From Pseudoalteromonas ruthenica (GTDB taxonomy: Bacteria > Pseudomonadota > Gammaproteobacteria > Enterobacterales > Alteromonadaceae), in contig NZ_CP023396.1 in the NCBI RefSeq assembly GCF_008808095.1, positions 3,179,501 to 3,243,500 of the forward strand: a stretch of 64,000 nt of DNA. Reading direction: 5' to 3'. Positions 1 through 64,000 of this stretch are shown in pieces. The notes under the pieces were generated by a model, which saw only the letters and a list, made by a program, of their open reading frames with translations, was not told where the DNA came from and did no database searches. Both the position numbers and the translations under genes were made by a program. Positions within the stretch are counted from its first letter, which is position 1. Each line of letters begins with the position of its first letter.

Positions 1-810
1 GGCCCGCGTATCGCTTACCGTGATATTGACCCACAGCAAGCGGCTATCGCTCTCGCCAACGCCCTAGATCACGAAGCCGAGCAACAGCAATGGTCGGGAT
101 GGCATATCAACTTTTACAATGACGACGTCAGCCAACACTTGGCACATCCCCCTTTACTAAAGCGTCAAACGGTACAGTTTCAGTGGCGCAATCATGGCTA
201 TAACAACTTTGAGCACTTCTGTAGCGCACTGAAGTCTCGTAAGCGCAAGCAAGTGTTAAAAGAACGAGCACAGATTGCGGCGCAGCAGTTGCAGGTACAA
301 GTGCATCAAGGCCGGGAAATTAGCCCCGAGTTAATGCATGCAATGATCCGCTTTTACCAGCAAACCTACCTCAAGCGCTCAGGCCACCTGGGCTATTTAA
401 GCGCAAACTTTTTCACCCAGCTACTCACGCTGATGGCTGACCACTTGGTCATTATCAGCGCTTGGCACCAAGGTACCATTGTCGCCGCAAGCCTTTATCT
501 GCGCGACCAGCAAACCTTGTACGGTCGATATTGGGGTTGCGATGAGCAATTCCAGCACTTGCACTTCGAACTATGCTATTACCAAGGTATTGAATTGTGT
601 ATAAACGAGGGGCTAACAACCTTTAATAGCGGCGCTCAAGGGGAGCATAAAATCGCCCGTGGCTTTGCGCCGATTTTCACCCACTCCTGCCATCGCTTTT
701 GTGACAGCCCATTCACTGCCGCATTAACGGACTTTGTGGCTCGCGAAAGTGCGCAGCTGGACTTGTATAGACAACAATGCTTAGCGCTTAGTCCGTTCAA
801 AGTGCAGTAA
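1..810 (+). CDS. GNAT-fold acyltransferase, COG3146/DUF482 family (5' truncated)
   Basis: The reading frame is open from base 1, so the start lies outside the window; a TTG at 139 is only internal. About 269 residues are visible. The segment with Y-NNFEHF followed by LKSRKRKQVLKERAQ matches the conserved core of the DUF482/COG3146 family (FemAB-like fold, labelled peptidoglycan biosynthesis/recognition), and the C-terminal part with YYQGIELCINEGL, FNSGAQGEHKIARGF is also typical. The substrate is unknown in the family; cytoplasmic, no signal or membrane segment is visible. The stop codon overlaps the 3' end of the convergent methyltransferase gene by 30 bp. Confidence 0.8.
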   Translation, partial: GPRIAYRDIDPQQAAIALANALDHEAEQQQWSGWHINFYNDDVSQHLAHPPLLKRQTVQFQWRNHGYNNFEHFCSALKSRKRKQVLKERAQIAAQQLQVQVHQGREISPELMHAMIRFYQQTYLKRSGHLGYLSANFFTQLLTLMADHLVIISAWHQGTIVAASLYLRDQQTLYGRYWGCDEQFQHLHFELCYYQGIELCINEGLTTFNSGAQGEHKIARGFAPIFTHSCHRFCDSPFTAALTDFVARESAQLDLYRQQCLALSPFKVQ

Positions 811-1383
811 CTGATTATTCGCAGGCATCGCTACATCATCAATCAAGGTCAGTCCCGCTTGCTTGGCTAAGGCGACCAGCCATTGTTGCTCCCTAATACC
901 ACTGCGTGGATCGCGTTGCTTGAGCATGGCATCAAACTGTGCATTGCTGGCACTGGTGAACTGACCCTGATACTTAAAAGGCCCGTAAATACATAACTGA
1001 CCATGCACTGGCAAATGCTCACTAACCCCTGCAAAGAACGCCTCAACCAGCGCTTCGCTGACAATATGGAGGGTATTGGCAGTGAACATACCATCTGGTT
1101 GCGATACCGGCCAAGGCTCGCCAATATCGAGAGACAATGGCGGTAACAGGGTGTCACACTGTGCCTCTTGCAGCCATAGCTCGATGCCATCATGGTTAGC
1201 CGGTAAATCGCTGGTTTGCCACAATAAATGCGGCAATCGAGGAGCGAAAAAAGCAGCGTGCTGACCGGTGCCCGAGCCAATCTCAAGCACCTGCTCAGTA
1301 TTTTTAAAAATACGCTGTAATTGCGCCAATATTGGCGCTTTATTGTTTTCACACGCCTGTGAAAAAGGTTTATTGATGCTCAT
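781..1383 (-). CDS. DUF938 family SAM-dependent methyltransferase
   Basis: A 200-residue class I methyltransferase of the DUF938 family. The start was set at the ATG at 1383 (MSINKPFSQACENNKAPIL), because the PFS-ACENNK-PIL opening is the family's hallmark; an upstream extension to 1533 is only a shadow of the preceding gene. The SAM-binding motif LEIGSGTGQHAAFFA lies at about residues 32-46, and later DGMFTANTLHIVS and YGPFKYQGQFTS motifs fit the family. The substrate is unknown. The start overlaps the stop of the oligopeptidase gene by 14 bp, suggesting translational coupling, and the 3' end overlaps the convergent acyltransferase by 30 bp. Confidence 0.88.
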   Translation of the reverse strand: MSINKPFSQACENNKAPILAQLQRIFKNTEQVLEIGSGTGQHAAFFAPRLPHLLWQTSDLPANHDGIELWLQEAQCDTLLPPLSLDIGEPWPVSQPDGMFTANTLHIVSEALVEAFFAGVSEHLPVHGQLCIYGPFKYQGQFTSASNAQFDAMLKQRDPRSGIREQQWLVALAKQAGLTLIDDVAMPANNQLLHFERTKR

Positions 1384-3442
1384 CTTCAGCCAAAGTATGT
1401 AGGAAGAAGTTAAACTCAAGGGCTTTCTCTTGCAGGCTTTTGAATCGCCCAGAAGCCCCACCATGACCCGACTCCATGTCGGTTTTAAATAACAATAGAT
1501 GATTATCGGTTTTGTACTCGCGCATTTTCGCAACCCATTTCATCGGTTCCCAGTACTGCACTTGTGAGTCATGCAGCCCAGTGGTTACCAAAATATGGGG
1601 GTAATCTTGCGCCTTGATATTATCGTACGGAGAATAAGCCGCGATGGTTTGATAATCGCCCTCATCGTTGGGGTTACCCCATTCATCATACTCGTTGGTG
1701 GTCAGTGGAATGCTCTCATCCAGCATAGTGGTCAGCACATCAAGGAAGGGCACATGACAGCCAATCGCACGATATAAATGCGGAGCTTGGTTAATGACCG
1801 CCCCCATCAGTAGGCCACCGGCACTGCCGCCGCTGGCGAACACTTTATCCTCGGCACCATAACCCTTGGCAACCAGCGCCTCGGTAACATCAATAAAGTC
1901 ATTGAAGCTATTTTGCTTATGTTTGAGCTTGCCTGCTTCATACCATTGCCGGCCCAGCATCTCTGAGCCACGAATATGCGCAATAGCATAGACGAAGCCA
2001 CGATCGAGTAAACTCAGGATGGTGCTAGAAAAGCTTGGATCGATGGTAATGCCATAGGCACCATAACCATACTGTAACAACGGGTTGCTGCCATCGCCTT
2101 TAAATAAATCACGACGGTATACCAGAGAAACAGGCACTTGCTCACCGTCACGCGCAGTGATAAACAAGCGTTCGCTGGCGTAGTCATCGGCATTAAACTC
2201 ACCCACCACCTGCTGCTGCTTCAACAAGGTTTTCTCACCCGTGGCTAAATCAAACTCAAACAAGCTACCCGGCGTTGTTAAGCTCGAATAAAACACCCGC
2301 GCCTTGCTCACATTCGGTTCGGGATTCATGGCCACACCGGCAAAGTAACAGGGGTCGGCAAATTGCAGTGGCATCGGCGTCCCCGTCGCCATGCCTTGGC
2401 GGTGCTGGTACACCACAAAGCCTATCTGCCCTTGCTGGCGCTCGGTGAGCAACCAGTAGTGCTCAAACAGCTCGACACTCTCTAACAAAACATCATCGCG
2501 GTGGGCAACAAGCTCTTGCCATTGCTGTAAGTCGGCTAATTGCGCAGCAGTAGCTTGCATAAAGCGGAAGTTCTTCGCCTGCCAATTGCTGACGATATAA
2601 AAGTGCTCACCTAGCTTATCGATATCATACAGGTGCCCTTGGGTGCGCGGCAGCAGCTCCGTTACTGGAGCACACGGATTATCGGCATCAATAGCGAAGG
2701 TATGGCTGGTTTCTGTGGCTTCTAAATCGATAAAGATCAGGCTCTCGTCACGGCTTTTGCCCAGCCCCATGTAAAAGCTGCGGTCACTCTCTTCGTATAC
2801 CAGTACGTCTTGCTCTTGCGCCGTACCTAAGCGATGACGAAACACCTGATAACCCAGCAGTGTTTGTTCATCTTTACGCACATAAAAAACTGTTTGGTTA
2901 TCGTTGGCCCAGACTACTTGGCCCTCGGTATTAGTGAGGGTGTCGCTAAGCAGCTCACCGGTGGCGAGATCCTTAAACACCACGGTGTAGATACGTCTTC
3001 CCGAGGTATCTTCGGCATAGGCAAGAAGCTGCTCATTAGGGCTCACTGCCACCTCACCTAAATCATAGAAGTCATGGCCTTGTGCAAGCTGATTAACATC
3101 CAACAGCAGGGTTTTATTATCACCACTAAAACTGGTTGCACGAAAATGTCGGCCGTACTCTTCATCACCACTGACTTCGCTGTGATACCAATAAGCGCCA
3201 TCTTTGACCGGCACGGTATTGTCGTCTTTCTTTATGCGCCCTTTGAGCTCGGCGAACAGCTGTTGCTGGCGCTGCGCAGTAGACGAAAGCATTTGCTGAC
3301 AATACCGATTTTCCGCCTCTAAGTGTGCTAGAACTTCGGGGTTTTCACGCTTATCGTCACGCATCCAATAGTAATCATCTTGGCGCTGCTGACCATGGTG
3401 GGAAAGTAAGTGGGGAACCTTTTTGGCGATGGGTGCTTGCAC
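1370..3442 (-). CDS. ptrB: Oligopeptidase B (protease II), S9A family
   Basis: Serine oligopeptidase that cleaves short peptides after basic residues, cytoplasmic. N-terminal motif DDYYWMRDD, a central beta-propeller region (about residues 70-400) and a C-terminal alpha/beta hydrolase domain are seen. The nucleophile is in GGSAGG, with the catalytic His in the SGHGGASGRF motif near the end and the Asp in the preceding GLHDSQVQYWEP loop region. A GTG at 3442 preceded by GAGG at a 6-nt gap gives 690 residues and the usual family start; a TTG at 3454 is also possible. First gene of a two-gene unit with the DUF938 methyltransferase. Confidence 0.93.
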   Translation of the reverse strand: MQAPIAKKVPHLLSHHGQQRQDDYYWMRDDKRENPEVLAHLEAENRYCQQMLSSTAQRQQQLFAELKGRIKKDDNTVPVKDGAYWYHSEVSGDEEYGRHFRATSFSGDNKTLLLDVNQLAQGHDFYDLGEVAVSPNEQLLAYAEDTSGRRIYTVVFKDLATGELLSDTLTNTEGQVVWANDNQTVFYVRKDEQTLLGYQVFRHRLGTAQEQDVLVYEESDRSFYMGLGKSRDESLIFIDLEATETSHTFAIDADNPCAPVTELLPRTQGHLYDIDKLGEHFYIVSNWQAKNFRFMQATAAQLADLQQWQELVAHRDDVLLESVELFEHYWLLTERQQGQIGFVVYQHRQGMATGTPMPLQFADPCYFAGVAMNPEPNVSKARVFYSSLTTPGSLFEFDLATGEKTLLKQQQVVGEFNADDYASERLFITARDGEQVPVSLVYRRDLFKGDGSNPLLQYGYGAYGITIDPSFSSTILSLLDRGFVYAIAHIRGSEMLGRQWYEAGKLKHKQNSFNDFIDVTEALVAKGYGAEDKVFASGGSAGGLLMGAVINQAPHLYRAIGCHVPFLDVLTTMLDESIPLTTNEYDEWGNPNDEGDYQTIAAYSPYDNIKAQDYPHILVTTGLHDSQVQYWEPMKWVAKMREYKTDNHLLLFKTDMESGHGGASGRFKSLQEKALEFNFFLHTLAEDEHQ

Positions 3443-3500
3443 AAATGACCTCAATACACTGAAACTGAGCCGTCAGTGTATCATTTGCTCAACAGGGCGA

Positions 3501-4070
3501 CTATTCCTCTACTTCTTGCCAAGCTGTTTGCCAATTTAAGCCAACGCCTGGTTCGTATTGATCGTGGTTTTTACCACCCAAACGACACAGTTCGGTATAC
3601 GGCCAAGGCTTGCAACGGTACACCTTTCCAGTCGCTAAATGCAGTACTCGGTCACCAGCGCGATAGGACTCGTGGTTAACAGGAAAAATGTGATCATAGC
3701 CGGAAGCCATTTCTCCTACCTGATCTTGGCTTTTAGCTACACAGTTATAATTAATGACTACTTCAGTAATGCCACAGCGACTACTGGCATAAATTTCATT
3801 ACCACGATAGCCAACAATCAATCCTTGCTCGGTCATGCGCCCAGCCTGCATTAAAGGAATATGAGTGTTAATGTATTGCGCCACTTCACGGGACCAATTC
3901 TGAGGTTCCCCTTGCTGGTCCGATTCAATATTGATGACAAAACTGAGATCTTTGACTAGCCCTTGGGTGTCGTATACTTCTACTTCAACCACGTCGCCAC
4001 GAAACAACTGGGTATGACTACTGAGCGTGCCCACGCTGATCCATTCACTTTCGGGTAAAGACTTCACCAT
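3501..4070 (-). CDS. GbpA/CbpD-like protein: GbpA domain-2-like plus C-terminal chitin-binding module, no catalytic domain
   Basis: 189 residues from ATG 4070 (GAGG 6 nt upstream; an in-frame GTG lies at 4082). Residues about 1-110 (FRGDVVEVEVYDTQG, WSREVAQYINTHIPLMQAG) resemble the second domain of GbpA/CbpD lytic chitin monooxygenases. The C-terminal about 55 residues (RAGDRVLHLATGKVYRCKPW, then YEPGVGLNWQTAWQEV) resemble a CBM73/CBM5-12 chitin-binding module with two spaced Cys. What is missing is the AA10 catalytic domain and any signal peptide, so secretion is not apparent. It may be a remnant of a longer secreted protein or a stand-alone intracellular form. The homology is from motif recognition, not a search. 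Confidence 0.6.
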   Translation of the reverse strand: MVKSLPESEWISVGTLSSHTQLFRGDVVEVEVYDTQGLVKDLSFVINIESDQQGEPQNWSREVAQYINTHIPLMQAGRMTEQGLIVGYRGNEIYASSRCGITEVVINYNCVAKSQDQVGEMASGYDHIFPVNHESYRAGDRVLHLATGKVYRCKPWPYTELCRLGGKNHDQYEPGVGLNWQTAWQEVEE

Positions 4071-4245
4071 TGCAAACCTCACAATTTGGCTTTCCTAAAC
4101 AAACCAGGTAGCAACCCAATAAAGCTTAATTAAAACTTAAAGGTAACTTAATTTTTAACCAGCTGAAAGATTAATATTCTACTTTCACCCTTTGCCATAG
4201 CGCAATAAAGTATTGGTTTATTGAAGCAATATAATACTTTGATAC

Positions 4246-4271
4246 TAAAAAAGGGAAGTCTCCTTCCCTTC
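4246..4271 (-). terminator. Rho-independent terminator of the RND efflux operon
   Basis: An aagggaag/cttccctt stem with a tct loop is followed on the minus strand by six T. It lies 11 bp beyond the permease stop codon. Confidence 0.8.
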
Positions 4272-4281
4272 TATTAGTTGC

Positions 4282-7200
4282 TTACGCCTTTGCCGCTTTT
4301 GGCCTGCGACTGAATAACTGCCAGAACTTAACAAATGCTCGGCGCACATCAGCGAGTATCATATATAAGCAAGGTACCAAAATGAGTGTCAGTAACGTTG
4401 CGTACATTACCGCAAAGCCTAATGCTACGGCCATAGGGATGACGAATTTAGCTTGTAGGCTGGTTTCGAACATAATGGGTAGGACACCGGCAAAGGTAGT
4501 AATCGACGTCAGGGTAATAGCACGAAAACGGGCGCAGCCGCCCTCAACCACTGCCCTGGCCGTGCTGTGTCCTTCACGGCGCGCTTGGTTGACAAAGTCA
4601 GTCATTACCAATGAGTCATTGATAACCACCCCGGCGGCGGCGATTAGGCCGAAGAAAGACATGGTACTGAGGTCAAGGCCGAACCAAAAATGTCCCCACA
4701 ATGCTCCTGTTAAGCTGAACGGGATCACCGACATCACAATGAGTGGCTGGCTATAACTCTTCAGCGGCACAGCTAAAAGAATATAAACAATGATCATTCC
4801 CGCAATGAAAAACAGCATTTGCTCATTTGCCTGCGCTTGCTGCTCTTCAATGGAGCCGCCAAGCTCAGTTTTAACCGAAGGAAAGTCCTCTTTTAGCTGT
4901 GGCAGTAGGTCTTCTTTAATGCGTTTAACAACGGCTGTTGGCTCCACCATTTCTTCATCGATGCTGCCATACACATAGACGGTGCGGTAACCCCCCTCGC
5001 GGCGGATATAGCTCACACCCGGGCGCTCTTGAAGTTCAACCACATCACCTAACATCACTTCTTGACCGCTAGGAGTCATCACTACGGTGTGTTTTAACGA
5101 TGAGAACGCCTCGCGCGTCAGTTTAGGGTAACGCACCATCACCCGTACTTCTTCACCATTGCGGATCACCCGTTGCGCTTCACCACCATAGAAACTTGCC
5201 CCAACTTGATTAGCAATATCTTGCAAATCTAGACCCAAGTCATAGGCCACTGGCTTGAGACTAAGCTGCACTTCCTTGCTTGCTGGGTCGATGGTTGAAC
5301 TAATATCAAACAACCCCTTTTGCTGTTGCAGCATGGAGATAAACTGACGCCCAGCGGCATTAAGCGTATCAATATCGGAACCAAATAGTAGGTAACCGAA
5401 TTCGCCGTCCCCTCCCGGGTTACCGTTGACATCATCTTGGATAGTCAGTGATTTAATGCCGGCTATTTCTGGCATAGCTTCGCGCCAACGGCGCGACAGT
5501 TCAAAAGCGTTATAAGGGCGAATTTCCTCTTCAACGAGTGGCGCCAATACTGTGGCTTCCGTGCGGCCTTGGTTAAACACCAACAAATCACGCACCATTT
5601 TTTGCCCAGCTTGTTGTTCGGTTTCGCGATCAACTTCACGCACCATGGCTTCAATTTTTTGCACCGCTCGGATAGTTTGCATGTCCGAGGCATTGTCGTT
5701 CATCTCGATATTAATTTGCGGGAAGTCATGCGGCACTTTTGGTGTGGGAACCATGCGCACATGGTTGCTGGCTATAAGTGTAAAACTGAGCACTAACATA
5801 CCGATGAAACCCAATAGCACCACCCAACGCCACTCGATGCACTTTTCTACCGTGCGTCGGTAAGGGCCATTAACGAAAGCAAAGAATCGAGTGTTAAAGC
5901 GCGTTCTGAACCCATCTTTTTTAATAGGTGGGAACTTAGTATGAGCGATGTGCGCAGGTAAAATCAGTTTTGATTCAATCAAGCTAAACGCCAAACACGC
6001 CATCACTACCACGGCGATACCGAAGAAAAAGGCTCGTTCAGGACCACTTGATAATGTAAATGGCGCGAATACCGCCATCGTAGTAAGCACCCCGAAAGTC
6101 GCCGGTGTGGCGACACGTTTAGCGCCGCGCACCACATTTTCAACGCCACCGCCTTTTCTCTCAATTTCTGTATAGGCACTTTCGCCTATGACAATGGCAT
6201 CATCCACCACGATTCCAAGTACCATGATAAAGGCGAATAACGATACGATATTAATACTAATGCCAAATAACGGCATGGTCATCAGGGCACCCAAGAAACA
6301 GACAGGTAAGCCCACCATCACCCACAGAGCCAATTTAAAACGTAAAAACAAGCTCAACATAATGGCCACCAAAATGGCCCCTTGGAACAAGTTTTTCAGC
6401 ATCATGTCCAAGCGCGCATTGAGGTAGTAAGTCATATCCATCAAGGGGACAAGACGCACTCCAGAGGGGAGCGACTCATTCTTACTGTCGATATAGGCTT
6501 TAACCGATTCGGCCACAGGAATCATATTTTGTTCTTTGGTTGCTTTCACGCTGAGGTAAATGGCGTTTTTACCGTTGAACTTGAAATAACGCTCACCCTC
6601 GGTGAAACCGTCTTTTATTACCGCCACATCTTGCAGTAGGACCTTCGCGCCATTAGTACCGACTTTCACTGGAATAGAGCGGAACTCCTCACCAGAGTAT
6701 GACTGCGCCTCTACACGCACAGAGATAATGCCGGCATCGGTACGTAATTGACCAGCGGAGAAGTTAGCCGAATAACGTCTTACCGCACTAGCCACATCAT
6801 TAAGTGTGAGGCTATAACGGCGCAAAGTATCAGGCTTGATTTCAATAGCAATCTCATCGAGTGGCACATCGTTTTGCACCAACGACACATTGCTTAGCTG
6901 TAGTAACTCATCCTCAATGTTATTGGCTATAGGCTTGAGTTCTGTCAGAGGTAAATCAGCCACCAAAGACATGCCTATGACATCTTGGCGGAACTCTACT
7001 TGGCTAATGGTGACAGGCTCCATTCCCGCAGGAAAGGTCGCGATGCCATCAACACGCAGCTTAACTTTATCTAAAACATCGGTGAGCTCAACATCTGGGT
7101 CTATCTCTAACTGCGCGCTTCCTGAGTTGCGAAAGGCACGATACACCCCTTTTTCGATTTCAGTTACATCCTTAAGTGACTCTTCAATTTTGATCAGGAT

Positions 7201-7404
7201 GCTTTCTTCAATCTCTTGTGGTGAGGCTCCCGGGTAATTAGCCTGAACGGTGATATAGTTGACTTCAACATTGGGAAACATCTGCCGCTGGATGGTCATG
7301 TAACTCACAATACCCATGATGATGATGAATAACATCATCAAGTTGGCAGCCACAGGGTTATTGGCAAAGTAAGCGATAATGCCGGTTTGTTTTTGCTGTT
7401 GCAT
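4282..7404 (-). CDS. Efflux RND transporter permease (AcrB/MexF-like, HAE1-type)
   Basis: A 1040-residue inner-membrane proton-driven pump with the usual two-fold repeat: a TM helix near residues 12-32, a large periplasmic loop, a bundle of TM helices around 330-480, a second helix near 530-550, a second loop and a final bundle around 860-1020. The TM4 motif VVDDAIVIGESAYTEIE carries the proton-relay acidic residues, and the second half has GVVINDSLVMTDFVN. It is downstream of its periplasmic adaptor by 9 bp; no outer-membrane TolC-like gene is adjacent, so a genome-encoded TolC is probably used. Substrate cannot be told from sequence; sequence style is that of the multidrug/organic-compound group, not the metal group. 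Confidence 0.93.
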   Translation of the reverse strand: MQQQKQTGIIAYFANNPVAANLMMLFIIIMGIVSYMTIQRQMFPNVEVNYITVQANYPGASPQEIEESILIKIEESLKDVTEIEKGVYRAFRNSGSAQLEIDPDVELTDVLDKVKLRVDGIATFPAGMEPVTISQVEFRQDVIGMSLVADLPLTELKPIANNIEDELLQLSNVSLVQNDVPLDEIAIEIKPDTLRRYSLTLNDVASAVRRYSANFSAGQLRTDAGIISVRVEAQSYSGEEFRSIPVKVGTNGAKVLLQDVAVIKDGFTEGERYFKFNGKNAIYLSVKATKEQNMIPVAESVKAYIDSKNESLPSGVRLVPLMDMTYYLNARLDMMLKNLFQGAILVAIMLSLFLRFKLALWVMVGLPVCFLGALMTMPLFGISINIVSLFAFIMVLGIVVDDAIVIGESAYTEIERKGGGVENVVRGAKRVATPATFGVLTTMAVFAPFTLSSGPERAFFFGIAVVVMACLAFSLIESKLILPAHIAHTKFPPIKKDGFRTRFNTRFFAFVNGPYRRTVEKCIEWRWVVLLGFIGMLVLSFTLIASNHVRMVPTPKVPHDFPQINIEMNDNASDMQTIRAVQKIEAMVREVDRETEQQAGQKMVRDLLVFNQGRTEATVLAPLVEEEIRPYNAFELSRRWREAMPEIAGIKSLTIQDDVNGNPGGDGEFGYLLFGSDIDTLNAAGRQFISMLQQQKGLFDISSTIDPASKEVQLSLKPVAYDLGLDLQDIANQVGASFYGGEAQRVIRNGEEVRVMVRYPKLTREAFSSLKHTVVMTPSGQEVMLGDVVELQERPGVSYIRREGGYRTVYVYGSIDEEMVEPTAVVKRIKEDLLPQLKEDFPSVKTELGGSIEEQQAQANEQMLFFIAGMIIVYILLAVPLKSYSQPLIVMSVIPFSLTGALWGHFWFGLDLSTMSFFGLIAAAGVVINDSLVMTDFVNQARREGHSTARAVVEGGCARFRAITLTSITTFAGVLPIMFETSLQAKFVIPMAVALGFAVMYATLLTLILVPCLYMILADVRRAFVKFWQLFSRRPKAAKA

Positions 7405-7413
7405 TATCGGCTC

Positions 7414-8583
7414 CTACAGTTGATCCGTTGTCTTGGGGCTATTTTCAGAGCTATTTACAGCTCCGGCAATACGCACTTCCATGCCTTCTTGCGGGTACTC
7501 AGGCAAAGTGATAACCACACGGTCGTCAGCATCAAGGCCACCACTGATCAGAAAAAACTCATCTTCTTCACGTACCACTTTGACTTGTCGAGGTTGCAGC
7601 AGGTTGTCTTTATTCACCACCCACACCGTCTGGTTATTCACCAGTTCTTGCGGCAGGCGGAAAATCTCTTTCAAAGTTTGTCCGGCGAACTGCACTTGCA
7701 CATAGCTGCCAAACTTCAGCTTAGGCAATTGCCCGTGCATAGCGTAGGGATCGTTAACACGCACCACCAAGTTACTCATACGCGTAGCGCTGTCGACCAC
7801 GCCTAAATCGCGATCGATCACGGCACTGCGAGTGAAACCGTTTAAACCCTCCCGGATAATGGTGGCCGGCGTGCCAGCAACACGCTGTGGTAAAAAGGCA
7901 CTGTCAAAACCAGCCACGGGGACAATCACTTCCGCCGTCTCGATATTGTTAAGTTCAGCTACTTGGCTACCCACAGAAACGAACTGTCCTTGGCCTACGT
8001 TTCGGCTGATCACTAAGGCATCGTAGGGGGCGCGGACTTCGCAGTTGTCTAAATCACGCTGAGCACGCTTTAACGCTGCTTCTGCTGATTTCACAGCAGC
8101 TTTGGCGCTGAGCACCTGAGGTTCACGCAGGAATAATGCTGAACGCTTTACACCCGGTGTACGGGCAGCTTCGTCTTTGGCGACGTCTTGTTGTGCTTGC
8201 TCTTCAATTAATGCCGCTTGGGCCCGAGCAAGCTCTGCTTCGGCTTGTAATACCGCAGCTTCATAGTTATCTTTTTCAATAGTGAACAGCAGCTCGCCAC
8301 GCTCAACAATACCGCCTGCAACAAAGCGTTCGTTCCAGCTTACCACCTCGCCGGTAACCTGCGCGGCAAGCTGAGTGCTTTCAAGAGGCTGTACCTCACC
8401 ATATGTGGATAGCAACACTTGATGATCGTTGGCCGCAAGCTGCTCTACCTCAACGACTGGGCGTGTATCAACTTGCTTGGTCTCATCTGGCTTCTTTGCC
8501 GACACCATAACAGCGGCTCCAGCAAGCCCCGTTACTAACACGACTCCCAGCGCCACCAACAACTTTTTCAGTACCTTGTGCAT
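7414..8583 (-). CDS. Efflux RND transporter periplasmic adaptor subunit
   Basis: Membrane fusion protein that bridges the RND pump to an outer-membrane channel. 389 residues from ATG 8583 (AAGG 9 nt upstream); an in-frame GTG at 8589 has poorer spacing. An N-terminal anchor/signal (about 7-28: LLVALGVVLVTGLAGAAVMV) is followed by a biotinyl-lipoyl-like half (GEVVSWNERFVAGGIVERG), an alpha-hairpin rich in Ala/Glu (about 95-165), the second lipoyl half (VRAPYDALVISRNVGQGQFV), then the beta-barrel and membrane-proximal domains. It is the first gene of the operon with the permease. Confidence 0.92.
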   Translation of the reverse strand: MHKVLKKLLVALGVVLVTGLAGAAVMVSAKKPDETKQVDTRPVVEVEQLAANDHQVLLSTYGEVQPLESTQLAAQVTGEVVSWNERFVAGGIVERGELLFTIEKDNYEAAVLQAEAELARAQAALIEEQAQQDVAKDEAARTPGVKRSALFLREPQVLSAKAAVKSAEAALKRAQRDLDNCEVRAPYDALVISRNVGQGQFVSVGSQVAELNNIETAEVIVPVAGFDSAFLPQRVAGTPATIIREGLNGFTRSAVIDRDLGVVDSATRMSNLVVRVNDPYAMHGQLPKLKFGSYVQVQFAGQTLKEIFRLPQELVNNQTVWVVNKDNLLQPRQVKVVREEDEFFLISGGLDADDRVVITLPEYPQEGMEVRIAGAVNSSENSPKTTDQL

Positions 8584-8798
8584 ACCCACTTACCTTGATA
8601 AATCTATACTCACGTTATATTAACAAGTTGCCGTGTATAAGTAAGGTGACATTTGTAAGGAAGTATTACTAGTTTGCAGTTTCTTTACACCACGGCATCA
8701 CCTGTAGCCATGACCGATAATACGTATCAACGAGATGGAGAGATTAGGTGACTTGAAAGGGCGACAAGAGAGGGCATAAAGTGGGGTATTTAAACGAT

Positions 8799-8828
8799 GA
8801 AAAAGGCTGCATACGGGCAGCCTTTTTT
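8799..8828 (-). terminator. Bidirectional rho-independent terminator
   Basis: Arms aaaaggctgc and gcagcctttt flank an atacgg loop, with A and T runs on both sides, so it can work on either strand. It ends the PQ-loop gene on the minus strand and isolates the RND operon promoter region (8590-8798), in which I see no other feature. Confidence 0.8.
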
Positions 8829-8837
8829 ACTTCGAAC

Positions 8838-9452
8838 TTATGCCATAGCAGGACGATGACGGTAATATTGAATACAGGCTAATTGCGCCGCATTGGTCAA
8901 TAAGATCATCACAAAGTTAAGAATATGCGACACGCTGGGCGCCGCCATATAAAGTTCAGCCGTCAGACCAAAGCACCCTGCCAAAAGCTGCAACATAAAA
9001 TAGCGCGCACTCAAGTTACTAACATCACCACTGCGCAAAGTTTTATAGGTTTGTGGCATAACGCGAATTGAGCTCATAACCAGACCAACATACGTCAGAG
9101 CGATAAGCAGACTATCGGCATCAACGTAAGGGCTAGCCAATAAAGAGAACGGCGCCACGCTGAATAGTAGCATGTACAATAATTGCTTACGCTGCTTGGC
9201 TGCGGCATCGTAACGAAGAAAATAGTACAAAATAAGGCTACTGAGCATACCGGTCACCACAAAAGGTAAAACCATGTAGTAACGCTCAAAAAATAGGTTG
9301 AAGGCAATAAAGTAAATACTTTGCGCTACGCCAAAACTCATCATAAGCAAAGAAAGCCCAGAAACACTGCGGTTTTTGCGAACTTTATTTAGCATCGGCA
9401 TAAAGCTAAAAGCTAAGATAAAAGACGAAATAATGGGCAAATACTCAGTCAA
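8838..9452 (-). CDS. PQ-loop / SemiSWEET-like seven-helix membrane protein
   Basis: A hydrophobic protein with about seven predicted TM helices. It holds two PQ-loop-like segments: FMPMLNKVRKNRSVSGLSLL near the N-terminus and VMPQTYKTLRSGDVSNLSAR near residue 150, which is the SWEET/MtN3 layout of two triple-helix bundles and a linker. Transport of a small solute is plausible but not shown. No ATG sits at the N-terminus: a TTG at 9452 with AGAGG 4 nt upstream gives 204 residues; a TTG at 9509 would add 19. It is divergent from the PepSY gene. Confidence 0.7.
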   Translation of the reverse strand: MTEYLPIISSFILAFSFMPMLNKVRKNRSVSGLSLLMMSFGVAQSIYFIAFNLFFERYYMVLPFVVTGMLSSLILYYFLRYDAAAKQRKQLLYMLLFSVAPFSLLASPYVDADSLLIALTYVGLVMSSIRVMPQTYKTLRSGDVSNLSARYFMLQLLAGCFGLTAELYMAAPSVSHILNFVMILLTNAAQLACIQYYRHRPAMA

Positions 9453-9678
9453 AGCAACCTCTTTTGTTAAACTAATCGTTAAAATAGAAAACAGGCCGTT
9501 AATAAACAAACAATTAATGTAAACACATGATTATTAACAACTTTTTAAGGCGCGCATTGTATAGATGCTAGCCTACTAAGCAATAGCAATACGGCACTCA
9601 ACGCATCATGCAAACGTAAAGATATAATTACATTTTCAGCTTATGTTTACGCTTAACGAGTATGGTTGTATTATTTTT

Positions 9679-9697
9679 GATAATCGTTATTATTTGC
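9679..9697. promoter_or_regulatory. Candidate Fur box before the PepSY gene
   Basis: GATAATCGTTATTATTTGC matches the 19-bp Fur consensus at about 13 of 19 positions and lies 29 bp upstream of the start of a PiuB-like gene, a family often under iron control. Confidence 0.5.
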
Positions 9698-9725
9698 ATA
9701 ACCGTCAGAAAGCTCGCTTAGTCCC

Positions 9726-10865
9726 ATGCGTAAAACCCTATTTAAAATTCATAGCTGGTTAGCTCTTGCTGCCATGCTGCCATTACTGTTGATCAGTATC
9801 ACTGGTGCTATTTTGGTGTTTAAAAGCGAAATAGATGGCTGGCTAATGCCGCAAAAACACTTTGCCGTCGCCAATACTGAACAGCGGTTGTCGCTTGATA
9901 CGCTCACCGAGCGCATCGAACAACGTTATCCAGAACACGTTATTGCTGCGTGGGAAGTGTTTGATAATGACACTGCAGATAGAGTGTACACAATCAAAAA
10001 AGGCACCGAGGATTGGTACAAGTTCCACGTCAATCAATACACTGGCGAGACACTTTCTGAACCTGTTAGCACCACACATTACATTACCGATTTCTTGGTA
10101 GAGCTGCATTACACCTTTATGCTCAATGACTTGGACTCCTTACCAGGACAAACAGGAACAGTACTGGGGTTTTTCTTCGCACTGTTCTTATTGGTGTTAG
10201 GGGTTACGGGACTTATCATTTATCGCAAATTTTGGCGTCGTTTGTTCACTTTACGCTGGCGAGCAACGCTGCAAATTGTGCTCAGTGACATTCATAAAAT
10301 GACGGGGGTTTTTGGCTCTCCCATTCTCATTATATTGGCGATCACCGGGGGCTACTTTAACTACGCTGTGTGGTATCACGAAGTAATTGAACATGCCGAT
10401 GAAGAGCATCCTGTGGTGATGAATAAACAACATTCGGCAAACTTATCACTGCAGTCATTAATGGACGACAGTCGCACACAAATTGCCAGCTTTAAGCCAA
10501 CTTTTATCACGTTACCTCATGAGGGAGATGACCATATTACCTTTTGGGGAGAAGTCGACAGCAGCAATCCGCTTTTCAGTGAATACGGTAATATGGTGAC
10601 TTATAACCGTGACACAGGTGCCCATATGAGCAACTGGGATATCCGTGAGGTAGCATTTGGTTGGCAATTAATCGATAGCTTTCGCAAGTTACACTTTGGC
10701 TATTTTGCCGGTCTTGTTAGCAAAATCATCTGGGCGGTGATCGGTTTAAGCCCAGTTTGGCTGGCGGGCACAGGGTTTTACTTGTGGTATGTGCGAAGCC
10801 GCCGTAAGAAGGCTTCTAAGCGTAACCGTCGTACACAAACACAACACAAGCGGGCTTATAGCTAG
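9726..10865 (+). CDS. PepSY-associated TM helix protein (PiuB-like, iron-linked)
   Basis: 379 residues; four TM helices are visible (about 12-33, 140-162, 198-218, 335-356), typical of the PepSY_TM/PiuB family, with the opening KIHSWLALAAMLPLLLISIT and internal HxxxG-type motifs (SDIHKMTGVFGSP). Members are often beside siderophore receptors and are thought to reduce ferric siderophores in the inner membrane; this role is inferred from the family. It stands alone behind a Fur-box candidate and ends in a basic tail. Start is ATG 9726; no strong ribosome-binding site is visible, so a slightly different start cannot be ruled out. Confidence 0.87.
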   Translation: MRKTLFKIHSWLALAAMLPLLLISITGAILVFKSEIDGWLMPQKHFAVANTEQRLSLDTLTERIEQRYPEHVIAAWEVFDNDTADRVYTIKKGTEDWYKFHVNQYTGETLSEPVSTTHYITDFLVELHYTFMLNDLDSLPGQTGTVLGFFFALFLLVLGVTGLIIYRKFWRRLFTLRWRATLQIVLSDIHKMTGVFGSPILIILAITGGYFNYAVWYHEVIEHADEEHPVVMNKQHSANLSLQSLMDDSRTQIASFKPTFITLPHEGDDHITFWGEVDSSNPLFSEYGNMVTYNRDTGAHMSNWDIREVAFGWQLIDSFRKLHFGYFAGLVSKIIWAVIGLSPVWLAGTGFYLWYVRSRRKKASKRNRRTQTQHKRAYS

Positions 10866-10877
10866 GCTAAAAAGCCA

Positions 10878-12416
10878 TTAAAACCAAGCGCGCTGGTCGG
10901 TTTCTATGTGAAATAACAGTCGATCGGCCAGCATCCGTGCTTGCTGCTCAGGCATAAATGGCAAGGTGAGACGCTTTGAAGCAAACTGAATACTAATGGT
11001 TGCGACCTGAGCTTTGGCCATTAATGTTGTTTGCACCACGCTGACCTGCTGCGCTTTAAAGAGCTCACATACCGTGAGCACACTGCCAATTAGGCCACTG
11101 CGATGGATTAAAAACTCCTGCCCTTGATGACTGACTAACTGCCAGCCAAGACGCTTGTATATACAATAATGGTAAAGCGCTAAAGGCAGTATTAACAGCG
11201 TCAACGCAATGAACGCCCAATGCATAAAAGCCGCCAATGAACAACTCACTGTAGCTAATGGCAATGCGGCCAATAAACCGACGCGATGCCAAAAGTAACG
11301 CCGAGATACCGGCTGCAAATCACTGTCATAATTAGCAAACCAAGGAAACATCGTTGCCATCATCTGGGTCATCTGCGCATGCGTTAACACCGGCAATAAC
11401 AGCGATTGCTTATCCTGCTGATGTTTCGGGCCGAAGGTAGCCACTTGCGCAAAACTCAGGGTATAACGGCGCAATAATACCGCGACCCAGTTTTGCTTAA
11501 TGGTCGCGCTTTGCACCTTGGTAAAATGCATACTGAGTTGCTGGCGCTCTAACAACCCAGCAACTCGACGAAAACGGGCCTGCTCGATAAAAAGTTCAAA
11601 ATTATAAAACCGTAATATCGCCATGATCACTGAACCACCGACCGTAAGTATCACTGCGGCGATTAGCAAAGTGATCAAGGTTAACTCTTCAGCGTATGCA
11701 GCCAAAAGGTCGTGAGCATTGAAAAAGGCATCTAAATTAGCGATCACCAGTTGCTCAAATAGTCCATCGACCATATTCACAATAGGCATGAGAGCCGCTA
11801 GCGCCAGCAATGCCATATTCGACATTAACCCATATTTGGCCACTTCATGGTTCGGCAAGGCTAAATCAGACGAGGTTGCTACTTGAGCCTCTTGCTCTGT
11901 ATCAGCCTCCTCTTCATCACTGCGCTGCTTCGACGCTAAAATAAAGCGACGTAGTTGCTGCGCATGGGCATTACTCAAAGCGGGTAAGACTATCTCTTTG
12001 TCACTGCTACCAGCGGCGTCAAACTGGCAGTTTGTTCTTCCCAGAGGAGCAAAGTAAAAAGGCGTGGCAAGGTTAATATTTTGCACCCGTGCAAAACGTA
12101 ACGCCAGACGCTCTTTAGTAAACACACCTTTATGAAGCAACACTTGAGCATCGCCTTGCACCCGAAAACGAAATGTTGCGTAATAAGCACAGCCATACGC
12201 AACTAATGCCAGCAGCGCGATTCCCCCACCCCATGTTGCCCAAAATATCTTACGTTCAACATTTACAACAAAGAGCACCAAGACCGGCAACATATTTAAG
12301 AAGCCATCAGCGATAAGTCGGTAACCGGTATTCACAATGAAATAAAGAATCGCCCATGGGCTCAAGCGCTGCCAATGCTGCGCTGGTTCAGCCGTATTAC
12401 TGCTATTATTGCTCAT
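10878..12416 (-). CDS. Bacterial PH domain membrane protein, YdbT-like
   Basis: 512 residues from ATG 12416 (MSNNSSNTAEPAQHW); a longer frame to 12476 is unlikely as it lies inside the upstream gene. Pairs of TM helices near residues 28-75, 200-285 and 380-425 separate three bPH2-type domains (e.g. FTKERLALRFARVQNINLAT; RRVAGLLERQQLSMHFTKVQ; IHRSGLIGSVLTVCELFKAQ). This is the layout of Bacillus YdbT and its proteobacterial relatives, whose biochemical role is not established. The start overlaps the stop of the YdbS-like gene by 11 bp, a coupling kept across bacteria. Confidence 0.85.
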   Translation of the reverse strand: MSNNSSNTAEPAQHWQRLSPWAILYFIVNTGYRLIADGFLNMLPVLVLFVVNVERKIFWATWGGGIALLALVAYGCAYYATFRFRVQGDAQVLLHKGVFTKERLALRFARVQNINLATPFYFAPLGRTNCQFDAAGSSDKEIVLPALSNAHAQQLRRFILASKQRSDEEEADTEQEAQVATSSDLALPNHEVAKYGLMSNMALLALAALMPIVNMVDGLFEQLVIANLDAFFNAHDLLAAYAEELTLITLLIAAVILTVGGSVIMAILRFYNFELFIEQARFRRVAGLLERQQLSMHFTKVQSATIKQNWVAVLLRRYTLSFAQVATFGPKHQQDKQSLLLPVLTHAQMTQMMATMFPWFANYDSDLQPVSRRYFWHRVGLLAALPLATVSCSLAAFMHWAFIALTLLILPLALYHYCIYKRLGWQLVSHQGQEFLIHRSGLIGSVLTVCELFKAQQVSVVQTTLMAKAQVATISIQFASKRLTLPFMPEQQARMLADRLLFHIETDQRAWF

Positions 12417-12921
12417 CGTTGTGGTACTGCTGTATAACGTCGCGCAGGGCTTGGTTTTGTTGATGATGCAGCCCACTCATGGTTAGGTCGGCAGCAAAAC
12501 CACCGGCACTAAATAACTGCAAGGTACTTACAGACCAGAGTCGCTCAAGTGGCCCATGATGAATTTCACTGTGCTGAATACGAGCAAAAGGAAGTAGGGT
12601 GGTTGTTCGCCAAATAACCCCCCGTTGATACATCACATCATGCTCGCGAATCGCATAACCGCTATGGCGATAAGTAAGGTACTGCCAGAGTATGTGTAGA
12701 CATGCATAAGCTGGGAGAACGTAGGGCAACCAGGGGCGCAAAGCGGCAAAATCAAGCGGTCGCAAATAGGCAACAGCGGCTGTAGCAACGAGCAACCCCA
12801 CTAACCACAACAAGGCCCGTGTTAGGCGATAACCTAACGCCGCTCCCGGCAAAGGTTGTAATTGCACGGTTTGGTGCTGTGGCAGGTGCTCAATCTGCTC
12901 ATTACTAAATGACGAGCCCAT
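12406..12921 (-). CDS. Bacterial PH domain membrane protein, YdbS-like
   Basis: 171 residues with two TM helices (about 33-50 and 58-78) followed by one bPH2 domain, including VMYQRGVIWRTTTLLPFARI and HSEIHHGPLERLWSVSTLQL, which is a signature of the YdbS family. It is the first member of the YdbS-YdbT pair; the two proteins probably act together at the inner membrane. Function not established. It lies 9 bp downstream of the mutarotase gene on the same strand, so the three may share a transcript. Confidence 0.87.
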   Translation of the reverse strand: MGSSFSNEQIEHLPQHQTVQLQPLPGAALGYRLTRALLWLVGLLVATAAVAYLRPLDFAALRPWLPYVLPAYACLHILWQYLTYRHSGYAIREHDVMYQRGVIWRTTTLLPFARIQHSEIHHGPLERLWSVSTLQLFSAGGFAADLTMSGLHHQQNQALRDVIQQYHNDEQ

Positions 12922-12930
12922 AGACCGTTA

Positions 12931-13785
12931 CTAGCCCCAGCGAATAATGGTTGCTAGTGTATGGCTTTGCTGCGCCGCAAGTTCAACTTTATCGTCAAGC
13001 ACATTTGCGGCCTCTAAACACAGCATTTTGTGGTATTCGTCGTCCGCAAAGTTCGATAACCGCTGAGACTTATCTACCCAGGGGTTCCATAAAACACACG
13101 AACGCGAGTTTTCCCGGGCAACCTCAATGGTGCCGTCAGGGGTGCGAATACGCTGCAATGGCTGTGCATCACTGTAAACCATATCGGTTTCACGGCCAAA
13201 GTGAACCACTTCTTGTTGCTCAAAGGGCCCTTCACCAAACTCGATGTACTGTGCCCCCTGCAAGCCGTCTACGGATGTTTGCGTAATATCTGGGGTCGGT
13301 AAGTAGCTATGCAGTGCTTGTGTTAGTTGCACTGGGCTGTCACCTAAGTTGGTGTTAGTCAACCGTACCTCAAGCTGTTTATCGCTCAGTACATATTCAA
13401 CCTCTAACTTGGTGTTGTGAGGCCAGTAGGTTTTATCCACCTGCGCCATCGGCAAAGACAAGCTGATGCGAATGGCGTCTTGTTCTTCTTTTACTTCTTC
13501 TGCACGCCATAACGATACTCGAGCCACACCATGAATGGGCCATTCGGGATTTTGATGCACTCCAAACCAAGGCCAACAGATGGGGATCCCGCCACGAATA
13601 CTTTTGCCCTCTTGGTAATCCTCCTCGCTCGATACCCAAATAAGTGGTTTTTGGTTAGCTGGAGTGTATTCGGTCAGTTGTGCGCCTTGAAGAAAAATAC
13701 GGGCTTGGCACAAGGGTGAATTAACCTGTAAGTATTCTAAACCCGACTCACATCGAGCGATAGTAACACTAGGTGAAAGCTGCAT
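12931..13785 (-). CDS. D-hexose-6-phosphate mutarotase (YeaD family)
   Basis: Aldose-1-epimerase superfamily enzyme that interconverts the alpha and beta anomers of glucose-6-phosphate-type sugars; cytoplasmic. 284 residues, near the family length. Seen: RGGIPICWPWFG, the likely catalytic His in PIHGVARVSLW (about residue 97) and the catalytic Glu in MLCLEAANVLDD (about residue 264), with ALHSYL between. ATG 13785 has a GGAA-type site just upstream. First gene of a possible three-gene unit with the PH-domain pair. Confidence 0.92.
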   Translation of the reverse strand: MQLSPSVTIARCESGLEYLQVNSPLCQARIFLQGAQLTEYTPANQKPLIWVSSEEDYQEGKSIRGGIPICWPWFGVHQNPEWPIHGVARVSLWRAEEVKEEQDAIRISLSLPMAQVDKTYWPHNTKLEVEYVLSDKQLEVRLTNTNLGDSPVQLTQALHSYLPTPDITQTSVDGLQGAQYIEFGEGPFEQQEVVHFGRETDMVYSDAQPLQRIRTPDGTIEVARENSRSCVLWNPWVDKSQRLSNFADDEYHKMLCLEAANVLDDKVELAAQQSHTLATIIRWG

Positions 13786-13897
13786 ACTTCGTTCCTTCTT
13801 AAAAAAGCCAATGCAGCTTCACCATACCCAAATAATCATAATTAAGTAAATATATCGCGAAAATAATTCATCTCGCGGTCATGTTTTTACTTTGCAT

Positions 13898-15856
13898 TTA
13901 GGTTTTAAAGCGCCCAACTAGAGCGGCCAATTGTTTCGCAAGCGCATCTAAACGCTGGCCACTGCTGTCTGTTTTAGTCGCCACCTCACTGACTTCATCA
14001 GCGGCGGTTTTAATCTCTACGACATTACGATTAATATCTTCCGCCACGTGCTGCTGTTCCTCTGCAGCCGTCGCTATCTGCGTATTGAGATCACTAATAT
14101 CCATCACTGAGCGATTAATTTCCACAAACTGCTGTTGCGCCGCATTGGTTTGTTCAACAGTTTGGGTGCTGCGAGCCAAGCTTTGATTCATCTCCCCCGC
14201 AACCCTTTCGCTCATCGCTCTGAGCTTATCCAGTTGCGTGGCGATTTCTTCTGTCGATTGTGAGGTTCGTTGTGACAGCGCTCGCACCTCATCAGCAACT
14301 ACCGAAAAGCCACGTCCATGCTCACCGGCACGGGCCGCCTCAATTGCGGCATTGAGTGCTAATAAGTTAGTTTGCTCAGCAATGGCACGAATAACATCCA
14401 AAATGGAGGTAATACTTTCGCTCTCTTGTGCGAGCTGGGTAATGTCACTCGCCGCCGAGGTAATCGCCTGCGACAACTCAGTGACACTGGCCACAGCTTC
14501 GGTAATGACTTCTTGCCCTTGCTCGGAGGCATCGCGTGTTTGCTGAGCTAAATCGGCAGCATTGGCACAACTTTGCGCCACTTCATTTGCGGTTGCCGCC
14601 ATTTCGTTAATGGCCGTGGCAGCCATTGCAAGTGCCTGCTGCTGCTGATCAGTATAACCGTTTAAGCTACTCGAAAGTGACAATGAATGTGTTGCAGCCT
14701 CATTAACTTCTTTCGCGGTGTCATTTATTTGTGCCACCAACTTGGCAATAGAAGTTAAGAACACATTGAAGTTCGCTGCCAAAGCACCCGTCTCATCTTT
14801 CGAGCTTACTTGCAGCCGCTGGGTAAGATCGCCATCCCCTTCGGAGATATCCTCTAAGCCTTTGCTAACAGTAATAATTGGGCCGCTGATAAGCCCCGCT
14901 ATGGTATTACCTAACAACGCAAATATCCCAGCAAGTACCAAGCAAACGATTATAATCGTCCACGTCATGGCGTTAGCCGCCGCCATCACCTCGCTTTGCG
15001 GTACTAAACCAATGAACTTCCAACCTAGCTGTGGCGAGGTATAGAGGTGGGCATAGTAGTCCTCACCGGCCAACGTCACCTCAAAGTCGCCATTACGGCT
15101 TTGCGCCAATTCGCTAAAAGCGCCGTTGCTGACTTGGGAGAATTGTTTAAAATTATGCTCTGGATCCTTAGGGTTAACTAATACCGTACCGCTATTTTCT
15201 ACCAGCATGAGGTAACCCGACTCACCCAAAGTGATTTTTTTAACCATATCGGTGAGTGCCTTTAACGACACATCCATCCCCTGCACACCCACGACTTGCC
15301 CGCCTTCTTTCACCGCTTTTACGGTGGACACGATCACCGTATCATCAGCAGCCCAATAATAAGCATTGGTGCGCACCGTCTCGCCATTTGCATCTGCACC
15401 ATGTTCATACCACGGACGTTGGGTCGGGTCGTAGCGAGGGCCAACTGCTGATTGTGGCCACTGAATATAGCCGCCCTCTTGGTTGCCCATATACACATAG
15501 GCAAGGCCTGGATGGGTTTCGCCAAAATGGCTAAACAACGTAAACGCCTGCCGCTCAATTTGAGAGCCAGCTAGCGCATCGAGTTCGCTGCTGGTGTCAC
15601 TGTTTTTATACAGAGTGACATCCGTGGTTGCTGCCAACACTTTGGGATGTGAGGCGAGAAAGTCCACATCTTTCACAACCTCGGCAAAAAACGAACTGAG
15701 GCCTCTATCAATCTGGATGACTTCGCGATTAGTTAAGTCTTGAAAGTTACTCAGCGCTTGGTCACGCGCTTGATTAATAACAATAACAGCAATGATACCC
15801 AGAGGTAGAATAATTGCACTGACAAAGGCCAGTAATAACTTGCTTCTAATACTCAT
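13898..15856 (-). CDS. Methyl-accepting chemotaxis protein with dCache sensor
   Basis: 652 residues: TM1 about 8-28, a periplasmic double-Cache domain about 35-280 ([11 protein letters not shown], then [13 protein letters not shown] and [13 protein letters not shown] are the typical ligand-pocket motifs), TM2 about 296-320, a HAMP region 320-375 ([19 protein letters not shown]) and the signalling domain. The kinase-contact tip is [20 protein letters not shown] at about 505. No CheR-binding pentapeptide at the C-terminus is seen. The ligand is unknown; members of this class often bind small organic acids, amines or amino acids. It is monocistronic. Confidence 0.93.
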
Positions 15857-16014
15857 AGTTGTATTGCGCTAGGTAATAATGATTAACTTTAGTTTCAATA
15901 GCCTAAACTCGCCACGTTTTTATAAACCTTAAACGTAACGGTTTTTATCAAGGGGGTGTAGTCCGCTTGGTATTTAAAGGTATAATGGCTGCTTTAGTCA
16001 GTTGGAGGTTGGAA

Positions 16015-16509
16015 ATGCAAAAGTATGACGAGTTATTAATTGCCCTGCGTAAGGTCATCCGCGCCATTGATCTGCACTCCAAACAACTGAACAAAACGTC
16101 CGGCCTCACTGGCCCACAGCTGCTAATTATGCATGAAGTGGCACAAACCGACGGCATCACGGCCAGCCGCATTGCCCAAAATGTGAATCTTAGCCCGGCA
16201 ACAGTCACCAATATTTTAGATAGGCTAGAGAGTCGAGCGCTGGTAAGCCGCGTGCGCAGCCAACTTGATAAACGCCGAGTGAGCTTATATTTAACCGAGC
16301 AAGGCAAAGCGCTGCTTGATCAGGCACCACAACCACTTCAAGATCACTTTATCGAGAAGTTCAGCAGTCTCTCTGAATGGGAACAAACTCTGCTACTTTC
16401 GTCGATGCAGCGCATCGCCGCAATGATGGACGCAGATAACATAGATGCCTCTCCGCTACTGGAAGTGGGTGCAATTACCCGTCAGGTTGACCCTGGAAAA
16501 TCAGAATAA
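16015..16509 (+). CDS. MarR family transcriptional regulator
   Basis: 164 residues from ATG 16015, chosen because GGAGG sits 6 nt upstream; the frame stays open to 15967 but without a ribosome-binding site. The winged helix runs about 30-110: TGPQLLIMHEVAQTDGITAS, VNLSPATVTNILDRLESRAL as recognition helix, and the wing with SQLDKRRVSLYLTEQGK, where DKR is the MarR hallmark. It is a DNA-binding dimer. The downstream gene is a porin with a palindrome in its leader, which is a possible target; the chemoreceptor is divergent. The effector is unknown. Confidence 0.9.
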   Translation: MQKYDELLIALRKVIRAIDLHSKQLNKTSGLTGPQLLIMHEVAQTDGITASRIAQNVNLSPATVTNILDRLESRALVSRVRSQLDKRRVSLYLTEQGKALLDQAPQPLQDHFIEKFSSLSEWEQTLLLSSMQRIAAMMDADNIDASPLLEVGAITRQVDPGKSE

Positions 16510-16662
16510 CTCTAATATTAGTAAACACTTACACATTTCCCCAAAACGGTTCCTCTTGCTACACTAAAGCACGGTTTGGTATAGAGGGGTCGTATCTAGG
16601 ATGATCCCTTAACGCCACTGGCCAGTATTTAATCTGGTTAATCAACTTCGAAAAATTCAAAT

Positions 16663-16680
16663 ACTTAGTCTAGGCTAAGT
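16663..16680. promoter_or_regulatory. 18-bp near-palindrome in the porin leader
   Basis: ACTTAGTCTAGGCTAAGT is palindromic except for one mismatched pair and ends 26 bp before the porin ATG. It could be a repressor operator, for example for the adjacent MarR protein, or a leader hairpin. Confidence 0.35.
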
Positions 16681-16706
16681 GATTATGGCAACAACATAGG
16701 GCAATT

Positions 16707-18029
16707 ATGACTACGTTCAAGAAGACCGCATTGGCTCTTGCCATTACCTGTGTTTCTGGCACCGCAATGGCGAACCCAGAAATGGAGGCAATGAAGGAGC
16801 AACTGGCACAGTTGCAAAAGCAAATGCAGCAGTTGCAGAAAAAGCTTGATGCCGCTGAGCAAAGTGCAGAGCAACAAGCACAGCAGCAAGAAGAGATTAA
16901 TACCCGTATTGCTCAACAAGAACAGCAACTTGAGCAAACAGTGGCGATGGAAAAGAGCGCCGAGAAAGAAGATGGCATTCATGTAGGTGGTGCAGTACGT
17001 ACCAACTTCAGCCATACCTCTTACGATGATGATAATAAAAATCGTGGCGGCGACTTTGACTTCGATATCTTCCGGTTAAATTTCTCTGGCGATATTGGTG
17101 ATGTCGAGCTCAACGCTGAGATTCGCTTCTTCGACTACATGACGGCCGTGAAATATGCCTATGTTGGCTACGATTTCGCAGAAGACTGGCAAGTGCAGGC
17201 CGGTATTACCAAAGTGCCTTTTGGTAATTGGCCGTACAACTCACACAACTGGTTCTTCGGCACCACTTACTACATTGGTTTAGAAGATGACCATGACATG
17301 GGTGTGCTATTTAAGCGTAAAGTAGCCGATAACTGGCAGCTCGATCTTGGCTTTTTCAAAAATGATGAGCTAGGTGGCGTTGATGGTTACGTCGATAATC
17401 GCAGTGATCGTTACTCTTATGATGTTGTTGGCTTTAGAAATGTGGGTGATGGTATCTACGCAGAGCCAACCAACCCGATTGGTGAATACAATACCTTTTC
17501 AGGTCGTTACGCTTACCACTTAGAGCATGAAGGTGGCAAAACTGAGATTGGTGTTTCTGGCTTAGCCGGTGGCCTGCATGATGGTAATGACCGTGCCGGA
17601 GATTACCAAGCGTGGGCTGTACACGTAAATAGCAACATCGGCCCTTGGAACTTCCAGTTGCAACATGGTGACTACAACTACGATATCGACAACGTCGATC
17701 GCATGGCGGTAGGTGCTTACTCCTTCTATGACAGTATTGCCGCAGAAGCCACAATGACCAACGCCAACATTGCCTACAGCCTCCCTGTTGAGTGGGGTCC
17801 GGTAACCAATCTGCAGTTTTACAATGACTACGGCATCATCTACGACAAGTCTGACAACAGCGAAGACACGTGGATGAACGTAACCGGCGTTTCTGTTGCC
17901 GCAGGCGGGTTATTCACCTACTTTGACTTAGTACATGCTAAGAATCAGCCATTTGTAGGGGGTTCTATTGCTGGTGACAGCGATGAAACAGAACGCCGCT
18001 TCAATATCAATATTGGTTATTACTTTTAA
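16707..18029 (+). CDS. Outer-membrane porin with N-terminal coiled coil
   Basis: 440 residues. Signal peptide with probable cleavage after AMA (about residue 22), then a long heptad-rich coiled coil (about 26-85, mostly Gln/Glu/Lys/Leu), then a beta-barrel starting at GIHVGGAVRTNFSHTSYDDD and ending in the outer-membrane signature INIGYYF with terminal Phe. The layout resembles DcaP/OprP-like porins of the phosphate-selective porin superfamily, where the coiled coil trimerises in the periplasm. The substrate is not known. Ends in a strong terminator, so it is monocistronic. Low-iron or carbon regulation cannot be told; a palindrome lies in the leader. Confidence 0.85.
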   Translation: MTTFKKTALALAITCVSGTAMANPEMEAMKEQLAQLQKQMQQLQKKLDAAEQSAEQQAQQQEEINTRIAQQEQQLEQTVAMEKSAEKEDGIHVGGAVRTNFSHTSYDDDNKNRGGDFDFDIFRLNFSGDIGDVELNAEIRFFDYMTAVKYAYVGYDFAEDWQVQAGITKVPFGNWPYNSHNWFFGTTYYIGLEDDHDMGVLFKRKVADNWQLDLGFFKNDELGGVDGYVDNRSDRYSYDVVGFRNVGDGIYAEPTNPIGEYNTFSGRYAYHLEHEGGKTEIGVSGLAGGLHDGNDRAGDYQAWAVHVNSNIGPWNFQLQHGDYNYDIDNVDRMAVGAYSFYDSIAAEATMTNANIAYSLPVEWGPVTNLQFYNDYGIIYDKSDNSEDTWMNVTGVSVAAGGLFTYFDLVHAKNQPFVGGSIAGDSDETERRFNINIGYYF

Positions 18030-18044
18030 GTAGTGAGTTATTTG

Positions 18045-18069
18045 AAAAAGGGCCTAGTGGCCCTTTTTT
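18045..18069 (+). terminator. Rho-independent terminator after the porin
   Basis: Arms aaaaagggcc and ggcccttttt around a tagt loop, followed by T; 16 bp after the porin stop codon. Confidence 0.85.
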
Positions 18070-18146
18070 ATTGCCCTGTGCGACCCGATTTACCGTTATT
18101 TTATTTCACCGCACCTTAGATGGGTGTGAAGTCAGATATAACTAAA

Positions 18147-18174
18147 GCTTATTTGAATAAACGTTCAAATAAGC
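18147..18174. promoter_or_regulatory. Perfect 11-bp inverted repeat (operator candidate)
   Basis: GCTTATTTGAA and TTCAAATAAGC are exact reverse complements separated by TAAACG. It ends 35 bp before the AhpD-like ATG, where a promoter is expected. The size and spacing suit a TetR- or MarR-type dimer; no such gene is adjacent other than the MarR gene at 16.0 kb. Confidence 0.55.
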
Positions 18175-18209
18175 CTAGTCTACTTCCTACACACCAAAAG
18201 GAGATAGCG

Positions 18210-18749
18210 ATGAAAGAATTTACTTTACATACCCCAGAGACCGCGCCACAAAGTAGCAAACCCTTACTAGAGAAGTCACAACAAGCTTTTGGTAGTATTC
18301 CTAATTTGCACGCAGTCATGGCCGAATCGCCACAGCTTTTACACGGATACCAAGTATTGCATGAAGCCTTTTTAAACAGCTCATTCAATAATGCCGAAAA
18401 AACAGTGGTATGGCAGAGTATTAACGTTGAACACGAATGCCATTACTGTGTCCCTGCGCACTCAGCGATTGCCAAATCAATGAAGGTAGATGACGACCTT
18501 AATCAGGCTTTGCGTGACCAGGCGCCATTAGGTGACGACAAGCTAGAAGTACTGCGTGATACCACGCTCGAAATTGTGCGTCAGCGTGGTCACTTGAGCG
18601 ATGAACAAAGTAAGACCTTTTTCGCTGCCGGCTATAGTCAGCAGAATTTATTGGATATTATTCTTGCTCTCAGCCAAAAAGTGATGAGTAACTACGTAAA
18701 TCACCTCGCCGACACACCACTGGACGATGCCTTTAAACCTTTTGCCTAA
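18210..18749 (+). CDS. AhpD-like carboxymuconolactone decarboxylase family protein
   Basis: 179 residues from ATG 18210, preceded by AAGGAGA at the right spacing; a longer frame from 18120 runs over the operator region and is rejected. The AhpD-type redox motif is in EHECHYCVPAHS (about residues 75-86): two Cys two residues apart and a His four after. Members include alkylhydroperoxidases and gamma-carboxymuconolactone decarboxylases; the exact reaction is unknown. Being monocistronic behind a perfect inverted repeat, it is probably repressed until a chemical stress signal appears. Confidence 0.87.
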   Translation: MKEFTLHTPETAPQSSKPLLEKSQQAFGSIPNLHAVMAESPQLLHGYQVLHEAFLNSSFNNAEKTVVWQSINVEHECHYCVPAHSAIAKSMKVDDDLNQALRDQAPLGDDKLEVLRDTTLEIVRQRGHLSDEQSKTFFAAGYSQQNLLDIILALSQKVMSNYVNHLADTPLDDAFKPFA

Positions 18750-18756
18750 CACCATA

Positions 18757-18783
18757 AAAAGGGCTGCGCTTGCAGCCCTATTC
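18757..18783 (-). terminator. Terminator between the AhpD-like gene and asparagine synthase
   Basis: Arms gggctgc and gcagccc around a gctt loop. On the minus strand the stem is followed by TTTTT, so it ends the asparagine synthase operon; on the plus strand the T run is poor. Confidence 0.8.
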
Positions 18784-18788
18784 GGTTT

Positions 18789-20828
18789 CTATATTTGTGC
18801 ACCTTGGTGCGCGTCGTCAGCACGCCAACCATAATGTTGCGCCAATTGTGCAGCCTGTTGAGGCACATCGGTTGCTACAAACTGCTGATGCAATACCTGA
18901 ACGCCAATCATGTGATTAATCACCGCATCCAACTGCACCTTCAATGCATCATCAGTGTCAGGGGCATCGTGAAGGGCAAATAAATCCGCCACAGCTTGCG
19001 GGTCTAACAGGCCTGATTGTGCTAATGCCTCGTCGCTTAGGTACTTGTCAGCTAACTGCTTCATCGCTTGCCACTTTTTCTCATCGGTGTGAGCGGGCGG
19101 CGCCATAAAAGCAAACTTTTCCCGTTTGTATAAGGTCTCCGGCAGTAACCCTTTCATTGCCTCACGTAACACGTATTTTTCTTTGTTGTCTTTAATACGC
19201 AGATGAGGAGGGATGTTAAAAGCAAACTCAGCAAGGTGATGATCTAAGAACGCTGGCCGCGCTTCCATCGAGTTAGCCATATCGACTCTGTCACCACCCC
19301 AAGTGAGAATCTGCCCTTCGAGCATGGTTTTAATCCATACATACTGCGCCTTATCGAGAGGGTGACGCCCTGCTAACATATCGTTGTCAAAGGTGTCCGC
19401 AATGGCTTTGCCAGCATCATAATCAGCTAAGGCTATTTTATATTGCTCAGCCACCAACCCATCGGCAAACTCACCACAAGCCAGCCAAGGTTGTAAACAA
19501 CTGGGGGTAAAACCAACTAGGCTTTCCAAGGCCTCATTACGACACTCATTGCGCGAGAGCATCGCGCCCTTAAAGAGCTTATTGGTTTTTTGTAACATGC
19601 TCTGCCACTTTGCGCGCTCATCGGCATCCACTTCATCCATACCATAAAGGAACAAGTCGTTACGGAACGAAGGGTAGCCAGCAAAGAGCTCATCGGACCC
19701 TTCTCCAGTCATCACCACTTTATAGTTTACGTCGTTCACCTGCTGGCTCATGAGGTATTTTGCCACACCTAAGGTGTTGTAAATGGTGCGCTCGGTATGC
19801 CATAAGGTGCGCTCAAAATGACTGTAAAGCTCATCACCGCTTAGTGACATGATATGATGATCGGCCTGCGTGGCTTCGGCCATTTCTTTTGCTATGGGGG
19901 TTTCATCATAATCGTCGCTATCAAAGCCGATGGTGAATGCCTTGATAGGTTGCTGACTCGCCGCCGAAGAGAGCCCGAGAATCGCGCAAGAATCAATGCC
20001 ACCCGACAGGTAACAGCCAACTGGCACATCTGCTGTTAAACGCAGCTGCACCGCTTCTAGTAACTTTTCGCGGACTCCTTGTATATACAACTGTTCATCG
20101 GCGTCATTTTGGTGCTCCTCAGCGCGGGGAAAGTTAACGTCCCAATAGCGGTTATCCGTTATTTGCCACTGCCCATTTTGCCGTTTAAAACTGACAACAT
20201 GGCCCGGCTTGACTTGGTGTACGTCAGCGAATGCCGTGCTCCCCGGCACCATCACTTGAATAAGCTGATGATAGAGCCCAGCACTGGAAAACTGTCGCTT
20301 AACCTTGGGGTGCGCAAACAGCACTTTTAGCTCTGAGCCAAACACCACTTCGTCTTGTGTTTGCGTGTAATACAGGGGCTTTATCCCGAAGCGGTCACGC
20401 ACCAAATGCAGTGTGTCTTCTTTGTTGTCATACAGTGCAAAAGCAAACTCCCCACGCAGTTGCTCCAGCATCGCTTGCATCCCTTGGCGCTGATAAAGAT
20501 GGAGCACAATTTCTGAGTCACTTTTCGATTGGAAACGAGCGCCTTGAGCCACTAAGTCGGCACGAATTCGGGCATAATCATAGAACTCGCCGTTGTGTGT
20601 AAGCATCAGTTGCTCATCACTGTTCATAAAAGGCTGTCGTGCTCGTTGCTCATTCAGGTCAATAATAGAAAGGCGGGCATGACTAAAGCCGATGCCTTTA
20701 CCCTCAATACGACGGTAGCCGAAACCATCGGGGCCGCGATGGTGTTGGATAGCCGCCATATTGACAAGCAGCTGTGGATCAATGGATTGAGTTGGATCGA
20801 GATTAAATACTCCCGCTATACCGCACAT
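18789..20828 (-). CDS. asnB: Asparagine synthase (glutamine-hydrolysing)
   Basis: 679 residues. N-terminal class II glutaminase domain with the catalytic Cys directly after Met (MCGIAGVFN), then HRGPDG, HNGEFYDY and RFGIKPLYY. The C-terminal ATP-pyrophosphatase synthetase domain has the PP-loop SGGIDSCAIL (about 270), TGEGSDELFAGY and RVDMANSMEARPAFLDH. It makes Asn from Asp, Gln and ATP; related members can amidate other acids. It is longer than E. coli AsnB (554) and nearer the Bacillus AsnB/AsnO size. It follows the carbamoyltransferase-like gene by 29 bp on the same strand, so it may share its transcript, and it has its own terminator. Confidence 0.88.
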   Translation of the reverse strand: MCGIAGVFNLDPTQSIDPQLLVNMAAIQHHRGPDGFGYRRIEGKGIGFSHARLSIIDLNEQRARQPFMNSDEQLMLTHNGEFYDYARIRADLVAQGARFQSKSDSEIVLHLYQRQGMQAMLEQLRGEFAFALYDNKEDTLHLVRDRFGIKPLYYTQTQDEVVFGSELKVLFAHPKVKRQFSSAGLYHQLIQVMVPGSTAFADVHQVKPGHVVSFKRQNGQWQITDNRYWDVNFPRAEEHQNDADEQLYIQGVREKLLEAVQLRLTADVPVGCYLSGGIDSCAILGLSSAASQQPIKAFTIGFDSDDYDETPIAKEMAEATQADHHIMSLSGDELYSHFERTLWHTERTIYNTLGVAKYLMSQQVNDVNYKVVMTGEGSDELFAGYPSFRNDLFLYGMDEVDADERAKWQSMLQKTNKLFKGAMLSRNECRNEALESLVGFTPSCLQPWLACGEFADGLVAEQYKIALADYDAGKAIADTFDNDMLAGRHPLDKAQYVWIKTMLEGQILTWGGDRVDMANSMEARPAFLDHHLAEFAFNIPPHLRIKDNKEKYVLREAMKGLLPETLYKREKFAFMAPPAHTDEKKWQAMKQLADKYLSDEALAQSGLLDPQAVADLFALHDAPDTDDALKVQLDAVINHMIGVQVLHQQFVATDVPQQAAQLAQHYGWRADDAHQGAQI

Positions 20829-20857
20829 GTAAAATCCTTACTAAATTAAACCGCTAG

Positions 20858-21936
20858 CTAAATGACATCCATCACTGTATCGGCTCGCTGCACCATACAA
20901 GTGAGAAGTGCCATGCGTAAAAATACTGCGCCTCGCGCTTGGGAGAAATACCAATTATGAGGCGTATCATCTAAACAGGTGGAGAGCTCTTCACCTCGAG
21001 CTAAAGGGTGCAAGATGATGGCGTCTTTTTTCAGCTGAGATTTGCAATTGAGGCCATATTTTTTGCCATAGGTTTCAAAACTATCGCCTACCCAAGCAAT
21101 GGCATTGATGTACACCACATCTAGCTGCGGCAGAACCTCATCCATCTCCTTGCTGGTACGAATATGGATGCCGGCATCGATGAGTTGCTGTTTTTGGCCA
21201 GAGTCGAATATGGTGTCTTCATCTTGGTCGTTGAGTAATACTATTTCATCGACAATCTCGGGGAAATGCACAAACATTTTAAGCAGACTACGCACCGTGC
21301 GCATTTGATTCGGAACGCCAACAATGCCGATTTTTAGCTGGCGAAAATCCTCATGCTCTGGATTAAGTAGCGCTGGGCACCATTTGAAAATAGTGTATAG
21401 GTCGGACATTGCTTGTGTTGGGTGTTCATCAATACCGTTACCCGCATTAATAATAGGAATACGCAGCGGCCCAACCATCTCCGCTATAGACTCATTGGCA
21501 TTGTCTCGCAGTACCACACAGTCGCCGTAGTTATTAAACATCTCTGCGACATCGGCAAGAGACTCTCCTTTGGCAATCCCTGTAGAGGAGCGATCGGTAA
21601 TTGACATGATATCGCCACCTAGGCGATGCCAGGCACTTTCGAATGATAGCCGCGTACGCGTACTTGGTTCATAAAAAGCACTGATGAGAATCTTCCCTTG
21701 CAGCGGCGAGCGATAGCGTGCAGGGTTACTTTCATACTTCGCAGCCAGACGAAATAGCTGCACCAAAATATCGCGGTTCAACTGATCAGCACTGATGATA
21801 TGCTGATTTTCGACTTGATGGAGTAAGTCTCCATCCTCTTCAATTGCTCGTAATAACGCCTTCGGATGAGCATCACCGTAAACATCAGGGCGAGCTCTAT
21901 CAAAAGCGGCTTTTCAATGGCGAGGGCACTTACCAT
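20858..21936 (-). CDS. Aspartate/ornithine carbamoyltransferase family protein, apparent frameshift near the start
   Basis: The main frame (to TTG 21781, 307 residues) holds the carbamoyl-phosphate motif STRTRLSFESAWHRLGG, SSTGIAKGESL, HPTQAMSDLYTIF and the C-terminal HPLARGEEL. In canonical PyrB the Asp-binding stretch contains R-x-Q and HPLPR; here it is YINAIAWVGDSF and HPLAR, so the amino-acid substrate may differ. The family's first strand/helix (NQHIISADQLNRDIL) lies upstream of the TTG, in the same frame up to 21913. The good start, ATG 21936 with AAGGGA, is in another frame; one extra base in the AAAA run (minus strand, 21914-21911) would join them into 359 residues. It is coupled to the microprotein gene upstream. 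Either a sequencing/strain frameshift or recoding. Confidence 0.75.
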
Positions 21937-22049
21937 AATTTTCCCTTAATATGATCGCGAACAAATAAGGTCACGAGTAAAATAGGACACAACAACGCCA
22001 GCACCAGAGCGGCGTATATCAACAGAGAAAACAAACTGCTAGAGATCAT
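21930..22049 (-). CDS. 39-residue single-pass membrane microprotein
   Basis: ATG 22049 is preceded by GGAGG with a 6-nt gap. The product starts MISSSLFSLLIYAALVLALL, continues CPILLVTLFV and ends in a basic tail RDHIKGKLW, i.e. one TM helix with a probable cytoplasmic C-terminus. It overlaps the symporter stop by 11 bp and its own stop overlaps the carbamoyltransferase ATG by 7 bp, so it is embedded by translational coupling. It may be a small subunit or stabiliser of the symporter, as small proteins beside SSS/panF-type carriers are; that is inference. Not recognised as a known family. Confidence 0.65.
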   Translation of the reverse strand: MISSSLFSLLIYAALVLALLCPILLVTLFVRDHIKGKLW

Positions 22050-23463
22050 GATTGTCCTCCGTTGGTGTCTTTAGTTGCTGCCAATTAAAGGGCGTGTTAT
22101 TCAGCTTGCATGCAATGATGCAAACCACCAAGGACACGGCACAGGAAATTAATGCCGCGACGTAAAAACCAATTGCAAAGTAACCAATCAACCCACTTAT
22201 TGTGCCCAAGAGCATGGCCAAACCAGCACTTTTACCAATTAAGCGGCGGTAATATAAGCCAAGTACGATGGGCCAAATGGTGCTTGCAACGAACGCACCG
22301 GCAAAATTAAGTAAGGCACCCAGAGTCGCTAGTTTGGGCAGGCACAATACCCATGTAGCGACCCCCAGAATGACAATAACTCGCTTGCCGATACGCATTA
22401 ACGTTTCAGAGTCAGCATCAGGATTAATATGCTTGTTATAAATATCCTGAGTAATAAGGTCAGAGGTGGCTGCTAAAAGTGAATCAAGACTCGAGGCAAG
22501 CGCGGAGAAAACAATGATAAACAGTAAAATAGCGCCCCCATAACCAAGCACATTTGCCGCCACCATGGGGCCGACCATATCCGCACTGGGAGGGAAAATA
22601 CCTAAGGTTGGCGCGGCAAGGGCAATAAACCCTGTCACTATGGGTATCGGTAACCATAATAATCCGGCGGTGAAGTACGCTTTTTTAGCGGTATCAACAC
22701 GAAAGGCGAAAGCCCGTGACCACCATACGTTAGAGTGAAAGATCTCTCCTAAGCCAAAAAAGATGTTGTTAAACAAAAACAGTAATGCCGCAGGAAACAA
22801 TAAATCCAACAGCATGGGATGCTCTGCGGCGAGGTTCTGATGCACCGTTTCCAAGCTGTAGTTATCGATCACCACACCAGCCACAATGATCACGCCAATC
22901 ACGATAATCAGCGCTTGAATAAAATCGGTAGCGATCACCGCGCGCATCCCACCGAATAAGGTGTATAGCACGCACATGGTGAGGATTACAGTCATCCCCA
23001 AGTGATAATCTAGGCCACTGAGTGATTCCAGCAAAATCCCCCCTGCCATGCCTAAACTGACTAGCCAGCTAAAGGCGTAAACCAAGGAAATAATGAGAAA
23101 TATGCGCCAACTAAAGCGACCAAAGCGTAAGCGAATAAAGTCGCCACTGGTAAACCCTGTGGGCAACAGCCGCTTAATGCGTTGACTAAGCGGAGCAAAT
23201 AACAGCAGCCCTAACGCGGCAAAGGAGTAACCTACCATCCCCCAAATACCAAATTGGTACGTCAATTGTGGTGCCACCAAGGTGGTATTACTGGTGACCC
23301 AGGTTGCCATCGCGGTGGCGGTTGCAAAGGCAAAGCCAACATTACGTCCTGCCAAAGCAAAGTCTTCATGGGATTTAATATGACGTCCAAGCCACCAGCC
23401 GAAAACAACCCAAACGATAGCAAAAATAGCGGTGATAATGAGCGCAGTTTGCGTATCTAACAT
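22039..23463 (-). CDS. Sodium:solute symporter (SSS family)
   Basis: 474 residues with about 13 TM helices of the LeuT-like SSSF fold. Typical motifs: GRNVGFAFATATAMATWVTS near the N-terminus, YTLFGGMRAVIATDFIQALI at about 170-190 and FSALASSLDSLLAATSDLIT at about 315, the latter with the Na2-site Ser/Thr residues. The SSS family carries urea, proline, pantothenate, nucleobases and others; here the neighbours (carbamoylase, carbamoyltransferase-like) hint at a ureido or pyrimidine-derived solute, but sequence alone does not settle it. ATG 23463 with AGGAAG; 8 bp after the signal-peptide protein and overlapping the microprotein. Confidence 0.9.
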   Translation of the reverse strand: MLDTQTALIITAIFAIVWVVFGWWLGRHIKSHEDFALAGRNVGFAFATATAMATWVTSNTTLVAPQLTYQFGIWGMVGYSFAALGLLLFAPLSQRIKRLLPTGFTSGDFIRLRFGRFSWRIFLIISLVYAFSWLVSLGMAGGILLESLSGLDYHLGMTVILTMCVLYTLFGGMRAVIATDFIQALIIVIGVIIVAGVVIDNYSLETVHQNLAAEHPMLLDLLFPAALLFLFNNIFFGLGEIFHSNVWWSRAFAFRVDTAKKAYFTAGLLWLPIPIVTGFIALAAPTLGIFPPSADMVGPMVAANVLGYGGAILLFIIVFSALASSLDSLLAATSDLITQDIYNKHINPDADSETLMRIGKRVIVILGVATWVLCLPKLATLGALLNFAGAFVASTIWPIVLGLYYRRLIGKSAGLAMLLGTISGLIGYFAIGFYVAALISCAVSLVVCIIACKLNNTPFNWQQLKTPTEDNHDL

Positions 23464-23471
23464 GCTACTTC

Positions 23472-23957
23472 CTAAGAATCCGGCGCTCGGTTATCGGCTA
23501 CATAGCCCCGCATTAGCACCACGAACAAAGCGATGAAAAGCACCAAGCCAAGCGTAAATAGCGGCCAAACCAAAGCCATACTGTGGTGCTGCACAACAAC
23601 AGTGGCGCTGTCACTGAGTGCTTGACCCTCTGCAACTAAATTAACGGTGTAATGACCCTCTGCCAAACCACTAATAGTGACAGCTTGCTGGCCGTTGACT
23701 GCAGCTTCTATGGGAAACAGGTGGGAATCAGATTCAATATGCAAGTGCGCATTGGCTAATATAGAGGTGAGTTCTTGCTCACTAAGGGCCAAGGACGGTG
23801 CAGCACGCAACTTTACATCAAAATAGCCGGCGCTGACGTTCTGCTCTGCGGGTTCAATAACAATAGGACGCTGACTCTGCGCACCAGCCACACCCCATCC
23901 CATTGCAAGCGCAAAGATGGTGAAGCTTACCAATACACACTGACTTAGTAATTTCAT
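23472..23957 (-). CDS. Unknown periplasmic protein with C-terminal TM anchor
   Basis: 161 residues; not a family I recognise. A signal peptide (about 1-26, ending VAGAQS) is followed by a beta-rich periplasmic region (about 30-125, with VIEPAEQNVSAGYFDVKLR and AVTISGLAEGHYTVNLVAEG, reminiscent of an Ig-like fold) and a TM helix at about 129-151 with a short charged tail. It lies 8 bp before the symporter, so it is probably its operon partner: an accessory or solute-sensing subunit is possible, unproven. Confidence 0.65.
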   Translation of the reverse strand: MKLLSQCVLVSFTIFALAMGWGVAGAQSQRPIVIEPAEQNVSAGYFDVKLRAAPSLALSEQELTSILANAHLHIESDSHLFPIEAAVNGQQAVTISGLAEGHYTVNLVAEGQALSDSATVVVQHHSMALVWPLFTLGLVLFIALFVVLMRGYVADNRAPDS

Positions 23958-24136
23958 ACTGCCGCAGGCGTCCCTAATGCGTAAAAATTAACCCTAACAC
24001 TCAAATTTTTTGAATTCAAACTAAGCATTTAATTAAAAAAGTTTAGTGAAATAAGCCTAGTACACCTTTATGCAATTGCTGTTAACCCACTTTTTTATTT
24101 GAGTTATTAGCAATCTTTGTGACTTTTTTATCGCCT

Positions 24137-25393
24137 TTACGCGTCGCTTTGACTAACCCAGAAACTGGTTGCTTGGGTGGCAACGCAGGCCAGCAACAAG
24201 TTGGCTCCGGCCTCTACGTCATGCCAATGCGACCACTCATCAGGGGCATGGCTTATGCCATTGACCGAAGGGATAAATATCAGCCCAGTTTCTGTGAGAC
24301 TGGTAAAAAACTGACAATCATGGCCTGCACCACTGGGCATACGTTGATAGTTCAGCCCCAGCTGCTGCGCTTGCTCGGCAATAAAGTCTGTTAACACAGG
24401 GCTGCAATGCTGCGGTGCTAACCAACTTACCTGCTCGTATTCAAACATTAATTGATGGCGTCGAGCGATAGCAGAAAGGGCTTTACGGCAGGCTTGGCTC
24501 AACGCCTCCATGATATGTTGGTCCATATCACGAACCACTAAGGTGAAATCCACCTCACCGGCAATAGTGTGGGCAAACCCGGGCTTTAACTCAGCTTTGC
24601 CTACGGTAATACGGCTGTACTCAGTGCCATCTTCATCAATAATACGGTTTATTTCATGGGCAAAATCTGCCAGCCCCATAAACGCATCAGAACGCATTTC
24701 CATCGGCGCGGTGCCCGCATGGTCGGCCTTACCCACCAGCTTCACAATCCACTTAAATACACCAGAAATGCCATCAACAACGCCAATTTGTATACCGGTT
24801 TGGTCAAGTACAGGGCCTTGTTCGATATGCAGTTCAATAAAGCATTTTAAATCCTCTGGGCTAAACGCTGCGCTCAGCGCTTGCATAGGATCAAGGCCGC
24901 AACTTTTCATAGCGTCACTAAGTAGGTAGCCGTCTGCATCATGCATAGTGAGAATATCGTGCGGGGTTAATTTGCCCGTCAGTGCTTGCGCACCAAACAT
25001 CCCGCCAAAGCGCCCTTCTTCTTCTGCAGTGGCGACTACCCGCACAGGGTGCTTCAAGGCAACGTCATGGTGTTTCAATACCCGCAAACATTCGAGCCCA
25101 GCAATCACCCCCAAAGTACCATCAAACATGCCCCCCGCAGGCACGGAGTCAAGGTGTGAGCCGACTACAACCGCACTGGTATTTTCCGGTCCATACTCAA
25201 TGTGTACATTGCCTGCACCATCCATGTGGGTGCGAAAGCCTTCGCTTTGGGCCAAATCCATAAGCCAATTGCGCGCCTCAAAATCGGCAGCGCTAAAGCC
25301 AGGACGATAAATTCCCTTATCTTCCTCGTTATACCCGATCCGCGACAAAGTAAATAAAGTCTCTTTTAAGCGTTCGATATTAACGTTGTACAT
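24137..25393 (-). CDS. N-carbamoyl-L-amino acid hydrolase / allantoate amidohydrolase family (M20, Zn-dependent)
   Basis: 418 residues, the usual length. Metal ligands are in GSHLDSVPAGGMFDGTLGVI (His and Asp, about 78-97), EEEGRFGGMFG (about 122-132), IELHIEQGP (about 187-195) and the C-terminal PSGAGHDCQFF (about 359-369); the middle NxxxGT-like dimerisation part (DHAGTAPMEMRSDAF) is the family's lid. Family enzymes hydrolyse N-carbamoyl amino acids, beta-ureidopropionate or allantoate. Its place before the symporter and carbamoyltransferase-like genes fits ureido-compound use. ATG 25393 with GGAG upstream. Monocistronic or first in the locus: 179 bp separate it from the next gene, and I see no terminator there. 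Confidence 0.9.
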   Translation of the reverse strand: MYNVNIERLKETLFTLSRIGYNEEDKGIYRPGFSAADFEARNWLMDLAQSEGFRTHMDGAGNVHIEYGPENTSAVVVGSHLDSVPAGGMFDGTLGVIAGLECLRVLKHHDVALKHPVRVVATAEEEGRFGGMFGAQALTGKLTPHDILTMHDADGYLLSDAMKSCGLDPMQALSAAFSPEDLKCFIELHIEQGPVLDQTGIQIGVVDGISGVFKWIVKLVGKADHAGTAPMEMRSDAFMGLADFAHEINRIIDEDGTEYSRITVGKAELKPGFAHTIAGEVDFTLVVRDMDQHIMEALSQACRKALSAIARRHQLMFEYEQVSWLAPQHCSPVLTDFIAEQAQQLGLNYQRMPSGAGHDCQFFTSLTETGLIFIPSVNGISHAPDEWSHWHDVEAGANLLLACVATQATSFWVSQSDA

Positions 25394-25564
25394 ACTCCCT
25401 CCAAAAGCAGAACAGCTGTCCCCACAGTGTAGAAGAAAGCGCCTGTTTGTCAGGTGAACACGTCATATTGCCTGTTATTTCCGACACATGGGCTTATTAG
25501 TAAGGAAAGACACAACAGCAAACTGGTCTGAGTTGTACTCAAAACACAAACATTATGTGGAAAA

Positions 25565-25583
25565 GTTAATACGAACCATTATC
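25565..25583. promoter_or_regulatory. Candidate Fur box before the heme receptor
   Basis: GTTAATACGAACCATTATC matches the 19-bp Fur consensus at about 14 of 19 positions, with the right half (CATTATC) complete. It lies 29 bp before the GTG of the TonB-dependent receptor. Confidence 0.6.
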
Positions 25584-25612
25584 ATACGCACCTTCTTAAA
25601 TAGGAGCACATT

Positions 25613-27928
25613 GTGAAAAGCAGTACAATTTACTCATTATTACTATGCAGTTTTTCTGTTTCCGCCAACCCCTCTTCTCTTCAAGAGCCCATTCAAGAAA
25701 TAGAAGTGATCACCGTTGAGGGTCAGCAGCTGTATTTAAAGAAGCGTGAAATCGAGCATGCCAAAGGGTTTAGCAACGCCGATATTTTCTCCACCTTTGC
25801 CAGCATTGATGCCAACAATTTGCGTAATGAAGCGGGGGCACTCGATATTGGTATTCGCGGCGTGCAAGGCGAAGGGCGAGTACCGATTTTTATTGATGGA
25901 AGTTTACAATCGACCCACACTAACCGTGGGTATATGGGTACTTCTGAGCGCACCTACATTGATTCAGATCTCCTCAGTACAGTGCACATCAGCAAAGGAA
26001 CCAATGTCAGTGCAGCGCCTTTCTCAGCCGGTGCGATTGGTGGTTCCGTGACTATGACCACGCTAACACCCGCTGATATTGTTAGTGGAGGTAAGCAGTA
26101 TGGTGGGCTAATTAAGCTTAAAACCTACAACAACAATAAAATGCCCAACGTCAGCGATGATGCAAGGCAACAAAGTTATTATCAGATTAGCAATGACAGC
26201 GATGTCACCGATTTTAATCACGGCTCTGTGCTTGTAGCCTCTGCGTTCGCCGGTCCACAACTCAGCGCCGTACTTGCGTACAGCGATAAGAAAACAGGGA
26301 ATTACTTTGCCGGCTCTCATGGCTACCACGAATTTGTCGAACACAACGATTGGGGCGACGTTTTACCGCCAGTAAACCGTGGCGGTGAAGTGGTTAATAC
26401 TAGCTTTGAGAGTCAATCGGCTCTGGCCAAACTGAGCTACCAGCCCAGCGATGAGCACCTATTTGAACTCAATACCCGCCACCATCAGCAAAAAGCCGGG
26501 GAGATGCTCGCGTCTTATTGGTATAAACAGCGGGCTGACGATATTTGGCAACTTCCAGATGGCTCTTGGGAAGTCATGCCCGAAGGCGTCGAAACCATGC
26601 CACAGTGGCAGCCCGGCACGGCACAGGTTAATACAGTGAGTGCTAGCTACCGTTTTCTACCGACAAATAATGCGCTTTTCGATGTTCGCGTGAACGCTTG
26701 GAGCACACATGCCAAGTTAGAACAATACAATGCGCTAGGCAGTAACTTTGGCCCCAATGCCCTGCAATACTTCCACAAATACACGAATAAACGTCATGGT
26801 ATTGGCGCATACAATACCGCCTCTTTGATGCTCGCCAACACGTTACCGACTACGCTCACTTATGGCTTGTCTTGGCAATCTGAACGTTTGCAGCCAGAAA
26901 AGGACGCTGCTAATTACTTTTATGGCGACCAGCCCACTTCTCGCAATGGTAAACAAGTTAAGCGCAGTGCATTTATAGATGCTGAATTTGATCTTGCGCC
27001 GTTCGAGTTAGCCCTTAACTTTAGCCATCACGATTCCGAAACTGAAGATTACCAAGATCATTACAGACTCGAGTTCAACGGCAAAACTGACGCAATCGCG
27101 CAGCTAACCTATCGCTTTTCCAATAACGCCTATGTATTGGCTAAATATAGCAGCGCCTATCGCATGCCGAATGTCTATGAAACAACCGTCTCCAACGAGG
27201 TGTTTTCATATTCACCGTACTACCCACTCTCACCGGAGCAAACGAAATCATTTGAACTAACTCTGGGTCAGCAACTCTCCGACTTACTAACGCCAAAGGA
27301 CACCCTTGCCTGGTCAGCCACCTATTTCCACACCCGTATTGATGACATGCTAGGAACCGCGCAGTTAGCCAATCCAGACCCTCAGGCGCAGGGATGGCAA
27401 AAATCAGCATTCACCTTTACCAATTACGATAGCTTTACCCTTCCAGGTATTGAATTAACAGTTAATTATCGCGGTGCCCAATTCTATGGCTCTATCGCTT
27501 ATACCCAATATACGGGGGCACAGATCTGCGCCACTGATGCGGCTGCGTTTAACGACGCTCAGCGCTGCAGTGCGCAAGGTTTCTCTGGCAGCCTAACGCC
27601 ACTGCGTATTCCACCGAAACGAAAGTTGGTTGCCACTCTAGGTAAAACCTTCTTTGCTGATACGCTTGATGCTGGCGTGATTTACAAGGGGCATTCGCAA
27701 AAATATCATCCGGGCGGATTTTTAGTAGGCACCGGAGTTGATGCATTACAAAGGATTCCTGCCAGTTACCAGCTAGATATGTACCTTGATTACAAGATAA
27801 ATGACGCACTATCAAGCTCCCTTGCTATCACTAACGTAACCGATCGATACGTGGTTTCCTCGGGATCAATTGTTGCCATGCCAGAGCCGGGACGAACTGT
27901 CACGGTCGCTTTGGAAGTGAAACTTTGA
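25613..27928 (+). CDS. TonB-dependent receptor, probably for heme
   Basis: 771-residue outer-membrane receptor from GTG 25613 (TAGGAG upstream). Signal peptide about 1-18, TonB-box-like stretch (EIEVITVEG), plug domain about 45-155 (GALDIGIRGVQGEGRVPIFI, HISKGTNVSAAPFSAGAIGG), then a 22-strand barrel. Residues YRMPNVYE followed by PLSPEQTKSFEL resemble the FRAP/NPxL region of heme receptors, and the C-terminus ends with the beta signal VTVALEVKL. The next gene is a heme oxygenase, strongly suggesting heme or hemoprotein uptake. Fur-box candidate upstream. Confidence 0.88.
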   Translation: MKSSTIYSLLLCSFSVSANPSSLQEPIQEIEVITVEGQQLYLKKREIEHAKGFSNADIFSTFASIDANNLRNEAGALDIGIRGVQGEGRVPIFIDGSLQSTHTNRGYMGTSERTYIDSDLLSTVHISKGTNVSAAPFSAGAIGGSVTMTTLTPADIVSGGKQYGGLIKLKTYNNNKMPNVSDDARQQSYYQISNDSDVTDFNHGSVLVASAFAGPQLSAVLAYSDKKTGNYFAGSHGYHEFVEHNDWGDVLPPVNRGGEVVNTSFESQSALAKLSYQPSDEHLFELNTRHHQQKAGEMLASYWYKQRADDIWQLPDGSWEVMPEGVETMPQWQPGTAQVNTVSASYRFLPTNNALFDVRVNAWSTHAKLEQYNALGSNFGPNALQYFHKYTNKRHGIGAYNTASLMLANTLPTTLTYGLSWQSERLQPEKDAANYFYGDQPTSRNGKQVKRSAFIDAEFDLAPFELALNFSHHDSETEDYQDHYRLEFNGKTDAIAQLTYRFSNNAYVLAKYSSAYRMPNVYETTVSNEVFSYSPYYPLSPEQTKSFELTLGQQLSDLLTPKDTLAWSATYFHTRIDDMLGTAQLANPDPQAQGWQKSAFTFTNYDSFTLPGIELTVNYRGAQFYGSIAYTQYTGAQICATDAAAFNDAQRCSAQGFSGSLTPLRIPPKRKLVATLGKTFFADTLDAGVIYKGHSQKYHPGGFLVGTGVDALQRIPASYQLDMYLDYKINDALSSSLAITNVTDRYVVSSGSIVAMPEPGRTVTVALEVKL

Positions 27929-27935
27929 TGGTCAC

Positions 27936-27961
27936 TCACCAGTGCCGCCATGCGCTGGTGA
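27936..27961 (+). other. Intergenic hairpin between receptor and heme oxygenase
   Basis: Arms TCACCAG and CTGGTGA enclose 12 nt. There is no T run, so it may protect or process the receptor mRNA or attenuate the downstream gene rather than terminate. Confidence 0.4.
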
Positions 27962-28015
27962 CTTACATTCACACCTTATACCTATAAACCGTTTAAAGAC
28001 TACCCGGAGTAATAC

Positions 28016-28609
28016 ATGACCCATAGCGATACCCTACTCTCTCGCAGTGAACGCCTTAAGCAAAGCACTCACGACTTGCATGAGAAAATTGATACCACCA
28101 TTATGGCCAAGCACCCCTTCGAAAGTACCGAAAACTATTTACGCTTCCTGTCTTTGCAGTTTTATTTTCTGCGCGATGTGGAGGTTCTTTACACTCATCC
28201 CGCATTGCTTGAATGCATTGATGATCTGCCCATGCGCTCACGCATCAGGTTATTGGAGCAAGATTTTTTCGACCTCGGCTATCCTTTACCCAGTGGTCGT
28301 TTAGAGCCAGTGTTAAGTGATACCACAGAATTAGCTCACGCTTTAGGTTGGCTGTACGTGGTAGAGGGCTCTAAAGTGGGCGCGGCAATGCTGGGTCAGC
28401 AAGTACAAAAGAAGTTATCTTTAAATGGTGAATACGGCGCACGCTTTCTTGCTGGACCGGGCGCAGGACGTGGCAGTGCCTGGCGACATCTAGTACACTT
28501 AATTGACAACATTGAGCTCGATGCGTACCAAGAAGAAGCCATTGTGTTTGGCGCGCGTCAAGCATTTACGCGCTTTCAGCTTTATCAAGCACAAGTGTAT
28601 TCAGGGTAA
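28016..28609 (+). CDS. Biliverdin-producing heme oxygenase
   Basis: 197 residues, the usual size of bacterial HmuO/PigA/BphO-type enzymes; opens heme to biliverdin, CO and Fe2+ in the cytosol. The proximal heme ligand is expected at the His in THDLHEKID (about residue 22), and the distal helix has LYVVEGSKVGAAMLGQQV with the conserved Gly-rich bend. It is the second gene of the heme operon, 87 bp after the receptor, so it likely releases iron from imported heme. ATG 28016 follows CCGGAG. Confidence 0.9.
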   Translation: MTHSDTLLSRSERLKQSTHDLHEKIDTTIMAKHPFESTENYLRFLSLQFYFLRDVEVLYTHPALLECIDDLPMRSRIRLLEQDFFDLGYPLPSGRLEPVLSDTTELAHALGWLYVVEGSKVGAAMLGQQVQKKLSLNGEYGARFLAGPGAGRGSAWRHLVHLIDNIELDAYQEEAIVFGARQAFTRFQLYQAQVYSG

Positions 28610-28620
28610 CGGAAGTACAA

Positions 28621-29115
28621 GTGAGCAAAACCACTGCTGCGGGTCTGATGACCCGCTATAAAAACTACTGCTTACAAGGCCTAGGGCTTGGTTTTGTTGG
28701 CCTCGGTGTCATTGGTATTGCGCTGCCAGTGATGCCCACCACCATTTTCTTTATTCTCGCCTTGGCATGTTTCACTCATTCCTCACAACGCCTGGAAGAA
28801 TGGCTACTCAATCACGCGCGCTTCGGGCCAATTTTACACAACTGGCAGAGCCATAAAGTAGTGCCACATAAAGCCAAGTGGCTCGCCGCGATAGGAATGA
28901 GCATAGGCCTATATTTTATGATGCATTCCTCTGCCCCGACGTGGGCTGTTGCGATAGTTGCGGCAATTGAAGCCTTGGTATTGGCCTATTTAGCTTATTG
29001 CCCAAGCTATCCTCAACAACCTGCGCACCGCGCTCGCGCCATCATTGCCGTTGTAAGCGCAATGCTATTTCTAGGTGGGTGTTGCCTTATGGCCTGGCTA
29101 ATGAATAAATTTTAG
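28621..29115 (+). CDS. DUF454 family inner-membrane protein (YbaN-like)
   Basis: 164 residues from GTG 28621 with GGAAG 5 nt upstream. DUF454 hallmark near the N-terminus: LGVIGIALPVMPTTIFFILA then CFTHSSQRLEEWLLNH; two or three more TM helices follow at about 85-125 and 138-160. Function unknown; the family is repeatedly found beside heme oxygenase and heme-uptake genes, and here it lies 11 bp after the heme oxygenase. Probably inner membrane, heme-linked. Confidence 0.88.
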   Translation: MSKTTAAGLMTRYKNYCLQGLGLGFVGLGVIGIALPVMPTTIFFILALACFTHSSQRLEEWLLNHARFGPILHNWQSHKVVPHKAKWLAAIGMSIGLYFMMHSSAPTWAVAIVAAIEALVLAYLAYCPSYPQQPAHRARAIIAVVSAMLFLGGCCLMAWLMNKF

Positions 29116-29208
29116 TCACCCTCTTCACATGTTCTCGCTTAAACTTTAAGCTAGCTAAGGAAGGTGTTTCGCACCGCCATTTTTTATTACTGTAAACAAG
29201 GATGTATT

Positions 29209-29652
29209 ATGCTTAAAACCATACCAGTGATACTGGCGCTGGCAGCCAGTGCTTCAATTGAAGCCAAAGAGGTGATTCACGCCGATGTGAAAGTGCACTA
29301 CCTAGTAAGCCAAGACGGGGAGCAGCTTTGGCAGCCACTTGATACCATAAATACCCCCCGCTACCCTATTGAACTAGCACGGGATGGAATTGCTGGCTGT
29401 GCAGTTGTAGGCTTTGATATTAGCCCTGAAGGCAAGCCTAAAAATATCGAGGTCATTGCTCGCCAGCCACAGCGTCATGCTCGGGAGCTTCGTAAAGCAA
29501 CACGCGAGTACATTCGCAATTGGCAATTGCCATCCAGAGAAAGTAGCGAGGATCTGCCTATGGCTTTACGCTTCGATTATTGCATTGGCGGTAAAAATGA
29601 CGAACAAGCCCAGGCTTTATGCGCTAAGGCGATTACCAAACCCTGCGCTTAG
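29209..29652 (+). CDS. Periplasmic TonB C-terminal-domain protein
   Basis: 147 residues from ATG 29209 (AAGGA, 6-nt gap); the frame's earlier start is not supported. A signal peptide (about 1-18, ending IEAKE) is followed by a TonB C-terminal-like domain: RYPIELARDGIAGCAVVGFD, then SPEGKPKNIEVIARQP and a helix before RNWQLPSR. It has no N-terminal TM anchor or Pro-rich linker, so it is not a full TonB. It may be a periplasmic partner of the receptor system or an independent TonB-like protein; the 93-bp gap from DUF454 allows co-transcription. Confidence 0.75.
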   Translation: MLKTIPVILALAASASIEAKEVIHADVKVHYLVSQDGEQLWQPLDTINTPRYPIELARDGIAGCAVVGFDISPEGKPKNIEVIARQPQRHARELRKATREYIRNWQLPSRESSEDLPMALRFDYCIGGKNDEQAQALCAKAITKPCA

Positions 29653-29664
29653 CCACGATCAATT

Positions 29665-31524
29665 ATGCGCCACAAGCCCATCGTTATTGTGCTTATTACT
29701 GTTACGGCGATGTGGCTTGCTTGGCAGAAATTATTACCAATCGAGCAACAAACGCACGAAACCAGCACACCAAGGGTTACAAGCTCAACGAGCTTTACGG
29801 TTGATAAAGAGCCAGTGCTATCACTCAGTGATGCGTCCACTTCACTAGCAAAGCCCAGCATCCATCAATGCACCAACGAATTGGCCCAGTATGAAAATCA
29901 ACGACTCAGGTATTTCACCACTTTGAACTACCAAGCCCTATTACGCCAAGGGTACTCCTTAGATCAAGTCACTCTCGCTATCGCGCACTTTCTCGGGCCA
30001 AGCCATGCAACAACATGGCGCTATCAACAATTAAAAGCCAATACGCAAATGGCGCAGCGAATCGCGACTGCAAGCCAACAATTCAGTGAAAATACCGCAA
30101 CGGAGCTACTCGTTCAGCCCCACTCTCCACAACCTTGGCTACTGGAAAAGTTAGCTCATCCTTCATTCTCCCTCGCGCCAGGGCAACAGTTATATGTCGA
30201 CGATATAGCCTGGCTAATTAGTAATATTGACATTTTAGATGCGCAGATTGTCACCGTTATTAAGCACTTTGATGATATTAACCTCGTCGTATCACAAGAT
30301 TATGCTGATGCCTTGCGGTTAATTGATTTAGCCGCCAGAGCAGGACGAATAGAGGTGGTTAAAGCCCTATTAAACAAAGGGGCCACGCTGAGTGACGACA
30401 ATTATCTGCCTTCCACATTAGAGTGGGCAATATGGGGGTTGAGTAACGCTCCACAGTCTCGTTGGCCGGATTATGTCGAGGTGATTGAGTTATTGACCAG
30501 CCAGGGGGCTAGAGCAGCATTTATCTACAACGAAAAGGGCGACATTATTGAAGCGCAGGGGCGTCGCTTTAAGTTGACCGCTGAGCGTATACAGCAAATA
30601 TATACCCACCACCAACTCGATTTTGACAGCCTATGGCAAAGAGATGCTTTGCACTTGGACCTTGCTCAGCCGCTGATTCAACAACTGCAGCAGCGCGCCG
30701 ACCAGCAACTGGTTATAAGCCAACAATTGAAGAGCCGTTTAAGCCAATGCCCTAGTTTACTGAGAGAGTTTCGTACTGACTGGCAACCGCTCGGGTTAGC
30801 GCATGCTCTGGCACAGGTGAGTTACGAAGACGACGTTGATTTGGCCGCGTTGAATGCTCGCTCCGTGCAACTTTACGAGTGTTACACCCGCAACCAAGCG
30901 CGCAACGCCGAGCGTACCGTTCATCACAGTCAAGCTGCAAAAGCTTATTTAAAGGTGCTGCGCAGAGAGGGGTTAGAGGCCGCCTTAGCATCGTTATATC
31001 AGCAACCACTCACCGAGGCGTTACGCCGAGATCTATTTTACGCCTCACTGAGCCGCGTCGGGGCACAGTCATTCACACGACTGCAGAGCTCACAACTGGG
31101 TCAATCCCAGCTGGACTACGTGCGCTTGCCCGCAGGTTTGACGCTCCCGCAACTACGGGAGTATTTGCCGCGATTCGATAGTCACGGACATTCGCTACTG
31201 TATTATGCGATTAGCCACTACGATACCGAGCTACTAACGCAATTAGTGGCCGCTGGCGTCCCCTACCATCAAGGCATAACCGCGATGGATCCGCTTGCCC
31301 TGAGCCTACAGGGCATTGAGCTATTCGCGGGCCAAGCACCGAGCTTGCAGGTACTCGATGAGGTGATGACCTATCAACCTCCGCTTACACCCTGGCACCG
31401 TAGTATGTTGGCACTCATCGCCCGCAAAAACCCAACACTATACCAGCAGTTGCACACTCGTCACCCACAGCTACGCCATCAAGACGCGCCACTGCCTGAG
31501 TATGACTGTAGCAGCCAGTTTTAG
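29665..31524 (+). CDS. Membrane-anchored protein with ankyrin-like repeats, unknown function
   Basis: 619 residues. An N-terminal signal anchor (about 6-21, VIVLITVTAMWLAWQ) suggests a periplasmic body. Ankyrin-like repeats are visible at about 215-250 (LIDLAARAGRIEVVKALLNK) and near 505-540 (GHSLLYYAISHYDTELLTQL), with a helical middle. The family is not recognised beyond that. It is 12 bp after the TonB-like gene, so likely cotranscribed. It might scaffold periplasmic protein contacts; function is not known. Confidence 0.6.
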   Translation: MRHKPIVIVLITVTAMWLAWQKLLPIEQQTHETSTPRVTSSTSFTVDKEPVLSLSDASTSLAKPSIHQCTNELAQYENQRLRYFTTLNYQALLRQGYSLDQVTLAIAHFLGPSHATTWRYQQLKANTQMAQRIATASQQFSENTATELLVQPHSPQPWLLEKLAHPSFSLAPGQQLYVDDIAWLISNIDILDAQIVTVIKHFDDINLVVSQDYADALRLIDLAARAGRIEVVKALLNKGATLSDDNYLPSTLEWAIWGLSNAPQSRWPDYVEVIELLTSQGARAAFIYNEKGDIIEAQGRRFKLTAERIQQIYTHHQLDFDSLWQRDALHLDLAQPLIQQLQQRADQQLVISQQLKSRLSQCPSLLREFRTDWQPLGLAHALAQVSYEDDVDLAALNARSVQLYECYTRNQARNAERTVHHSQAAKAYLKVLRREGLEAALASLYQQPLTEALRRDLFYASLSRVGAQSFTRLQSSQLGQSQLDYVRLPAGLTLPQLREYLPRFDSHGHSLLYYAISHYDTELLTQLVAAGVPYHQGITAMDPLALSLQGIELFAGQAPSLQVLDEVMTYQPPLTPWHRSMLALIARKNPTLYQQLHTRHPQLRHQDAPLPEYDCSSQF

Positions 31525-31542
31525 CTAAGCTGCTTGCCCTCA

Positions 31543-31968
31543 CTAAAAGTCAAAGCCGATGGCCACTCGATTCCAGCCGTTAATTTGAATAATAACCGCG
31601 CATAAAGCCACTATTTGCTCAGTATTGTAGTGCGCCTGCAGTCTTTCCATACTCTCTCCAAGCTGCTCATGTTTGCCAAGCACAGTTAATGCCTCAGCCC
31701 ATTGCAGCGCCGCCCATTGAGTCGCTGTAAAAGTTGATGCCGCTGGCGAGTTTAGCAATGCAGCTATCGTCGCCTCAGTAATATTGCTTTGCTGGGCTTC
31801 ACGAGTATGCATGGCAATACAAAAGCGGCAGCCATTAATAGCCGATACACGCAAACGCACCATATGTATTAACTCTGGCTCAAGTTGATGCTCTGCGGAT
31901 TCGGTCATCGCCATCAATGCTTCAGGGAGTTGTGGTAATAGTTGATAAAGCTGCTGCTGAGATAGCAT
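31543..31968 (-). CDS. AhpD-like carboxymuconolactone decarboxylase family protein
   Basis: 141 residues with the AhpD redox motif NGCRFCIAMHTREA (Cys-x-x-Cys with His three after the second Cys) at about 46-59. Alkylhydroperoxidase-type function is a family guess. It is divergent from DoxX and shares with it the interval holding a copy of the repeated LysR-type control block (32045-32092), so the two may be co-regulated. ATG 31968 follows GGAGG. Confidence 0.88.
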   Translation of the reverse strand: MLSQQQLYQLLPQLPEALMAMTESAEHQLEPELIHMVRLRVSAINGCRFCIAMHTREAQQSNITEATIAALLNSPAASTFTATQWAALQWAEALTVLGKHEQLGESMERLQAHYNTEQIVALCAVIIQINGWNRVAIGFDF

Positions 31969-32044
31969 GGTTAGTTCCTCCTATGAATAATCACTATCAG
32001 CTTACAGCGCGCCACAGTGGAGCACTTGAACGTTTACGTCATTT

Positions 32045-32092
32045 CATTCTTTTAAAACGAACGAAATAGCGCAATTTAACTAATTTTCATTC
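32045..32092. promoter_or_regulatory. Conserved LysR-type control block, copy A
   Basis: Shares with 36266-36312 the elements CATTC, AAAACGAACGA, TTTAACT and ATTTT..ATTC in the same order and with the same 10-nt gap between the second and third. It carries the imperfect dyad TTCTTTTAAAACGAA (32047-32061). It stands between the AhpD-like gene and DoxX. Confidence 0.65.
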
Positions 32093-32158
32093 TCTCAGGT
32101 TAAACCTATAGTGATTACATCGCCACTGCGGTGGCACACTTTTATCGAGGAGAGAACC

Positions 32159-32578
32159 ATGAATATCATTAACATCATCCACACCGAAGCCTTTAACAAC
32201 ATTACCAAGCTACTTGCTCGTTTTGCTTTAGCAGCGCTGTTTATACTTACAGGACTCAGTAAGGTTGAGTTTTACGATGCTACCGCCCAGTACATGGCAA
32301 CAATGGGTGTACCCGGCGTCTTACTGCCTTTAGTTATTGCTCTTGAGGTGATTGGCGGCGCAATGGTGGTACTAGGTCTACTTACCCGCTTAACCGCACT
32401 GGCCTTCGCCATTTTTAGTATCGTCAGCGCCTTACTATTCCACTTTGACTTGGGTGAGCAAACACAGTTTTTGATGTTTTATAAAAATATCGCCATTGCC
32501 GGTGGCTTTTTAGCTCTCGCAGCTAGTGGCGCAGGAAAATACAGCCTAGATCAGCTATTACTTAAAGACCGCAGTTAA
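32159..32578 (+). CDS. DoxX family membrane protein
   Basis: 139 residues from ATG 32159 (GAGGAGAG upstream); the frame's earlier start at 32111 overlaps the promoter and is rejected. Four TM helices (about 18-38, 50-70, 75-95, 105-125) with the DoxX motif LARFALAALFILTGLSKVEF near the start. DoxX proteins are quinone-linked or oxidoreductase-associated membrane proteins; the exact role is unclear. It opens a unit with pirin, antiporter and LysR genes, and lies behind control block A. Confidence 0.88.
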   Translation: MNIINIIHTEAFNNITKLLARFALAALFILTGLSKVEFYDATAQYMATMGVPGVLLPLVIALEVIGGAMVVLGLLTRLTALAFAIFSIVSALLFHFDLGEQTQFLMFYKNIAIAGGFLALAASGAGKYSLDQLLLKDRS

Positions 32579-32621
32579 GAGCACAGAGCCAGTGCTAAGG
32601 CGCTGGCTCACCCCATATACT

Positions 32622-33473
32622 ATGGCAAAAATACTAGAAGCAACACAGCACAACATTGGTGGCCTCACGGTCAAGCGGATACTGCCGCACCTAGAAAAGA
32701 AAATGGTTGGCCCCTTTATCTTCTTTGACCATATGGGCCCCACCACCTTTGCACCTGGACAAGGTGTGAATGTTCGCCCGCACCCACACATAGGTCTCTC
32801 TACCCTCACTTACTTATTTACTGGCAGCTTGTTACATCGCGACTCGCTAGGAAATCACGTTGAGGTAAGCCCTGGCGATGTTAATTGGATGACCGCAGGG
32901 CGCGGTATCGTCCATTCTGAGCGCGAGTCGATAGAAGTCCGGGCCAGTCACCACGATATAAATGGCTTACAATGCTGGGTCGCGCTACCGCCAACTTTAT
33001 GTGAAATTGCACCTAGTTTTACACATATCAATAAGGCCGCCTTGCCACAGCGTATTGTTGATGGGGTCACCATGCGCCTTATTGCTGGCGATGCCTTTGC
33101 TATGAGTTCCCCGGTAAAAACCTACTCACCGCTGTTTTACCTCGATATTATCGCCACGGCTCATAGCCGTATTGCGCACCCTAACCCGCTGCAAGAAGCG
33201 GCCATCTACGTTATTTTTGGCGCTGTCGAAGTAGGCGAGATCACTGCAACAGCTCATCAGTTTGTGCTTCTGCAAGAGGCGGACACCGAGCTCAAATGCC
33301 AAAGTGACTGTCGCTTTATTCTGCTCGGTGGCAATGCCTTTAATAAAGCGCCTTATTTGCACTGGAATTTTGTTGCTTACAGCCGCGAGCGCATCGAGCA
33401 AGCTAAATCGGATTGGCAACAACGCCTCTTTGCCGATATTCCCGGAGACGATAACGAGTTTATACCGTTGTAA
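32622..33473 (+). CDS. Pirin family protein
   Basis: 283 residues from ATG 32622, a bicupin of the pirin family (quercetinase-like and redox-linked). Hallmarks RPHPHIGLSTLTYLFTGSLL, GDVNWMTAGRGIVHSERE carry the metal-binding His/Glu of the first cupin: His-x-His, His and Glu. 44 bp after DoxX; no obvious ribosome-binding site is visible, so translation may depend on the upstream gene. Catalytic role is inferred; some members have quercetin 2,3-dioxygenase activity. A second pirin gene lies at 36.4 kb. Confidence 0.9.
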   Translation: MAKILEATQHNIGGLTVKRILPHLEKKMVGPFIFFDHMGPTTFAPGQGVNVRPHPHIGLSTLTYLFTGSLLHRDSLGNHVEVSPGDVNWMTAGRGIVHSERESIEVRASHHDINGLQCWVALPPTLCEIAPSFTHINKAALPQRIVDGVTMRLIAGDAFAMSSPVKTYSPLFYLDIIATAHSRIAHPNPLQEAAIYVIFGAVEVGEITATAHQFVLLQEADTELKCQSDCRFILLGGNAFNKAPYLHWNFVAYSRERIEQAKSDWQQRLFADIPGDDNEFIPL

Positions 33474-33529
33474 TTAGTTTGTAGTTCCGCCACTCTAAGT
33501 GGCCTAACCGTGATTGAGTAGGATAACCT

Positions 33530-35359
33530 ATGTTATTGATGGCCCTTATTTATTTGGGAGCAGCGATTATTGCCGTGCCCCTTGCAAAACGCCTTGGTTT
33601 GGGCTCGGTATTAGGTTATCTGCTCGCCGGTATCCTGATTGGCCCCTATGCCTTGGGCTTGGTCGGCGACCAAACCGAGGTGATGCACTTTGCCGAATTT
33701 GGCGTGGTGATGATGCTCTTTCTCGTCGGCCTAGAACTGCATCCGGCACGGCTTTGGCGCATGCGTCATGCCATTCTCGGCCTGGGTGGCTTGCAAGTCA
33801 CCTTAACGGCGGCAGTGCTATTTGCCCTATGTTACTGGCTGTTGCCATTACCTTGGCAAAGCGCATTAGCCATTGGCTTGATGCTGGCGCTGTCATCCAC
33901 CGCCATCGTCTTACAATCGCTCGAAGAAAAAGGCTGGTTGCGTATTGAGGCGGGACAAAACGCATTTTCGGTACTGTTATTTCAGGATATCGCCGTTATA
34001 CCCATGCTCGCCCTGCTGCCACTGTTGGCGTTTGCACCCACGTCCGAGGCAACGGCCCACAGTAACCTTATTCAAGACTTGCCAGTACTGGCGCAAGTAG
34101 GTATTTCCACCACTCTTATTGCCGCAATTATTCTCGCTGGCAAGTATGTATCCGCACCGCTGTTTAGGTTTATAGCAGAAACCCGTATGCGCGAAATCTT
34201 CACTGTGTTTGCGCTGTTCTTAGTGGTGGCGATCGCTTTGCTTATGCAGCTGGTGGGGCTGTCCCCGGCGTTAGGCACCTTTCTCGCGGGTGTGGTACTG
34301 GCAGAGAGTGACTTTCGTCATGAGTTAGAAGCCGATATCGAACCCTTTAAAGGGTTACTATTGGGGCTATTTTTTGTTGCCGTTGGCGCCAATATCGACT
34401 TTGCCTTGTTGGCCGACAACTTCGCTGACGTGTTGCTAATGGTGTTGATACTAATCACCGTTAAGGCAGTGATTCTATTTGCCCTTGCCCATATATTTAA
34501 GCTCGCAAGTGGTCACAAGCTGCTATTTACCCTGGCGCTCGCTCAAGGGGGCGAATTTGCTTTTGTGTTGCTGACCACCTCTTCATCACTGCAAATCTTA
34601 ACCACCGAGCAAGTCAATCTAGTGACCTTGGTGGTGGCCATTTCGATGTTGATGGCCCCCCTTTTACTGATCCTTTATGAACGCTTACAACGTCGCAGCA
34701 ATAGCAGTAATACACCGGCCTATGATAAACCCGAGCACATCGCGGCCAGCAAAAATGTGATCATCGCTGGCTATGGTCGCTTTGGCCAAGTCATAGGGCG
34801 CTTACTCAGCGCTCAGGGCTACGATATCACCGTGCTAGACCATAGCCCTAGCCAAATCGAGTTGTTGCGACGCTTTGGTACGCAAGTTTTCTACGGCGAT
34901 GCGGGCCGCAAAGAATTACTCGATGCTGCGGGTGCTGAACATGCGCAAATGCTCGTTATTGCCATTGATGATGCCGATAAAACCTTGACCATTATCGAGC
35001 TGGCGAAAAAACATTATCCGCACCTGAAATTGGTCGCTCGCGCACGTGATAGACGCCATGCTTACCAATTGATTGGTGCCGATATTGATGCCTTTAATCG
35101 TGAAACAGTCGACTCCGCCATTAACCTTGCCGTTGAGTCATTGCAACTACTAGGAAATAGCGAGCCCGATGCACAACGCGCCGGTGAGCTGTTTCGCAAC
35201 CATGATCGGGAATCGCTATTGCAATTGGCTGAGTTGTGGGGCGATGATCACAGTTATGGTGTCGCGGTACGCCAGCGTATGGACGATTTAAAACATGTGT
35301 TAGCGCAAGATAAGCAAGCACAACAGAAACTCAATACCTGTGATAATGGTGATTGTTAA
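33530..35359 (+). CDS. CPA2 monovalent cation:proton antiporter (KefB/KefC-like)
   Basis: 609 residues. About 12 TM helices in the N-terminal ~380 (GSVLGYLLAGILIGPYALGL, AEFGVVMMLFLVGLEL with the conserved Glu/Asp, LALAQGGEFAFVLL), then a linker and a TrkA-N/RCK nucleotide-binding domain (about 400-520, NVIIAGYGRFGQVIGRLLSA). Exports K+ in exchange for H+ or Na+, often gated by glutathione adducts of electrophiles. That would fit a quinone/electrophile-stress setting with pirin, DoxX and AhpD-like neighbours. The gene ends exactly where the LysR gene begins. Confidence 0.92.
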   Translation: MLLMALIYLGAAIIAVPLAKRLGLGSVLGYLLAGILIGPYALGLVGDQTEVMHFAEFGVVMMLFLVGLELHPARLWRMRHAILGLGGLQVTLTAAVLFALCYWLLPLPWQSALAIGLMLALSSTAIVLQSLEEKGWLRIEAGQNAFSVLLFQDIAVIPMLALLPLLAFAPTSEATAHSNLIQDLPVLAQVGISTTLIAAIILAGKYVSAPLFRFIAETRMREIFTVFALFLVVAIALLMQLVGLSPALGTFLAGVVLAESDFRHELEADIEPFKGLLLGLFFVAVGANIDFALLADNFADVLLMVLILITVKAVILFALAHIFKLASGHKLLFTLALAQGGEFAFVLLTTSSSLQILTTEQVNLVTLVVAISMLMAPLLLILYERLQRRSNSSNTPAYDKPEHIAASKNVIIAGYGRFGQVIGRLLSAQGYDITVLDHSPSQIELLRRFGTQVFYGDAGRKELLDAAGAEHAQMLVIAIDDADKTLTIIELAKKHYPHLKLVARARDRRHAYQLIGADIDAFNRETVDSAINLAVESLQLLGNSEPDAQRAGELFRNHDRESLLQLAELWGDDHSYGVAVRQRMDDLKHVLAQDKQAQQKLNTCDNGDC

Positions 35360-36244
35360 GTGTTAAGAATAACGTTAGAACAGTGGCGCATGTTTCGCGC
35401 CGTGGTGGAATATGGCGGCTTCAACCAAGCGGCCGCAGGCGTGCATAAAAGCCAGTCCAGTATCCATAATGCCGTGGCAAAAATAGAGGCCGCTTTAGGC
35501 GTGAAGCTATTTACCGTGCATGGCCGTAAAACCACTCTGACCGAGGCCGGTAATATGATGCTGCGCCGCGCTCAGTACCTGCTTGATGAGGCCGCCAAGG
35601 TCGAAGCCATGGGCCATACTCTAGGTGAAGGCATTGAATCACAATTGCGTATTGCCGTTGACGAGTTACTCCCCAAAGAGCTGCTCTTCAGTGTGCTTGA
35701 AGCCACCAGCAGCCAGTTCCCGCTGCTGCGCATTGAACTGTTTGAATCGGTACTAGCCGGTGCCAACGAACTACTGCAAGACAATAAAGTGGATATCGCC
35801 ATCTCGCCATTGGCCAATGATGATTTTTGTGAGGAGCTTGGCCATTTTGAATTTATCGCGGTTGCGCATCCGCAGCACGCATTGCAGCAAATCCCCCGCG
35901 CCCTCACCTTTGAAGACCTCAAAGCACATCGGCAAATCGTGGTGCGCGATTCAGCGCTAAATGCACAACAAAGCTCCGGCTGGCTCGGCGCTGAGCAGCG
36001 CTGGACGGTCAGCCATTTACACACCTCTATCAATATGATCAGCAAGGGGTTGGGCTTTGCCTGGCTGCCCCGCATCGCTATTACCGAGCAGCTTGAGCAG
36101 GGCACCCTTAAGGCGCTTAATATTGCCGGCGCAGACACCCGTACGGCGTTGTTATATCTGCTCTTTAAAGATGGCGATAATCTCGGCCCCGCCGCGCGTA
36201 CATTTATTGGTGAGCTGCGCTACCGACTGATGGCAGACGAATAA
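35360..36244 (+). CDS. LysR family transcriptional regulator
   Basis: 294 residues from GTG 35360, directly abutting the antiporter stop codon (zero gap). N-terminal winged helix about 3-62 (GGFNQAAAGVHKSQSSIHNA, a typical recognition helix), linker helix, then the LysR substrate-binding domain. Autoregulation and control of the neighbours is likely: a palindrome of LysR type sits before both flanking units (32047-32061 and 36268-36282). The inducer is unknown; a redox-active or aromatic compound is plausible. Confidence 0.92.
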   Translation: MLRITLEQWRMFRAVVEYGGFNQAAAGVHKSQSSIHNAVAKIEAALGVKLFTVHGRKTTLTEAGNMMLRRAQYLLDEAAKVEAMGHTLGEGIESQLRIAVDELLPKELLFSVLEATSSQFPLLRIELFESVLAGANELLQDNKVDIAISPLANDDFCEELGHFEFIAVAHPQHALQQIPRALTFEDLKAHRQIVVRDSALNAQQSSGWLGAEQRWTVSHLHTSINMISKGLGFAWLPRIAITEQLEQGTLKALNIAGADTRTALLYLLFKDGDNLGPAARTFIGELRYRLMADE

Positions 36245-36265
36245 GCCCGAGGCCTCAAGCAAATA

Positions 36266-36312
36266 CATTCGTTAAAAACGAACGATAAGTACTTTTTTAA
36301 CTCATTTTATTC
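36266..36312. promoter_or_regulatory. Conserved LysR-type control block, copy B, with promoter
   Basis: Perfect dyad TTCGTTAAAAACGAA (36268-36282) is followed by a promoter: TTAACT (36297-36302), a 17-bp spacer and TATGCT (36320-36325). The dyad centre is about 57 bp before the inferred start, the usual place for a LysR activator site. Shares its layout with block A (32045-32092). Confidence 0.65.
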
Positions 36313-36363
36313 ACTTTTGTATGCTCTTAAACTGGCTCTATCAACATACTTTTGGAGTCTACT

Positions 36364-37050
36364 ATGAACTATATTCGTCGCGCTGAGCAGCGAGGTCAGG
36401 TTAATCTAGGTTGGTTGCAAAGCCAGCATAGCTTTTCATTCGGTCATTACTATGACCCTCAGCATATGGGCCTGTCCACCTTACGCGTTATTAACGAGGA
36501 TAAGGTGGAACCGGGCCAAGGCTTTGCCACCCATGGCCACCGCGATATGGAAATCATTTCCTATGTCATTGAGGGCGCTTTAACCCATCAAGATAGCCAG
36601 GGCAACACTTTTACCCTCACTGCCGGCGAAGTACAACGAATGAGTGCCGGCAGCGGCATTATGCACAGCGAATATAACGCCTCGCAAAGCGAACATGCGC
36701 ATTTCCTACAAATTTGGATTCTGCCAAAGTTTAAAGGGATCACCCCCAGTTATGAGCAACGGCGCATACCACAGCAGGGGGCGATGACCCCGCTAGTGAC
36801 GCCGCAAGGTGAAGGCAACACCCTAAGCATTAACCAGCAAACGCGCTTATCGCGGCTGATGCTCACCGCGCAGCAAAAGTTTCGCTTACAAAGCGGTACC
36901 AACCTTGGCTATGTGCATATTGTCAAAGGTGCATTAACAGCCGATGGCGCGCATTTTTCCAGCGGCGATGGATTTGCCTTGGAGCGCGAGCAAAGTATAG
37001 AGCTACAGGCTGAAAGCGCGCTAGAAGCATTGTATTTCGAGCTGCCTTAA
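36364..37050 (+). CDS. Pirin family protein (YhhW-like)
   Basis: 228 residues from ATG 36364 with GGAG 6 nt upstream. N-terminal SQHSFSFGHYYDPQHMGLST, FATHGHRDMEIISYVIEGAL and VQRMSAGSGIMHSEYN are the YhhW/pirin-type cupin hallmarks, with the metal-binding His/His/His/Glu set. YhhW has quercetinase activity in E. coli. It is a different, shorter branch than the pirin at 32.6 kb. It is the first gene after control block B and shares one base with the start of the TauE/SafE gene. Confidence 0.92.
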   Translation: MNYIRRAEQRGQVNLGWLQSQHSFSFGHYYDPQHMGLSTLRVINEDKVEPGQGFATHGHRDMEIISYVIEGALTHQDSQGNTFTLTAGEVQRMSAGSGIMHSEYNASQSEHAHFLQIWILPKFKGITPSYEQRRIPQQGAMTPLVTPQGEGNTLSINQQTRLSRLMLTAQQKFRLQSGTNLGYVHIVKGALTADGAHFSSGDGFALEREQSIELQAESALEALYFELP

Positions 37051-37790
37051 TGACCTTACTGACTCTTGCTGTTATCGCTTTGGTCATGGTGCTGACCGGC
37101 ATTTCCAAATCCGGATTTGCTGGCGCCCTCGGGGTGTTTGCTGTGCCTCTGTTACTGTTGGTAATGCCAGCGGTGGATGCTATCGCCCTGATGCTGCCAA
37201 TTTTAATTGTTGCTGATGTATTGAGCTTAAAAAGCTACTGGCGTCAGTGGCGGGGGGATTTAATTACCCAGCTATTACCTGCGGTGATAGTGGGTGTAAT
37301 TGTCGCGCAGTGGCTCATTACTGCGATCGATGGGCGCTGGTTAAGCGCGGCTATCGCCACTTTTAGTGCAGGTTTTGCCACTCGCAGCCTATTTTTTGCG
37401 AATACTCGTTATGCGTTGTTGGCCAGTCATTGGGGAGCGAAAGCGATGGGCCTGCTCTGTGGTTTAGCCAGCACCTTGGTTCATGCCGGCGGCCCACCAC
37501 TGATTATGTACTTTAATGCTAAAGCACTGCCGCCCCACCACTATGTTGCCACCGCCGCTGCCCTGTTTGCACTGATGAATGGCGTAAAACTGATTGCCTT
37601 TAGCAGCCAAGGGTTGTTAACCCTCGATATCCTGCTGCTCGCCCTGGCTTTCTCCCCTTTGGCGCTAGTAGGTAATTGGCTGGGGGTCAAAATTCAGCAA
37701 AGGTTCGACGCCCAGCGTTTTGTGCGGGTGATGAATGGGTTACTGCTGTTACTGGCCGCCGTGTTATTTATCAAGCTCATGCTCAGTTAA
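37050..37790 (+). CDS. Sulfite exporter TauE/SafE family permease
   Basis: 246 residues, about eight TM helices in the TauE/SafE layout: an N-terminal FSKSGFAG-like GISKSGFAGALGVF, then LVHAGGPPLIMYF at about 145-157, which is a repeated family signature. Family members export sulfite, sulfoacetate or similar organosulfur anions. The ATG shares one base with the pirin stop codon (TAATG), so the two are translationally coupled. Substrate unknown. Confidence 0.9.
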   Translation: MTLLTLAVIALVMVLTGISKSGFAGALGVFAVPLLLLVMPAVDAIALMLPILIVADVLSLKSYWRQWRGDLITQLLPAVIVGVIVAQWLITAIDGRWLSAAIATFSAGFATRSLFFANTRYALLASHWGAKAMGLLCGLASTLVHAGGPPLIMYFNAKALPPHHYVATAAALFALMNGVKLIAFSSQGLLTLDILLLALAFSPLALVGNWLGVKIQQRFDAQRFVRVMNGLLLLLAAVLFIKLMLS

Positions 37791-37793
37791 CAA

Positions 37794-37813
37794 AGCCACA
37801 GCAATGCTGTGGC
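37794..37813. terminator. Hairpin between convergent TauE/SafE and DUF1624 genes
   Basis: Arms CCACAGCA and TGCTGTGG around a single A. There is no T run on either side, so its termination function is uncertain. Confidence 0.45.
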
Positions 37814-37819
37814 CTAATG

Positions 37820-38965
37820 TTATAGATACTTTAGCCACCACTGATGATGAGTGCGCTTGTAATCGCTAAACCACTTCACAGGCAAGTAAAGAGCCACGGC
37901 AAGCACCACAGCGATAAGCCATATCCAAGCGATGTGATTAACCCCCACATACTCGCCCTGGTTATTTCCCACCAGCCAATAAGCAGCTTGGTACAATGCC
38001 AGTAACGCATACAAATGGACGACGTAAAAGAACATGGGTACCGAACCAAAAGTACGCAACATGTTGGTGACGCTTCCCAGCGGCTTTTCAAAGACATAGA
38101 GGCCGACAAACATACCCGCCAGAGTAATGAGTAAAAAGCTCAAAGATGGGGGATACTTAGTGATATTAAAAATAGACATGGTCGTTTGCATCGCCGAGTC
38201 GAAAGAATGCCAAGGCAATGTTTCACCATAAATATTGCCACCGCGTAACAAAGCAAAGAGCAACACACAGATTAACGCAAGCCCTAATAGCCAAGCCTGA
38301 CGTCGTGGCATCGCGATACCTTTGCCATACAGCGGTCCGGCACAATAACCAAGCAAGATTACGCCAATCCATGGTAACACTGGATAACTGACCTTCACAT
38401 TGAGCCAACTTGTTTCCAAGATGTAGCCGCGATCGTGCAAAATACGCCACAGCGTATACCCCCACTCATTTTCATTAAACTCGATGGGGGTGAGCATGTT
38501 ATGAGTAAATACAATGGTTAAACCTAAGGTCAGCAACACCGGCATAGGTAGCTTGTGCAATATCGCCAGCACCAGCATACACAGGCCAATCGCCCACATA
38601 ACCTGTAGCCATAGGGTGTGGTAACTGCCCATCCACGAGTAGCTAATCAGGGTTACTTCAAGGGCTATAATAAAAAGCCCACGTTTGAGCAAAAAACCGG
38701 TGGCACTGCGTGGTTGGCCTTGCCTAGCGTGCTGATATAACCACGCCGACATGCCAGTTAAAAAGATAAATGCAGGCGCGCAAAAATGAGCGGCGAAACG
38801 ACTCCAAAATAACCCCGGCGAAGTCGTTTCTATGACCATAGGGTCGCTCACTTGCATGTGTAAAAAGAAACGCTCACGCACGTGATCCACCAGCATCAGC
38901 AGAATCACCACACCGCGCATAATATCAATGCTATGAATACGCTTCTTTAGCTGCTCAGAAGTCAT
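37820..38965 (-). CDS. DUF1624 / heparan-alpha-glucosaminide N-acetyltransferase-like membrane protein
   Basis: 381 residues from ATG 38965 (a GTG at 38974 is also possible). About ten TM helices; the family opening IHSIDIMRGVVILLMLVDHV, with R-G-x3-xx-M-x-x-D-H, is conserved in DUF1624/HGSNAT-type acyltransferases, as is FLTGMSAWLYQHAR. The donor and acceptor are unknown. It overlaps the siderophore receptor stop by 11 bp, so it is translated from the same message, which suggests a modifying role linked to the imported ligand or iron stress. Confidence 0.82.
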   Translation of the reverse strand: MTSEQLKKRIHSIDIMRGVVILLMLVDHVRERFFLHMQVSDPMVIETTSPGLFWSRFAAHFCAPAFIFLTGMSAWLYQHARQGQPRSATGFLLKRGLFIIALEVTLISYSWMGSYHTLWLQVMWAIGLCMLVLAILHKLPMPVLLTLGLTIVFTHNMLTPIEFNENEWGYTLWRILHDRGYILETSWLNVKVSYPVLPWIGVILLGYCAGPLYGKGIAMPRRQAWLLGLALICVLLFALLRGGNIYGETLPWHSFDSAMQTTMSIFNITKYPPSLSFLLITLAGMFVGLYVFEKPLGSVTNMLRTFGSVPMFFYVVHLYALLALYQAAYWLVGNNQGEYVGVNHIAWIWLIAVVLAVALYLPVKWFSDYKRTHHQWWLKYL

Positions 38966-41033
38966 AACCGACACTCAGCTTAAACTGTGTTGGCGCACCC
39001 GGATACGCCCACATAGCATTGTAACTACTGGCAATATAGTGCTCATTAAAAATGTTATCGACATTCAGCGCCACCGATAGCTGCTGTGATGCAAACCATT
39101 TTGCGTATAGACCAACAAGTTGGTAGCTGGGAATACGAAAACTGAGATCGGCGGGGTCGCCCAGGCGGTCAGAGCTATACTTGTAATGAGCCCCTACTTT
39201 TATGTCTTGCTGCCACAGTGTCAGGGCATGGTTTATAGCCACAGCAGCATTATGCTTGGGTACGTTTACCAGCGGGCTGCCTTTGGGTATCGGTACTAAC
39301 CAGTCAGCGTTAATTACGTCGTTGGCCGTTTTCGCATCAACATAGGCATAAGACAAGGTGTAATCGCTGTTACTACCGAGCGAGCCGGATAAATCAAGCT
39401 CAACGCCTCGGCTATTCGCCTCGCCTACCGGCGCTGAGTAACCGACATTGATTGGATCAGACACCAGCATGTTACTCTTGGTCGCATCAAACCACGCCAG
39501 CGTACCGCTAAGGTGTTCGGTACTAAATTTTATTCCGACCTCAAACGAGTCACTTTCCTCAAAGCCAAACGGCTTGCCGTTGGCATCGGTGCCACTGAGC
39601 GGTAAAAAGCCTTCTGAATAGCTGGCATATAAATTAATAGCGCTATTAACGTCGTAAACCACACCAAAGCGCGGGCTTATACGGTTTTTAGTGCTTTTTG
39701 AAGCCACCCCAGACTTGGTTTCGAAAATATCTTGGGCTATTTCATCAAATCTGAGCCCGAGCATCACTTTTAGCGAATCACCTAGGTCGAGCTGATCTTG
39801 TACATAGATACCATAGGCATCTTGCTGTTCATTGTTCTCATATTGCATGCTCACATCAGGGCCCGGCATAGAGTTATAATCAGGCTCGAATATATCTAGG
39901 GTATAGGTGCCGTAGCCACCCCGATAGCGATATAGGCCCGTGCGCAACTCATAGTCATAACCATCCACACCGATCAGCACATGGTTAATAATGCCGGCAA
40001 CATCAAAGTGGCCGCTTAGCTCGATACGTGCCGATAGGTCATCAGACTTATAGTCGCGATAACGATGCTGACGCGTGAGAGTACGACCATCATCGTATAC
40101 AGACTGTCTTGACGGCGACAATTCCGCATCAGAAGAATAACCCGTTAACGTGCCCGTTCGATAACTGGCACCGACAAGCAGTGACCAATCGCTATTTAAA
40201 TCATTATGATATTGCAGCTGGTGGCCGCGCGAATGTACCTTGGTAGGCGTATCGTTGGGGTTTCCTAAAAATCGCGACTCAGGCAGGGTTTCAATATCAC
40301 CATTTAAAACCACAATACCGCGATCGTACATTTGCTGCTGATCAACATACTCAAACTCATAGGTCAGTGAAGAGTCATCCCCCACTTGGTAGTACAGGGA
40401 CGGCGTAATTGCGAACTTATCATGGTGCACATAATCCCGGTAACTATCACTGTCTTGCCAAGCCCCGTTGATGCGAAAAGCAACATCGTCGTTAACTGCA
40501 TTCGTGTAATCTCCTTGCACACGCGTGTGATTGTCACTGCCTATCTCAGCTTGTAACTGTCCTTGCTGATAAAACTGTGGCTTTTTAGTAATAATATTAA
40601 CTGTACCGCCCGGCTCTGAGCGCCCATATAATGCCGAGCCTGGCCCTTTAAGTACCTCAATATATTCAATATTGGATACGTCTCGCGGCCCAGCAAAGCC
40701 ACGGCCACCGCTGAAACCATTGATAAGGTACCCCGAGGGCATATTTTCGTTGCCCGACAGGCCACGAATCGAATAGCTATCCCACAGCGCGCCACCATTA
40801 TTTTTGCGCGAGATACTGGCAGAGAAATCAAGAGCATCACGAAAGCGTGTAATGCCGTTATCGGAAATTAAGTCTTTGCCCAGTGTGGTAATTGATTGTG
40901 GCAACTCTTGTGCGGGAATATCACCGCGAAAAGCTTGCTTGTGCTCAACGGTAATCGTTTCTATGTCATTGTTTTGCTGTGCAAATGCCCAACTCGGCAA
41001 AGCCAGCACTAAAAGCGAAAGTGGATACTTCAT
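38955..41033 (-). CDS. TonB-dependent siderophore receptor
   Basis: 692 residues from ATG 41033 (GGTGA upstream). Signal peptide about 1-18 (ALPSWAFA), TonB box IETITVEH, a plug (ELPQSITTLGKDLISDNGIT, IEVLKGPGSALYGRSEPGGT) typical of FhuA/FpvA-type ferric-siderophore receptors, then a barrel with the SYSEGFLPLSGTDANGKPFG region and the final beta signal FKLSVGYDF. The siderophore is unknown. The gene overlaps the DUF1624 gene by 11 bp. A perfect palindrome lies 24 bp upstream. Confidence 0.92.
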   Translation of the reverse strand: MKYPLSLLVLALPSWAFAQQNNDIETITVEHKQAFRGDIPAQELPQSITTLGKDLISDNGITRFRDALDFSASISRKNNGGALWDSYSIRGLSGNENMPSGYLINGFSGGRGFAGPRDVSNIEYIEVLKGPGSALYGRSEPGGTVNIITKKPQFYQQGQLQAEIGSDNHTRVQGDYTNAVNDDVAFRINGAWQDSDSYRDYVHHDKFAITPSLYYQVGDDSSLTYEFEYVDQQQMYDRGIVVLNGDIETLPESRFLGNPNDTPTKVHSRGHQLQYHNDLNSDWSLLVGASYRTGTLTGYSSDAELSPSRQSVYDDGRTLTRQHRYRDYKSDDLSARIELSGHFDVAGIINHVLIGVDGYDYELRTGLYRYRGGYGTYTLDIFEPDYNSMPGPDVSMQYENNEQQDAYGIYVQDQLDLGDSLKVMLGLRFDEIAQDIFETKSGVASKSTKNRISPRFGVVYDVNSAINLYASYSEGFLPLSGTDANGKPFGFEESDSFEVGIKFSTEHLSGTLAWFDATKSNMLVSDPINVGYSAPVGEANSRGVELDLSGSLGSNSDYTLSYAYVDAKTANDVINADWLVPIPKGSPLVNVPKHNAAVAINHALTLWQQDIKVGAHYKYSSDRLGDPADLSFRIPSYQLVGLYAKWFASQQLSVALNVDNIFNEHYIASSYNAMWAYPGAPTQFKLSVGYDF

Positions 41034-41056
41034 AACATCACCCAAGTAGAATTTGT

Positions 41057-41077
41057 TATATCATAGCAAATGATATA
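41057..41077. promoter_or_regulatory. 21-bp palindrome before the siderophore receptor
   Basis: TATATCAT and ATGATATA are exact reverse complements around AGCAA, in the promoter position. It is not a good Fur box by consensus, but could be an iron-related or other repressor operator. Confidence 0.45.
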
Positions 41078-41187
41078 AAGTAACAAAATACTTGTATGAT
41101 AAATATGACTTATCGCGACCAACCGATGCAGTGATGGGCTAATTCTTATGGGCAGATTAAAGCGGCTCTGCGCTACCCATCAGATAG

Positions 41188-41655
41188 CTAGTGCCAGGGA
41201 GTTTGGTTTTCTATATACAACAGGGCCAACATGTCTTCCTCATCGTCGTCCATGCCCTGTTCAATGAACCCAAACTGGCTGTAAAACTGCTTCGCAACAG
41301 GGTTGGAGGGGTTATAGCAAATTTCAATTTCTGTGATCTGTGGCTGTTCTTTAATTTCGGCAATGGCCAACGTTAAGGCATAACGGCCATACCCTTGGCG
41401 CTGATAGCGCTCGTCAATCATAAACCGCCAGATTGAGACTTTGTGCGCACTTTCCTGTACCCACATAAAGAACCCGATAGGCTGCTCACCCAAGTAAATT
41501 GCCCGGGTGCTATAGCCGCTATTAAATTGCGCTTCAACTAAGGACCACATATTACAGGCCACATAATCTTGTTGCTGCTCACTTACATCAAGATCACATA
41601 CGGCCTCATAGTTGCCTTTAGTAATCGCGCGCAACGACAAACTTATTGCTCCCAT
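41188..41655 (-). CDS. GNAT family N-acetyltransferase (diamine/spermidine-acetyltransferase-like)
   Basis: 155 residues with the GNAT acetyl-CoA site in WRFMIDERYQRQGYGRYALT (Q/RxxGxG/A form) at about 82-101 and NPVAKQFYSQFGFIEQG near 125-141. The CDLDVSEQQQDYVACNMWSL opening is like BltD/PaiA-type polyamine acetyltransferases. The substrate is inferred only. ATG 41655 overlaps the stop of the DUF3703 gene by 13 bp. Confidence 0.85.
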   Translation of the reverse strand: MGAISLSLRAITKGNYEAVCDLDVSEQQQDYVACNMWSLVEAQFNSGYSTRAIYLGEQPIGFFMWVQESAHKVSIWRFMIDERYQRQGYGRYALTLAIAEIKEQPQITEIEICYNPSNPVAKQFYSQFGFIEQGMDDDEEDMLALLYIENQTPWH

Positions 41656-42020
41656 GTTGCGACCCTCTTTTTAGCGTTAGCAATGGTTTGAGCGTAATAT
41701 GCAGGGATGGGCATCACTTTAAACGGGCTGACATTAGCACCACCGGTGTTGCCCCTAGGTACCCAGCCCAATGCGGTTTTGCTGGCGGCTCCGAGAATCC
41801 GCATAAGTTGCCCCGTAAACTCTGGTAAAACGCGGTTACACCACGCCCAACGGAGCATCAACATATGCACATAGGTATGCCAATAGGTGGACTCTTGACC
41901 CAATACATGGGCATTTTGTAAGTGAAAAAATTGCTTATTGGGGTCGTTGGCATACTCTGCTTGGCGTGCATACACCAACTCACGTAACACACTAAACCGA
42001 ATGGCTTGACTAAAGGTCAT
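41643..42020 (-). CDS. DUF3703 family protein
   Basis: 125 residues from ATG 42020 (the frame extends to 42050 without support). The conserved stretch HLQNAHVLGQESTYWHTYVH and the C-terminal GWVPRGNTGGANVSPFKVMP are diagnostic of DUF3703. Function unknown. Overlaps and probably co-expressed with the acetyltransferase. Confidence 0.85.
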   Translation of the reverse strand: MTFSQAIRFSVLRELVYARQAEYANDPNKQFFHLQNAHVLGQESTYWHTYVHMLMLRWAWCNRVLPEFTGQLMRILGAASKTALGWVPRGNTGGANVSPFKVMPIPAYYAQTIANAKKRVATWEQ

Positions 42021-42101
42021 GGACGCTCTTAAAAGTGAACAAACTTTCACCTAGCATACTACTTAGAGTTAGCTCCAAGGCAAGCATTAAATGGTGACTT
42101 C

Positions 42102-42584
42102 TTAATCGCTGAGCTGTACTCGCAATTGTTTTAAGGTATGTTGACTAAACACACTCACGTGATTTGCTCGTAGCAGTGCACTCACGACCCCTTGCCCCGG
42201 CACCTTGCGAGCACCAAACTCGCCATTGTAAATGGTATTGCTACCACAGGAAGGGCTCGATTCTGTTAACACCGCATAGCGAATGTCGTGCTGTTTGCAC
42301 AATGCTAGTGCCTGGCGAGCGCCTTGCAAAAACACCGCTGTGACATCTTCACCATCTGCGGTCACTATTTTAGCCCGCCCTGCGAGCACATCATCGCCAT
42401 CACCCCCTACAATTTCTGCTGCCGCTCTGGGAATCGGCAAGCCCGCAGCAACCTCTGGGCACAATGGCATGATATGACAATGGCTACGCAGCCATTGCAT
42501 ATGTTCGCACTCTGCACTTACGCAGGTGGCGTTATAACGCACTTTACTGCCCAACAGGCAGGCACTCACTAAAACTGGGGTCAT
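42102..42584 (-). CDS. DUF523 family protein
   Basis: 160 residues from ATG 42584 (GTG 42587 adjacent). DUF523 signature VSACLLGSKVRYNATCV at the start, then CPEVAAGLPIPRAAAEIVG, and a Cys pair in LTESSPSCGSNTIYNGEF. Family function is unknown; the Cys residues suggest metal binding or redox. No clear ribosome-binding site; a perfect 16-bp palindrome lies 13 bp upstream of the start and could pair in the leader. Confidence 0.88.
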   Translation of the reverse strand: MTPVLVSACLLGSKVRYNATCVSAECEHMQWLRSHCHIMPLCPEVAAGLPIPRAAAEIVGGDGDDVLAGRAKIVTADGEDVTAVFLQGARQALALCKQHDIRYAVLTESSPSCGSNTIYNGEFGARKVPGQGVVSALLRANHVSVFSQHTLKQLRVQLSD

Positions 42585-42596
42585 CACGATAATAAA

Positions 42597-42612
42597 TGGC
42601 TGATATCAGCCA
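42597..42612. promoter_or_regulatory. 16-bp perfect palindrome before the DUF523 gene
   Basis: TGGCTGATATCAGCCA is exactly palindromic. It lies in the 138-bp divergent interval, close to the DUF523 start, where an operator or leader hairpin would act. Confidence 0.4.
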
Positions 42613-42725
42613 GTAACTTACCGAAAATATCAGCGCTCGGCTAGTAAGGCGCTGTAATGACCCGTAATGGTTAATAATTTTGAGGGTGTTGTACTAATTG
42701 GCATGCTTTTTCGGCTTTTTTTACT

Positions 42726-43343
42726 ATGTGTCAGAATCATCAACTCAGCGGCCAAGTAGCCGCATTTGCGCAGCTCTCGCTCTGTTTTTCGCCGTTGGAT
42801 ATTCTCAATTCATTGCCTAAGTTAACAACTCTGCCTTGGGTTCCTCATGTAAATACCCAACATTATCAGGGCCAGTGGGACGTTGTTCCGTTACGTTGCC
42901 AAGCCCACCATAAAAGCGCCCATGAGATCTTACAAAGCTTTAGTATTGACCAAGGCGAACATTGGACCAACTTAGCGTTATTACAAAACAGTCATGCGCT
43001 TGTTGAGGTGTTGGCGAGTCTGCCTTGTCCGGTAAAAGCTGTGCGACTCATGCGCTTACGAGCCGGCGCGGAAATAAAACCCCATCAAGACCCTGGGCTC
43101 GCACTGGAATTCGGCGAGGCCAGATTACACTTACCATTGCGTAGCGACGAGCACCTTATATTCAACGTAGCTGATCATCGTGTGCCGATGCAGTGCGGAG
43201 AGCTTTGGTATCTCAATGCCAACATGACACATAGCGTGCACAACCGCAGTACTGAAGACCGCATCAATGTGGTGATCGACTGCCAAAGTAACACCTGGCT
43301 TACTCACCAAGTTTATAACAGTGCTAATTGCCTGTGGGTATAA
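42726..43343 (+). CDS. Aspartyl/asparaginyl beta-hydroxylase family protein
   Basis: 205 residues, a small Fe(II)/2-oxoglutarate-dependent dioxygenase-fold protein. The metal triad is visible as His and Asp in IKPHQDPGLALEFGEARLHL (about 117-136) and His in MTHSVHN (about 162), with a 2-oxoglutarate-binding Arg soon after. Natural substrate unknown. The stop overlaps the convergent metallopeptidase-like gene by 31 bp. Confidence 0.85.
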   Translation: MCQNHQLSGQVAAFAQLSLCFSPLDILNSLPKLTTLPWVPHVNTQHYQGQWDVVPLRCQAHHKSAHEILQSFSIDQGEHWTNLALLQNSHALVEVLASLPCPVKAVRLMRLRAGAEIKPHQDPGLALEFGEARLHLPLRSDEHLIFNVADHRVPMQCGELWYLNANMTHSVHNRSTEDRINVVIDCQSNTWLTHQVYNSANCLWV

Positions 43344-43825
43344 GCGTCATCACGAAACCACTGTTGCATAACGGGAAACCCCTGTGGTTGCTCGGGTGCA
43401 AGACACATAAACCAACTATAAAGTAGCGGCACACCCGGGCCTAGGTTAGTGCTAAAGGCAGTAATTAAGTTAGCGGCAGCGCCGCGATAGCCGTGTTCGT
43501 GAAACACGACACTAGGCGGCAGACCTATCGCTTGAAGTGCTGCCCACGACCACGCCATTGCCGCCATTTCTTCGCCGCCTTGGTGACCCCATTGTTTAAC
43601 ATCACCGCTGAGTGTGGCGCGGTGATGTCGGTCTGTAACCGCTAAGTGCCCAGCCTCATGGAGTAAATCCCCTTCATGGGCTAAGCGCTTTTTATCAATC
43701 ACTAATATCCCTTGATGAATATTGATACCCGGAAGAAAGCTCTCTTCAGCCACTGGAGCAAAGCGATAAGGCAGCTCGATATCATCGAAGAACTGCAAAA
43801 TAGCAAGCAAGTGAGTGTGCACCAT
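43313..43825 (-). CDS. Putative zinc metallopeptidase-like protein with HExxH
   Basis: 170 residues from ATG 43825 (AGGT 4 nt upstream; GTG 43831 also possible). The LLHEAGHLAVTD motif at about 56-67 contains HEAGH, as in many zincins, with a candidate third ligand in GGEEMAAMAWSWAALQ. No signal peptide, so it is cytoplasmic. I do not recognise a named family; activity is not proven. Convergent with and overlapping the beta-hydroxylase gene. Confidence 0.65.
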   Translation of the reverse strand: MVHTHLLAILQFFDDIELPYRFAPVAEESFLPGINIHQGILVIDKKRLAHEGDLLHEAGHLAVTDRHHRATLSGDVKQWGHQGGEEMAAMAWSWAALQAIGLPPSVVFHEHGYRGAAANLITAFSTNLGPGVPLLYSWFMCLAPEQPQGFPVMQQWFRDDAYTHRQLALL

Positions 43826-43895
43826 GATCACCTCGTCAGCTGTTGTGATACTTGCAGCTTACAGCGGCGACACTCACGCTTGCTATTACAGGCCA

Positions 43896-44138
43896 TTACC
43901 CGGCTTTTGAGCTTAATGCCGCGTAGAGAGTGTCTAAATGTTTCACTAAGTCGAGACCTAAATCGGTTAAATAACCCCCATCGGGACTATCGGTAATGCC
44001 TTTATCGAACAACCGCTGCGCGGCATCACGCAACGCTGCATCAGCATCACTGTGTACCTTTATGCCCTGCATATGGCTAGCACGTGGAAACTTTGCCAAC
44101 AGCTCCATTTCATCAATCATGGTTTTATTTATGCGCAC
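43896..44138 (-). CDS. TIGR02647 family protein
   Basis: 80 residues from GTG 44138 with AAGGA 6 nt upstream. The whole length fits TIGR02647: IDEMELLAKFPRASHMQGIK, HSDADAALRDAAQRLFDKG, then DGGYLTDLG. This family is conserved in marine gammaproteobacteria (Shewanella, Vibrio, Pseudomonas); some annotate it as a DNA-binding or regulatory protein, which is unproven. Confidence 0.85.
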   Translation of the reverse strand: MRINKTMIDEMELLAKFPRASHMQGIKVHSDADAALRDAAQRLFDKGITDSPDGGYLTDLGLDLVKHLDTLYAALSSKAG

Positions 44139-44309
44139 GGTGATTCCTTATAATTGTTGTTGCTATCACTTTAATGCTAGTTGAAGATCAAATTTATGCC
44201 GCTTTTTTAAAGTACTTTATTTCTTGCTAAGTAGATGAAAGTAAATGCTTTACAAGGGCAACTAATGCGCCCATATTAAGGCCATAAAAGCCAAGATGGC
44301 GGAGGAACA

Positions 44310-45275
44310 ATGTTGCTTGCAATAACAGCGATTTTAGCTGGTTTTATACTACTGGTTTACAGTGCCGGACGCTTTGTAGACGGCGCTGCGGCCACAGCGG
44401 CACACGCAGGGTTACCCACTATTTTGATCGGTATGCTTATAGTCGGGTTTGGCACATCCGCACCGGAAATGGTTGTCTCGGCGATGGCTGCGAGTGATGG
44501 CAATCCGGCGCTAGCACTAGGCAACGCTCTTGGCTCAAATATTGTCAATATTGGCCTAATTTTAGGGGTCACTGCACTGATTGCTCCCATCACAGTGCAC
44601 TCGAATATTGTTCGCAAAGAGCTACCTCTGCTTTTGGCTGTGGTGTTGCTGTGTGGCTATTTGCTCTACGATGGTCAATTGACCACATTCGACGCCACCT
44701 TGCTGCTTGGTGGCTTTGTTAGCGTGGTGGCATGGTCAATATATTCAGGCCTGCGCCACCACAACGACCCACTGGCAAGCGACACCGAGCAGGGTGTCAC
44801 CAGCCAAACCATGGGGCTAAAGAGCGCACTGTTTTGGTTAGTTTGTGGCTTAGTGGTTCTAGTGCTAAGTTCACGCATATTAGTGTGGGGTGCGGTGCAA
44901 GTCGCCTCGGCATTGGGAGTCAGTGATTTAGTCATTGGCCTGACTATTGTCGCTTTGGGCACTTCACTACCAGAGTTAGCTGCGTCTATTATTGCGGCAA
45001 AAAAAGGCGAGCATGATATCGCCATTGGCAACGTGGTAGGCTCGAACATGTTTAATATTCTTGCCGTTATTGGTATTGCTGGAGCGATTGAGCCCTTCGG
45101 CCTTGGCGCAGATATTTTTTATCGTGATTGGGGAGTGATGCTGGTGTTAACGCTTGCTTTGCTGGTCATGGCCTATGGCATCGGCCGTCAAGGCCGTATC
45201 AACCGGGCAGAAGGTGGGCTATTGCTCAGCGGTTATCTCGCCTACAACGGCTACTTGCTGTGGACCTTAGTGTAA
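44310..45275 (+). CDS. Calcium/sodium antiporter (CaCA family, YrbG-like)
   Basis: 321 residues with ten TM helices and the two inverted alpha-repeats that form the ion sites: GFGTSAPEMVVSAMAA at about 47-62 followed by GNALGSNIVNIGLIL, and ALGTSLPELAASIIAA at about 212-227 followed by GNVVGSNMFNIL. The acidic Glu in each repeat is the coordinating residue. ATG 44310 with GGAGG 4 nt upstream. Exchanges Ca2+ for Na+ or H+. Confidence 0.95.
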   Translation: MLLAITAILAGFILLVYSAGRFVDGAAATAAHAGLPTILIGMLIVGFGTSAPEMVVSAMAASDGNPALALGNALGSNIVNIGLILGVTALIAPITVHSNIVRKELPLLLAVVLLCGYLLYDGQLTTFDATLLLGGFVSVVAWSIYSGLRHHNDPLASDTEQGVTSQTMGLKSALFWLVCGLVVLVLSSRILVWGAVQVASALGVSDLVIGLTIVALGTSLPELAASIIAAKKGEHDIAIGNVVGSNMFNILAVIGIAGAIEPFGLGADIFYRDWGVMLVLTLALLVMAYGIGRQGRINRAEGGLLLSGYLAYNGYLLWTLV

Positions 45276-45333
45276 ACGCGAGTGCGAGCAAACCCACTCT
45301 CTAATCATTGAACACCTTAGTTAAGGACAACCT

Positions 45334-45687
45334 ATGCAATATAAGAAAACATATTATGCAATTAAGGCACTCGCTGTTTTATCTTTTGCTGCCATTGCTT
45401 TTACATATTGGGGAGCCGGTCTAGCTCTGTTATTGCTGCTATCGCCCTATGCTATCTTGTATTTTTTGGCCAACAGTCACAGCTATCGCAATACAAAATT
45501 AGCCGTGATGCGAGCCACGCCGGCGATATTCAGCTTTTTCATCATGCTGGGATTAGTGTTTGGGATTCAATCAGACCCACAGTCAGGTATCGGCGTTATG
45601 CTAGGCTTAACGGCGCAATTGGCTGCCATTAGCCTCGCCGAGTTAATCATCCTGTTTTTCTTGCGAACGCCAGAATACGCACCTTAA
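45334..45687 (+). CDS. Hypothetical membrane protein
   Basis: 117 residues with AAGGA 6 nt upstream of ATG 45334. Four hydrophobic helices (about 12-26, 28-46, 64-82, 88-110) cover nearly the full length. No recognised family; small inner-membrane protein. 58 bp after the antiporter gene, so it may share its transcript. Confidence 0.65.
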   Translation: MQYKKTYYAIKALAVLSFAAIAFTYWGAGLALLLLLSPYAILYFLANSHSYRNTKLAVMRATPAIFSFFIMLGLVFGIQSDPQSGIGVMLGLTAQLAAISLAELIILFFLRTPEYAP

Positions 45688-45722
45688 TCTGTACGATAAA
45701 CGCATAACTGTTACCCTTTGAT

Positions 45723-45851
45723 ATGGTGTGCGCTGTAATCAAGTACTGCCCGGGTGATGCAGATGCAAAACGCCAACGCTTCTGCCCGCTACACCACAGC
45801 CATTGTTACCAGCAGGTATTCTCTGGCTTTAACGTCGCCCTAGGTAACTAG
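45723..45851 (+). CDS. Possible 42-residue Cys/His-rich small protein (weak)
   Basis: An ATG frame too short for routine calling encodes a product with Cys at positions 3, 9, 21 and 28 and three His at 24-27 (KYCPGDADAKRQRFCPLHHS), resembling a zinc-ribbon-like layout. No ribosome-binding site is seen. It may equally be chance or a remnant; I cannot confirm coding. Confidence 0.2.
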   Translation: MVCAVIKYCPGDADAKRQRFCPLHHSHCYQQVFSGFNVALGN

Positions 45852-45862
45852 GGCAATGATTG

Positions 45863-46651
45863 TTAACTCTGTGGGCACGCAGGGTGTTCTAAAAGCACTT
45901 GCGTGACAATTTGCCCAAACAGCGCTTGCTGCTGCTGGTCTAGCTGAAGCGCCGGGTTATAGGGAATGGCGTCCGCCAATTCGCCAGTAATGATTTCATA
46001 AAAGGTCATTGCCGTGAGCACCTTCCCTGCATAAGATGCATGATTACCATCTGCGTGATGTAGCTCAACCGTTGGCATAACGTCTAATACACGGTTCCAA
46101 ACCAAGCCTACGGGCGCGACACAGCTAAGCTCTTGTTGACTAATGGATTGATGTAAATTGTACACCCGCTCTGCCTCAGATGGGTCACCACGTTGTGGGT
46201 GCTCTGGAAATAATATCGGTGTGATGTTGTTTGATTTAGCCTTTGCAATTAAACGCTCAGTTGCGTGCGTTGGATAGTCGGTTGCGCCGGACTGAGAGTA
46301 CTTTTGCCCTTGAAATATGGCGTGGCTCCAAGTGCTTTTTTCTAATTGCTCTACGTTTGCAGTAACCGCAGCAATTTCATCTAAAAACCGCCCACTAATT
46401 GTTACCGTTTCAATCGTCTTATTTGGAAGTTGGTCACTGATCAGTGTTTCAATGATTGAACCTAATTGTGAGCTATGACTGTTACCATAAATAACCAACC
46501 GATAGTCAGCAACAGCACTATTATCAACGATGTTACCTGTCGGTGTTGGTGTCAGTTGCTTCGGCTCATCATTTTTTGTGCCAGAGCCACAGGCCGTTAG
46601 GTTTAGCCCTATAAAGGCTATGAAGGATATCGCTAAAGGTTTTATCGACAT
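45863..46651 (-). CDS. SGNH-hydrolase-like lipoprotein
   Basis: 262 residues from ATG 46651, preceded by GGGAGG. Lipoprotein signal with the lipobox LTAC (Cys 21) after a hydrophobic run, then a Thr/Pro-rich linker. An SGNH-type fold is suggested by block I YGNSHSSQLGSI (about 55-66, Ser in GNSHS), and a C-terminal block DGNHASYAG (DxxH) at about 212-220. This is an esterase or acyl hydrolase family; the substrate (glycan acetyl or acyl) is unknown. Monocistronic. Confidence 0.7.
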   Translation of the reverse strand: MSIKPLAISFIAFIGLNLTACGSGTKNDEPKQLTPTPTGNIVDNSAVADYRLVIYGNSHSSQLGSIIETLISDQLPNKTIETVTISGRFLDEIAAVTANVEQLEKSTWSHAIFQGQKYSQSGATDYPTHATERLIAKAKSNNITPILFPEHPQRGDPSEAERVYNLHQSISQQELSCVAPVGLVWNRVLDVMPTVELHHADGNHASYAGKVLTAMTFYEIITGELADAIPYNPALQLDQQQQALFGQIVTQVLLEHPACPQS

Positions 46652-46935
46652 GATCACCTCCCTGTTACATTGCGCAAAAGCGCATAGACGATAGATATAT
46701 GATTCTTTTCGAAAATACACACATTAGTAGGCAACTGCAACAGTAAAAAAGCACAAATAATGTGCAGCGCCAGATAAAAAAATCAAAGGTTTACTATGAT
46801 AATTAAGCGCGATAAAAACCCATAATGGCAATAACTTACATTATTTGATATTAATAAATCAGCGACCAAAGTAAACTTATCATCATTTTAGTCAGTGGAG
46901 GTTTTGTGCGCAGTTTTGAAAGTCACGGAGGTCAT

Positions 46936-47151
46936 ATGTCTCAACGGGAAAAGGTTACAACATGGTTAATGTTAGTGATCTCATTCGCTGTATTTATTGC
47001 TGCAACATATATAATTGGTTCGCTTATTGGCAGTCTATTTATCACCGCAACGGTTGAGCTATCAATTCTGCAAATCGGCATTATTTGTGGGGGGATCACA
47101 GCAATATCAGTATTTATACGTTGCGTGAAAAAAGTTAAAAAATCATGCTGA
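46936..47151 (+). CDS. Small two-helix membrane protein
   Basis: 71 residues from ATG 46936, or 81 from GTG 46906. Both starts have their own GGAGG (46927-46931 and 46897-46901) with a 4-nt gap, so the true start is uncertain. Two TM helices (about 8-32 and 40-62) and a basic end, KKVKKSC. No known family. AT-richer than most of the window; may belong to the accessory region. Confidence 0.5.
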   Translation: MSQREKVTTWLMLVISFAVFIAATYIIGSLIGSLFITATVELSILQIGIICGGITAISVFIRCVKKVKKSC

Positions 47152-47265
47152 ATTAGCTCGCATTTCTAGGTCATAACAGAGGTAGCTTAGAGCGAGCGAC
47201 AGACGGTCATCCACCGAAATCACAGTGATACATCCATAATCATTGAGTTTCTCACACAGTCAGGT

Positions 47266-47290
47266 AAACGACCCAGAGGGTCGTTTTTGT
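47266..47290 (+). terminator. Rho-independent terminator upstream of the cassette region
   Basis: Arms aaacgaccc and gggtcgttt around aga, followed by a T run. It closes the small membrane-protein transcript. The rest of the 309-bp gap (47152-47460) holds no gene I can support; GTTAGCT at 47424 has the look of a cassette border but no partner. Confidence 0.75.
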
Positions 47291-47460
47291 AGTGCCCACG
47301 CTTAGAGCAATGTCGCGTAACTTCAGCGCTGGTAAGTATTTCCTAAATTTGCTATCAATGGTCTAAAGACTAAAACGAGACAGGTTGCGGCAGAAAAACG
47401 ACCCAATCGCTCGATATTAAATTGTTAGCTGTACACCAATCTGAAACAGTAGAGAAATAA

Positions 47461-48003
47461 ATGGAATCAATACTCGGAAGTGTTATCTGGCGTTTTTTCA
47501 AATGGTTGCCACCATTCATTCTGAGAAGAATATTCTCGGCCGAATGGATGATGAAAAACATCTATATTGATATTCGCCCGAGGCATACTTCTGTAGAAAT
47601 TTGTCAGCCTGATAACCCGAGGGTAAGCATCTATTTAGACATTAGAAATAATACCCACTTCAATGTAGAGATTGATCGGATATTGCTCAGCTTTACATAT
47701 GGTACAGAGCTGGCTAATCCACAGCATTTTAAACGAGAATACTTAAAGCCCGGCGAGTCCCGAACAATATATTTCACTGGCAATATAGATCACAGTAGGT
47801 TTCAAGGGCTGGCGTTCCAGTACCAAAATAATTTTCGGCACTGCAATTTGGGTATTCTAGCTGAGTGCAATACACGACTGCATAAATTGTGCATAGAAAG
47901 AACTCTCGAGGGTATCAAGCCTGAAATATTAAATGCCCACCTTCTAGAAGCAGCTAACAAGTCAAGCAAAATGGACGCGCAAACAGCGCGCGCCTCTTCT
48001 TGA
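47461..48003 (+). CDS. Unknown protein of the first integron-type cassette
   Basis: 180 residues; no family recognised. N-terminus hydrophobic (WRFFKWLPPFILRRIFSAEW), so it could be membrane-associated; the middle is beta-like (RVSIYLDIRNNTHFNVEIDR, RTIYFTGNIDHSRFQG), the end helical. The last residues and the stop codon lie in an attC-like site, which is usual for integron cassettes. Base composition is AT-rich relative to neighbours, as in transferred genes. Its start is ATG 47461 with a weak ribosome site. Confidence 0.65.
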   Translation: MESILGSVIWRFFKWLPPFILRRIFSAEWMMKNIYIDIRPRHTSVEICQPDNPRVSIYLDIRNNTHFNVEIDRILLSFTYGTELANPQHFKREYLKPGESRTIYFTGNIDHSRFQGLAFQYQNNFRHCNLGILAECNTRLHKLCIERTLEGIKPEILNAHLLEAANKSSKMDAQTARASS

Positions 48004-48013
48004 GGCGTTATAC
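47952..48013 (+). repeat. attC-like recombination site 1 (integron cassette end)
   Basis: Left half AGCTAAC-AAG-TCAAG-C-A and right half T-CTTGA-GGC-GTTATAC are complementary through TCAAG/CTTGA, with an unpaired C in the left arm. An inner imperfect hairpin (GGACGCGC and GCGCGCGCC around AAACA) closes the structure. The cleavage point would be G^TTATAC at 48007/48008. Typical attC order R"-L"-L'-R' is seen. Confidence 0.75.
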
Positions 48014-50957
48014 GGTTGGTTTAGTAAGTCCGATTTTGACCCAAAGCGGAAGTCGAAATCATAGTTACTCTGACCTCTTAATTTATAAGGAGTTAAACCA
48101 TTGATGGCTACCGTATTTAATCAAGTTCAAAACGCAAGCAGTGCTATTTCTCATAATATCGCCAATCTTAGCGATAACAGAGAGCTTCTGTCTCAGAATG
48201 TACTCGCTCAAGTTAGAAATTTGGTTGAGGGGGTAGCCGTATTGTTTTATCGGGACTCATTAGATGCCGAATTTTCCTATCCCGAAATTAATCCAGCACT
48301 GCAGCATATTAGTGGTAATGGAAGATTAAATTTTGTTTGTCGGTTCCATAAGCTACTTCAAAAGGTAGCTTCTCACTACACTTTTGATGGGGATGCATCA
48401 GAAAGATTAATGCTCAAATACTATGAATATTTGTATAGAATTAGAGCCGCTGTTTATAAAAACTACTCTCTCCAGTTAATACCCAACCTTGAATCATTTC
48501 CTGTCGATTTGGATCCTTCTTTACGCGAATATCATGAAAAAATAACTGCTAGAATTGAATGTTCACGCAGCACTAATTATGTTGGAGATAGAAAAGACCG
48601 TTACTATGTTCAAAAAAATCGTCCATTTATATTCAATGGCCGGATCTACTATGAGGTAACGTTTTGTCGTGCGGTAAATAAGGTAAGCAAGTTTGATCGA
48701 GTAATTGCTTTTACTGATCTTGAGATATCGGATAAGTACGCGGTTAATCTAACGCTCAGGCGCGATCAAATTGAAGTACTAGGCCAGATTATGCCTATTA
48801 CTTTAATCCTTGCATGGGAAGTTTCTATTCGTTCCTGTGAGCTAAAAAACTTCGCCCGTTTACTCGGTCACTCGGTAACAGGGAGTACGTCTTCACAGGA
48901 ATATCGATATTTAATGAGCTTTTTGACACAAGGTTATCGAAATTTGAATGACCTGATGTGTATGAGTGATCAAGATTACCAACAGGTGAAACTAGGGGCG
49001 CTAGTTACAAATCACTCCTCTCAAATATTTGTTTTTTTGGATAGAGCGCGACAGATCATTAAAGCATCTCTCCCAGGCGGTAACATTCTTCGCTATCTTC
49101 TTTTGAGGATGAACAACCAATTACTGAAGTCTCAATATAATCGTGACGGATGTGAGCTACTATCTAATCTAAAATTTTCCTTTAGTAGTATTCCATTTGA
49201 TAAGATGCCTTTTTGTACATCTCTCCCTAAGCATAATCCGAGGTTTTGGGATCTCTCTGATTGTATCGATATGGTGGGGCGCCAACATGAACTTCTGGCT
49301 AGACGTGTTAGAAATAACGTTGAAAGACATGGGGTTTTGTATACCCCAATCGGAGATTTAAGCGAATTTGGAGATGTTGAGGCATTAATAAACGACTTTA
49401 ATAATCGAATTTACAAAACACACAAAGAAATTCGAAGTTTAGTTTCTGATAAAGGACACGTGTTTATAAATGGCTACGAAGAAGATACTTTCAGTATTAT
49501 TGAAAGGTTAAAAACATTTTCATCTTCTGGGATATCAGGATATACCCAAGCAGTAACACGCTGGATAGATGAGTCAGCTCACAGTATCGATGATACCGTG
49601 AAGCATCAGGCTTTAACTCAATTATTTAGCGATTCAAAGGTTGCTATTATATACGGCGCGGCAGGAACAGGTAAATCCACAATGGTTGACCATATTGCTC
49701 ACTACTTTAGCGACAAGAGAAAGCTATTTTTGGCTCATACGAACCCTGCTAAAGATAACTTAATGCGTAAGGTGACGGCGCAGAATTCTGAGTTTCGAAC
49801 CGTAAGTAGTGAAATTCATAGTGGTTGTAACCCTTTCTTGCCTGACTATGACCTTCTTGTGATTGATGAGTGCAGTACCGTTAGTAATTCTGATTTTTTG
49901 AAGGTATTAGAGAAGAACACCGCAAAATTGATAGTTCTTGTTGGTGATGTGTATCAAATTGAGTCAATACAGTTTGGTAATTGGTTCGAAGTGATTCGTT
50001 CTTTTATTCCTAGTTCCTCAGTCTTTGAATTAACAACGCCATTTAGAACACAGAATCATTCGCTATTAGATTTCTGGAATAAAGTTCGAAATATCGATGA
50101 TGACTTAACTGAAGTTATGGTTCGGCATGGTTATTCGTCGATATTGGACTCGAGTATCTTCCAGTCTCAAGGTAATGACGAAATTATACTGTGTTTAAAT
50201 TACGATGGTTTGTACGGGATTAATAACATTAATAGATTTCTTCAAAGTAGTAACCCTAATCCGGCGATAAACTGGAGTGATTCGACTTACAAAGTAGGAG
50301 ATCCTGTTCTCTTTTATGAATCTGAACGATTTAAACCTGTTATATACAATAACCTAAAAGGCCGAATAATTAGAATCGAACAGTTTGTCGGCTATATTCA
50401 ATTTGATATTGAGCTAGATCGTCCGTTGACTGAACTTGACGTTGCAGGGAATGAATTAGAGTGGGTAGAAGGTTCGACTGTTAGGTTCCAAGTTTTTGAA
50501 GTAAAGAATAGTGATGACGACGATGACTCATTAAATATTGCGATTCCGTTTCAAGTTGCCTACGCGGTATCTATTCATAAAGCGCAAGGGCTTGAATACG
50601 ATTCCGTCAAAGTGGTCATAACAGATGCTAACGAAGATGACATTTCTCATAGTATTTTTTATACCGCAATTACAAGGGCTAGGGAAAATTTAAAGATTTT
50701 TTGGACACCGGAGACTCAGCAAAAAGTTATTCAGCGTCTGCAACGAATACCTAGAAATAAGGATGTTGCTTTGATATCACGTCGGCGAGGTCTTACATCT
50801 GTTCTGATTTAATATGATTATTAGAACCGTGGATCAGAGCAACTTGATCTAAACGTCCGCTTATAGAATAGCGAAGTTGATGCAGGTAACGTATAACAAG
50901 CGCAAGCAGTCGGAAAAAGTGCTCGCTTACGCTCTCAATTCTCCGCTGTTGCGGGCG
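48008..50957 (+). mobile_element. Integron gene cassette carrying the helicase-like gene
   Basis: Interval between the cut points of two attC-like sites in the same direction, about 2.95 kb, unusually long for a cassette. It has one gene with its own ribosome site and a 93-bp leader. No integrase or attI is in the window, so this is a cassette array without integrase (CALIN) as far as can be seen. Confidence 0.65.
48104..50812 (+). CDS. SF1 (UvrD/RecD-like) helicase-type ATPase with large unassigned N-terminus
   Basis: 902 residues from ATG 48104; a TTG three bases earlier is better spaced (8 nt) from AAGGAG. Residues 1 to about 500 match no domain I know. The C-terminal part has Walker A GAAGTGKSTM at about 518-527, Walker B LLVIDECS at about 584-591, GDVYQIES and FELTTPFRTQN after it, an acidic patch (DDDDD) near 805, then the UvrD_C_2-type VSIHKAQGLEYDSV (about 822-835) and FYTAITRARENLKIFW (about 852-867). 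This is a DNA/RNA translocase or helicase motor. The N-terminal part may be a sensor or effector. It is in an attC-bounded cassette, so a defence role is inference. Confidence 0.7.
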   Translation: MATVFNQVQNASSAISHNIANLSDNRELLSQNVLAQVRNLVEGVAVLFYRDSLDAEFSYPEINPALQHISGNGRLNFVCRFHKLLQKVASHYTFDGDASERLMLKYYEYLYRIRAAVYKNYSLQLIPNLESFPVDLDPSLREYHEKITARIECSRSTNYVGDRKDRYYVQKNRPFIFNGRIYYEVTFCRAVNKVSKFDRVIAFTDLEISDKYAVNLTLRRDQIEVLGQIMPITLILAWEVSIRSCELKNFARLLGHSVTGSTSSQEYRYLMSFLTQGYRNLNDLMCMSDQDYQQVKLGALVTNHSSQIFVFLDRARQIIKASLPGGNILRYLLLRMNNQLLKSQYNRDGCELLSNLKFSFSSIPFDKMPFCTSLPKHNPRFWDLSDCIDMVGRQHELLARRVRNNVERHGVLYTPIGDLSEFGDVEALINDFNNRIYKTHKEIRSLVSDKGHVFINGYEEDTFSIIERLKTFSSSGISGYTQAVTRWIDESAHSIDDTVKHQALTQLFSDSKVAIIYGAAGTGKSTMVDHIAHYFSDKRKLFLAHTNPAKDNLMRKVTAQNSEFRTVSSEIHSGCNPFLPDYDLLVIDECSTVSNSDFLKVLEKNTAKLIVLVGDVYQIESIQFGNWFEVIRSFIPSSSVFELTTPFRTQNHSLLDFWNKVRNIDDDLTEVMVRHGYSSILDSSIFQSQGNDEIILCLNYDGLYGINNINRFLQSSNPNPAINWSDSTYKVGDPVLFYESERFKPVIYNNLKGRIIRIEQFVGYIQFDIELDRPLTELDVAGNELEWVEGSTVRFQVFEVKNSDDDDDSLNIAIPFQVAYAVSIHKAQGLEYDSVKVVITDANEDDISHSIFYTAITRARENLKIFWTPETQQKVIQRLQRIPRNKDVALISRRRGLTSVLI

Positions 50958-50963
50958 TTAGAC
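50891..50963 (+). repeat. attC-like recombination site 2 (cassette end)
   Basis: Left half GTATAAC-AAG-CGCAA-G-CAG-T-CGGA pairs with right half TCCG-CTG-TTGCG-GGC-GTTAGAC. Two unpaired bases (G and T) in the left arm are the hallmark of attC sites folded as single strands. The cleavage point would be G^TTAGAC at 50957/50958. The ends are like Vibrio superintegron sites (TATAACA...GGGCGTTAG). Confidence 0.85.
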
Positions 50964-51088
50964 CAGCATCTGCTTTCTCATAACATAAAGCTTGGGTGAC
51001 TAATGGTTGAATGGCGGTTAATGGCTTTGCGCTGACCGTCGGGCCAGCTACTAATAAACGTTCGGTCTAACACTTTATGCTATTGCAA

Positions 51089-51114
51089 CAAAAAAGGCGC
51101 TTTCGCGCCTTTTT
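51089..51114 (-). terminator. Rho-independent terminator of glmS
   Basis: Arms aaaaaggcgc and gcgccttttt around tttc, T run on the minus strand, 11 bp past the glmS stop. The rest of 50813-51124 holds attC site 2 and an ungenic ~125-bp stretch. Confidence 0.88.
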
Positions 51115-51124
51115 CAATTCCTTC

Positions 51125-52945
51125 TTATTCCACCGTTACCGATTTGGCTAGGTTTCGGGGTTGGTCAACGTCGGTGCCTTTAATAACCGCAACATAGTAC
51201 GAAAGCAATTGCAGTGGGATGGTATAAACCACTGGGGCAATGATGTTTTCCACATGGTTTACATTGATTACGCGCATGGTCTCGTCCGATGCAAAGTGTG
51301 AGTCCTTATCGGCAAACACGTAAATAATACCGCCACGGGCACGCACTTCCTCTACATTCGATTTCAGCTTTTCGAGCAACTCGTTATTCGGTGCCACGAC
51401 GATGATCGGCATATCGGCGTCAATCAAGGCTAATGGGCCATGTTTGAGCTCACCCGCAGCATAGGCTTCGGCGTGAATGTAAGAGATCTCTTTGAGTTTC
51501 AATGCCCCTTCCATAGCAATAGGGTACTGCGAGCCACGGCCTAGGAATAACGAGTGGTGTTTATCGGCGAACTCTTCCGCTAACTCCTCAATGCCCTCGG
51601 CCAGGGTCAAGGCTTCTTCAAGCTTGTTTGGCAGGGTCTTAATCGCACTTACAATAGCACGTTGATTAAGGCCTTTTTCTTGGGCGATGGACGCCGTTAG
51701 CATCAATAAGCCAACCAGTTGTGTGGTAAAAGCTTTTGTTGAAGCCACGCCAATTTCAGCCCCTGCTTTGGTCATAAAGGCTAAATCAGACTCGCGTACC
51801 AGCGATGAGCCCGGTACGTTACAAATGGTCATCGACGCCATGTACCCCTGCTCTTTAGCCAAACGCAAGGCAGCCAAGGTATCAGCCGTTTCACCCGATT
51901 GGGAAATCGTTACTAATAGGCTATTTTCGTGCACGAACGATTCGCGATAGCGGAATTCTGAGGCAATTTCGACATTACAGCTGACGCCGGCAAACTGCTC
52001 TAGCCAGTAACGCGCGACCATTCCCGAATGATACGAGGTACCACAGGCGATAATTTGCACGTGTTTTACGTCTTTAAAAATTTGCGTTGCGCCCTCACCA
52101 AAGGCATCTACACTGACGCGCTCATCGTGTAAACGACTATCCAAGGTATTACGCACTGCCAATGGCTGCTCGTAAATTTCCTTCAGCATATAATGGCGGT
52201 AGTCGCCCTTGCCAGAGGCGTCTTGGGTAATGTTAGATTCCACCACTTCACGCTCAACACTGTGGCCGTTGCTATCGAATATTTCCACGCTATCGCGGGT
52301 AATACGAGCCACATCGCCCTCTTCTAGGAAGATAAAGCTGCGAGTCACAGGCAATAGTGCAAGCTGATCAGAGGCAATAAAGTTCTCGCCGAGTCCTAAG
52401 CCGATAACCAGCGGGCTTCCTGAGCGCGCAACAATCACTTCATTATCGTTGGCTTTATCAAATACCACCGTGCCGTAGGCACCTTCTAGTTGTTTCACCG
52501 CCGCTTGTACGGCACTGAGCAAGGAGTTGTGCTGTTGGCGCAATTGATGGATAAGGTGCACCATAACTTCGGTATCTGTTTGCGATACAAACTCGTAGCC
52601 ATCGCCTTGCAACGCTTCGCGCAAACTGGCATGGTTTTCGATAATGCCGTTATGAACCAATGCTAATTCACTGTTAGAGACATGCGGGTGGGCATTGGCT
52701 TCGGTAACGCCACCATGAGTAGCCCAGCGAGTGTGGGCAATGCCCGTTGTGCCAGAAACATTGGCTTCATTGAGCGCACTTTCCAACGCCGCCACCTTAC
52801 CTACAGCTTTAACGCAATTTAAGGTGCTTTGTTGCGATAGCGCTACGCCTGCTGAGTCGTAGCCACGGTATTCAAGGCGCTTAAGGCCTTCAATTAAAAT
52901 TCGGTTCACAGGGCGTTCGGCAACAGCCCCTACTATTCCACACAT
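51125..52945 (-). CDS. glmS: Glutamine--fructose-6-phosphate aminotransferase (isomerising)
   Basis: 606 residues; makes glucosamine-6-phosphate from Fru-6-P and Gln, the first step to UDP-GlcNAc for peptidoglycan and LPS. Class II glutaminase domain with catalytic Cys after Met ([12 protein letters not shown]), [30 protein letters not shown]; then two SIS sugar-binding domains ([42 protein letters not shown]) and the C-terminal [13 protein letters not shown]. Its 3' end and downstream DNA are the standard attTn7 target region, and an accessory region lies there. 63 bp after the DeoR regulator gene. Confidence 0.97.
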
Positions 52946-53008
52946 AGATTCTCCATTTGCACAGTATGTGTTGTTAAAAAGCCCGATGTTGTCGGTCGGG
53001 TTATGTGT

Positions 53009-53773
53009 TTATACCTTGGCACAAATTAAATGTACGCCATGCGCGCTGATCTCTTGGCGCAAGTCTGCAGCCAAGGTGTTGTCGGTGATCAGAGTGCTGA
53101 CCTTGTGCCAAGGCAGTTCTAAATTTGGGATACGGCGGCCTATCTTGTCAGACTCCACCATCACCACCACTTCACGGGCCGCTTCAGCCATCACTTGGCT
53201 TAGGCCGATAAGTTCGTTGAAAGTAGTGGTTCCACGGGAAACATCGATACCATCAGCACCGATAAATAAGGTATCGAAATCATATGAGCGCAATACCTGC
53301 TCTGCTACTTGCCCTTGAAAAGACTCTGAATGTGGGTCCCAGGTACCACCGGTCATCAATAAGGTCGGCTCGTTCTCTAACGCCAGCAAGCGATTAGCAA
53401 CATTAATGGCATTGGTCATCACCACTAGGCCTCGTTTGCTCGCCAGTTCAGGGATCAAGGCGGCGGTGGTGCGCCCGCTATCGATGATAATGCGGTGATG
53501 ATCTTTAATAAGCTGAGCGGCTGCCTTGGCAATGGCGCGTTTACGGGCTGAGTCTTGCGGCTCTTCACTGGCAACGATTTCATTGGGTAAGGCAATCGCG
53601 CCACCGTATCGGCGTAGCAAGAGGCCGTTTTTTTCAAGTGTTGCTAAGTCCTTTCGAATCGTAACTTCTGATGTTTGCAGCTGCTCCGCTAACGCCTCTA
53701 CTGAGACTTCACCCATTTCATTAACCTGGCTAAGAATACTATGGCGGCGTTGCTGGGTATTGCGCTTGGTCAT
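53009..53773 (-). CDS. DeoR family transcriptional regulator next to glmS
   Basis: 254 residues. N-terminal helix-turn-helix about 7-60 (ALAEQLQTSEVTIRKDLATL), C-terminal DeoR sensor domain about 77-235 with IDSGRTTAALIPELA and GADGIDVSRGTTTFNE, which bind phosphosugars in this family. Placed 63 bp upstream of glmS on the same strand, as in many gammaproteobacteria, so it likely links amino-sugar levels to glmS expression; direct regulation is inference. ATG 53773. Confidence 0.9.
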   Translation of the reverse strand: MTKRNTQQRRHSILSQVNEMGEVSVEALAEQLQTSEVTIRKDLATLEKNGLLLRRYGGAIALPNEIVASEEPQDSARKRAIAKAAAQLIKDHHRIIIDSGRTTAALIPELASKRGLVVMTNAINVANRLLALENEPTLLMTGGTWDPHSESFQGQVAEQVLRSYDFDTLFIGADGIDVSRGTTTFNELIGLSQVMAEAAREVVVMVESDKIGRRIPNLELPWHKVSTLITDNTLAADLRQEISAHGVHLICAKV

Positions 53774-54014
53774 TCAGTTACACTTAAGTTTCGATTCGAA
53801 AGATAGACCATTATAGTCGAAACTTTATGTCAAGCTCAATGCACAAATGGTATGCGCATAAAAATAGTCGCAAAACGCTTAATTACGGCTTAAGCACAAT
53901 CAGTGAGTGATCAACACTGATACGAGCAACGTAATAATTTCATTACTTAATTTGCGCTTGCTCTTGCCAGCGCCTAGCCTAAAACAACGGAGTGTTTAAT
54001 AAAGGAAGTTCAAC

Positions 54015-55487
54015 TTGGTTAAATCCTCATCATTGTTCATATCGCTGTTTATTATTCTCACCATTGAGTCACTGGCGCTGGGTTTGTATTACGACAATAT
54101 CGGGCAAGGCTTAGTCATCAGCTTTATTATCGCTTCTTTACCCATATACCTGCTTAAAAGCGCCCCGCAAAGTCGGCTGACACACCATGTGAGTGCTGCC
54201 GCATTGATGATGTTCTCATTTTTGCATATTCATCAAGCCTACGGCCTGATTGAAGTGCATTTTGAGATTTTTATCTTTATGGCTATTTTGGTCATTTTTA
54301 AAAACTGGCGCATTTTTATCACCGCACTTTTATTAGTCGCTGCGCATCACATCAGTTTTTACTTTATGCAAACGGGCGATGTGGGCGTTTACGTATTCGA
54401 TCCACAAAGACTCGCCTTTAGTACCGTGCTTATCCACGCTGTATACGCCACAGCAGAAGCACTCATTGCTGCTTATATCGCACACATGTTGTATCAGGAA
54501 TATCAAGGTGGAAAAGCGCTGGAGTCTGCCATAGAGAAGATAGCCCGCGACCCAATGAAGCTAGACCTTTCTGTGCGTGTTGATGCGAAAGATAGCAATG
54601 CACTGGCACAATTCAATACCCTACTCGATCAACTCAGTAGCGTTGTTGATTCGGTCCATAAAGAGCAGCAAGCGCTTATTCAAGGCGCAACCAAGGTGGC
54701 TGAGCTACAACAATTACTCACCCAAAACGCCGAACATAAGCAAACGCAAAATAACCTGATTTCTCAAGCAGGAGAGCAAGTGAGTGATGGCTTTAGCCAA
54801 GTTCAAAGCCAAAGCGAGCACGTGGCCGACCAATACGCGATGATTTCAACGCAACTGCAAGGTGCCATGAAAGAAGTCCATGAGACCGATGCACAAAGCC
54901 ATGCTTTAGCGCAAATGCTCGACACCACGCAGCAGCAGTTAAAGGATTTGGAGTCTAGCTGTGCGCTTATCTCTAACCTGCTCAATGACATAAATGCCAT
55001 TGCCGAGCAAACCAATCTATTAGCATTGAATGCCGCTATAGAGGCAGCCCGGGCGGGCGAACAAGGCCGGGGCTTCGCGGTAGTCGCCGATGAAGTAAGA
55101 TCGCTTGCCAATACCTCAAAGCAAGCCACCGACAAAATAGCGCATACGCTTAAAGAGCTGGTCGCAAACAGTGATAAATCGACCACCTCCATGGGGCACT
55201 GCATTGATAAAGTGAATATTGTCGAGCAACTGAGTTCCTCGGTCCTGGAGGCTATCTCAGCGGTGGAACAAACCATGATAGTGATTAAGGATGATTCTGA
55301 TAATGTTAAAGAAATTGTTTTGCAGCAAGCCAGCAATACTCAGCAAATAGCCCAGCAAAGCGTTCATGTACGCGAACTATCAGAAAAAGACAGCATCAAC
55401 ATCCATCAGCTTGATGAGCAGGTGGCCAATATGCTCAATGCTTTAGATGGTTTGAAGGCTCAAGTATCTCGTTTTGTCCAGCGCTAA
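54015..55487 (+). CDS. Methyl-accepting chemotaxis protein with His-rich multi-helix membrane sensor
   Basis: 490 residues from TTG 54015 with AAGGAAG 6 nt upstream. The first ~165 residues form about six TM helices and no periplasmic loop of size. Between them lie [18 protein letters not shown] and AAHHISFYF, a set of His/Glu in the membrane repeated in many uncharacterised sensor proteins; metal, heme or redox sensing is possible. The signal domain has [20 protein letters not shown] at about 331-350. No HAMP domain is clear. The downstream gene starts 14 bp before its stop. Confidence 0.85.
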
Positions 55488-55992
55488 CAAACAAATATTG
55501 AAGTTGGTTATCAGCGGCCTATGGCTGCTGTGCAGTGCAGTGGCTTTATGGTTTGTGGCCGACAAACGGGGCACTGTATTTGATCCAAACAACATGTTGC
55601 AGCAGCCACAGTGGCAACGCTCGTTACTGCCGGTATTAGCGGATATTGATAGTGAAAAGCACGGCACCACCTTGCTGTTGGTGGGCAATGAGCAATGTCA
55701 TTGCCAACGGGTCGCTGCGCCTCACCAAAATAAGGTCATAGCTGATGCTCGCCGAGCAGGAATAAAGGTTCGCCAGGTCGATGCATCGTCACTGCCCACA
55801 GGCCTGATACCCGCTGTGCCCGCAGCCATTATGTTAGCGCAGGGCAGCGTGCTTTACGCTGGCCCCCTCTCTGTGGGGCTCGGGTGCGCCATCGAAGATG
55901 GCATTATTGATACCGTTATAAGCAACTACGAAAATGGCTTTCACAGCTCGATGCTAGTAAGCAAGGTCTCTGGCTGCTACTGCCGTGTGTAG
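55474..55992 (+). CDS. Small membrane-anchored protein with CxC motifs (DUF6436-like)
   Basis: 172 residues from TTG 55474, overlapping the chemoreceptor stop by 14 bp, so translation is likely coupled. TM anchor at about 8-28; the body looks thioredoxin-like, with EQCHCQR at about 73-79 and a second GCYCRV at the C-terminus, and [20 protein letters not shown] resembling the cis-Pro region. I place it tentatively in DUF6436. Redox role plausible but unshown. Confidence 0.65.
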
Positions 55993-55997
55993 CAGCG

Positions 55998-56318
55998 CTA
56001 CACCGTTGAGCCGGCTCGCTTGAGCTGACGAATTTCCATATTGCTGATGCCATCACCACAAAAATCACTGGGTCCTATTTCTTCATAAGCAGACTGCATT
56101 TTCAATAACGCTTGAGTCGCGCCGAGTTCAACCAGCGCACACTCGGCTTCACGCAAAGAATTAAAGGGTTTCAATGTGTCGTTGTTATCGCTCAGAATAT
56201 GATAATTACCTTCGGTATCAAGGGCTCCGGCTAAATAATGATTAGCATCGGCATAACTAAGGATGATGGCGCGATATTGGCTATCGGCTAACGCGGCTTT
56301 AAGTTGATTTGCTTGCAT
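55998..56318 (-). CDS. Hypothetical protein, DUF6482-like
   Basis: 106 residues from ATG 56318 (GGAG 8 nt upstream). The pattern YLAGALDTEGNYHILSDNND then FNSLREAECALVELGATQAL and QSAYEEIGP resembles DUF6482, a small protein family of unknown role in gammaproteobacteria. Cytoplasmic. Convergent with the CxC protein gene, 5 bp apart. Confidence 0.65.
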   Translation of the reverse strand: MQANQLKAALADSQYRAIILSYADANHYLAGALDTEGNYHILSDNNDTLKPFNSLREAECALVELGATQALLKMQSAYEEIGPSDFCGDGISNMEIRQLKRAGSTV

Positions 56319-56373
56319 AGGTTGCACTCCTCACTCTATTAACTGTTAAACGCAGCAACAGCGGGAATGGATT

Positions 56374-56399
56374 AAAAAAAGCGCACTTTCGTGCGCTTT
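56374..56399 (-). terminator. Terminator of the exporter operon
   Basis: Arms aaagcgcac and gtgcgcttt around tttc with a seven-T run on the minus strand, 17 bp past the last permease stop. Confidence 0.88.
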
Positions 56400-56416
56400 G
56401 AGTAGGGTTGGGTTAA

Positions 56417-58822
56417 TTATTCATAGCGCAGCGTTAACGAAGGCCGGGTGCTAGCCGCTCTAAAGGCGAGGCTAGCCACAGTTAACCAGGTGATCATGGC
56501 TACCAAAGCGGCGGCGACAACGTAAAACCACATAGCCTGATCAATACGCTCGTTAAAGTTGGCCAGCCAGTCACCCACTAGCCAGTAGGTTAACGGAAAG
56601 GCAATAGCAGTACTTATGGCCACCAGCAGTAGGAACTCTTTGGCGAGCAAGTTAACGATACTTAACCTAGATGCACCGAGCACTTTGCGCACAGCCACTT
56701 CTTTTTGACGGCGTAAGACAGAGAATGCAGCTAATCCAAAGGTACCTAGGCAGGTTAATAAGATTGCCAAAATACAGAAGATGGCAACTAAGGTAGAAAC
56801 ACGTTCATCGTTTTTATATAACGCGCGGTAGTTATCTGCTACCAGCTCAATATCAGCATTGTGCAAATTTAACTGGTCACTGACGATCTGCTGCACCTGC
56901 GTTTTTACTGCGTTAAGCTGGCTCGGCTCAAAGTTGATAATCAACTTGCCCTCGTTGGCCCAGCTAAAGCCGCACACCAAGATTAAAGGCGATGCTGAAG
57001 CCTCACGTGCTGAACCAATGGTGACATCATTGATCACGCCCACAATTTTGAGCACTTCCTGGTTGTCTCCGGAGCTGCTGTAAAGCTCTTTGCCAATGGC
57101 TTGCTCAGCACTGTCATAACCGGCCACTTTAACGAATGATTGCGATACCAGCACCCCAGCCCGGCCGTTGCCATCGTCGCCTAAGCTATGCCAATCACTG
57201 CCGTAGTCGGCGCTCAGGTCGCGCCCAGCGATAACCTCTAGCCCAGCGGTTTCAGCAATATTAAAGCCCACGCCAATAAAAGGGATCACAGCATCATTTA
57301 ACTCACCGTTATCCGAAGTCACAGTAAAGCTGGTGTTGAATGACGAGGTAAAAGAGGCATCGGTAATGCTGCTAGAGATCACGCCAGGTACAGCATTGAT
57401 GCGCTGATTCAAGACATTGTTGTGCTTGAAGTACAATTGCCTAGCCGGGATATCATCCACCTCTAAACGGTATTGTTTTTCATAGCCAACCGCGAGCGAT
57501 TGCAAGTGACTAAGTTGCTGATGCAAGGAGAATGCACCGATGATCAGGGCAATAGATAAAGAGGCTTGCAAAGTCAGCAACAACTTGCGCACCAAAATAG
57601 CAGTACGACCGCGCTGAATATCACCGCTGAGCACGCGTTTCGCGCTAAACGCTGACATAAAAAATGCGGGGTACGCGCCAGCTAACACGCCCACCGATAC
57701 TACGACCGCGACTAAAATAATGCCAAACTCTGAAAAATAGTTGATCACCAAAGTACGTCCTACCAATTGGTTAAACGCTGGTAATGCTAATTCCAGTAAC
57801 GCGCACGCAAGCACTGCAGCCACACTGGTTACCAATAAGGATTCCACTAGGAATTGATTAATAATTTGCGCCTTGCTCGCCCCCAGCGCCTTACGTACAC
57901 CCACTTCTTTGGCTCGTTTAGCCGACTGCGCGATGCTCATATTAATGAAATTAAAAGCCGCCAACACGATTAATAGAATACTCAGCGAAAAGCTGATCAA
58001 CACCACGGTGTACGAGCCATTTTCTTTAAGCTCATAACGGCTATCGGAATGCAGGTGAATGCCAGGTAGGTGCTCAAAGGATAAGGTCACGAAACCGAGC
58101 GGCTGATCTGGGTAAACAAGTTCAGGGTAAGCCTCGGCAAAACGTGCTTGCTCGGCTTTGATATCAGCGTCGGCAGCAAAGCGTACATACACATAAAAGT
58201 TATTGAGCTGGTAATTGGGGGTTTCGTCCTGCATTGCCACTAACCCGGAAAAAGCAAAGTGGGTATTATCTTGCAAATCGGCGAATACGGCGGTAACTGT
58301 GTAGGTCGTTTGCCCTTTGCTTAAAGTCTCACCAATGGCATTAGCCTGGCCAAAAATACGTATGGCTTCATGTTCGCTCAACGCGATTCTGTTCGGTGCG
58401 CTCAGCGTGCGCTGCAAATCACCAAACAGCACATCGAGCGCAACAAAGTCGGTGATATTGGTGCCTGTAGCAAATAAATCTTTCATTTTGTAATAGTTGC
58501 CATGGGCACTAAAATCCCCAGATAGCCGAGGGTGCATTTTCAAGGCAAAGATATCCTCTACCGCACCATTTTTTGCCACCTCTTGCGCTGCGTAGTAATT
58601 AGTAATCGGCGCATTCACTCCCATTTCACGAAAGTGTTGCGATAACCGATAAGTGTGCTCAAAGTGGGGCTGATGCGCGTCGACACTGGCCTCAAAACGG
58701 GCAAACAGTGCCATTAAAATAGCCGCAGCCAAGCCCACCGCCAAGCCAAATACGTTTAATAGAAAATGTTGTTTATGGGTTACGAATGCGCGTAGCGCAG
58801 CCGATAAGTAACTAGTGAGCAT
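56417..58822 (-). CDS. ABC transporter permease, MacB/FtsX family (second paralogue)
   Basis: 801 residues with a duplicated FtsX core: a TM helix at about 20-40, periplasmic MacB_PCD domain about 45-265, FtsX helices about 280-425, a second periplasmic region about 440-660 and the last three helices about 670-795. Motifs EVGVRKALGASKAQIINQFL and EVAVRKVLGASRLSIVNLLA mark both halves. It ends EFRASTRPSLTLRYE-like (AASTRPSLTLRYE) just as the neighbouring permease does, showing they are paralogues. Likely exports a lipid, peptide or macrolide with its ATPase; substrate unknown. Last gene of the operon. Confidence 0.88.
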   Translation of the reverse strand: MLTSYLSAALRAFVTHKQHFLLNVFGLAVGLAAAILMALFARFEASVDAHQPHFEHTYRLSQHFREMGVNAPITNYYAAQEVAKNGAVEDIFALKMHPRLSGDFSAHGNYYKMKDLFATGTNITDFVALDVLFGDLQRTLSAPNRIALSEHEAIRIFGQANAIGETLSKGQTTYTVTAVFADLQDNTHFAFSGLVAMQDETPNYQLNNFYVYVRFAADADIKAEQARFAEAYPELVYPDQPLGFVTLSFEHLPGIHLHSDSRYELKENGSYTVVLISFSLSILLIVLAAFNFINMSIAQSAKRAKEVGVRKALGASKAQIINQFLVESLLVTSVAAVLACALLELALPAFNQLVGRTLVINYFSEFGIILVAVVVSVGVLAGAYPAFFMSAFSAKRVLSGDIQRGRTAILVRKLLLTLQASLSIALIIGAFSLHQQLSHLQSLAVGYEKQYRLEVDDIPARQLYFKHNNVLNQRINAVPGVISSSITDASFTSSFNTSFTVTSDNGELNDAVIPFIGVGFNIAETAGLEVIAGRDLSADYGSDWHSLGDDGNGRAGVLVSQSFVKVAGYDSAEQAIGKELYSSSGDNQEVLKIVGVINDVTIGSAREASASPLILVCGFSWANEGKLIINFEPSQLNAVKTQVQQIVSDQLNLHNADIELVADNYRALYKNDERVSTLVAIFCILAILLTCLGTFGLAAFSVLRRQKEVAVRKVLGASRLSIVNLLAKEFLLLVAISTAIAFPLTYWLVGDWLANFNERIDQAMWFYVVAAALVAMITWLTVASLAFRAASTRPSLTLRYE

Positions 58823-58992
58823 AGGTGCACTCCTGCTGATGTATATACAAGCTGAGTAATGCCAATATCTGTCTGCTTCGCGCGCTATTGTTCGCCACTT
58901 CGAAGTCGTTATTGTTGTTCGTCGGCATATTGCATATGTTTTTTATCATTGTGATTTTTTTGCGGCGACGCCCTAATGGCGCCGCCTACACC

Positions 58993-61386
58993 CTATTCGT
59001 ATCTCAGTGTTAATGAAGGGCGCGTACTGGCCGCTTTAAAGGCTAGCCCCGCAACCGTCAGCCAGGTAATACCGGCAACAGCGAGAGCGGCGATGCCATA
59101 CACCCAGATAGCCTGCTCAATACGGTCGTTGAAGTTTGCTAACCAGTCACCCACCAGCCAGTAGGTCACTGGATAGGCTATGGCAATGCTCAGCGCCACT
59201 AGCAGTAAGAATTCTTTAGCTAAAATGTTGATAATACTGGTTCGAGAGGCGCCAAGAACTTTGCGTACAGCAATTTCCTTTTGTCGGCGAATGGTCGCGA
59301 ATGACGCTAAACCAAAGGTGCCTAAGCAGGTTAAGAACACGGCCAACGCAGTGAATATAAACACCACTTGCGACACGCGCTCATCGCCACGCAGTAAGTT
59401 TTTATAGTCCTCTGAGAGTAAACTGATTTTAGGCTCATAAATCTTGGCATGATTGGCTAATACCGTTGTTACTTGCTGCTGAATGTATGGCAAGTTTTGC
59501 TGATCGATATTCATTATCACCTCAGCCACAGGGCCATAACTCAGCCCACATAGGAACATGATGTTCGAGTTGGCATCTTGGGCATTGCCCACTTTTACAT
59601 CGGCTACCACGCCGACCACTCGCATTGCCATCCCTTGCCCTTGAGTGGTGATGGTTTTACCCACCATCTCACTCGGCTGTGAATACCCCGCTTGCTTAGC
59701 AATAGATTCGGTTACCAAGGTGCCAACCTGAGTGGTACCGTTAATTCGCTGCGCCCAATCACCAGCATACTCGGCGCTAAAGCCACGACCGGCAACGAGC
59801 TTAAGACCTAAGGTTTCCACAACATTAAAATCGGTGCCTATAATTGGCGTTAAGCCTTCGGTGCTCTCACCATTAGGCCACACCGGTGCCACGGTATTGT
59901 TGATTGAGACAGTAAGCTGAGTATCCACCACACTGACATTGTTTACGCCTTCAATTGCAGCGAGATTTTTAACTAAGGCGCTGGGCTCTTTGGTCAGCAC
60001 CATTTTGCGCGGCAACTCAGAGATAACTAAGCGCTGTTGCGTTTCATACCCCAAAGGTAAGCTTTGTAAGTAGGCTAATTGCTGCTGCAAAGTCACAGTG
60101 GCGATAATTAAAGCTATAGATAACGAGGCCTGCAAGGTAAGTAAGCTCTTACGAACAAATATTGCTGTATTACCTCGCTGTAAATCGCCACTTAACACCC
60201 GTTTCGCGCTAAATGACGAAATAAAGAAGGCAGGATACAGCCCTGCAAGTAAGCCCACCGCTACGGCCACCGCAAGCACCACAACGCTAAACATAGAGGC
60301 GTAGTTAACCACCAGTTCTCTATCTACCAAGGCATTAAAACTAGGGAGAATAAGCTCAACGGCAATGCATGCGAGCACCATAGACAGCAATGATACCAAT
60401 ACCGACTCTGATAAGAACTGCGTCACAAGCTGAGCTTTACTTGCACCTAGGGCCTTGCGCACACCCACTTCTTTGGCGCGTTTAGCCGATTGCGCCACGG
60501 TCATGTTAATGAAGTTAAAGCCAGCGATAAGAATCAGCAATACACTCAGCCCGGCACAAATCACTACCACCTGTTTGGCACCCCCCGTTTTCATTTCAAA
60601 CGGTGATTTGGCAGTTAAATGCAGATCACGCAGTGGATGTAACTCAATGCTCACCTGATAGCTTTCATCGTTAGCGAAGTACTGCTCTGTGAGCGTTTGG
60701 GCCAGAGCCTGGGTGTCGGTGTTAGGAGCCAGCTTTAAATACACATAGCTGTGGTTGGCACGCAGGTTTTCCGGGTTATGTTCAAAATAGGCCAGGGACT
60801 TGAAAGCAAAATGGGTGTTGTCGGCCAAATCGGCGAACACGGCTCGCACGGTGTACTGGCCATGCTCGTGCACCAAGGTTTCACCCACTGCATTCACCTT
60901 CCCGAAGATACGCAGTGCCTCGGATTCGCTCAATGCCAAGCCATTTGGCGTACTCAACGCCTGACTTAATGAACCATCTAAGGTGCGTAAGGCAATAAAA
61001 CGCTCAATATTAGCGGTGGCGCCAAACAAGCCATCCAACTTATAACCTTGAGAGCGATAGGTCACATTGGCAGGGGTGGCCTGAGTTTGTTCTGACAAAG
61101 TTAGGGCAAACACATCCTCGATTTGACTGTAACTTTGCGCATTTTTTGCCTGCGTGTAGTTAGAGATAGGGATCACCGCCAAGCCAAGTTTGCTAAAGTC
61201 TTGGCCCACGCGATAAACCCGCTCAGCGTCAGGCTGCTGCGCGTCATAGGAAAGCTCATTGACGGCAAAAAGCGCTACCAAAATAGCTGCGGCTAAGCCC
61301 ACGCTCAAACCAAACACGTTGAGCGCGAAGTGCTGCTTTTGTAGCTTAAAAGCACGCAGCGCTGTAATTATGTAACTTAAGATCAT
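58993..61386 (-). CDS. ABC transporter permease, MacB/FtsX family (first paralogue)
   Basis: 797 residues, same layout as the next permease, with conserved segments ALNVFGLSVGLAAAILVALF, EVGVRKALGASKAQLVTQFL and EIAVRKVLGASRTSIINILA and the same C-terminal STRPSLTLRYE. 2 bp after the ATPase gene, so translation is coupled. 170 bp separates it from the second permease, with no terminator. Two permeases may form a heterodimer with one ATPase, or each pair with it for a different substrate. Confidence 0.88.
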   Translation of the reverse strand: MILSYIITALRAFKLQKQHFALNVFGLSVGLAAAILVALFAVNELSYDAQQPDAERVYRVGQDFSKLGLAVIPISNYTQAKNAQSYSQIEDVFALTLSEQTQATPANVTYRSQGYKLDGLFGATANIERFIALRTLDGSLSQALSTPNGLALSESEALRIFGKVNAVGETLVHEHGQYTVRAVFADLADNTHFAFKSLAYFEHNPENLRANHSYVYLKLAPNTDTQALAQTLTEQYFANDESYQVSIELHPLRDLHLTAKSPFEMKTGGAKQVVVICAGLSVLLILIAGFNFINMTVAQSAKRAKEVGVRKALGASKAQLVTQFLSESVLVSLLSMVLACIAVELILPSFNALVDRELVVNYASMFSVVVLAVAVAVGLLAGLYPAFFISSFSAKRVLSGDLQRGNTAIFVRKSLLTLQASLSIALIIATVTLQQQLAYLQSLPLGYETQQRLVISELPRKMVLTKEPSALVKNLAAIEGVNNVSVVDTQLTVSINNTVAPVWPNGESTEGLTPIIGTDFNVVETLGLKLVAGRGFSAEYAGDWAQRINGTTQVGTLVTESIAKQAGYSQPSEMVGKTITTQGQGMAMRVVGVVADVKVGNAQDANSNIMFLCGLSYGPVAEVIMNIDQQNLPYIQQQVTTVLANHAKIYEPKISLLSEDYKNLLRGDERVSQVVFIFTALAVFLTCLGTFGLASFATIRRQKEIAVRKVLGASRTSIINILAKEFLLLVALSIAIAYPVTYWLVGDWLANFNDRIEQAIWVYGIAALAVAGITWLTVAGLAFKAASTRPSLTLRYE

Positions 61387-61388
61387 GG

Positions 61389-62096
61389 CTATGCCACCTC
61401 TGTATTAACCGCAGGGTTAGCGGCATTGGCTTTATCCACCATGATTTGGCCATCAAGCAGGCGAACTAGACGGTCGGCATAGTTCCCTTCTTTCTCTGAG
61501 TGCGTCACCATGATCACTGTGGTGCCCTCGCGATTAAGTTCACGCAGCATGGTCATGACTTCATCCCCGTTTTTAGAGTCCAAATTACCGGTGGGCTCAT
61601 CGGCGAGGATCAGCTTAGGATTAATTACCAGTGCTCGCGCGACGGCGACGCGCTGCTGCTGACCACCGGAAAGCTGTTGCGGTAAGTGGTCGCCACGGTG
61701 ATCGATGCCAACGCGCTTTAAAATAGCTTCAACACGTTGCTTGCGCTCAGCTTTATCTATTTTTTGATATTGCAGCGGCAGCTCAACGTTTTCATACACG
61801 GTGAGCTCATCGATAAGGTTAAAGCTTTGGAACACAAAGCCAATGCTGGCTTTTCTCAGCTGCGCTAATTGCTTTTCGTTGTAGCCAGCAATGTCCTCAC
61901 CCAGAAACTCAAACTGTCCGCTAGTTGGCGAATCAAGCATGCCAAGGATAGATAACAAGGTAGATTTACCACACCCTGAAGGGCCCATAATGGCCAAGAA
62001 ATCACCCTCTTTAACACTGAGGTTAATATCGTTAAGTGCAGTTGTTTCAACGTCTTGAGTACGAAATACGCGCGATAAGTTAGTTAGCTTGATCAT
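61389..62096 (-). CDS. ABC transporter ATP-binding protein (MacB/LolD type)
   Basis: 235 residues from ATG 62096 (AGGA 6 nt upstream; a second ATG at 62099 is closer). Walker [11 protein letters not shown] at about 40, Q-loop in [20 protein letters not shown], signature [15 protein letters not shown], Walker [14 protein letters not shown]-loop [13 protein letters not shown]. This belongs to the o228/MacB family of mechanotransmission exporters, in which a separate ATPase works with FtsX-type permeases and an adaptor. It fits between the adaptor gene (7-10 bp away) and the permease (2 bp). Confidence 0.95.
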
Positions 62097-62106
62097 CATT
62101 GTTCCT

Positions 62107-63360
62107 TTAAAATTGTAATTGTTGTGCTTTATCGAAGTTGGCGTAGCTTGAGGTGATCACTTTGTCACCGGGCTCAAGACCGCTGAGCACTTCGTAATAA
62201 TCTTGGTTTTTTCGACCTAGGCGGATGTCGCGGCGAACGGCGCCACTGTTATCATCATTCATGACATACACCCAGTTACCGCCTGAGCTGCTAAAGAATG
62301 CGCCTCGCGACAACAACAGCGCATTATCTTGACTACCGCCAAGCATCAGCTCGACATCCAAGCTCTGTCCCCGCTTGATGTTGCTCGCTTGCTCTGGCAG
62401 TTCGACTTCAATTTGAAATTGTGATTGCTGCACGCGACTGTCTATTTTGGTGACTGTGGCGCTGACATCCCCTTGTTCAAGTTCAATAATGACCTCCATA
62501 CCAGAGCGTACTTGGCTGAGATAAAACTCATCTAAGCGGATCACTAGCTTGTACTCGTTGGGTATATCAATCTGACCTAAACGCGCGCCACGGCTCTTTG
62601 ATGCGCCAATTTCAACATCCAACTCACTCAAATACCCGTCCACTGGGGCAGTGATCAGCAAGTTATCGAGGTTGCGGCGCGCAAACTGAAGGTTTTTCTC
62701 GAGCATTTCAGCACTATCTTGTAGCTGTGCCAACTGCACTTCGCGAATACTTTTCTCTTGCTGTTGACGCTCAATGGTGAGCTCTTTACGCGCTTGATAA
62801 TAAGCTAAGTCTTCTTTTAGCTCAGAGAGCTGCTCTTGAGAAAGCATGCCTTTTTCTACCAAGGGCGCAGTTTGCTTAAGGCGGCGAGTTAGATGAGTGA
62901 TTTTCAGTTCAATTTCTAATAAATCTCGACGTAAGTTTAAGCGGCTGGTCTCCATATTCATCTGGGTGTTACGCAGAAAGTTAAGTTGCTCAGTAACTTG
63001 TGCTTCCCGGCTCATTACATCAAGTTGCAAATTGGTGTTACTTAAACGCACCAGAGGCTGACCTTTTTTGACAAACTCACCCTGCTCTACAAGACGCTCT
63101 TCCACCTGACCACCGGCAATAGTGTCGAGGTAGATGGTGGTTTTTGGTACTACTTGTCCACGTAAACTTAGTGCATCGACAAATTCGCCTTGGTTTACGG
63201 TGCTTACCGTTAAATTACTGGCATTAACCGTTTGGCTCCGACCTTGTGAAGAGCTTTGACTAAACCCGTAAGCAGCGGCCGCAACACTGAGAGCAATAAC
63301 CGACATTGCGACTTTCTTCGCGTGCTTTTTTAAGCCTGATGATTCTATTTTTCTATCCAT
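62107..63360 (-). CDS. Periplasmic adaptor (HlyD/MacA-like) of the exporter
   Basis: 417 residues from ATG 63360 (GGGTGA 5 nt upstream; a GTG at 63369 is possible). N-terminal membrane anchor (about 14-32), split lipoyl domain (GGQVEERLVEQGEFVKKGQP and APVDGYLSELDVEIGASKS), a long alpha-hairpin about 115-235 with TQVTEQLNFL-type heptads, then beta-barrel domains. First gene of the operon, so expression of the whole exporter begins here. The promoter upstream is of sigma-54 type. Links permease and TolC-like channel. Confidence 0.9.
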   Translation of the reverse strand: MDRKIESSGLKKHAKKVAMSVIALSVAAAAYGFSQSSSQGRSQTVNASNLTVSTVNQGEFVDALSLRGQVVPKTTIYLDTIAGGQVEERLVEQGEFVKKGQPLVRLSNTNLQLDVMSREAQVTEQLNFLRNTQMNMETSRLNLRRDLLEIELKITHLTRRLKQTAPLVEKGMLSQEQLSELKEDLAYYQARKELTIERQQQEKSIREVQLAQLQDSAEMLEKNLQFARRNLDNLLITAPVDGYLSELDVEIGASKSRGARLGQIDIPNEYKLVIRLDEFYLSQVRSGMEVIIELEQGDVSATVTKIDSRVQQSQFQIEVELPEQASNIKRGQSLDVELMLGGSQDNALLLSRGAFFSSSGGNWVYVMNDDNSGAVRRDIRLGRKNQDYYEVLSGLEPGDKVITSSYANFDKAQQLQF

Positions 63361-63402
63361 CTCAGTCACCCAATATATGTGTTCGCTATATAAGGGGTAA
63401 CT

Positions 63403-63419
63403 ATCAAGCTCCGTGCCAA
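63403..63419 (-). promoter_or_regulatory. Sigma-54 promoter of the exporter operon
   Basis: On the minus strand TTGGCACG-GAGC-TTGAT matches the -24/-12 consensus (YTGGCACGrNNNTTGCW) at all but one position, with correct 4-nt spacing. It would start transcription near 63392, 32 nt before the adaptor ATG. Confidence 0.75.
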
Positions 63420-63477
63420 AATTTAAATTCCATAAATTTCAGTTACTTAGCTTAAAATCGAGATTGTTCTGAGCTAT

Positions 63478-63502
63478 GAGGTGTCCGCTTATAGAACACC
63501 TC
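63478..63502. promoter_or_regulatory. Upstream dyad 1 (activator site candidate)
   Basis: GAGGTGT and ACACCTC are exact arms around 11 nt. It lies about 60 bp upstream of the -24 element, the usual place of sites for sigma-54 activators. Confidence 0.55.
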
Positions 63503-63514
63503 AATTCTTTACAG

Positions 63515-63530
63515 TGCCCATTTGTGGACA
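63515..63530. promoter_or_regulatory. Upstream dyad 2 (activator site candidate)
   Basis: TGCCCA and TGGACA around TTTG are complementary at five of six positions. With dyad 1 it shares a TGTCC/GGACA-like theme, as expected of paired sites for an oligomeric activator. Confidence 0.45.
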
Positions 63531-63579
63531 GGGAATGAATAACTGGGGTAGGCTAAAAAGAAAAAGCCAAGGCAGGGAT

Positions 63580-64000
63580 ATGAAACAGGCAGGCTCTATA
63601 TTAGTGGTTGATGACAACCCCGATATTCTTATCGCCGCGCGTTTATTACTTAAACAGCATTATCAAAGCGTTAAAACCACAGACAACCCTTTTGATATAG
63701 AGGGTATCGTTAACGAGCAACAGCAGGCTGACCAGCCCATTGATGTGATTTTATTGGATATGAACTTTACCCAAGACTCCATCAGTGGCCAAGAGGGATT
63801 CTACTGGCTAAAAAAAATCGCCGCGCAAGACCCCACGATTGTGGTGCTGCTTATGACCGCGTACAGCGATATTCAACTGGCTGTAGATGCAATAAAGGCT
63901 GGAGCCGCAGATTTTATCGCCAAGCCATGGCAAAACGACCAGCTGTTAGCCAGTGTCGCTGCTGCTTTTAGCCACGCCAAAGACAAGCGCCAAGTGGGTC
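63580..64000 (+). CDS. Response regulator, probably NtrC-type (3' truncated)
   Basis: The window ends inside this gene; 140 residues are visible. The receiver domain (about 6-130) has the acidic pair in LVVDDNPDIL, phosphoacceptor Asp in VILLDMNF (about residue 66), the conserved Thr in LLMTAYSD and Lys in DFIAKPW. Whether an AAA+ sigma-54-interaction domain follows is not visible, but the divergent sigma-54 promoter with dyad sites between the two genes strongly suggests it. ATG 63580, GCAGGG site upstream. Confidence 0.85.
   Translation, partial: MKQAGSILVVDDNPDILIAARLLLKQHYQSVKTTDNPFDIEGIVNEQQQADQPIDVILLDMNFTQDSISGQEGFYWLKKIAAQDPTIVVLLMTAYSDIQLAVDAIKAGAADFIAKPWQNDQLLASVAAAFSHAKDKRQVG

Follow-up and report, generated by a model that had tools for sequence, protein, structure and literature searches.

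The window, a 64,000-nucleotide stretch of the Pseudoalteromonas ruthenica chromosome, carries two genuine integron gene cassettes, which stand behind a full copy of an attI site with no integrase gene beside it. The array is probably part of a distributed integron, in which one intact integron integrase (IntI) serves several attI platforms in trans, the window's among them. Features are numbered from the first letter of the window:

47180..47242, + strand: left extension common to most intI-less attI copies (left-flank alignment); its LexA-like box is gone (box scan)
47243..47427, + strand: intI-less copy of attI (attI-A), with its crossover 3' of the G at 47424
47392..47427, + strand: attI core, with no difference among the genome's six copies
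47425..48007, + strand: gene cassette 1, bordered by the attI and attC crossovers; R'' box rule 7/7
47461..48003, + strand: cassette 1 ORF, 180 aa; stop codon inside the attC
47952..48013, + strand: attC of cassette 1; R2 covariance model, 40.3 bits, E 1.3e-6
48008..50957, + strand: gene cassette 2; R'' box rule 7/7; left edge at the start of homology in Marinobacterium marinum
48104..50812, + strand: PDC-S53, candidate anti-phage protein, 902 aa; PADLOC PDC-S53, 1332.5 bits
50891..50963, + strand: attC of cassette 2; R2 covariance model, 46.5 bits, E 5.7e-8
51125..52945, - strand: glmS, right-hand neighbour; SIS and GATase domains, 3' end toward the array

Both attC sites are genuine. The original prediction had placed two sites here in the same direction, and the R2 covariance model, trained on thirty-nine sites from other loci (none in the window, nine elsewhere in the genome), confirmed both with strong scores, neither below threshold. 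A search of both strands of the full 64 kb at E ≤ 10 gave no R2 match besides these two. Each site has the R''-L''-L'-R' order, a paired stem with unpaired bases, and a GTT crossover, and the stem covaries among the thirty-nine training sites, with two-sided changes in 8/12 predicted pairs. With a simpler scanner, site 1 scored 15 and site 2 scored 18. In ten Markov-shuffled versions of the window, 640 kb in all and scanned on both strands, scores of at least 15 came up five times and scores of at least 18 never, so site 1 alone is weak by this crude score. An Rfam scan of 42000-54000 (E ≤ 1) returned one sub-threshold snoRNA match (53008-53172), and R1 matches at L202 and L203 of the same genome lacked a crossover; both results were taken as chance.

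The circular-cassette rule requires the opening 7 nt of a cassette and the R'' box of its own attC to be reverse complements. The opening 7 nt of cassette 1 are GTTAGCT, and its attC opens with AGCTAAC; for cassette 2 the pair is GTTATAC and GTATAAC. The rule holds at seven of seven positions in each. The cassette 1 ORF has no Pfam or PADLOC match, and its thirty homologs are mostly nameless, the few names being ‘hypothetical protein’. Although the genes of the array went unrecognised in the original prediction, cassette 2 encodes PDC-S53 according to PADLOC. The match is nearly full length (frame residues 2-899 of 903 aligned to model positions 1-897 of 900), and the C-terminal half contains SF1 helicase motifs (Pfam AAA_30, Viral_helicase1, and UvrD_C_2). 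Judged by sequence, the product is a candidate anti-phage protein; the name PDC-S53 was not found in the literature searched.

The closest homolog found for cassette 2 is in Marinobacterium marinum (93% amino acid identity) and is likewise cassette-borne. Nucleotide homology there (L092, 94.2%) begins at the crossover (48005) and ends at 50824, short of the attC, so that the left cassette end is common to the two and the right end is not. Such identity across genera implies that transfer was recent. Among the related loci listed, only 2/80 have an attC directly upstream of the PDC-S53-related gene, by a genus-trained model that may miss others, and the gene family as a whole is therefore not tied to cassettes. 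Homologs in fixed, non-cassette loci would have spoken against an integron origin; the closest homolog does not behave in this way, and the objection applies only in part.

The stretch at 47243-47427 shares 85% identity with L010:11486-11661, which separates intI from its first cassette elsewhere on this chromosome, and the match stops at the crossover, as expected of an attI. The array is therefore an attI platform without intI and not a bare attC cluster. This attI was overlooked in the original prediction. An attI model built from a seventeen-copy alignment matches the window's copy (G000:C1:3226743-3226927) with 169.6 bits, that copy being one of the training rows. Across the genome's six attI-A copies, no column of the 36-bp stretch at the crossover varies (0/36), whereas the upstream part differs by 15% (53/149 variable columns; Fisher 1.8e-6). 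A consensus scan of 47150-47480 found no promoter-like and no terminator-like site.

The original statement that the window lacks a tyrosine recombinase is borne out: the genome gives ten integron-integrase model matches and four PF13495 matches, all of them outside the window, and the surroundings of the window attI are free of IntI matches to a distance of about 8 kb. Searching the genome for intI, as had been proposed, did find an intact integron integrase on the same chromosome (C1:770481-771425; 446 bits, cut-off 265), whose closest solved relative is IntI4. The window array is not a complete integron, in which intI adjoins attI. Software defines a CALIN as two or more attC sites with no intI nearby. 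With two attC sites and no IntI within about 8 kb or in the window, the array earns the CALIN label originally given to it; the label fits less well in that a full attI copy heads the array and an intact, related IntI is encoded elsewhere in the genome.

One of the six attI-A copies lies beside the intact intI. The genome also contains two further attI families and forty-nine attC matches in about seventeen clusters. Its attI-C platforms have no recognised cognate intI, and since a reversed control of the attI-C pattern at three mismatches also gave eight matches, such matches elsewhere were not counted. Cassettes at three of the genome's own platforms match defence models, namely PDC-S53 in the window and PifA-like and PD-T7-4 at two others, which makes the platforms relevant to the storage and exchange of defence genes. 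Two long shared blocks were read as insertion sequences. The 1536-bp block of L174 and L175 (99.9% identical) starts at an attC crossover, but the inverted repeat of its start and its far-end sequence (L175) led us to drop the shared-cassette reading; the 1192-bp block of L010 and L206 (100% identical) overlaps rve-transposase ORFs.

Among related genomes, a rule-matching attC follows 41/59 attI-like sites, compared with a mean of 3.9 and a maximum of eight in sixty shuffles; the strict cassette rule failed at the other 18/59. The order of the locus search favours copies resembling the window's in this sample, and two of the twenty regions fetched (L176 and L183) had no attI core at up to eight substitutions and were excluded from the fifty-nine. 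The attI-like matches number up to about ten per genome in many genomes of one family. The attI search found no match in phage records and, in plasmid records, two Pseudoalteromonas replicons. A LexA-like box is present in 3/3 attI copies with an intact intI and 5/7 with intI remnants, but in 0/5 of the genome's own intI-less copies and 4/49 of all intI-less copies, one of the four being a doubtful match. One orthologous intI-less platform holds different cassettes in two species (G078 and G079). Different cassettes at one locus could also stem from homologous replacement.

The glmS stretch beside the array is present in 108/108 genomes of the genus. Within 1.5 kb behind glmS, twenty-nine relatives have no attC at E ≤ 0.1, and they offer no alignable empty site past about 35 bp adjoining glmS. 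At a different site, locus alpha, large flanks are common to several genomes and the content varies. The locus is empty in G040 and G098; the platform there is part of a larger insertion, so no target duplication can be read.

Several landing sites in this genome and its relatives suggest that one integrase may serve scattered capture sites. We infer recombination in trans, expression from the platform, and the copying route by which platforms arise. The chromosomal IntI beside the sister attI would recombine circular cassettes into the window attI and the other copies, and the attI-A copy behind glmS would in this way have accepted its two cassettes. Each platform would hold one to a few cassettes and would drive the expression of those adjoining attI, as an ordinary integron does. 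The likeliest origin of a new platform would be an integron copied to, or inserted at, another location that subsequently lost its intI, because relatives' platforms show intI intact, frameshifted, reduced to a short stub, or absent, with the attI core kept throughout. Whether this extends to Pseudoalteromonas and some related genera generally, with an integrase capturing at many attI platforms on the chromosome and second replicon and the absence of intI being normal rather than a sign of decay, we would put at slightly below even.

The usual view of a CALIN is that of a dead relic. Here a complete integron at glmS would have lost its intI and left two cassettes as frozen remains, which we consider unlikely. 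Such a history accords with the stages of intI decay at other platforms and with several genomes that have attI-like matches and no intI at E ≤ 1e-80 (e.g. G027, with seven matches), where platforms also persist without a strong integrase. It fits poorly with a core that is invariant in six copies while the rest has diverged, with the differing cassettes at the orthologous intI-less platform, and with the recent transfer of the PDC-S53 cassette.

It is improbable that platforms and their cassettes were duplicated or swapped as whole units by homologous recombination, without integrase activity at the copies. The common flanks and variable content of locus alpha would suit such exchange, as would a block of roughly 300 bp repeated behind several platforms. 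In G103, however, where the only intI found is partial, one 386-bp cassette (100% identical) lies directly behind three intI-less attI sites of differing sequence, and the shared block runs exactly from attI crossover to attC crossover, though this cassette misses the strict rule by one base. Furthermore, the platforms of the P. ruthenica genome have no cassette stretch longer than 130 bp in common outside insertion sequences.

It is very improbable that the repeated block represents a regulatory repeat or a miniature mobile element with cassettes beside it by accident. Several copies occur per genome, and the block contains what we read as an inverted repeat (AAACGACCC / GGGTCGTTT). It nevertheless ends at the crossover, its most conserved side, where a rule-matching cassette starts at those 41 of 59 sites, and at intact integrons it sits between intI and the first cassette. 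A transposon-like right end of the platforms was also rejected, as the recurrent block of roughly 300 bp (behind platforms in G077-G079 and inside L047) has no established terminal repeats. Equally remote is an off-target insertion of both cassettes by IntI into an ordinary, attG-like genomic site, for which PMC12444791 cites precedents, since what the cassettes adjoin is a complete attI copy of 185 bp, one of six, and the reading would require that this attI arrived later.

The usual integron model has a single integrase, a single attI, and a single array whose expression falls with distance from attI. If a distributed integron is the correct reading, several attI sites served in trans would lift this distance limit: every platform would be a first position, and the number of expressed cassettes would be set by attI copies and not by array order. 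Scattered CALINs would be working sites instead of relics, and the platforms themselves would spread. The question of which CALINs are active would become testable, a recurrent conserved stretch with its end at the first crossover being the mark to look for. Other CALINs may be platforms of this kind, overlooked because attI is not searched for; CALIN calls do not look for attI outside class 1 (PMC9024848).

The array resembles a CALIN in its two attC sites in the same direction with no intI nearby, and differs in starting at a full attI copy with a conserved core. According to PMC12444791, CALIN attC sites could be used in trans by an IntI encoded at another place in the genome. Like a sedentary chromosomal integron, the genome has intI, attI, attC, and cassettes of marine gammaproteobacterial type, but these form several small arrays at several attI sites rather than one array at one attI. 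The Shewanella CALINs and SALINs and the Xanthomonas CALINs similarly have several loci per genome with attC remote from intI; unlike here, the accessible parts of those accounts report no attI at the starts of their arrays (PMC9229058, PMC12444791). Insertions at attG and delta-attI cassettes (PMC12901181) also show IntI acting beyond its linked attI, though the window site is neither degenerate nor a cassette end but a full attI copy heading an array. The nearest precedent found is a prophage CALIN that opens with an attI shared by its linked integron; that is one pair, whereas here there are about ten attI-like matches per genome at most, in many genomes of a family. The array is better termed a second, intI-less attI platform, one of several.

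Two attC sites had been claimed from the sequence alone, and both exist as described: a covariance-model check of the window returned two matches in 64 kb at E ≤ 10, one at each site. The model was built from 39 training sites, none from the window and nine from elsewhere in the same genome (G000), and the two sites rank 31st and 36th among 49 genome-wide matches (E ≤ 1). The array is laid out as follows.

47425-48007: cassette 1
47952-48013: attC of cassette 1 (covariance model, 40.3 bits, E 1.3e-6)
48008-50957: cassette 2
50891-50963: attC of cassette 2 (covariance model, 46.5 bits, E 5.7e-8)
51125-52945, minus strand: glmS, the right-hand neighbour

In both cassettes, the R'' box of the attC is the exact reverse complement of the first seven bases of the same cassette (hereafter the exact rule), which is what a once-circular cassette requires. 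Comparison with Marinobacterium marinum (L092) supports the left edge of cassette 2 but does not confirm its right edge. Nucleotide homology there (94.2%) begins at 48005, at the crossover, with another, different attC (30.8 bits) ahead of it, and ends at 50824; the contig runs out 94 bases later.

The original prediction called the array integrase-less. This is correct locally, as no intI remnant is left beside the window's attI, but the array is headed by an attI and an intact intI lies elsewhere in the genome (4.12 Mb; two contigs, two replicons). One integron integrase in this genome exceeds the family cut-off (C1:770481-771425, 446 bits); it has no internal stop, and its closest solved relative is IntI4. 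Window positions 47243-47428 share 85% identity with the interval separating this intI from its first cassette, and the alignment ends at the crossover. The window array therefore starts with an attI, and its two cassettes occupy the stretch from there to glmS. In contig coordinates, 2.46 Mb separates the two attI copies; on a circular replicon, the opposite route would be ~0.8 Mb. A consensus scan of 47150-47480 found no promoter-like or terminator-like site; despite this, an inverted repeat (AAACGACCC / GGGTCGTTT, then T) is visible at the window attI.

The window copy and the attI of the intact locus belong to one family, attI-A. The attI block occurs in 51 of 108 genus genomes by DNA search (E ≤ 0.001) and in 71 of 108 by profile search (E ≤ 1e-5), often in multiple copies, with eleven profile matches in G077 and ten each in G099 and the source genome. 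These last ten comprise six strong matches, two from a second family and two that we rejected. An intI (E ≤ 1e-80) is present in 78 of the 108. In an order-wide sample of 345 genomes, eleven from eight genera, all in the same taxonomic family as the window, had attI matches at E ≤ 1e-8; two positives outside the genus had seven and six matches. Only two plasmid-collection records, both Pseudoalteromonas, bear the block.

We then compared 59 attI-like sites. Of these, 38 are cores from the window plus 36 other loci, most of them best matches; the remaining 21 are profile matches from 20 loci, hand-picked among weaker ones. The total retains two doubtful cores (L192, L193.2). The sample is non-random and so gives no genus-wide rates. 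Intact intI adjoins attI at three sites (L010, L174, L177), and seven have a frameshifted or truncated intI (L172, L175, L180, L181, L187, L300, L305). At 49 sites none was found using IntI-A, the attI-A integrase, as the query (first 38 sites) or IntI-A plus IntI-B, its attI-B counterpart (other 21). An exact-rule attC lies downstream of attI at 41 of the 59, versus a mean of 3.9 and a maximum of 8 over 60 shuffles of the cassette starts (a shuffle returning a site's own start was scored as a miss). Across the six source-genome copies, 0/36 crossover columns vary, compared with 53/149 upstream (Fisher 1.8e-6), where mean pairwise identity is 85%. The part on which an integrase acting from elsewhere would depend is thus retained. 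A LexA-like box controls intI. This pattern (CTGTN8ACAG, one mismatch allowed) is found in all three copies with intact intI, five of seven with remnants and four of 49 without intI, including none of the source genome's own five intI-less copies; the part controlling a local intI has therefore mostly been lost.

Acting in trans, IntI produced at the intI-linked locus would recognise attI cores and folded attC, binding both and inserting cassettes at any platform (an attI site with cassettes). The sites, the cassette boundaries, the conservation of the core and the differences in content are direct observations; from them we infer the trans action, as well as expression from the platforms and the route of platform copying. 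As a sign of platform use, cassette content differs at one locus shared by G079 (L051) and G078 (L055), both without intI: left flanks (5.8 kb, 91.8%) and right flanks (4.8 kb, 92%) agree, but the stretches that follow attI (~0.9 and ~1.1 kb) do not match and contain different cassettes. In G103, where the only intI found is partial, a 386-bp cassette follows the exact rule with one mismatch and sits, 100% identical, directly behind three intI-less attI of differing sequence (L189, L190, L191). Locus alpha, described here for some of the genomes with a match there, has attI with a broken intI in G018 and G072, attI without intI in G075 and G046, a cut attI in G071, a fragment of a different IntI in G034, and is empty in G040 and G098. 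Read by eye, L173 (P. piscicida 2515) seems to have its attI joined, across a short repeat, to the end of an intI unit.

Other repeats were also seen. A ~300-bp block recurs behind cassettes in L051, L053, L055, L058 and L059, and inside L047, and may represent either the end of an element or a cassette that has degenerated. An inverted-repeat-ended element, probably an insertion sequence that seems to target cassette ends, lies at the attC crossover in L174 (from about 8038) and L175 (the array's far end). Another repeated sequence (GAACTAAGCCGCTACGC...) sits directly at the attI crossover in L269, L274 and L285 (G106, G040) and is possibly another element targeting attI; L269 has a second recombinase-like match nearby (29% to IntI).

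Positions compared by hand show that the space 3' of glmS is used by integrons more than once, since G010 (L273) has an intact IntI-B integron behind glmS and G040 (L274) has attI-A with a 29-residue intI stub, both oriented opposite to the window's.

Genome-wide, 44 of the 49 attC matches fall below 1e-3, and the matches form ~17 clusters over both replicons, one adjoining the intact intI. Two platforms carry attI-B.

C1:491460-491639: attI-B platform L213
C1:1084894-1085070: attI-B platform L214, adjoining degenerate integron-integrase pieces (C1:1084433-1084823)

Integrases adjoining attI-B in G010, G077 and G078 are 75-77% identical (amino acid) to IntI-A. A third family, attI-C, heads at least four rule-obeying clusters in the source genome (L204, L205, L207, L208), with a fifth exact pattern match at C2:61777-61799; a repeated ACCTTGCAAGGT-like motif lies ahead of its crossover. 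We recognised no cognate integrase for attI-C in this genome, and no IntI-A-like gene within 1.5 kb of 22 attI-C pattern loci. Integrases beside attI with attI-C-like ends are 41-46% identical to IntI-A.

The cassette 2 product is PDC-S53, a PADLOC defence candidate (1332.5 bits) whose C-terminal half bears SF1 helicase motifs; its closest solved relative is RecD. An attC was detected directly upstream of the related gene in two of 80 related loci (L092, L119); attC sites in L128 are near the relative but do not flank it. In L119, a gammaproteobacterial MAG, the relative (5436-8123) lies between attC sites at 5308-5384 and 9878-9937, the latter 1.75 kb past the gene. The 180-aa cassette 1 product has 30 homologs. 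Ten other cassette-region ORFs in the source genome, two of them transposase ORFs, were compared with defence models, and two matched. The first cassette in the array at intI matches PifA (285 bits), and PD-T7-4 (313 bits) is matched by the second one at L048. Two cassette-region ORFs on the minus strand, one with PIN_8 (L206:8801-10033) and one with HATPase and weak HSDR_N domains (L206:6056-8032), had no PADLOC match and are possible defence genes.

In the open-access literature searched, with bioRxiv preprints outside its scope, nothing was found that describes a genome carrying several attI platforms without intI, which is weak evidence of absence. Excerpts of two papers place CALINs at several loci in Xanthomonas, with mobilisation in trans stated, and in Shewanella (PMC12444791, PMC9229058). 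According to part of PMC12690207, strains with such CALINs possess an integrase that can mobilise these cassettes; the paper also cites Darracq 2025 and Kieffer 2025 for defence cassettes. Delta-attI cassettes are described from mobile integrons in an excerpt of PMC12901181, and one Shewanella prophage, in an excerpt of PMC9892861, carries a CALIN with its own attI.
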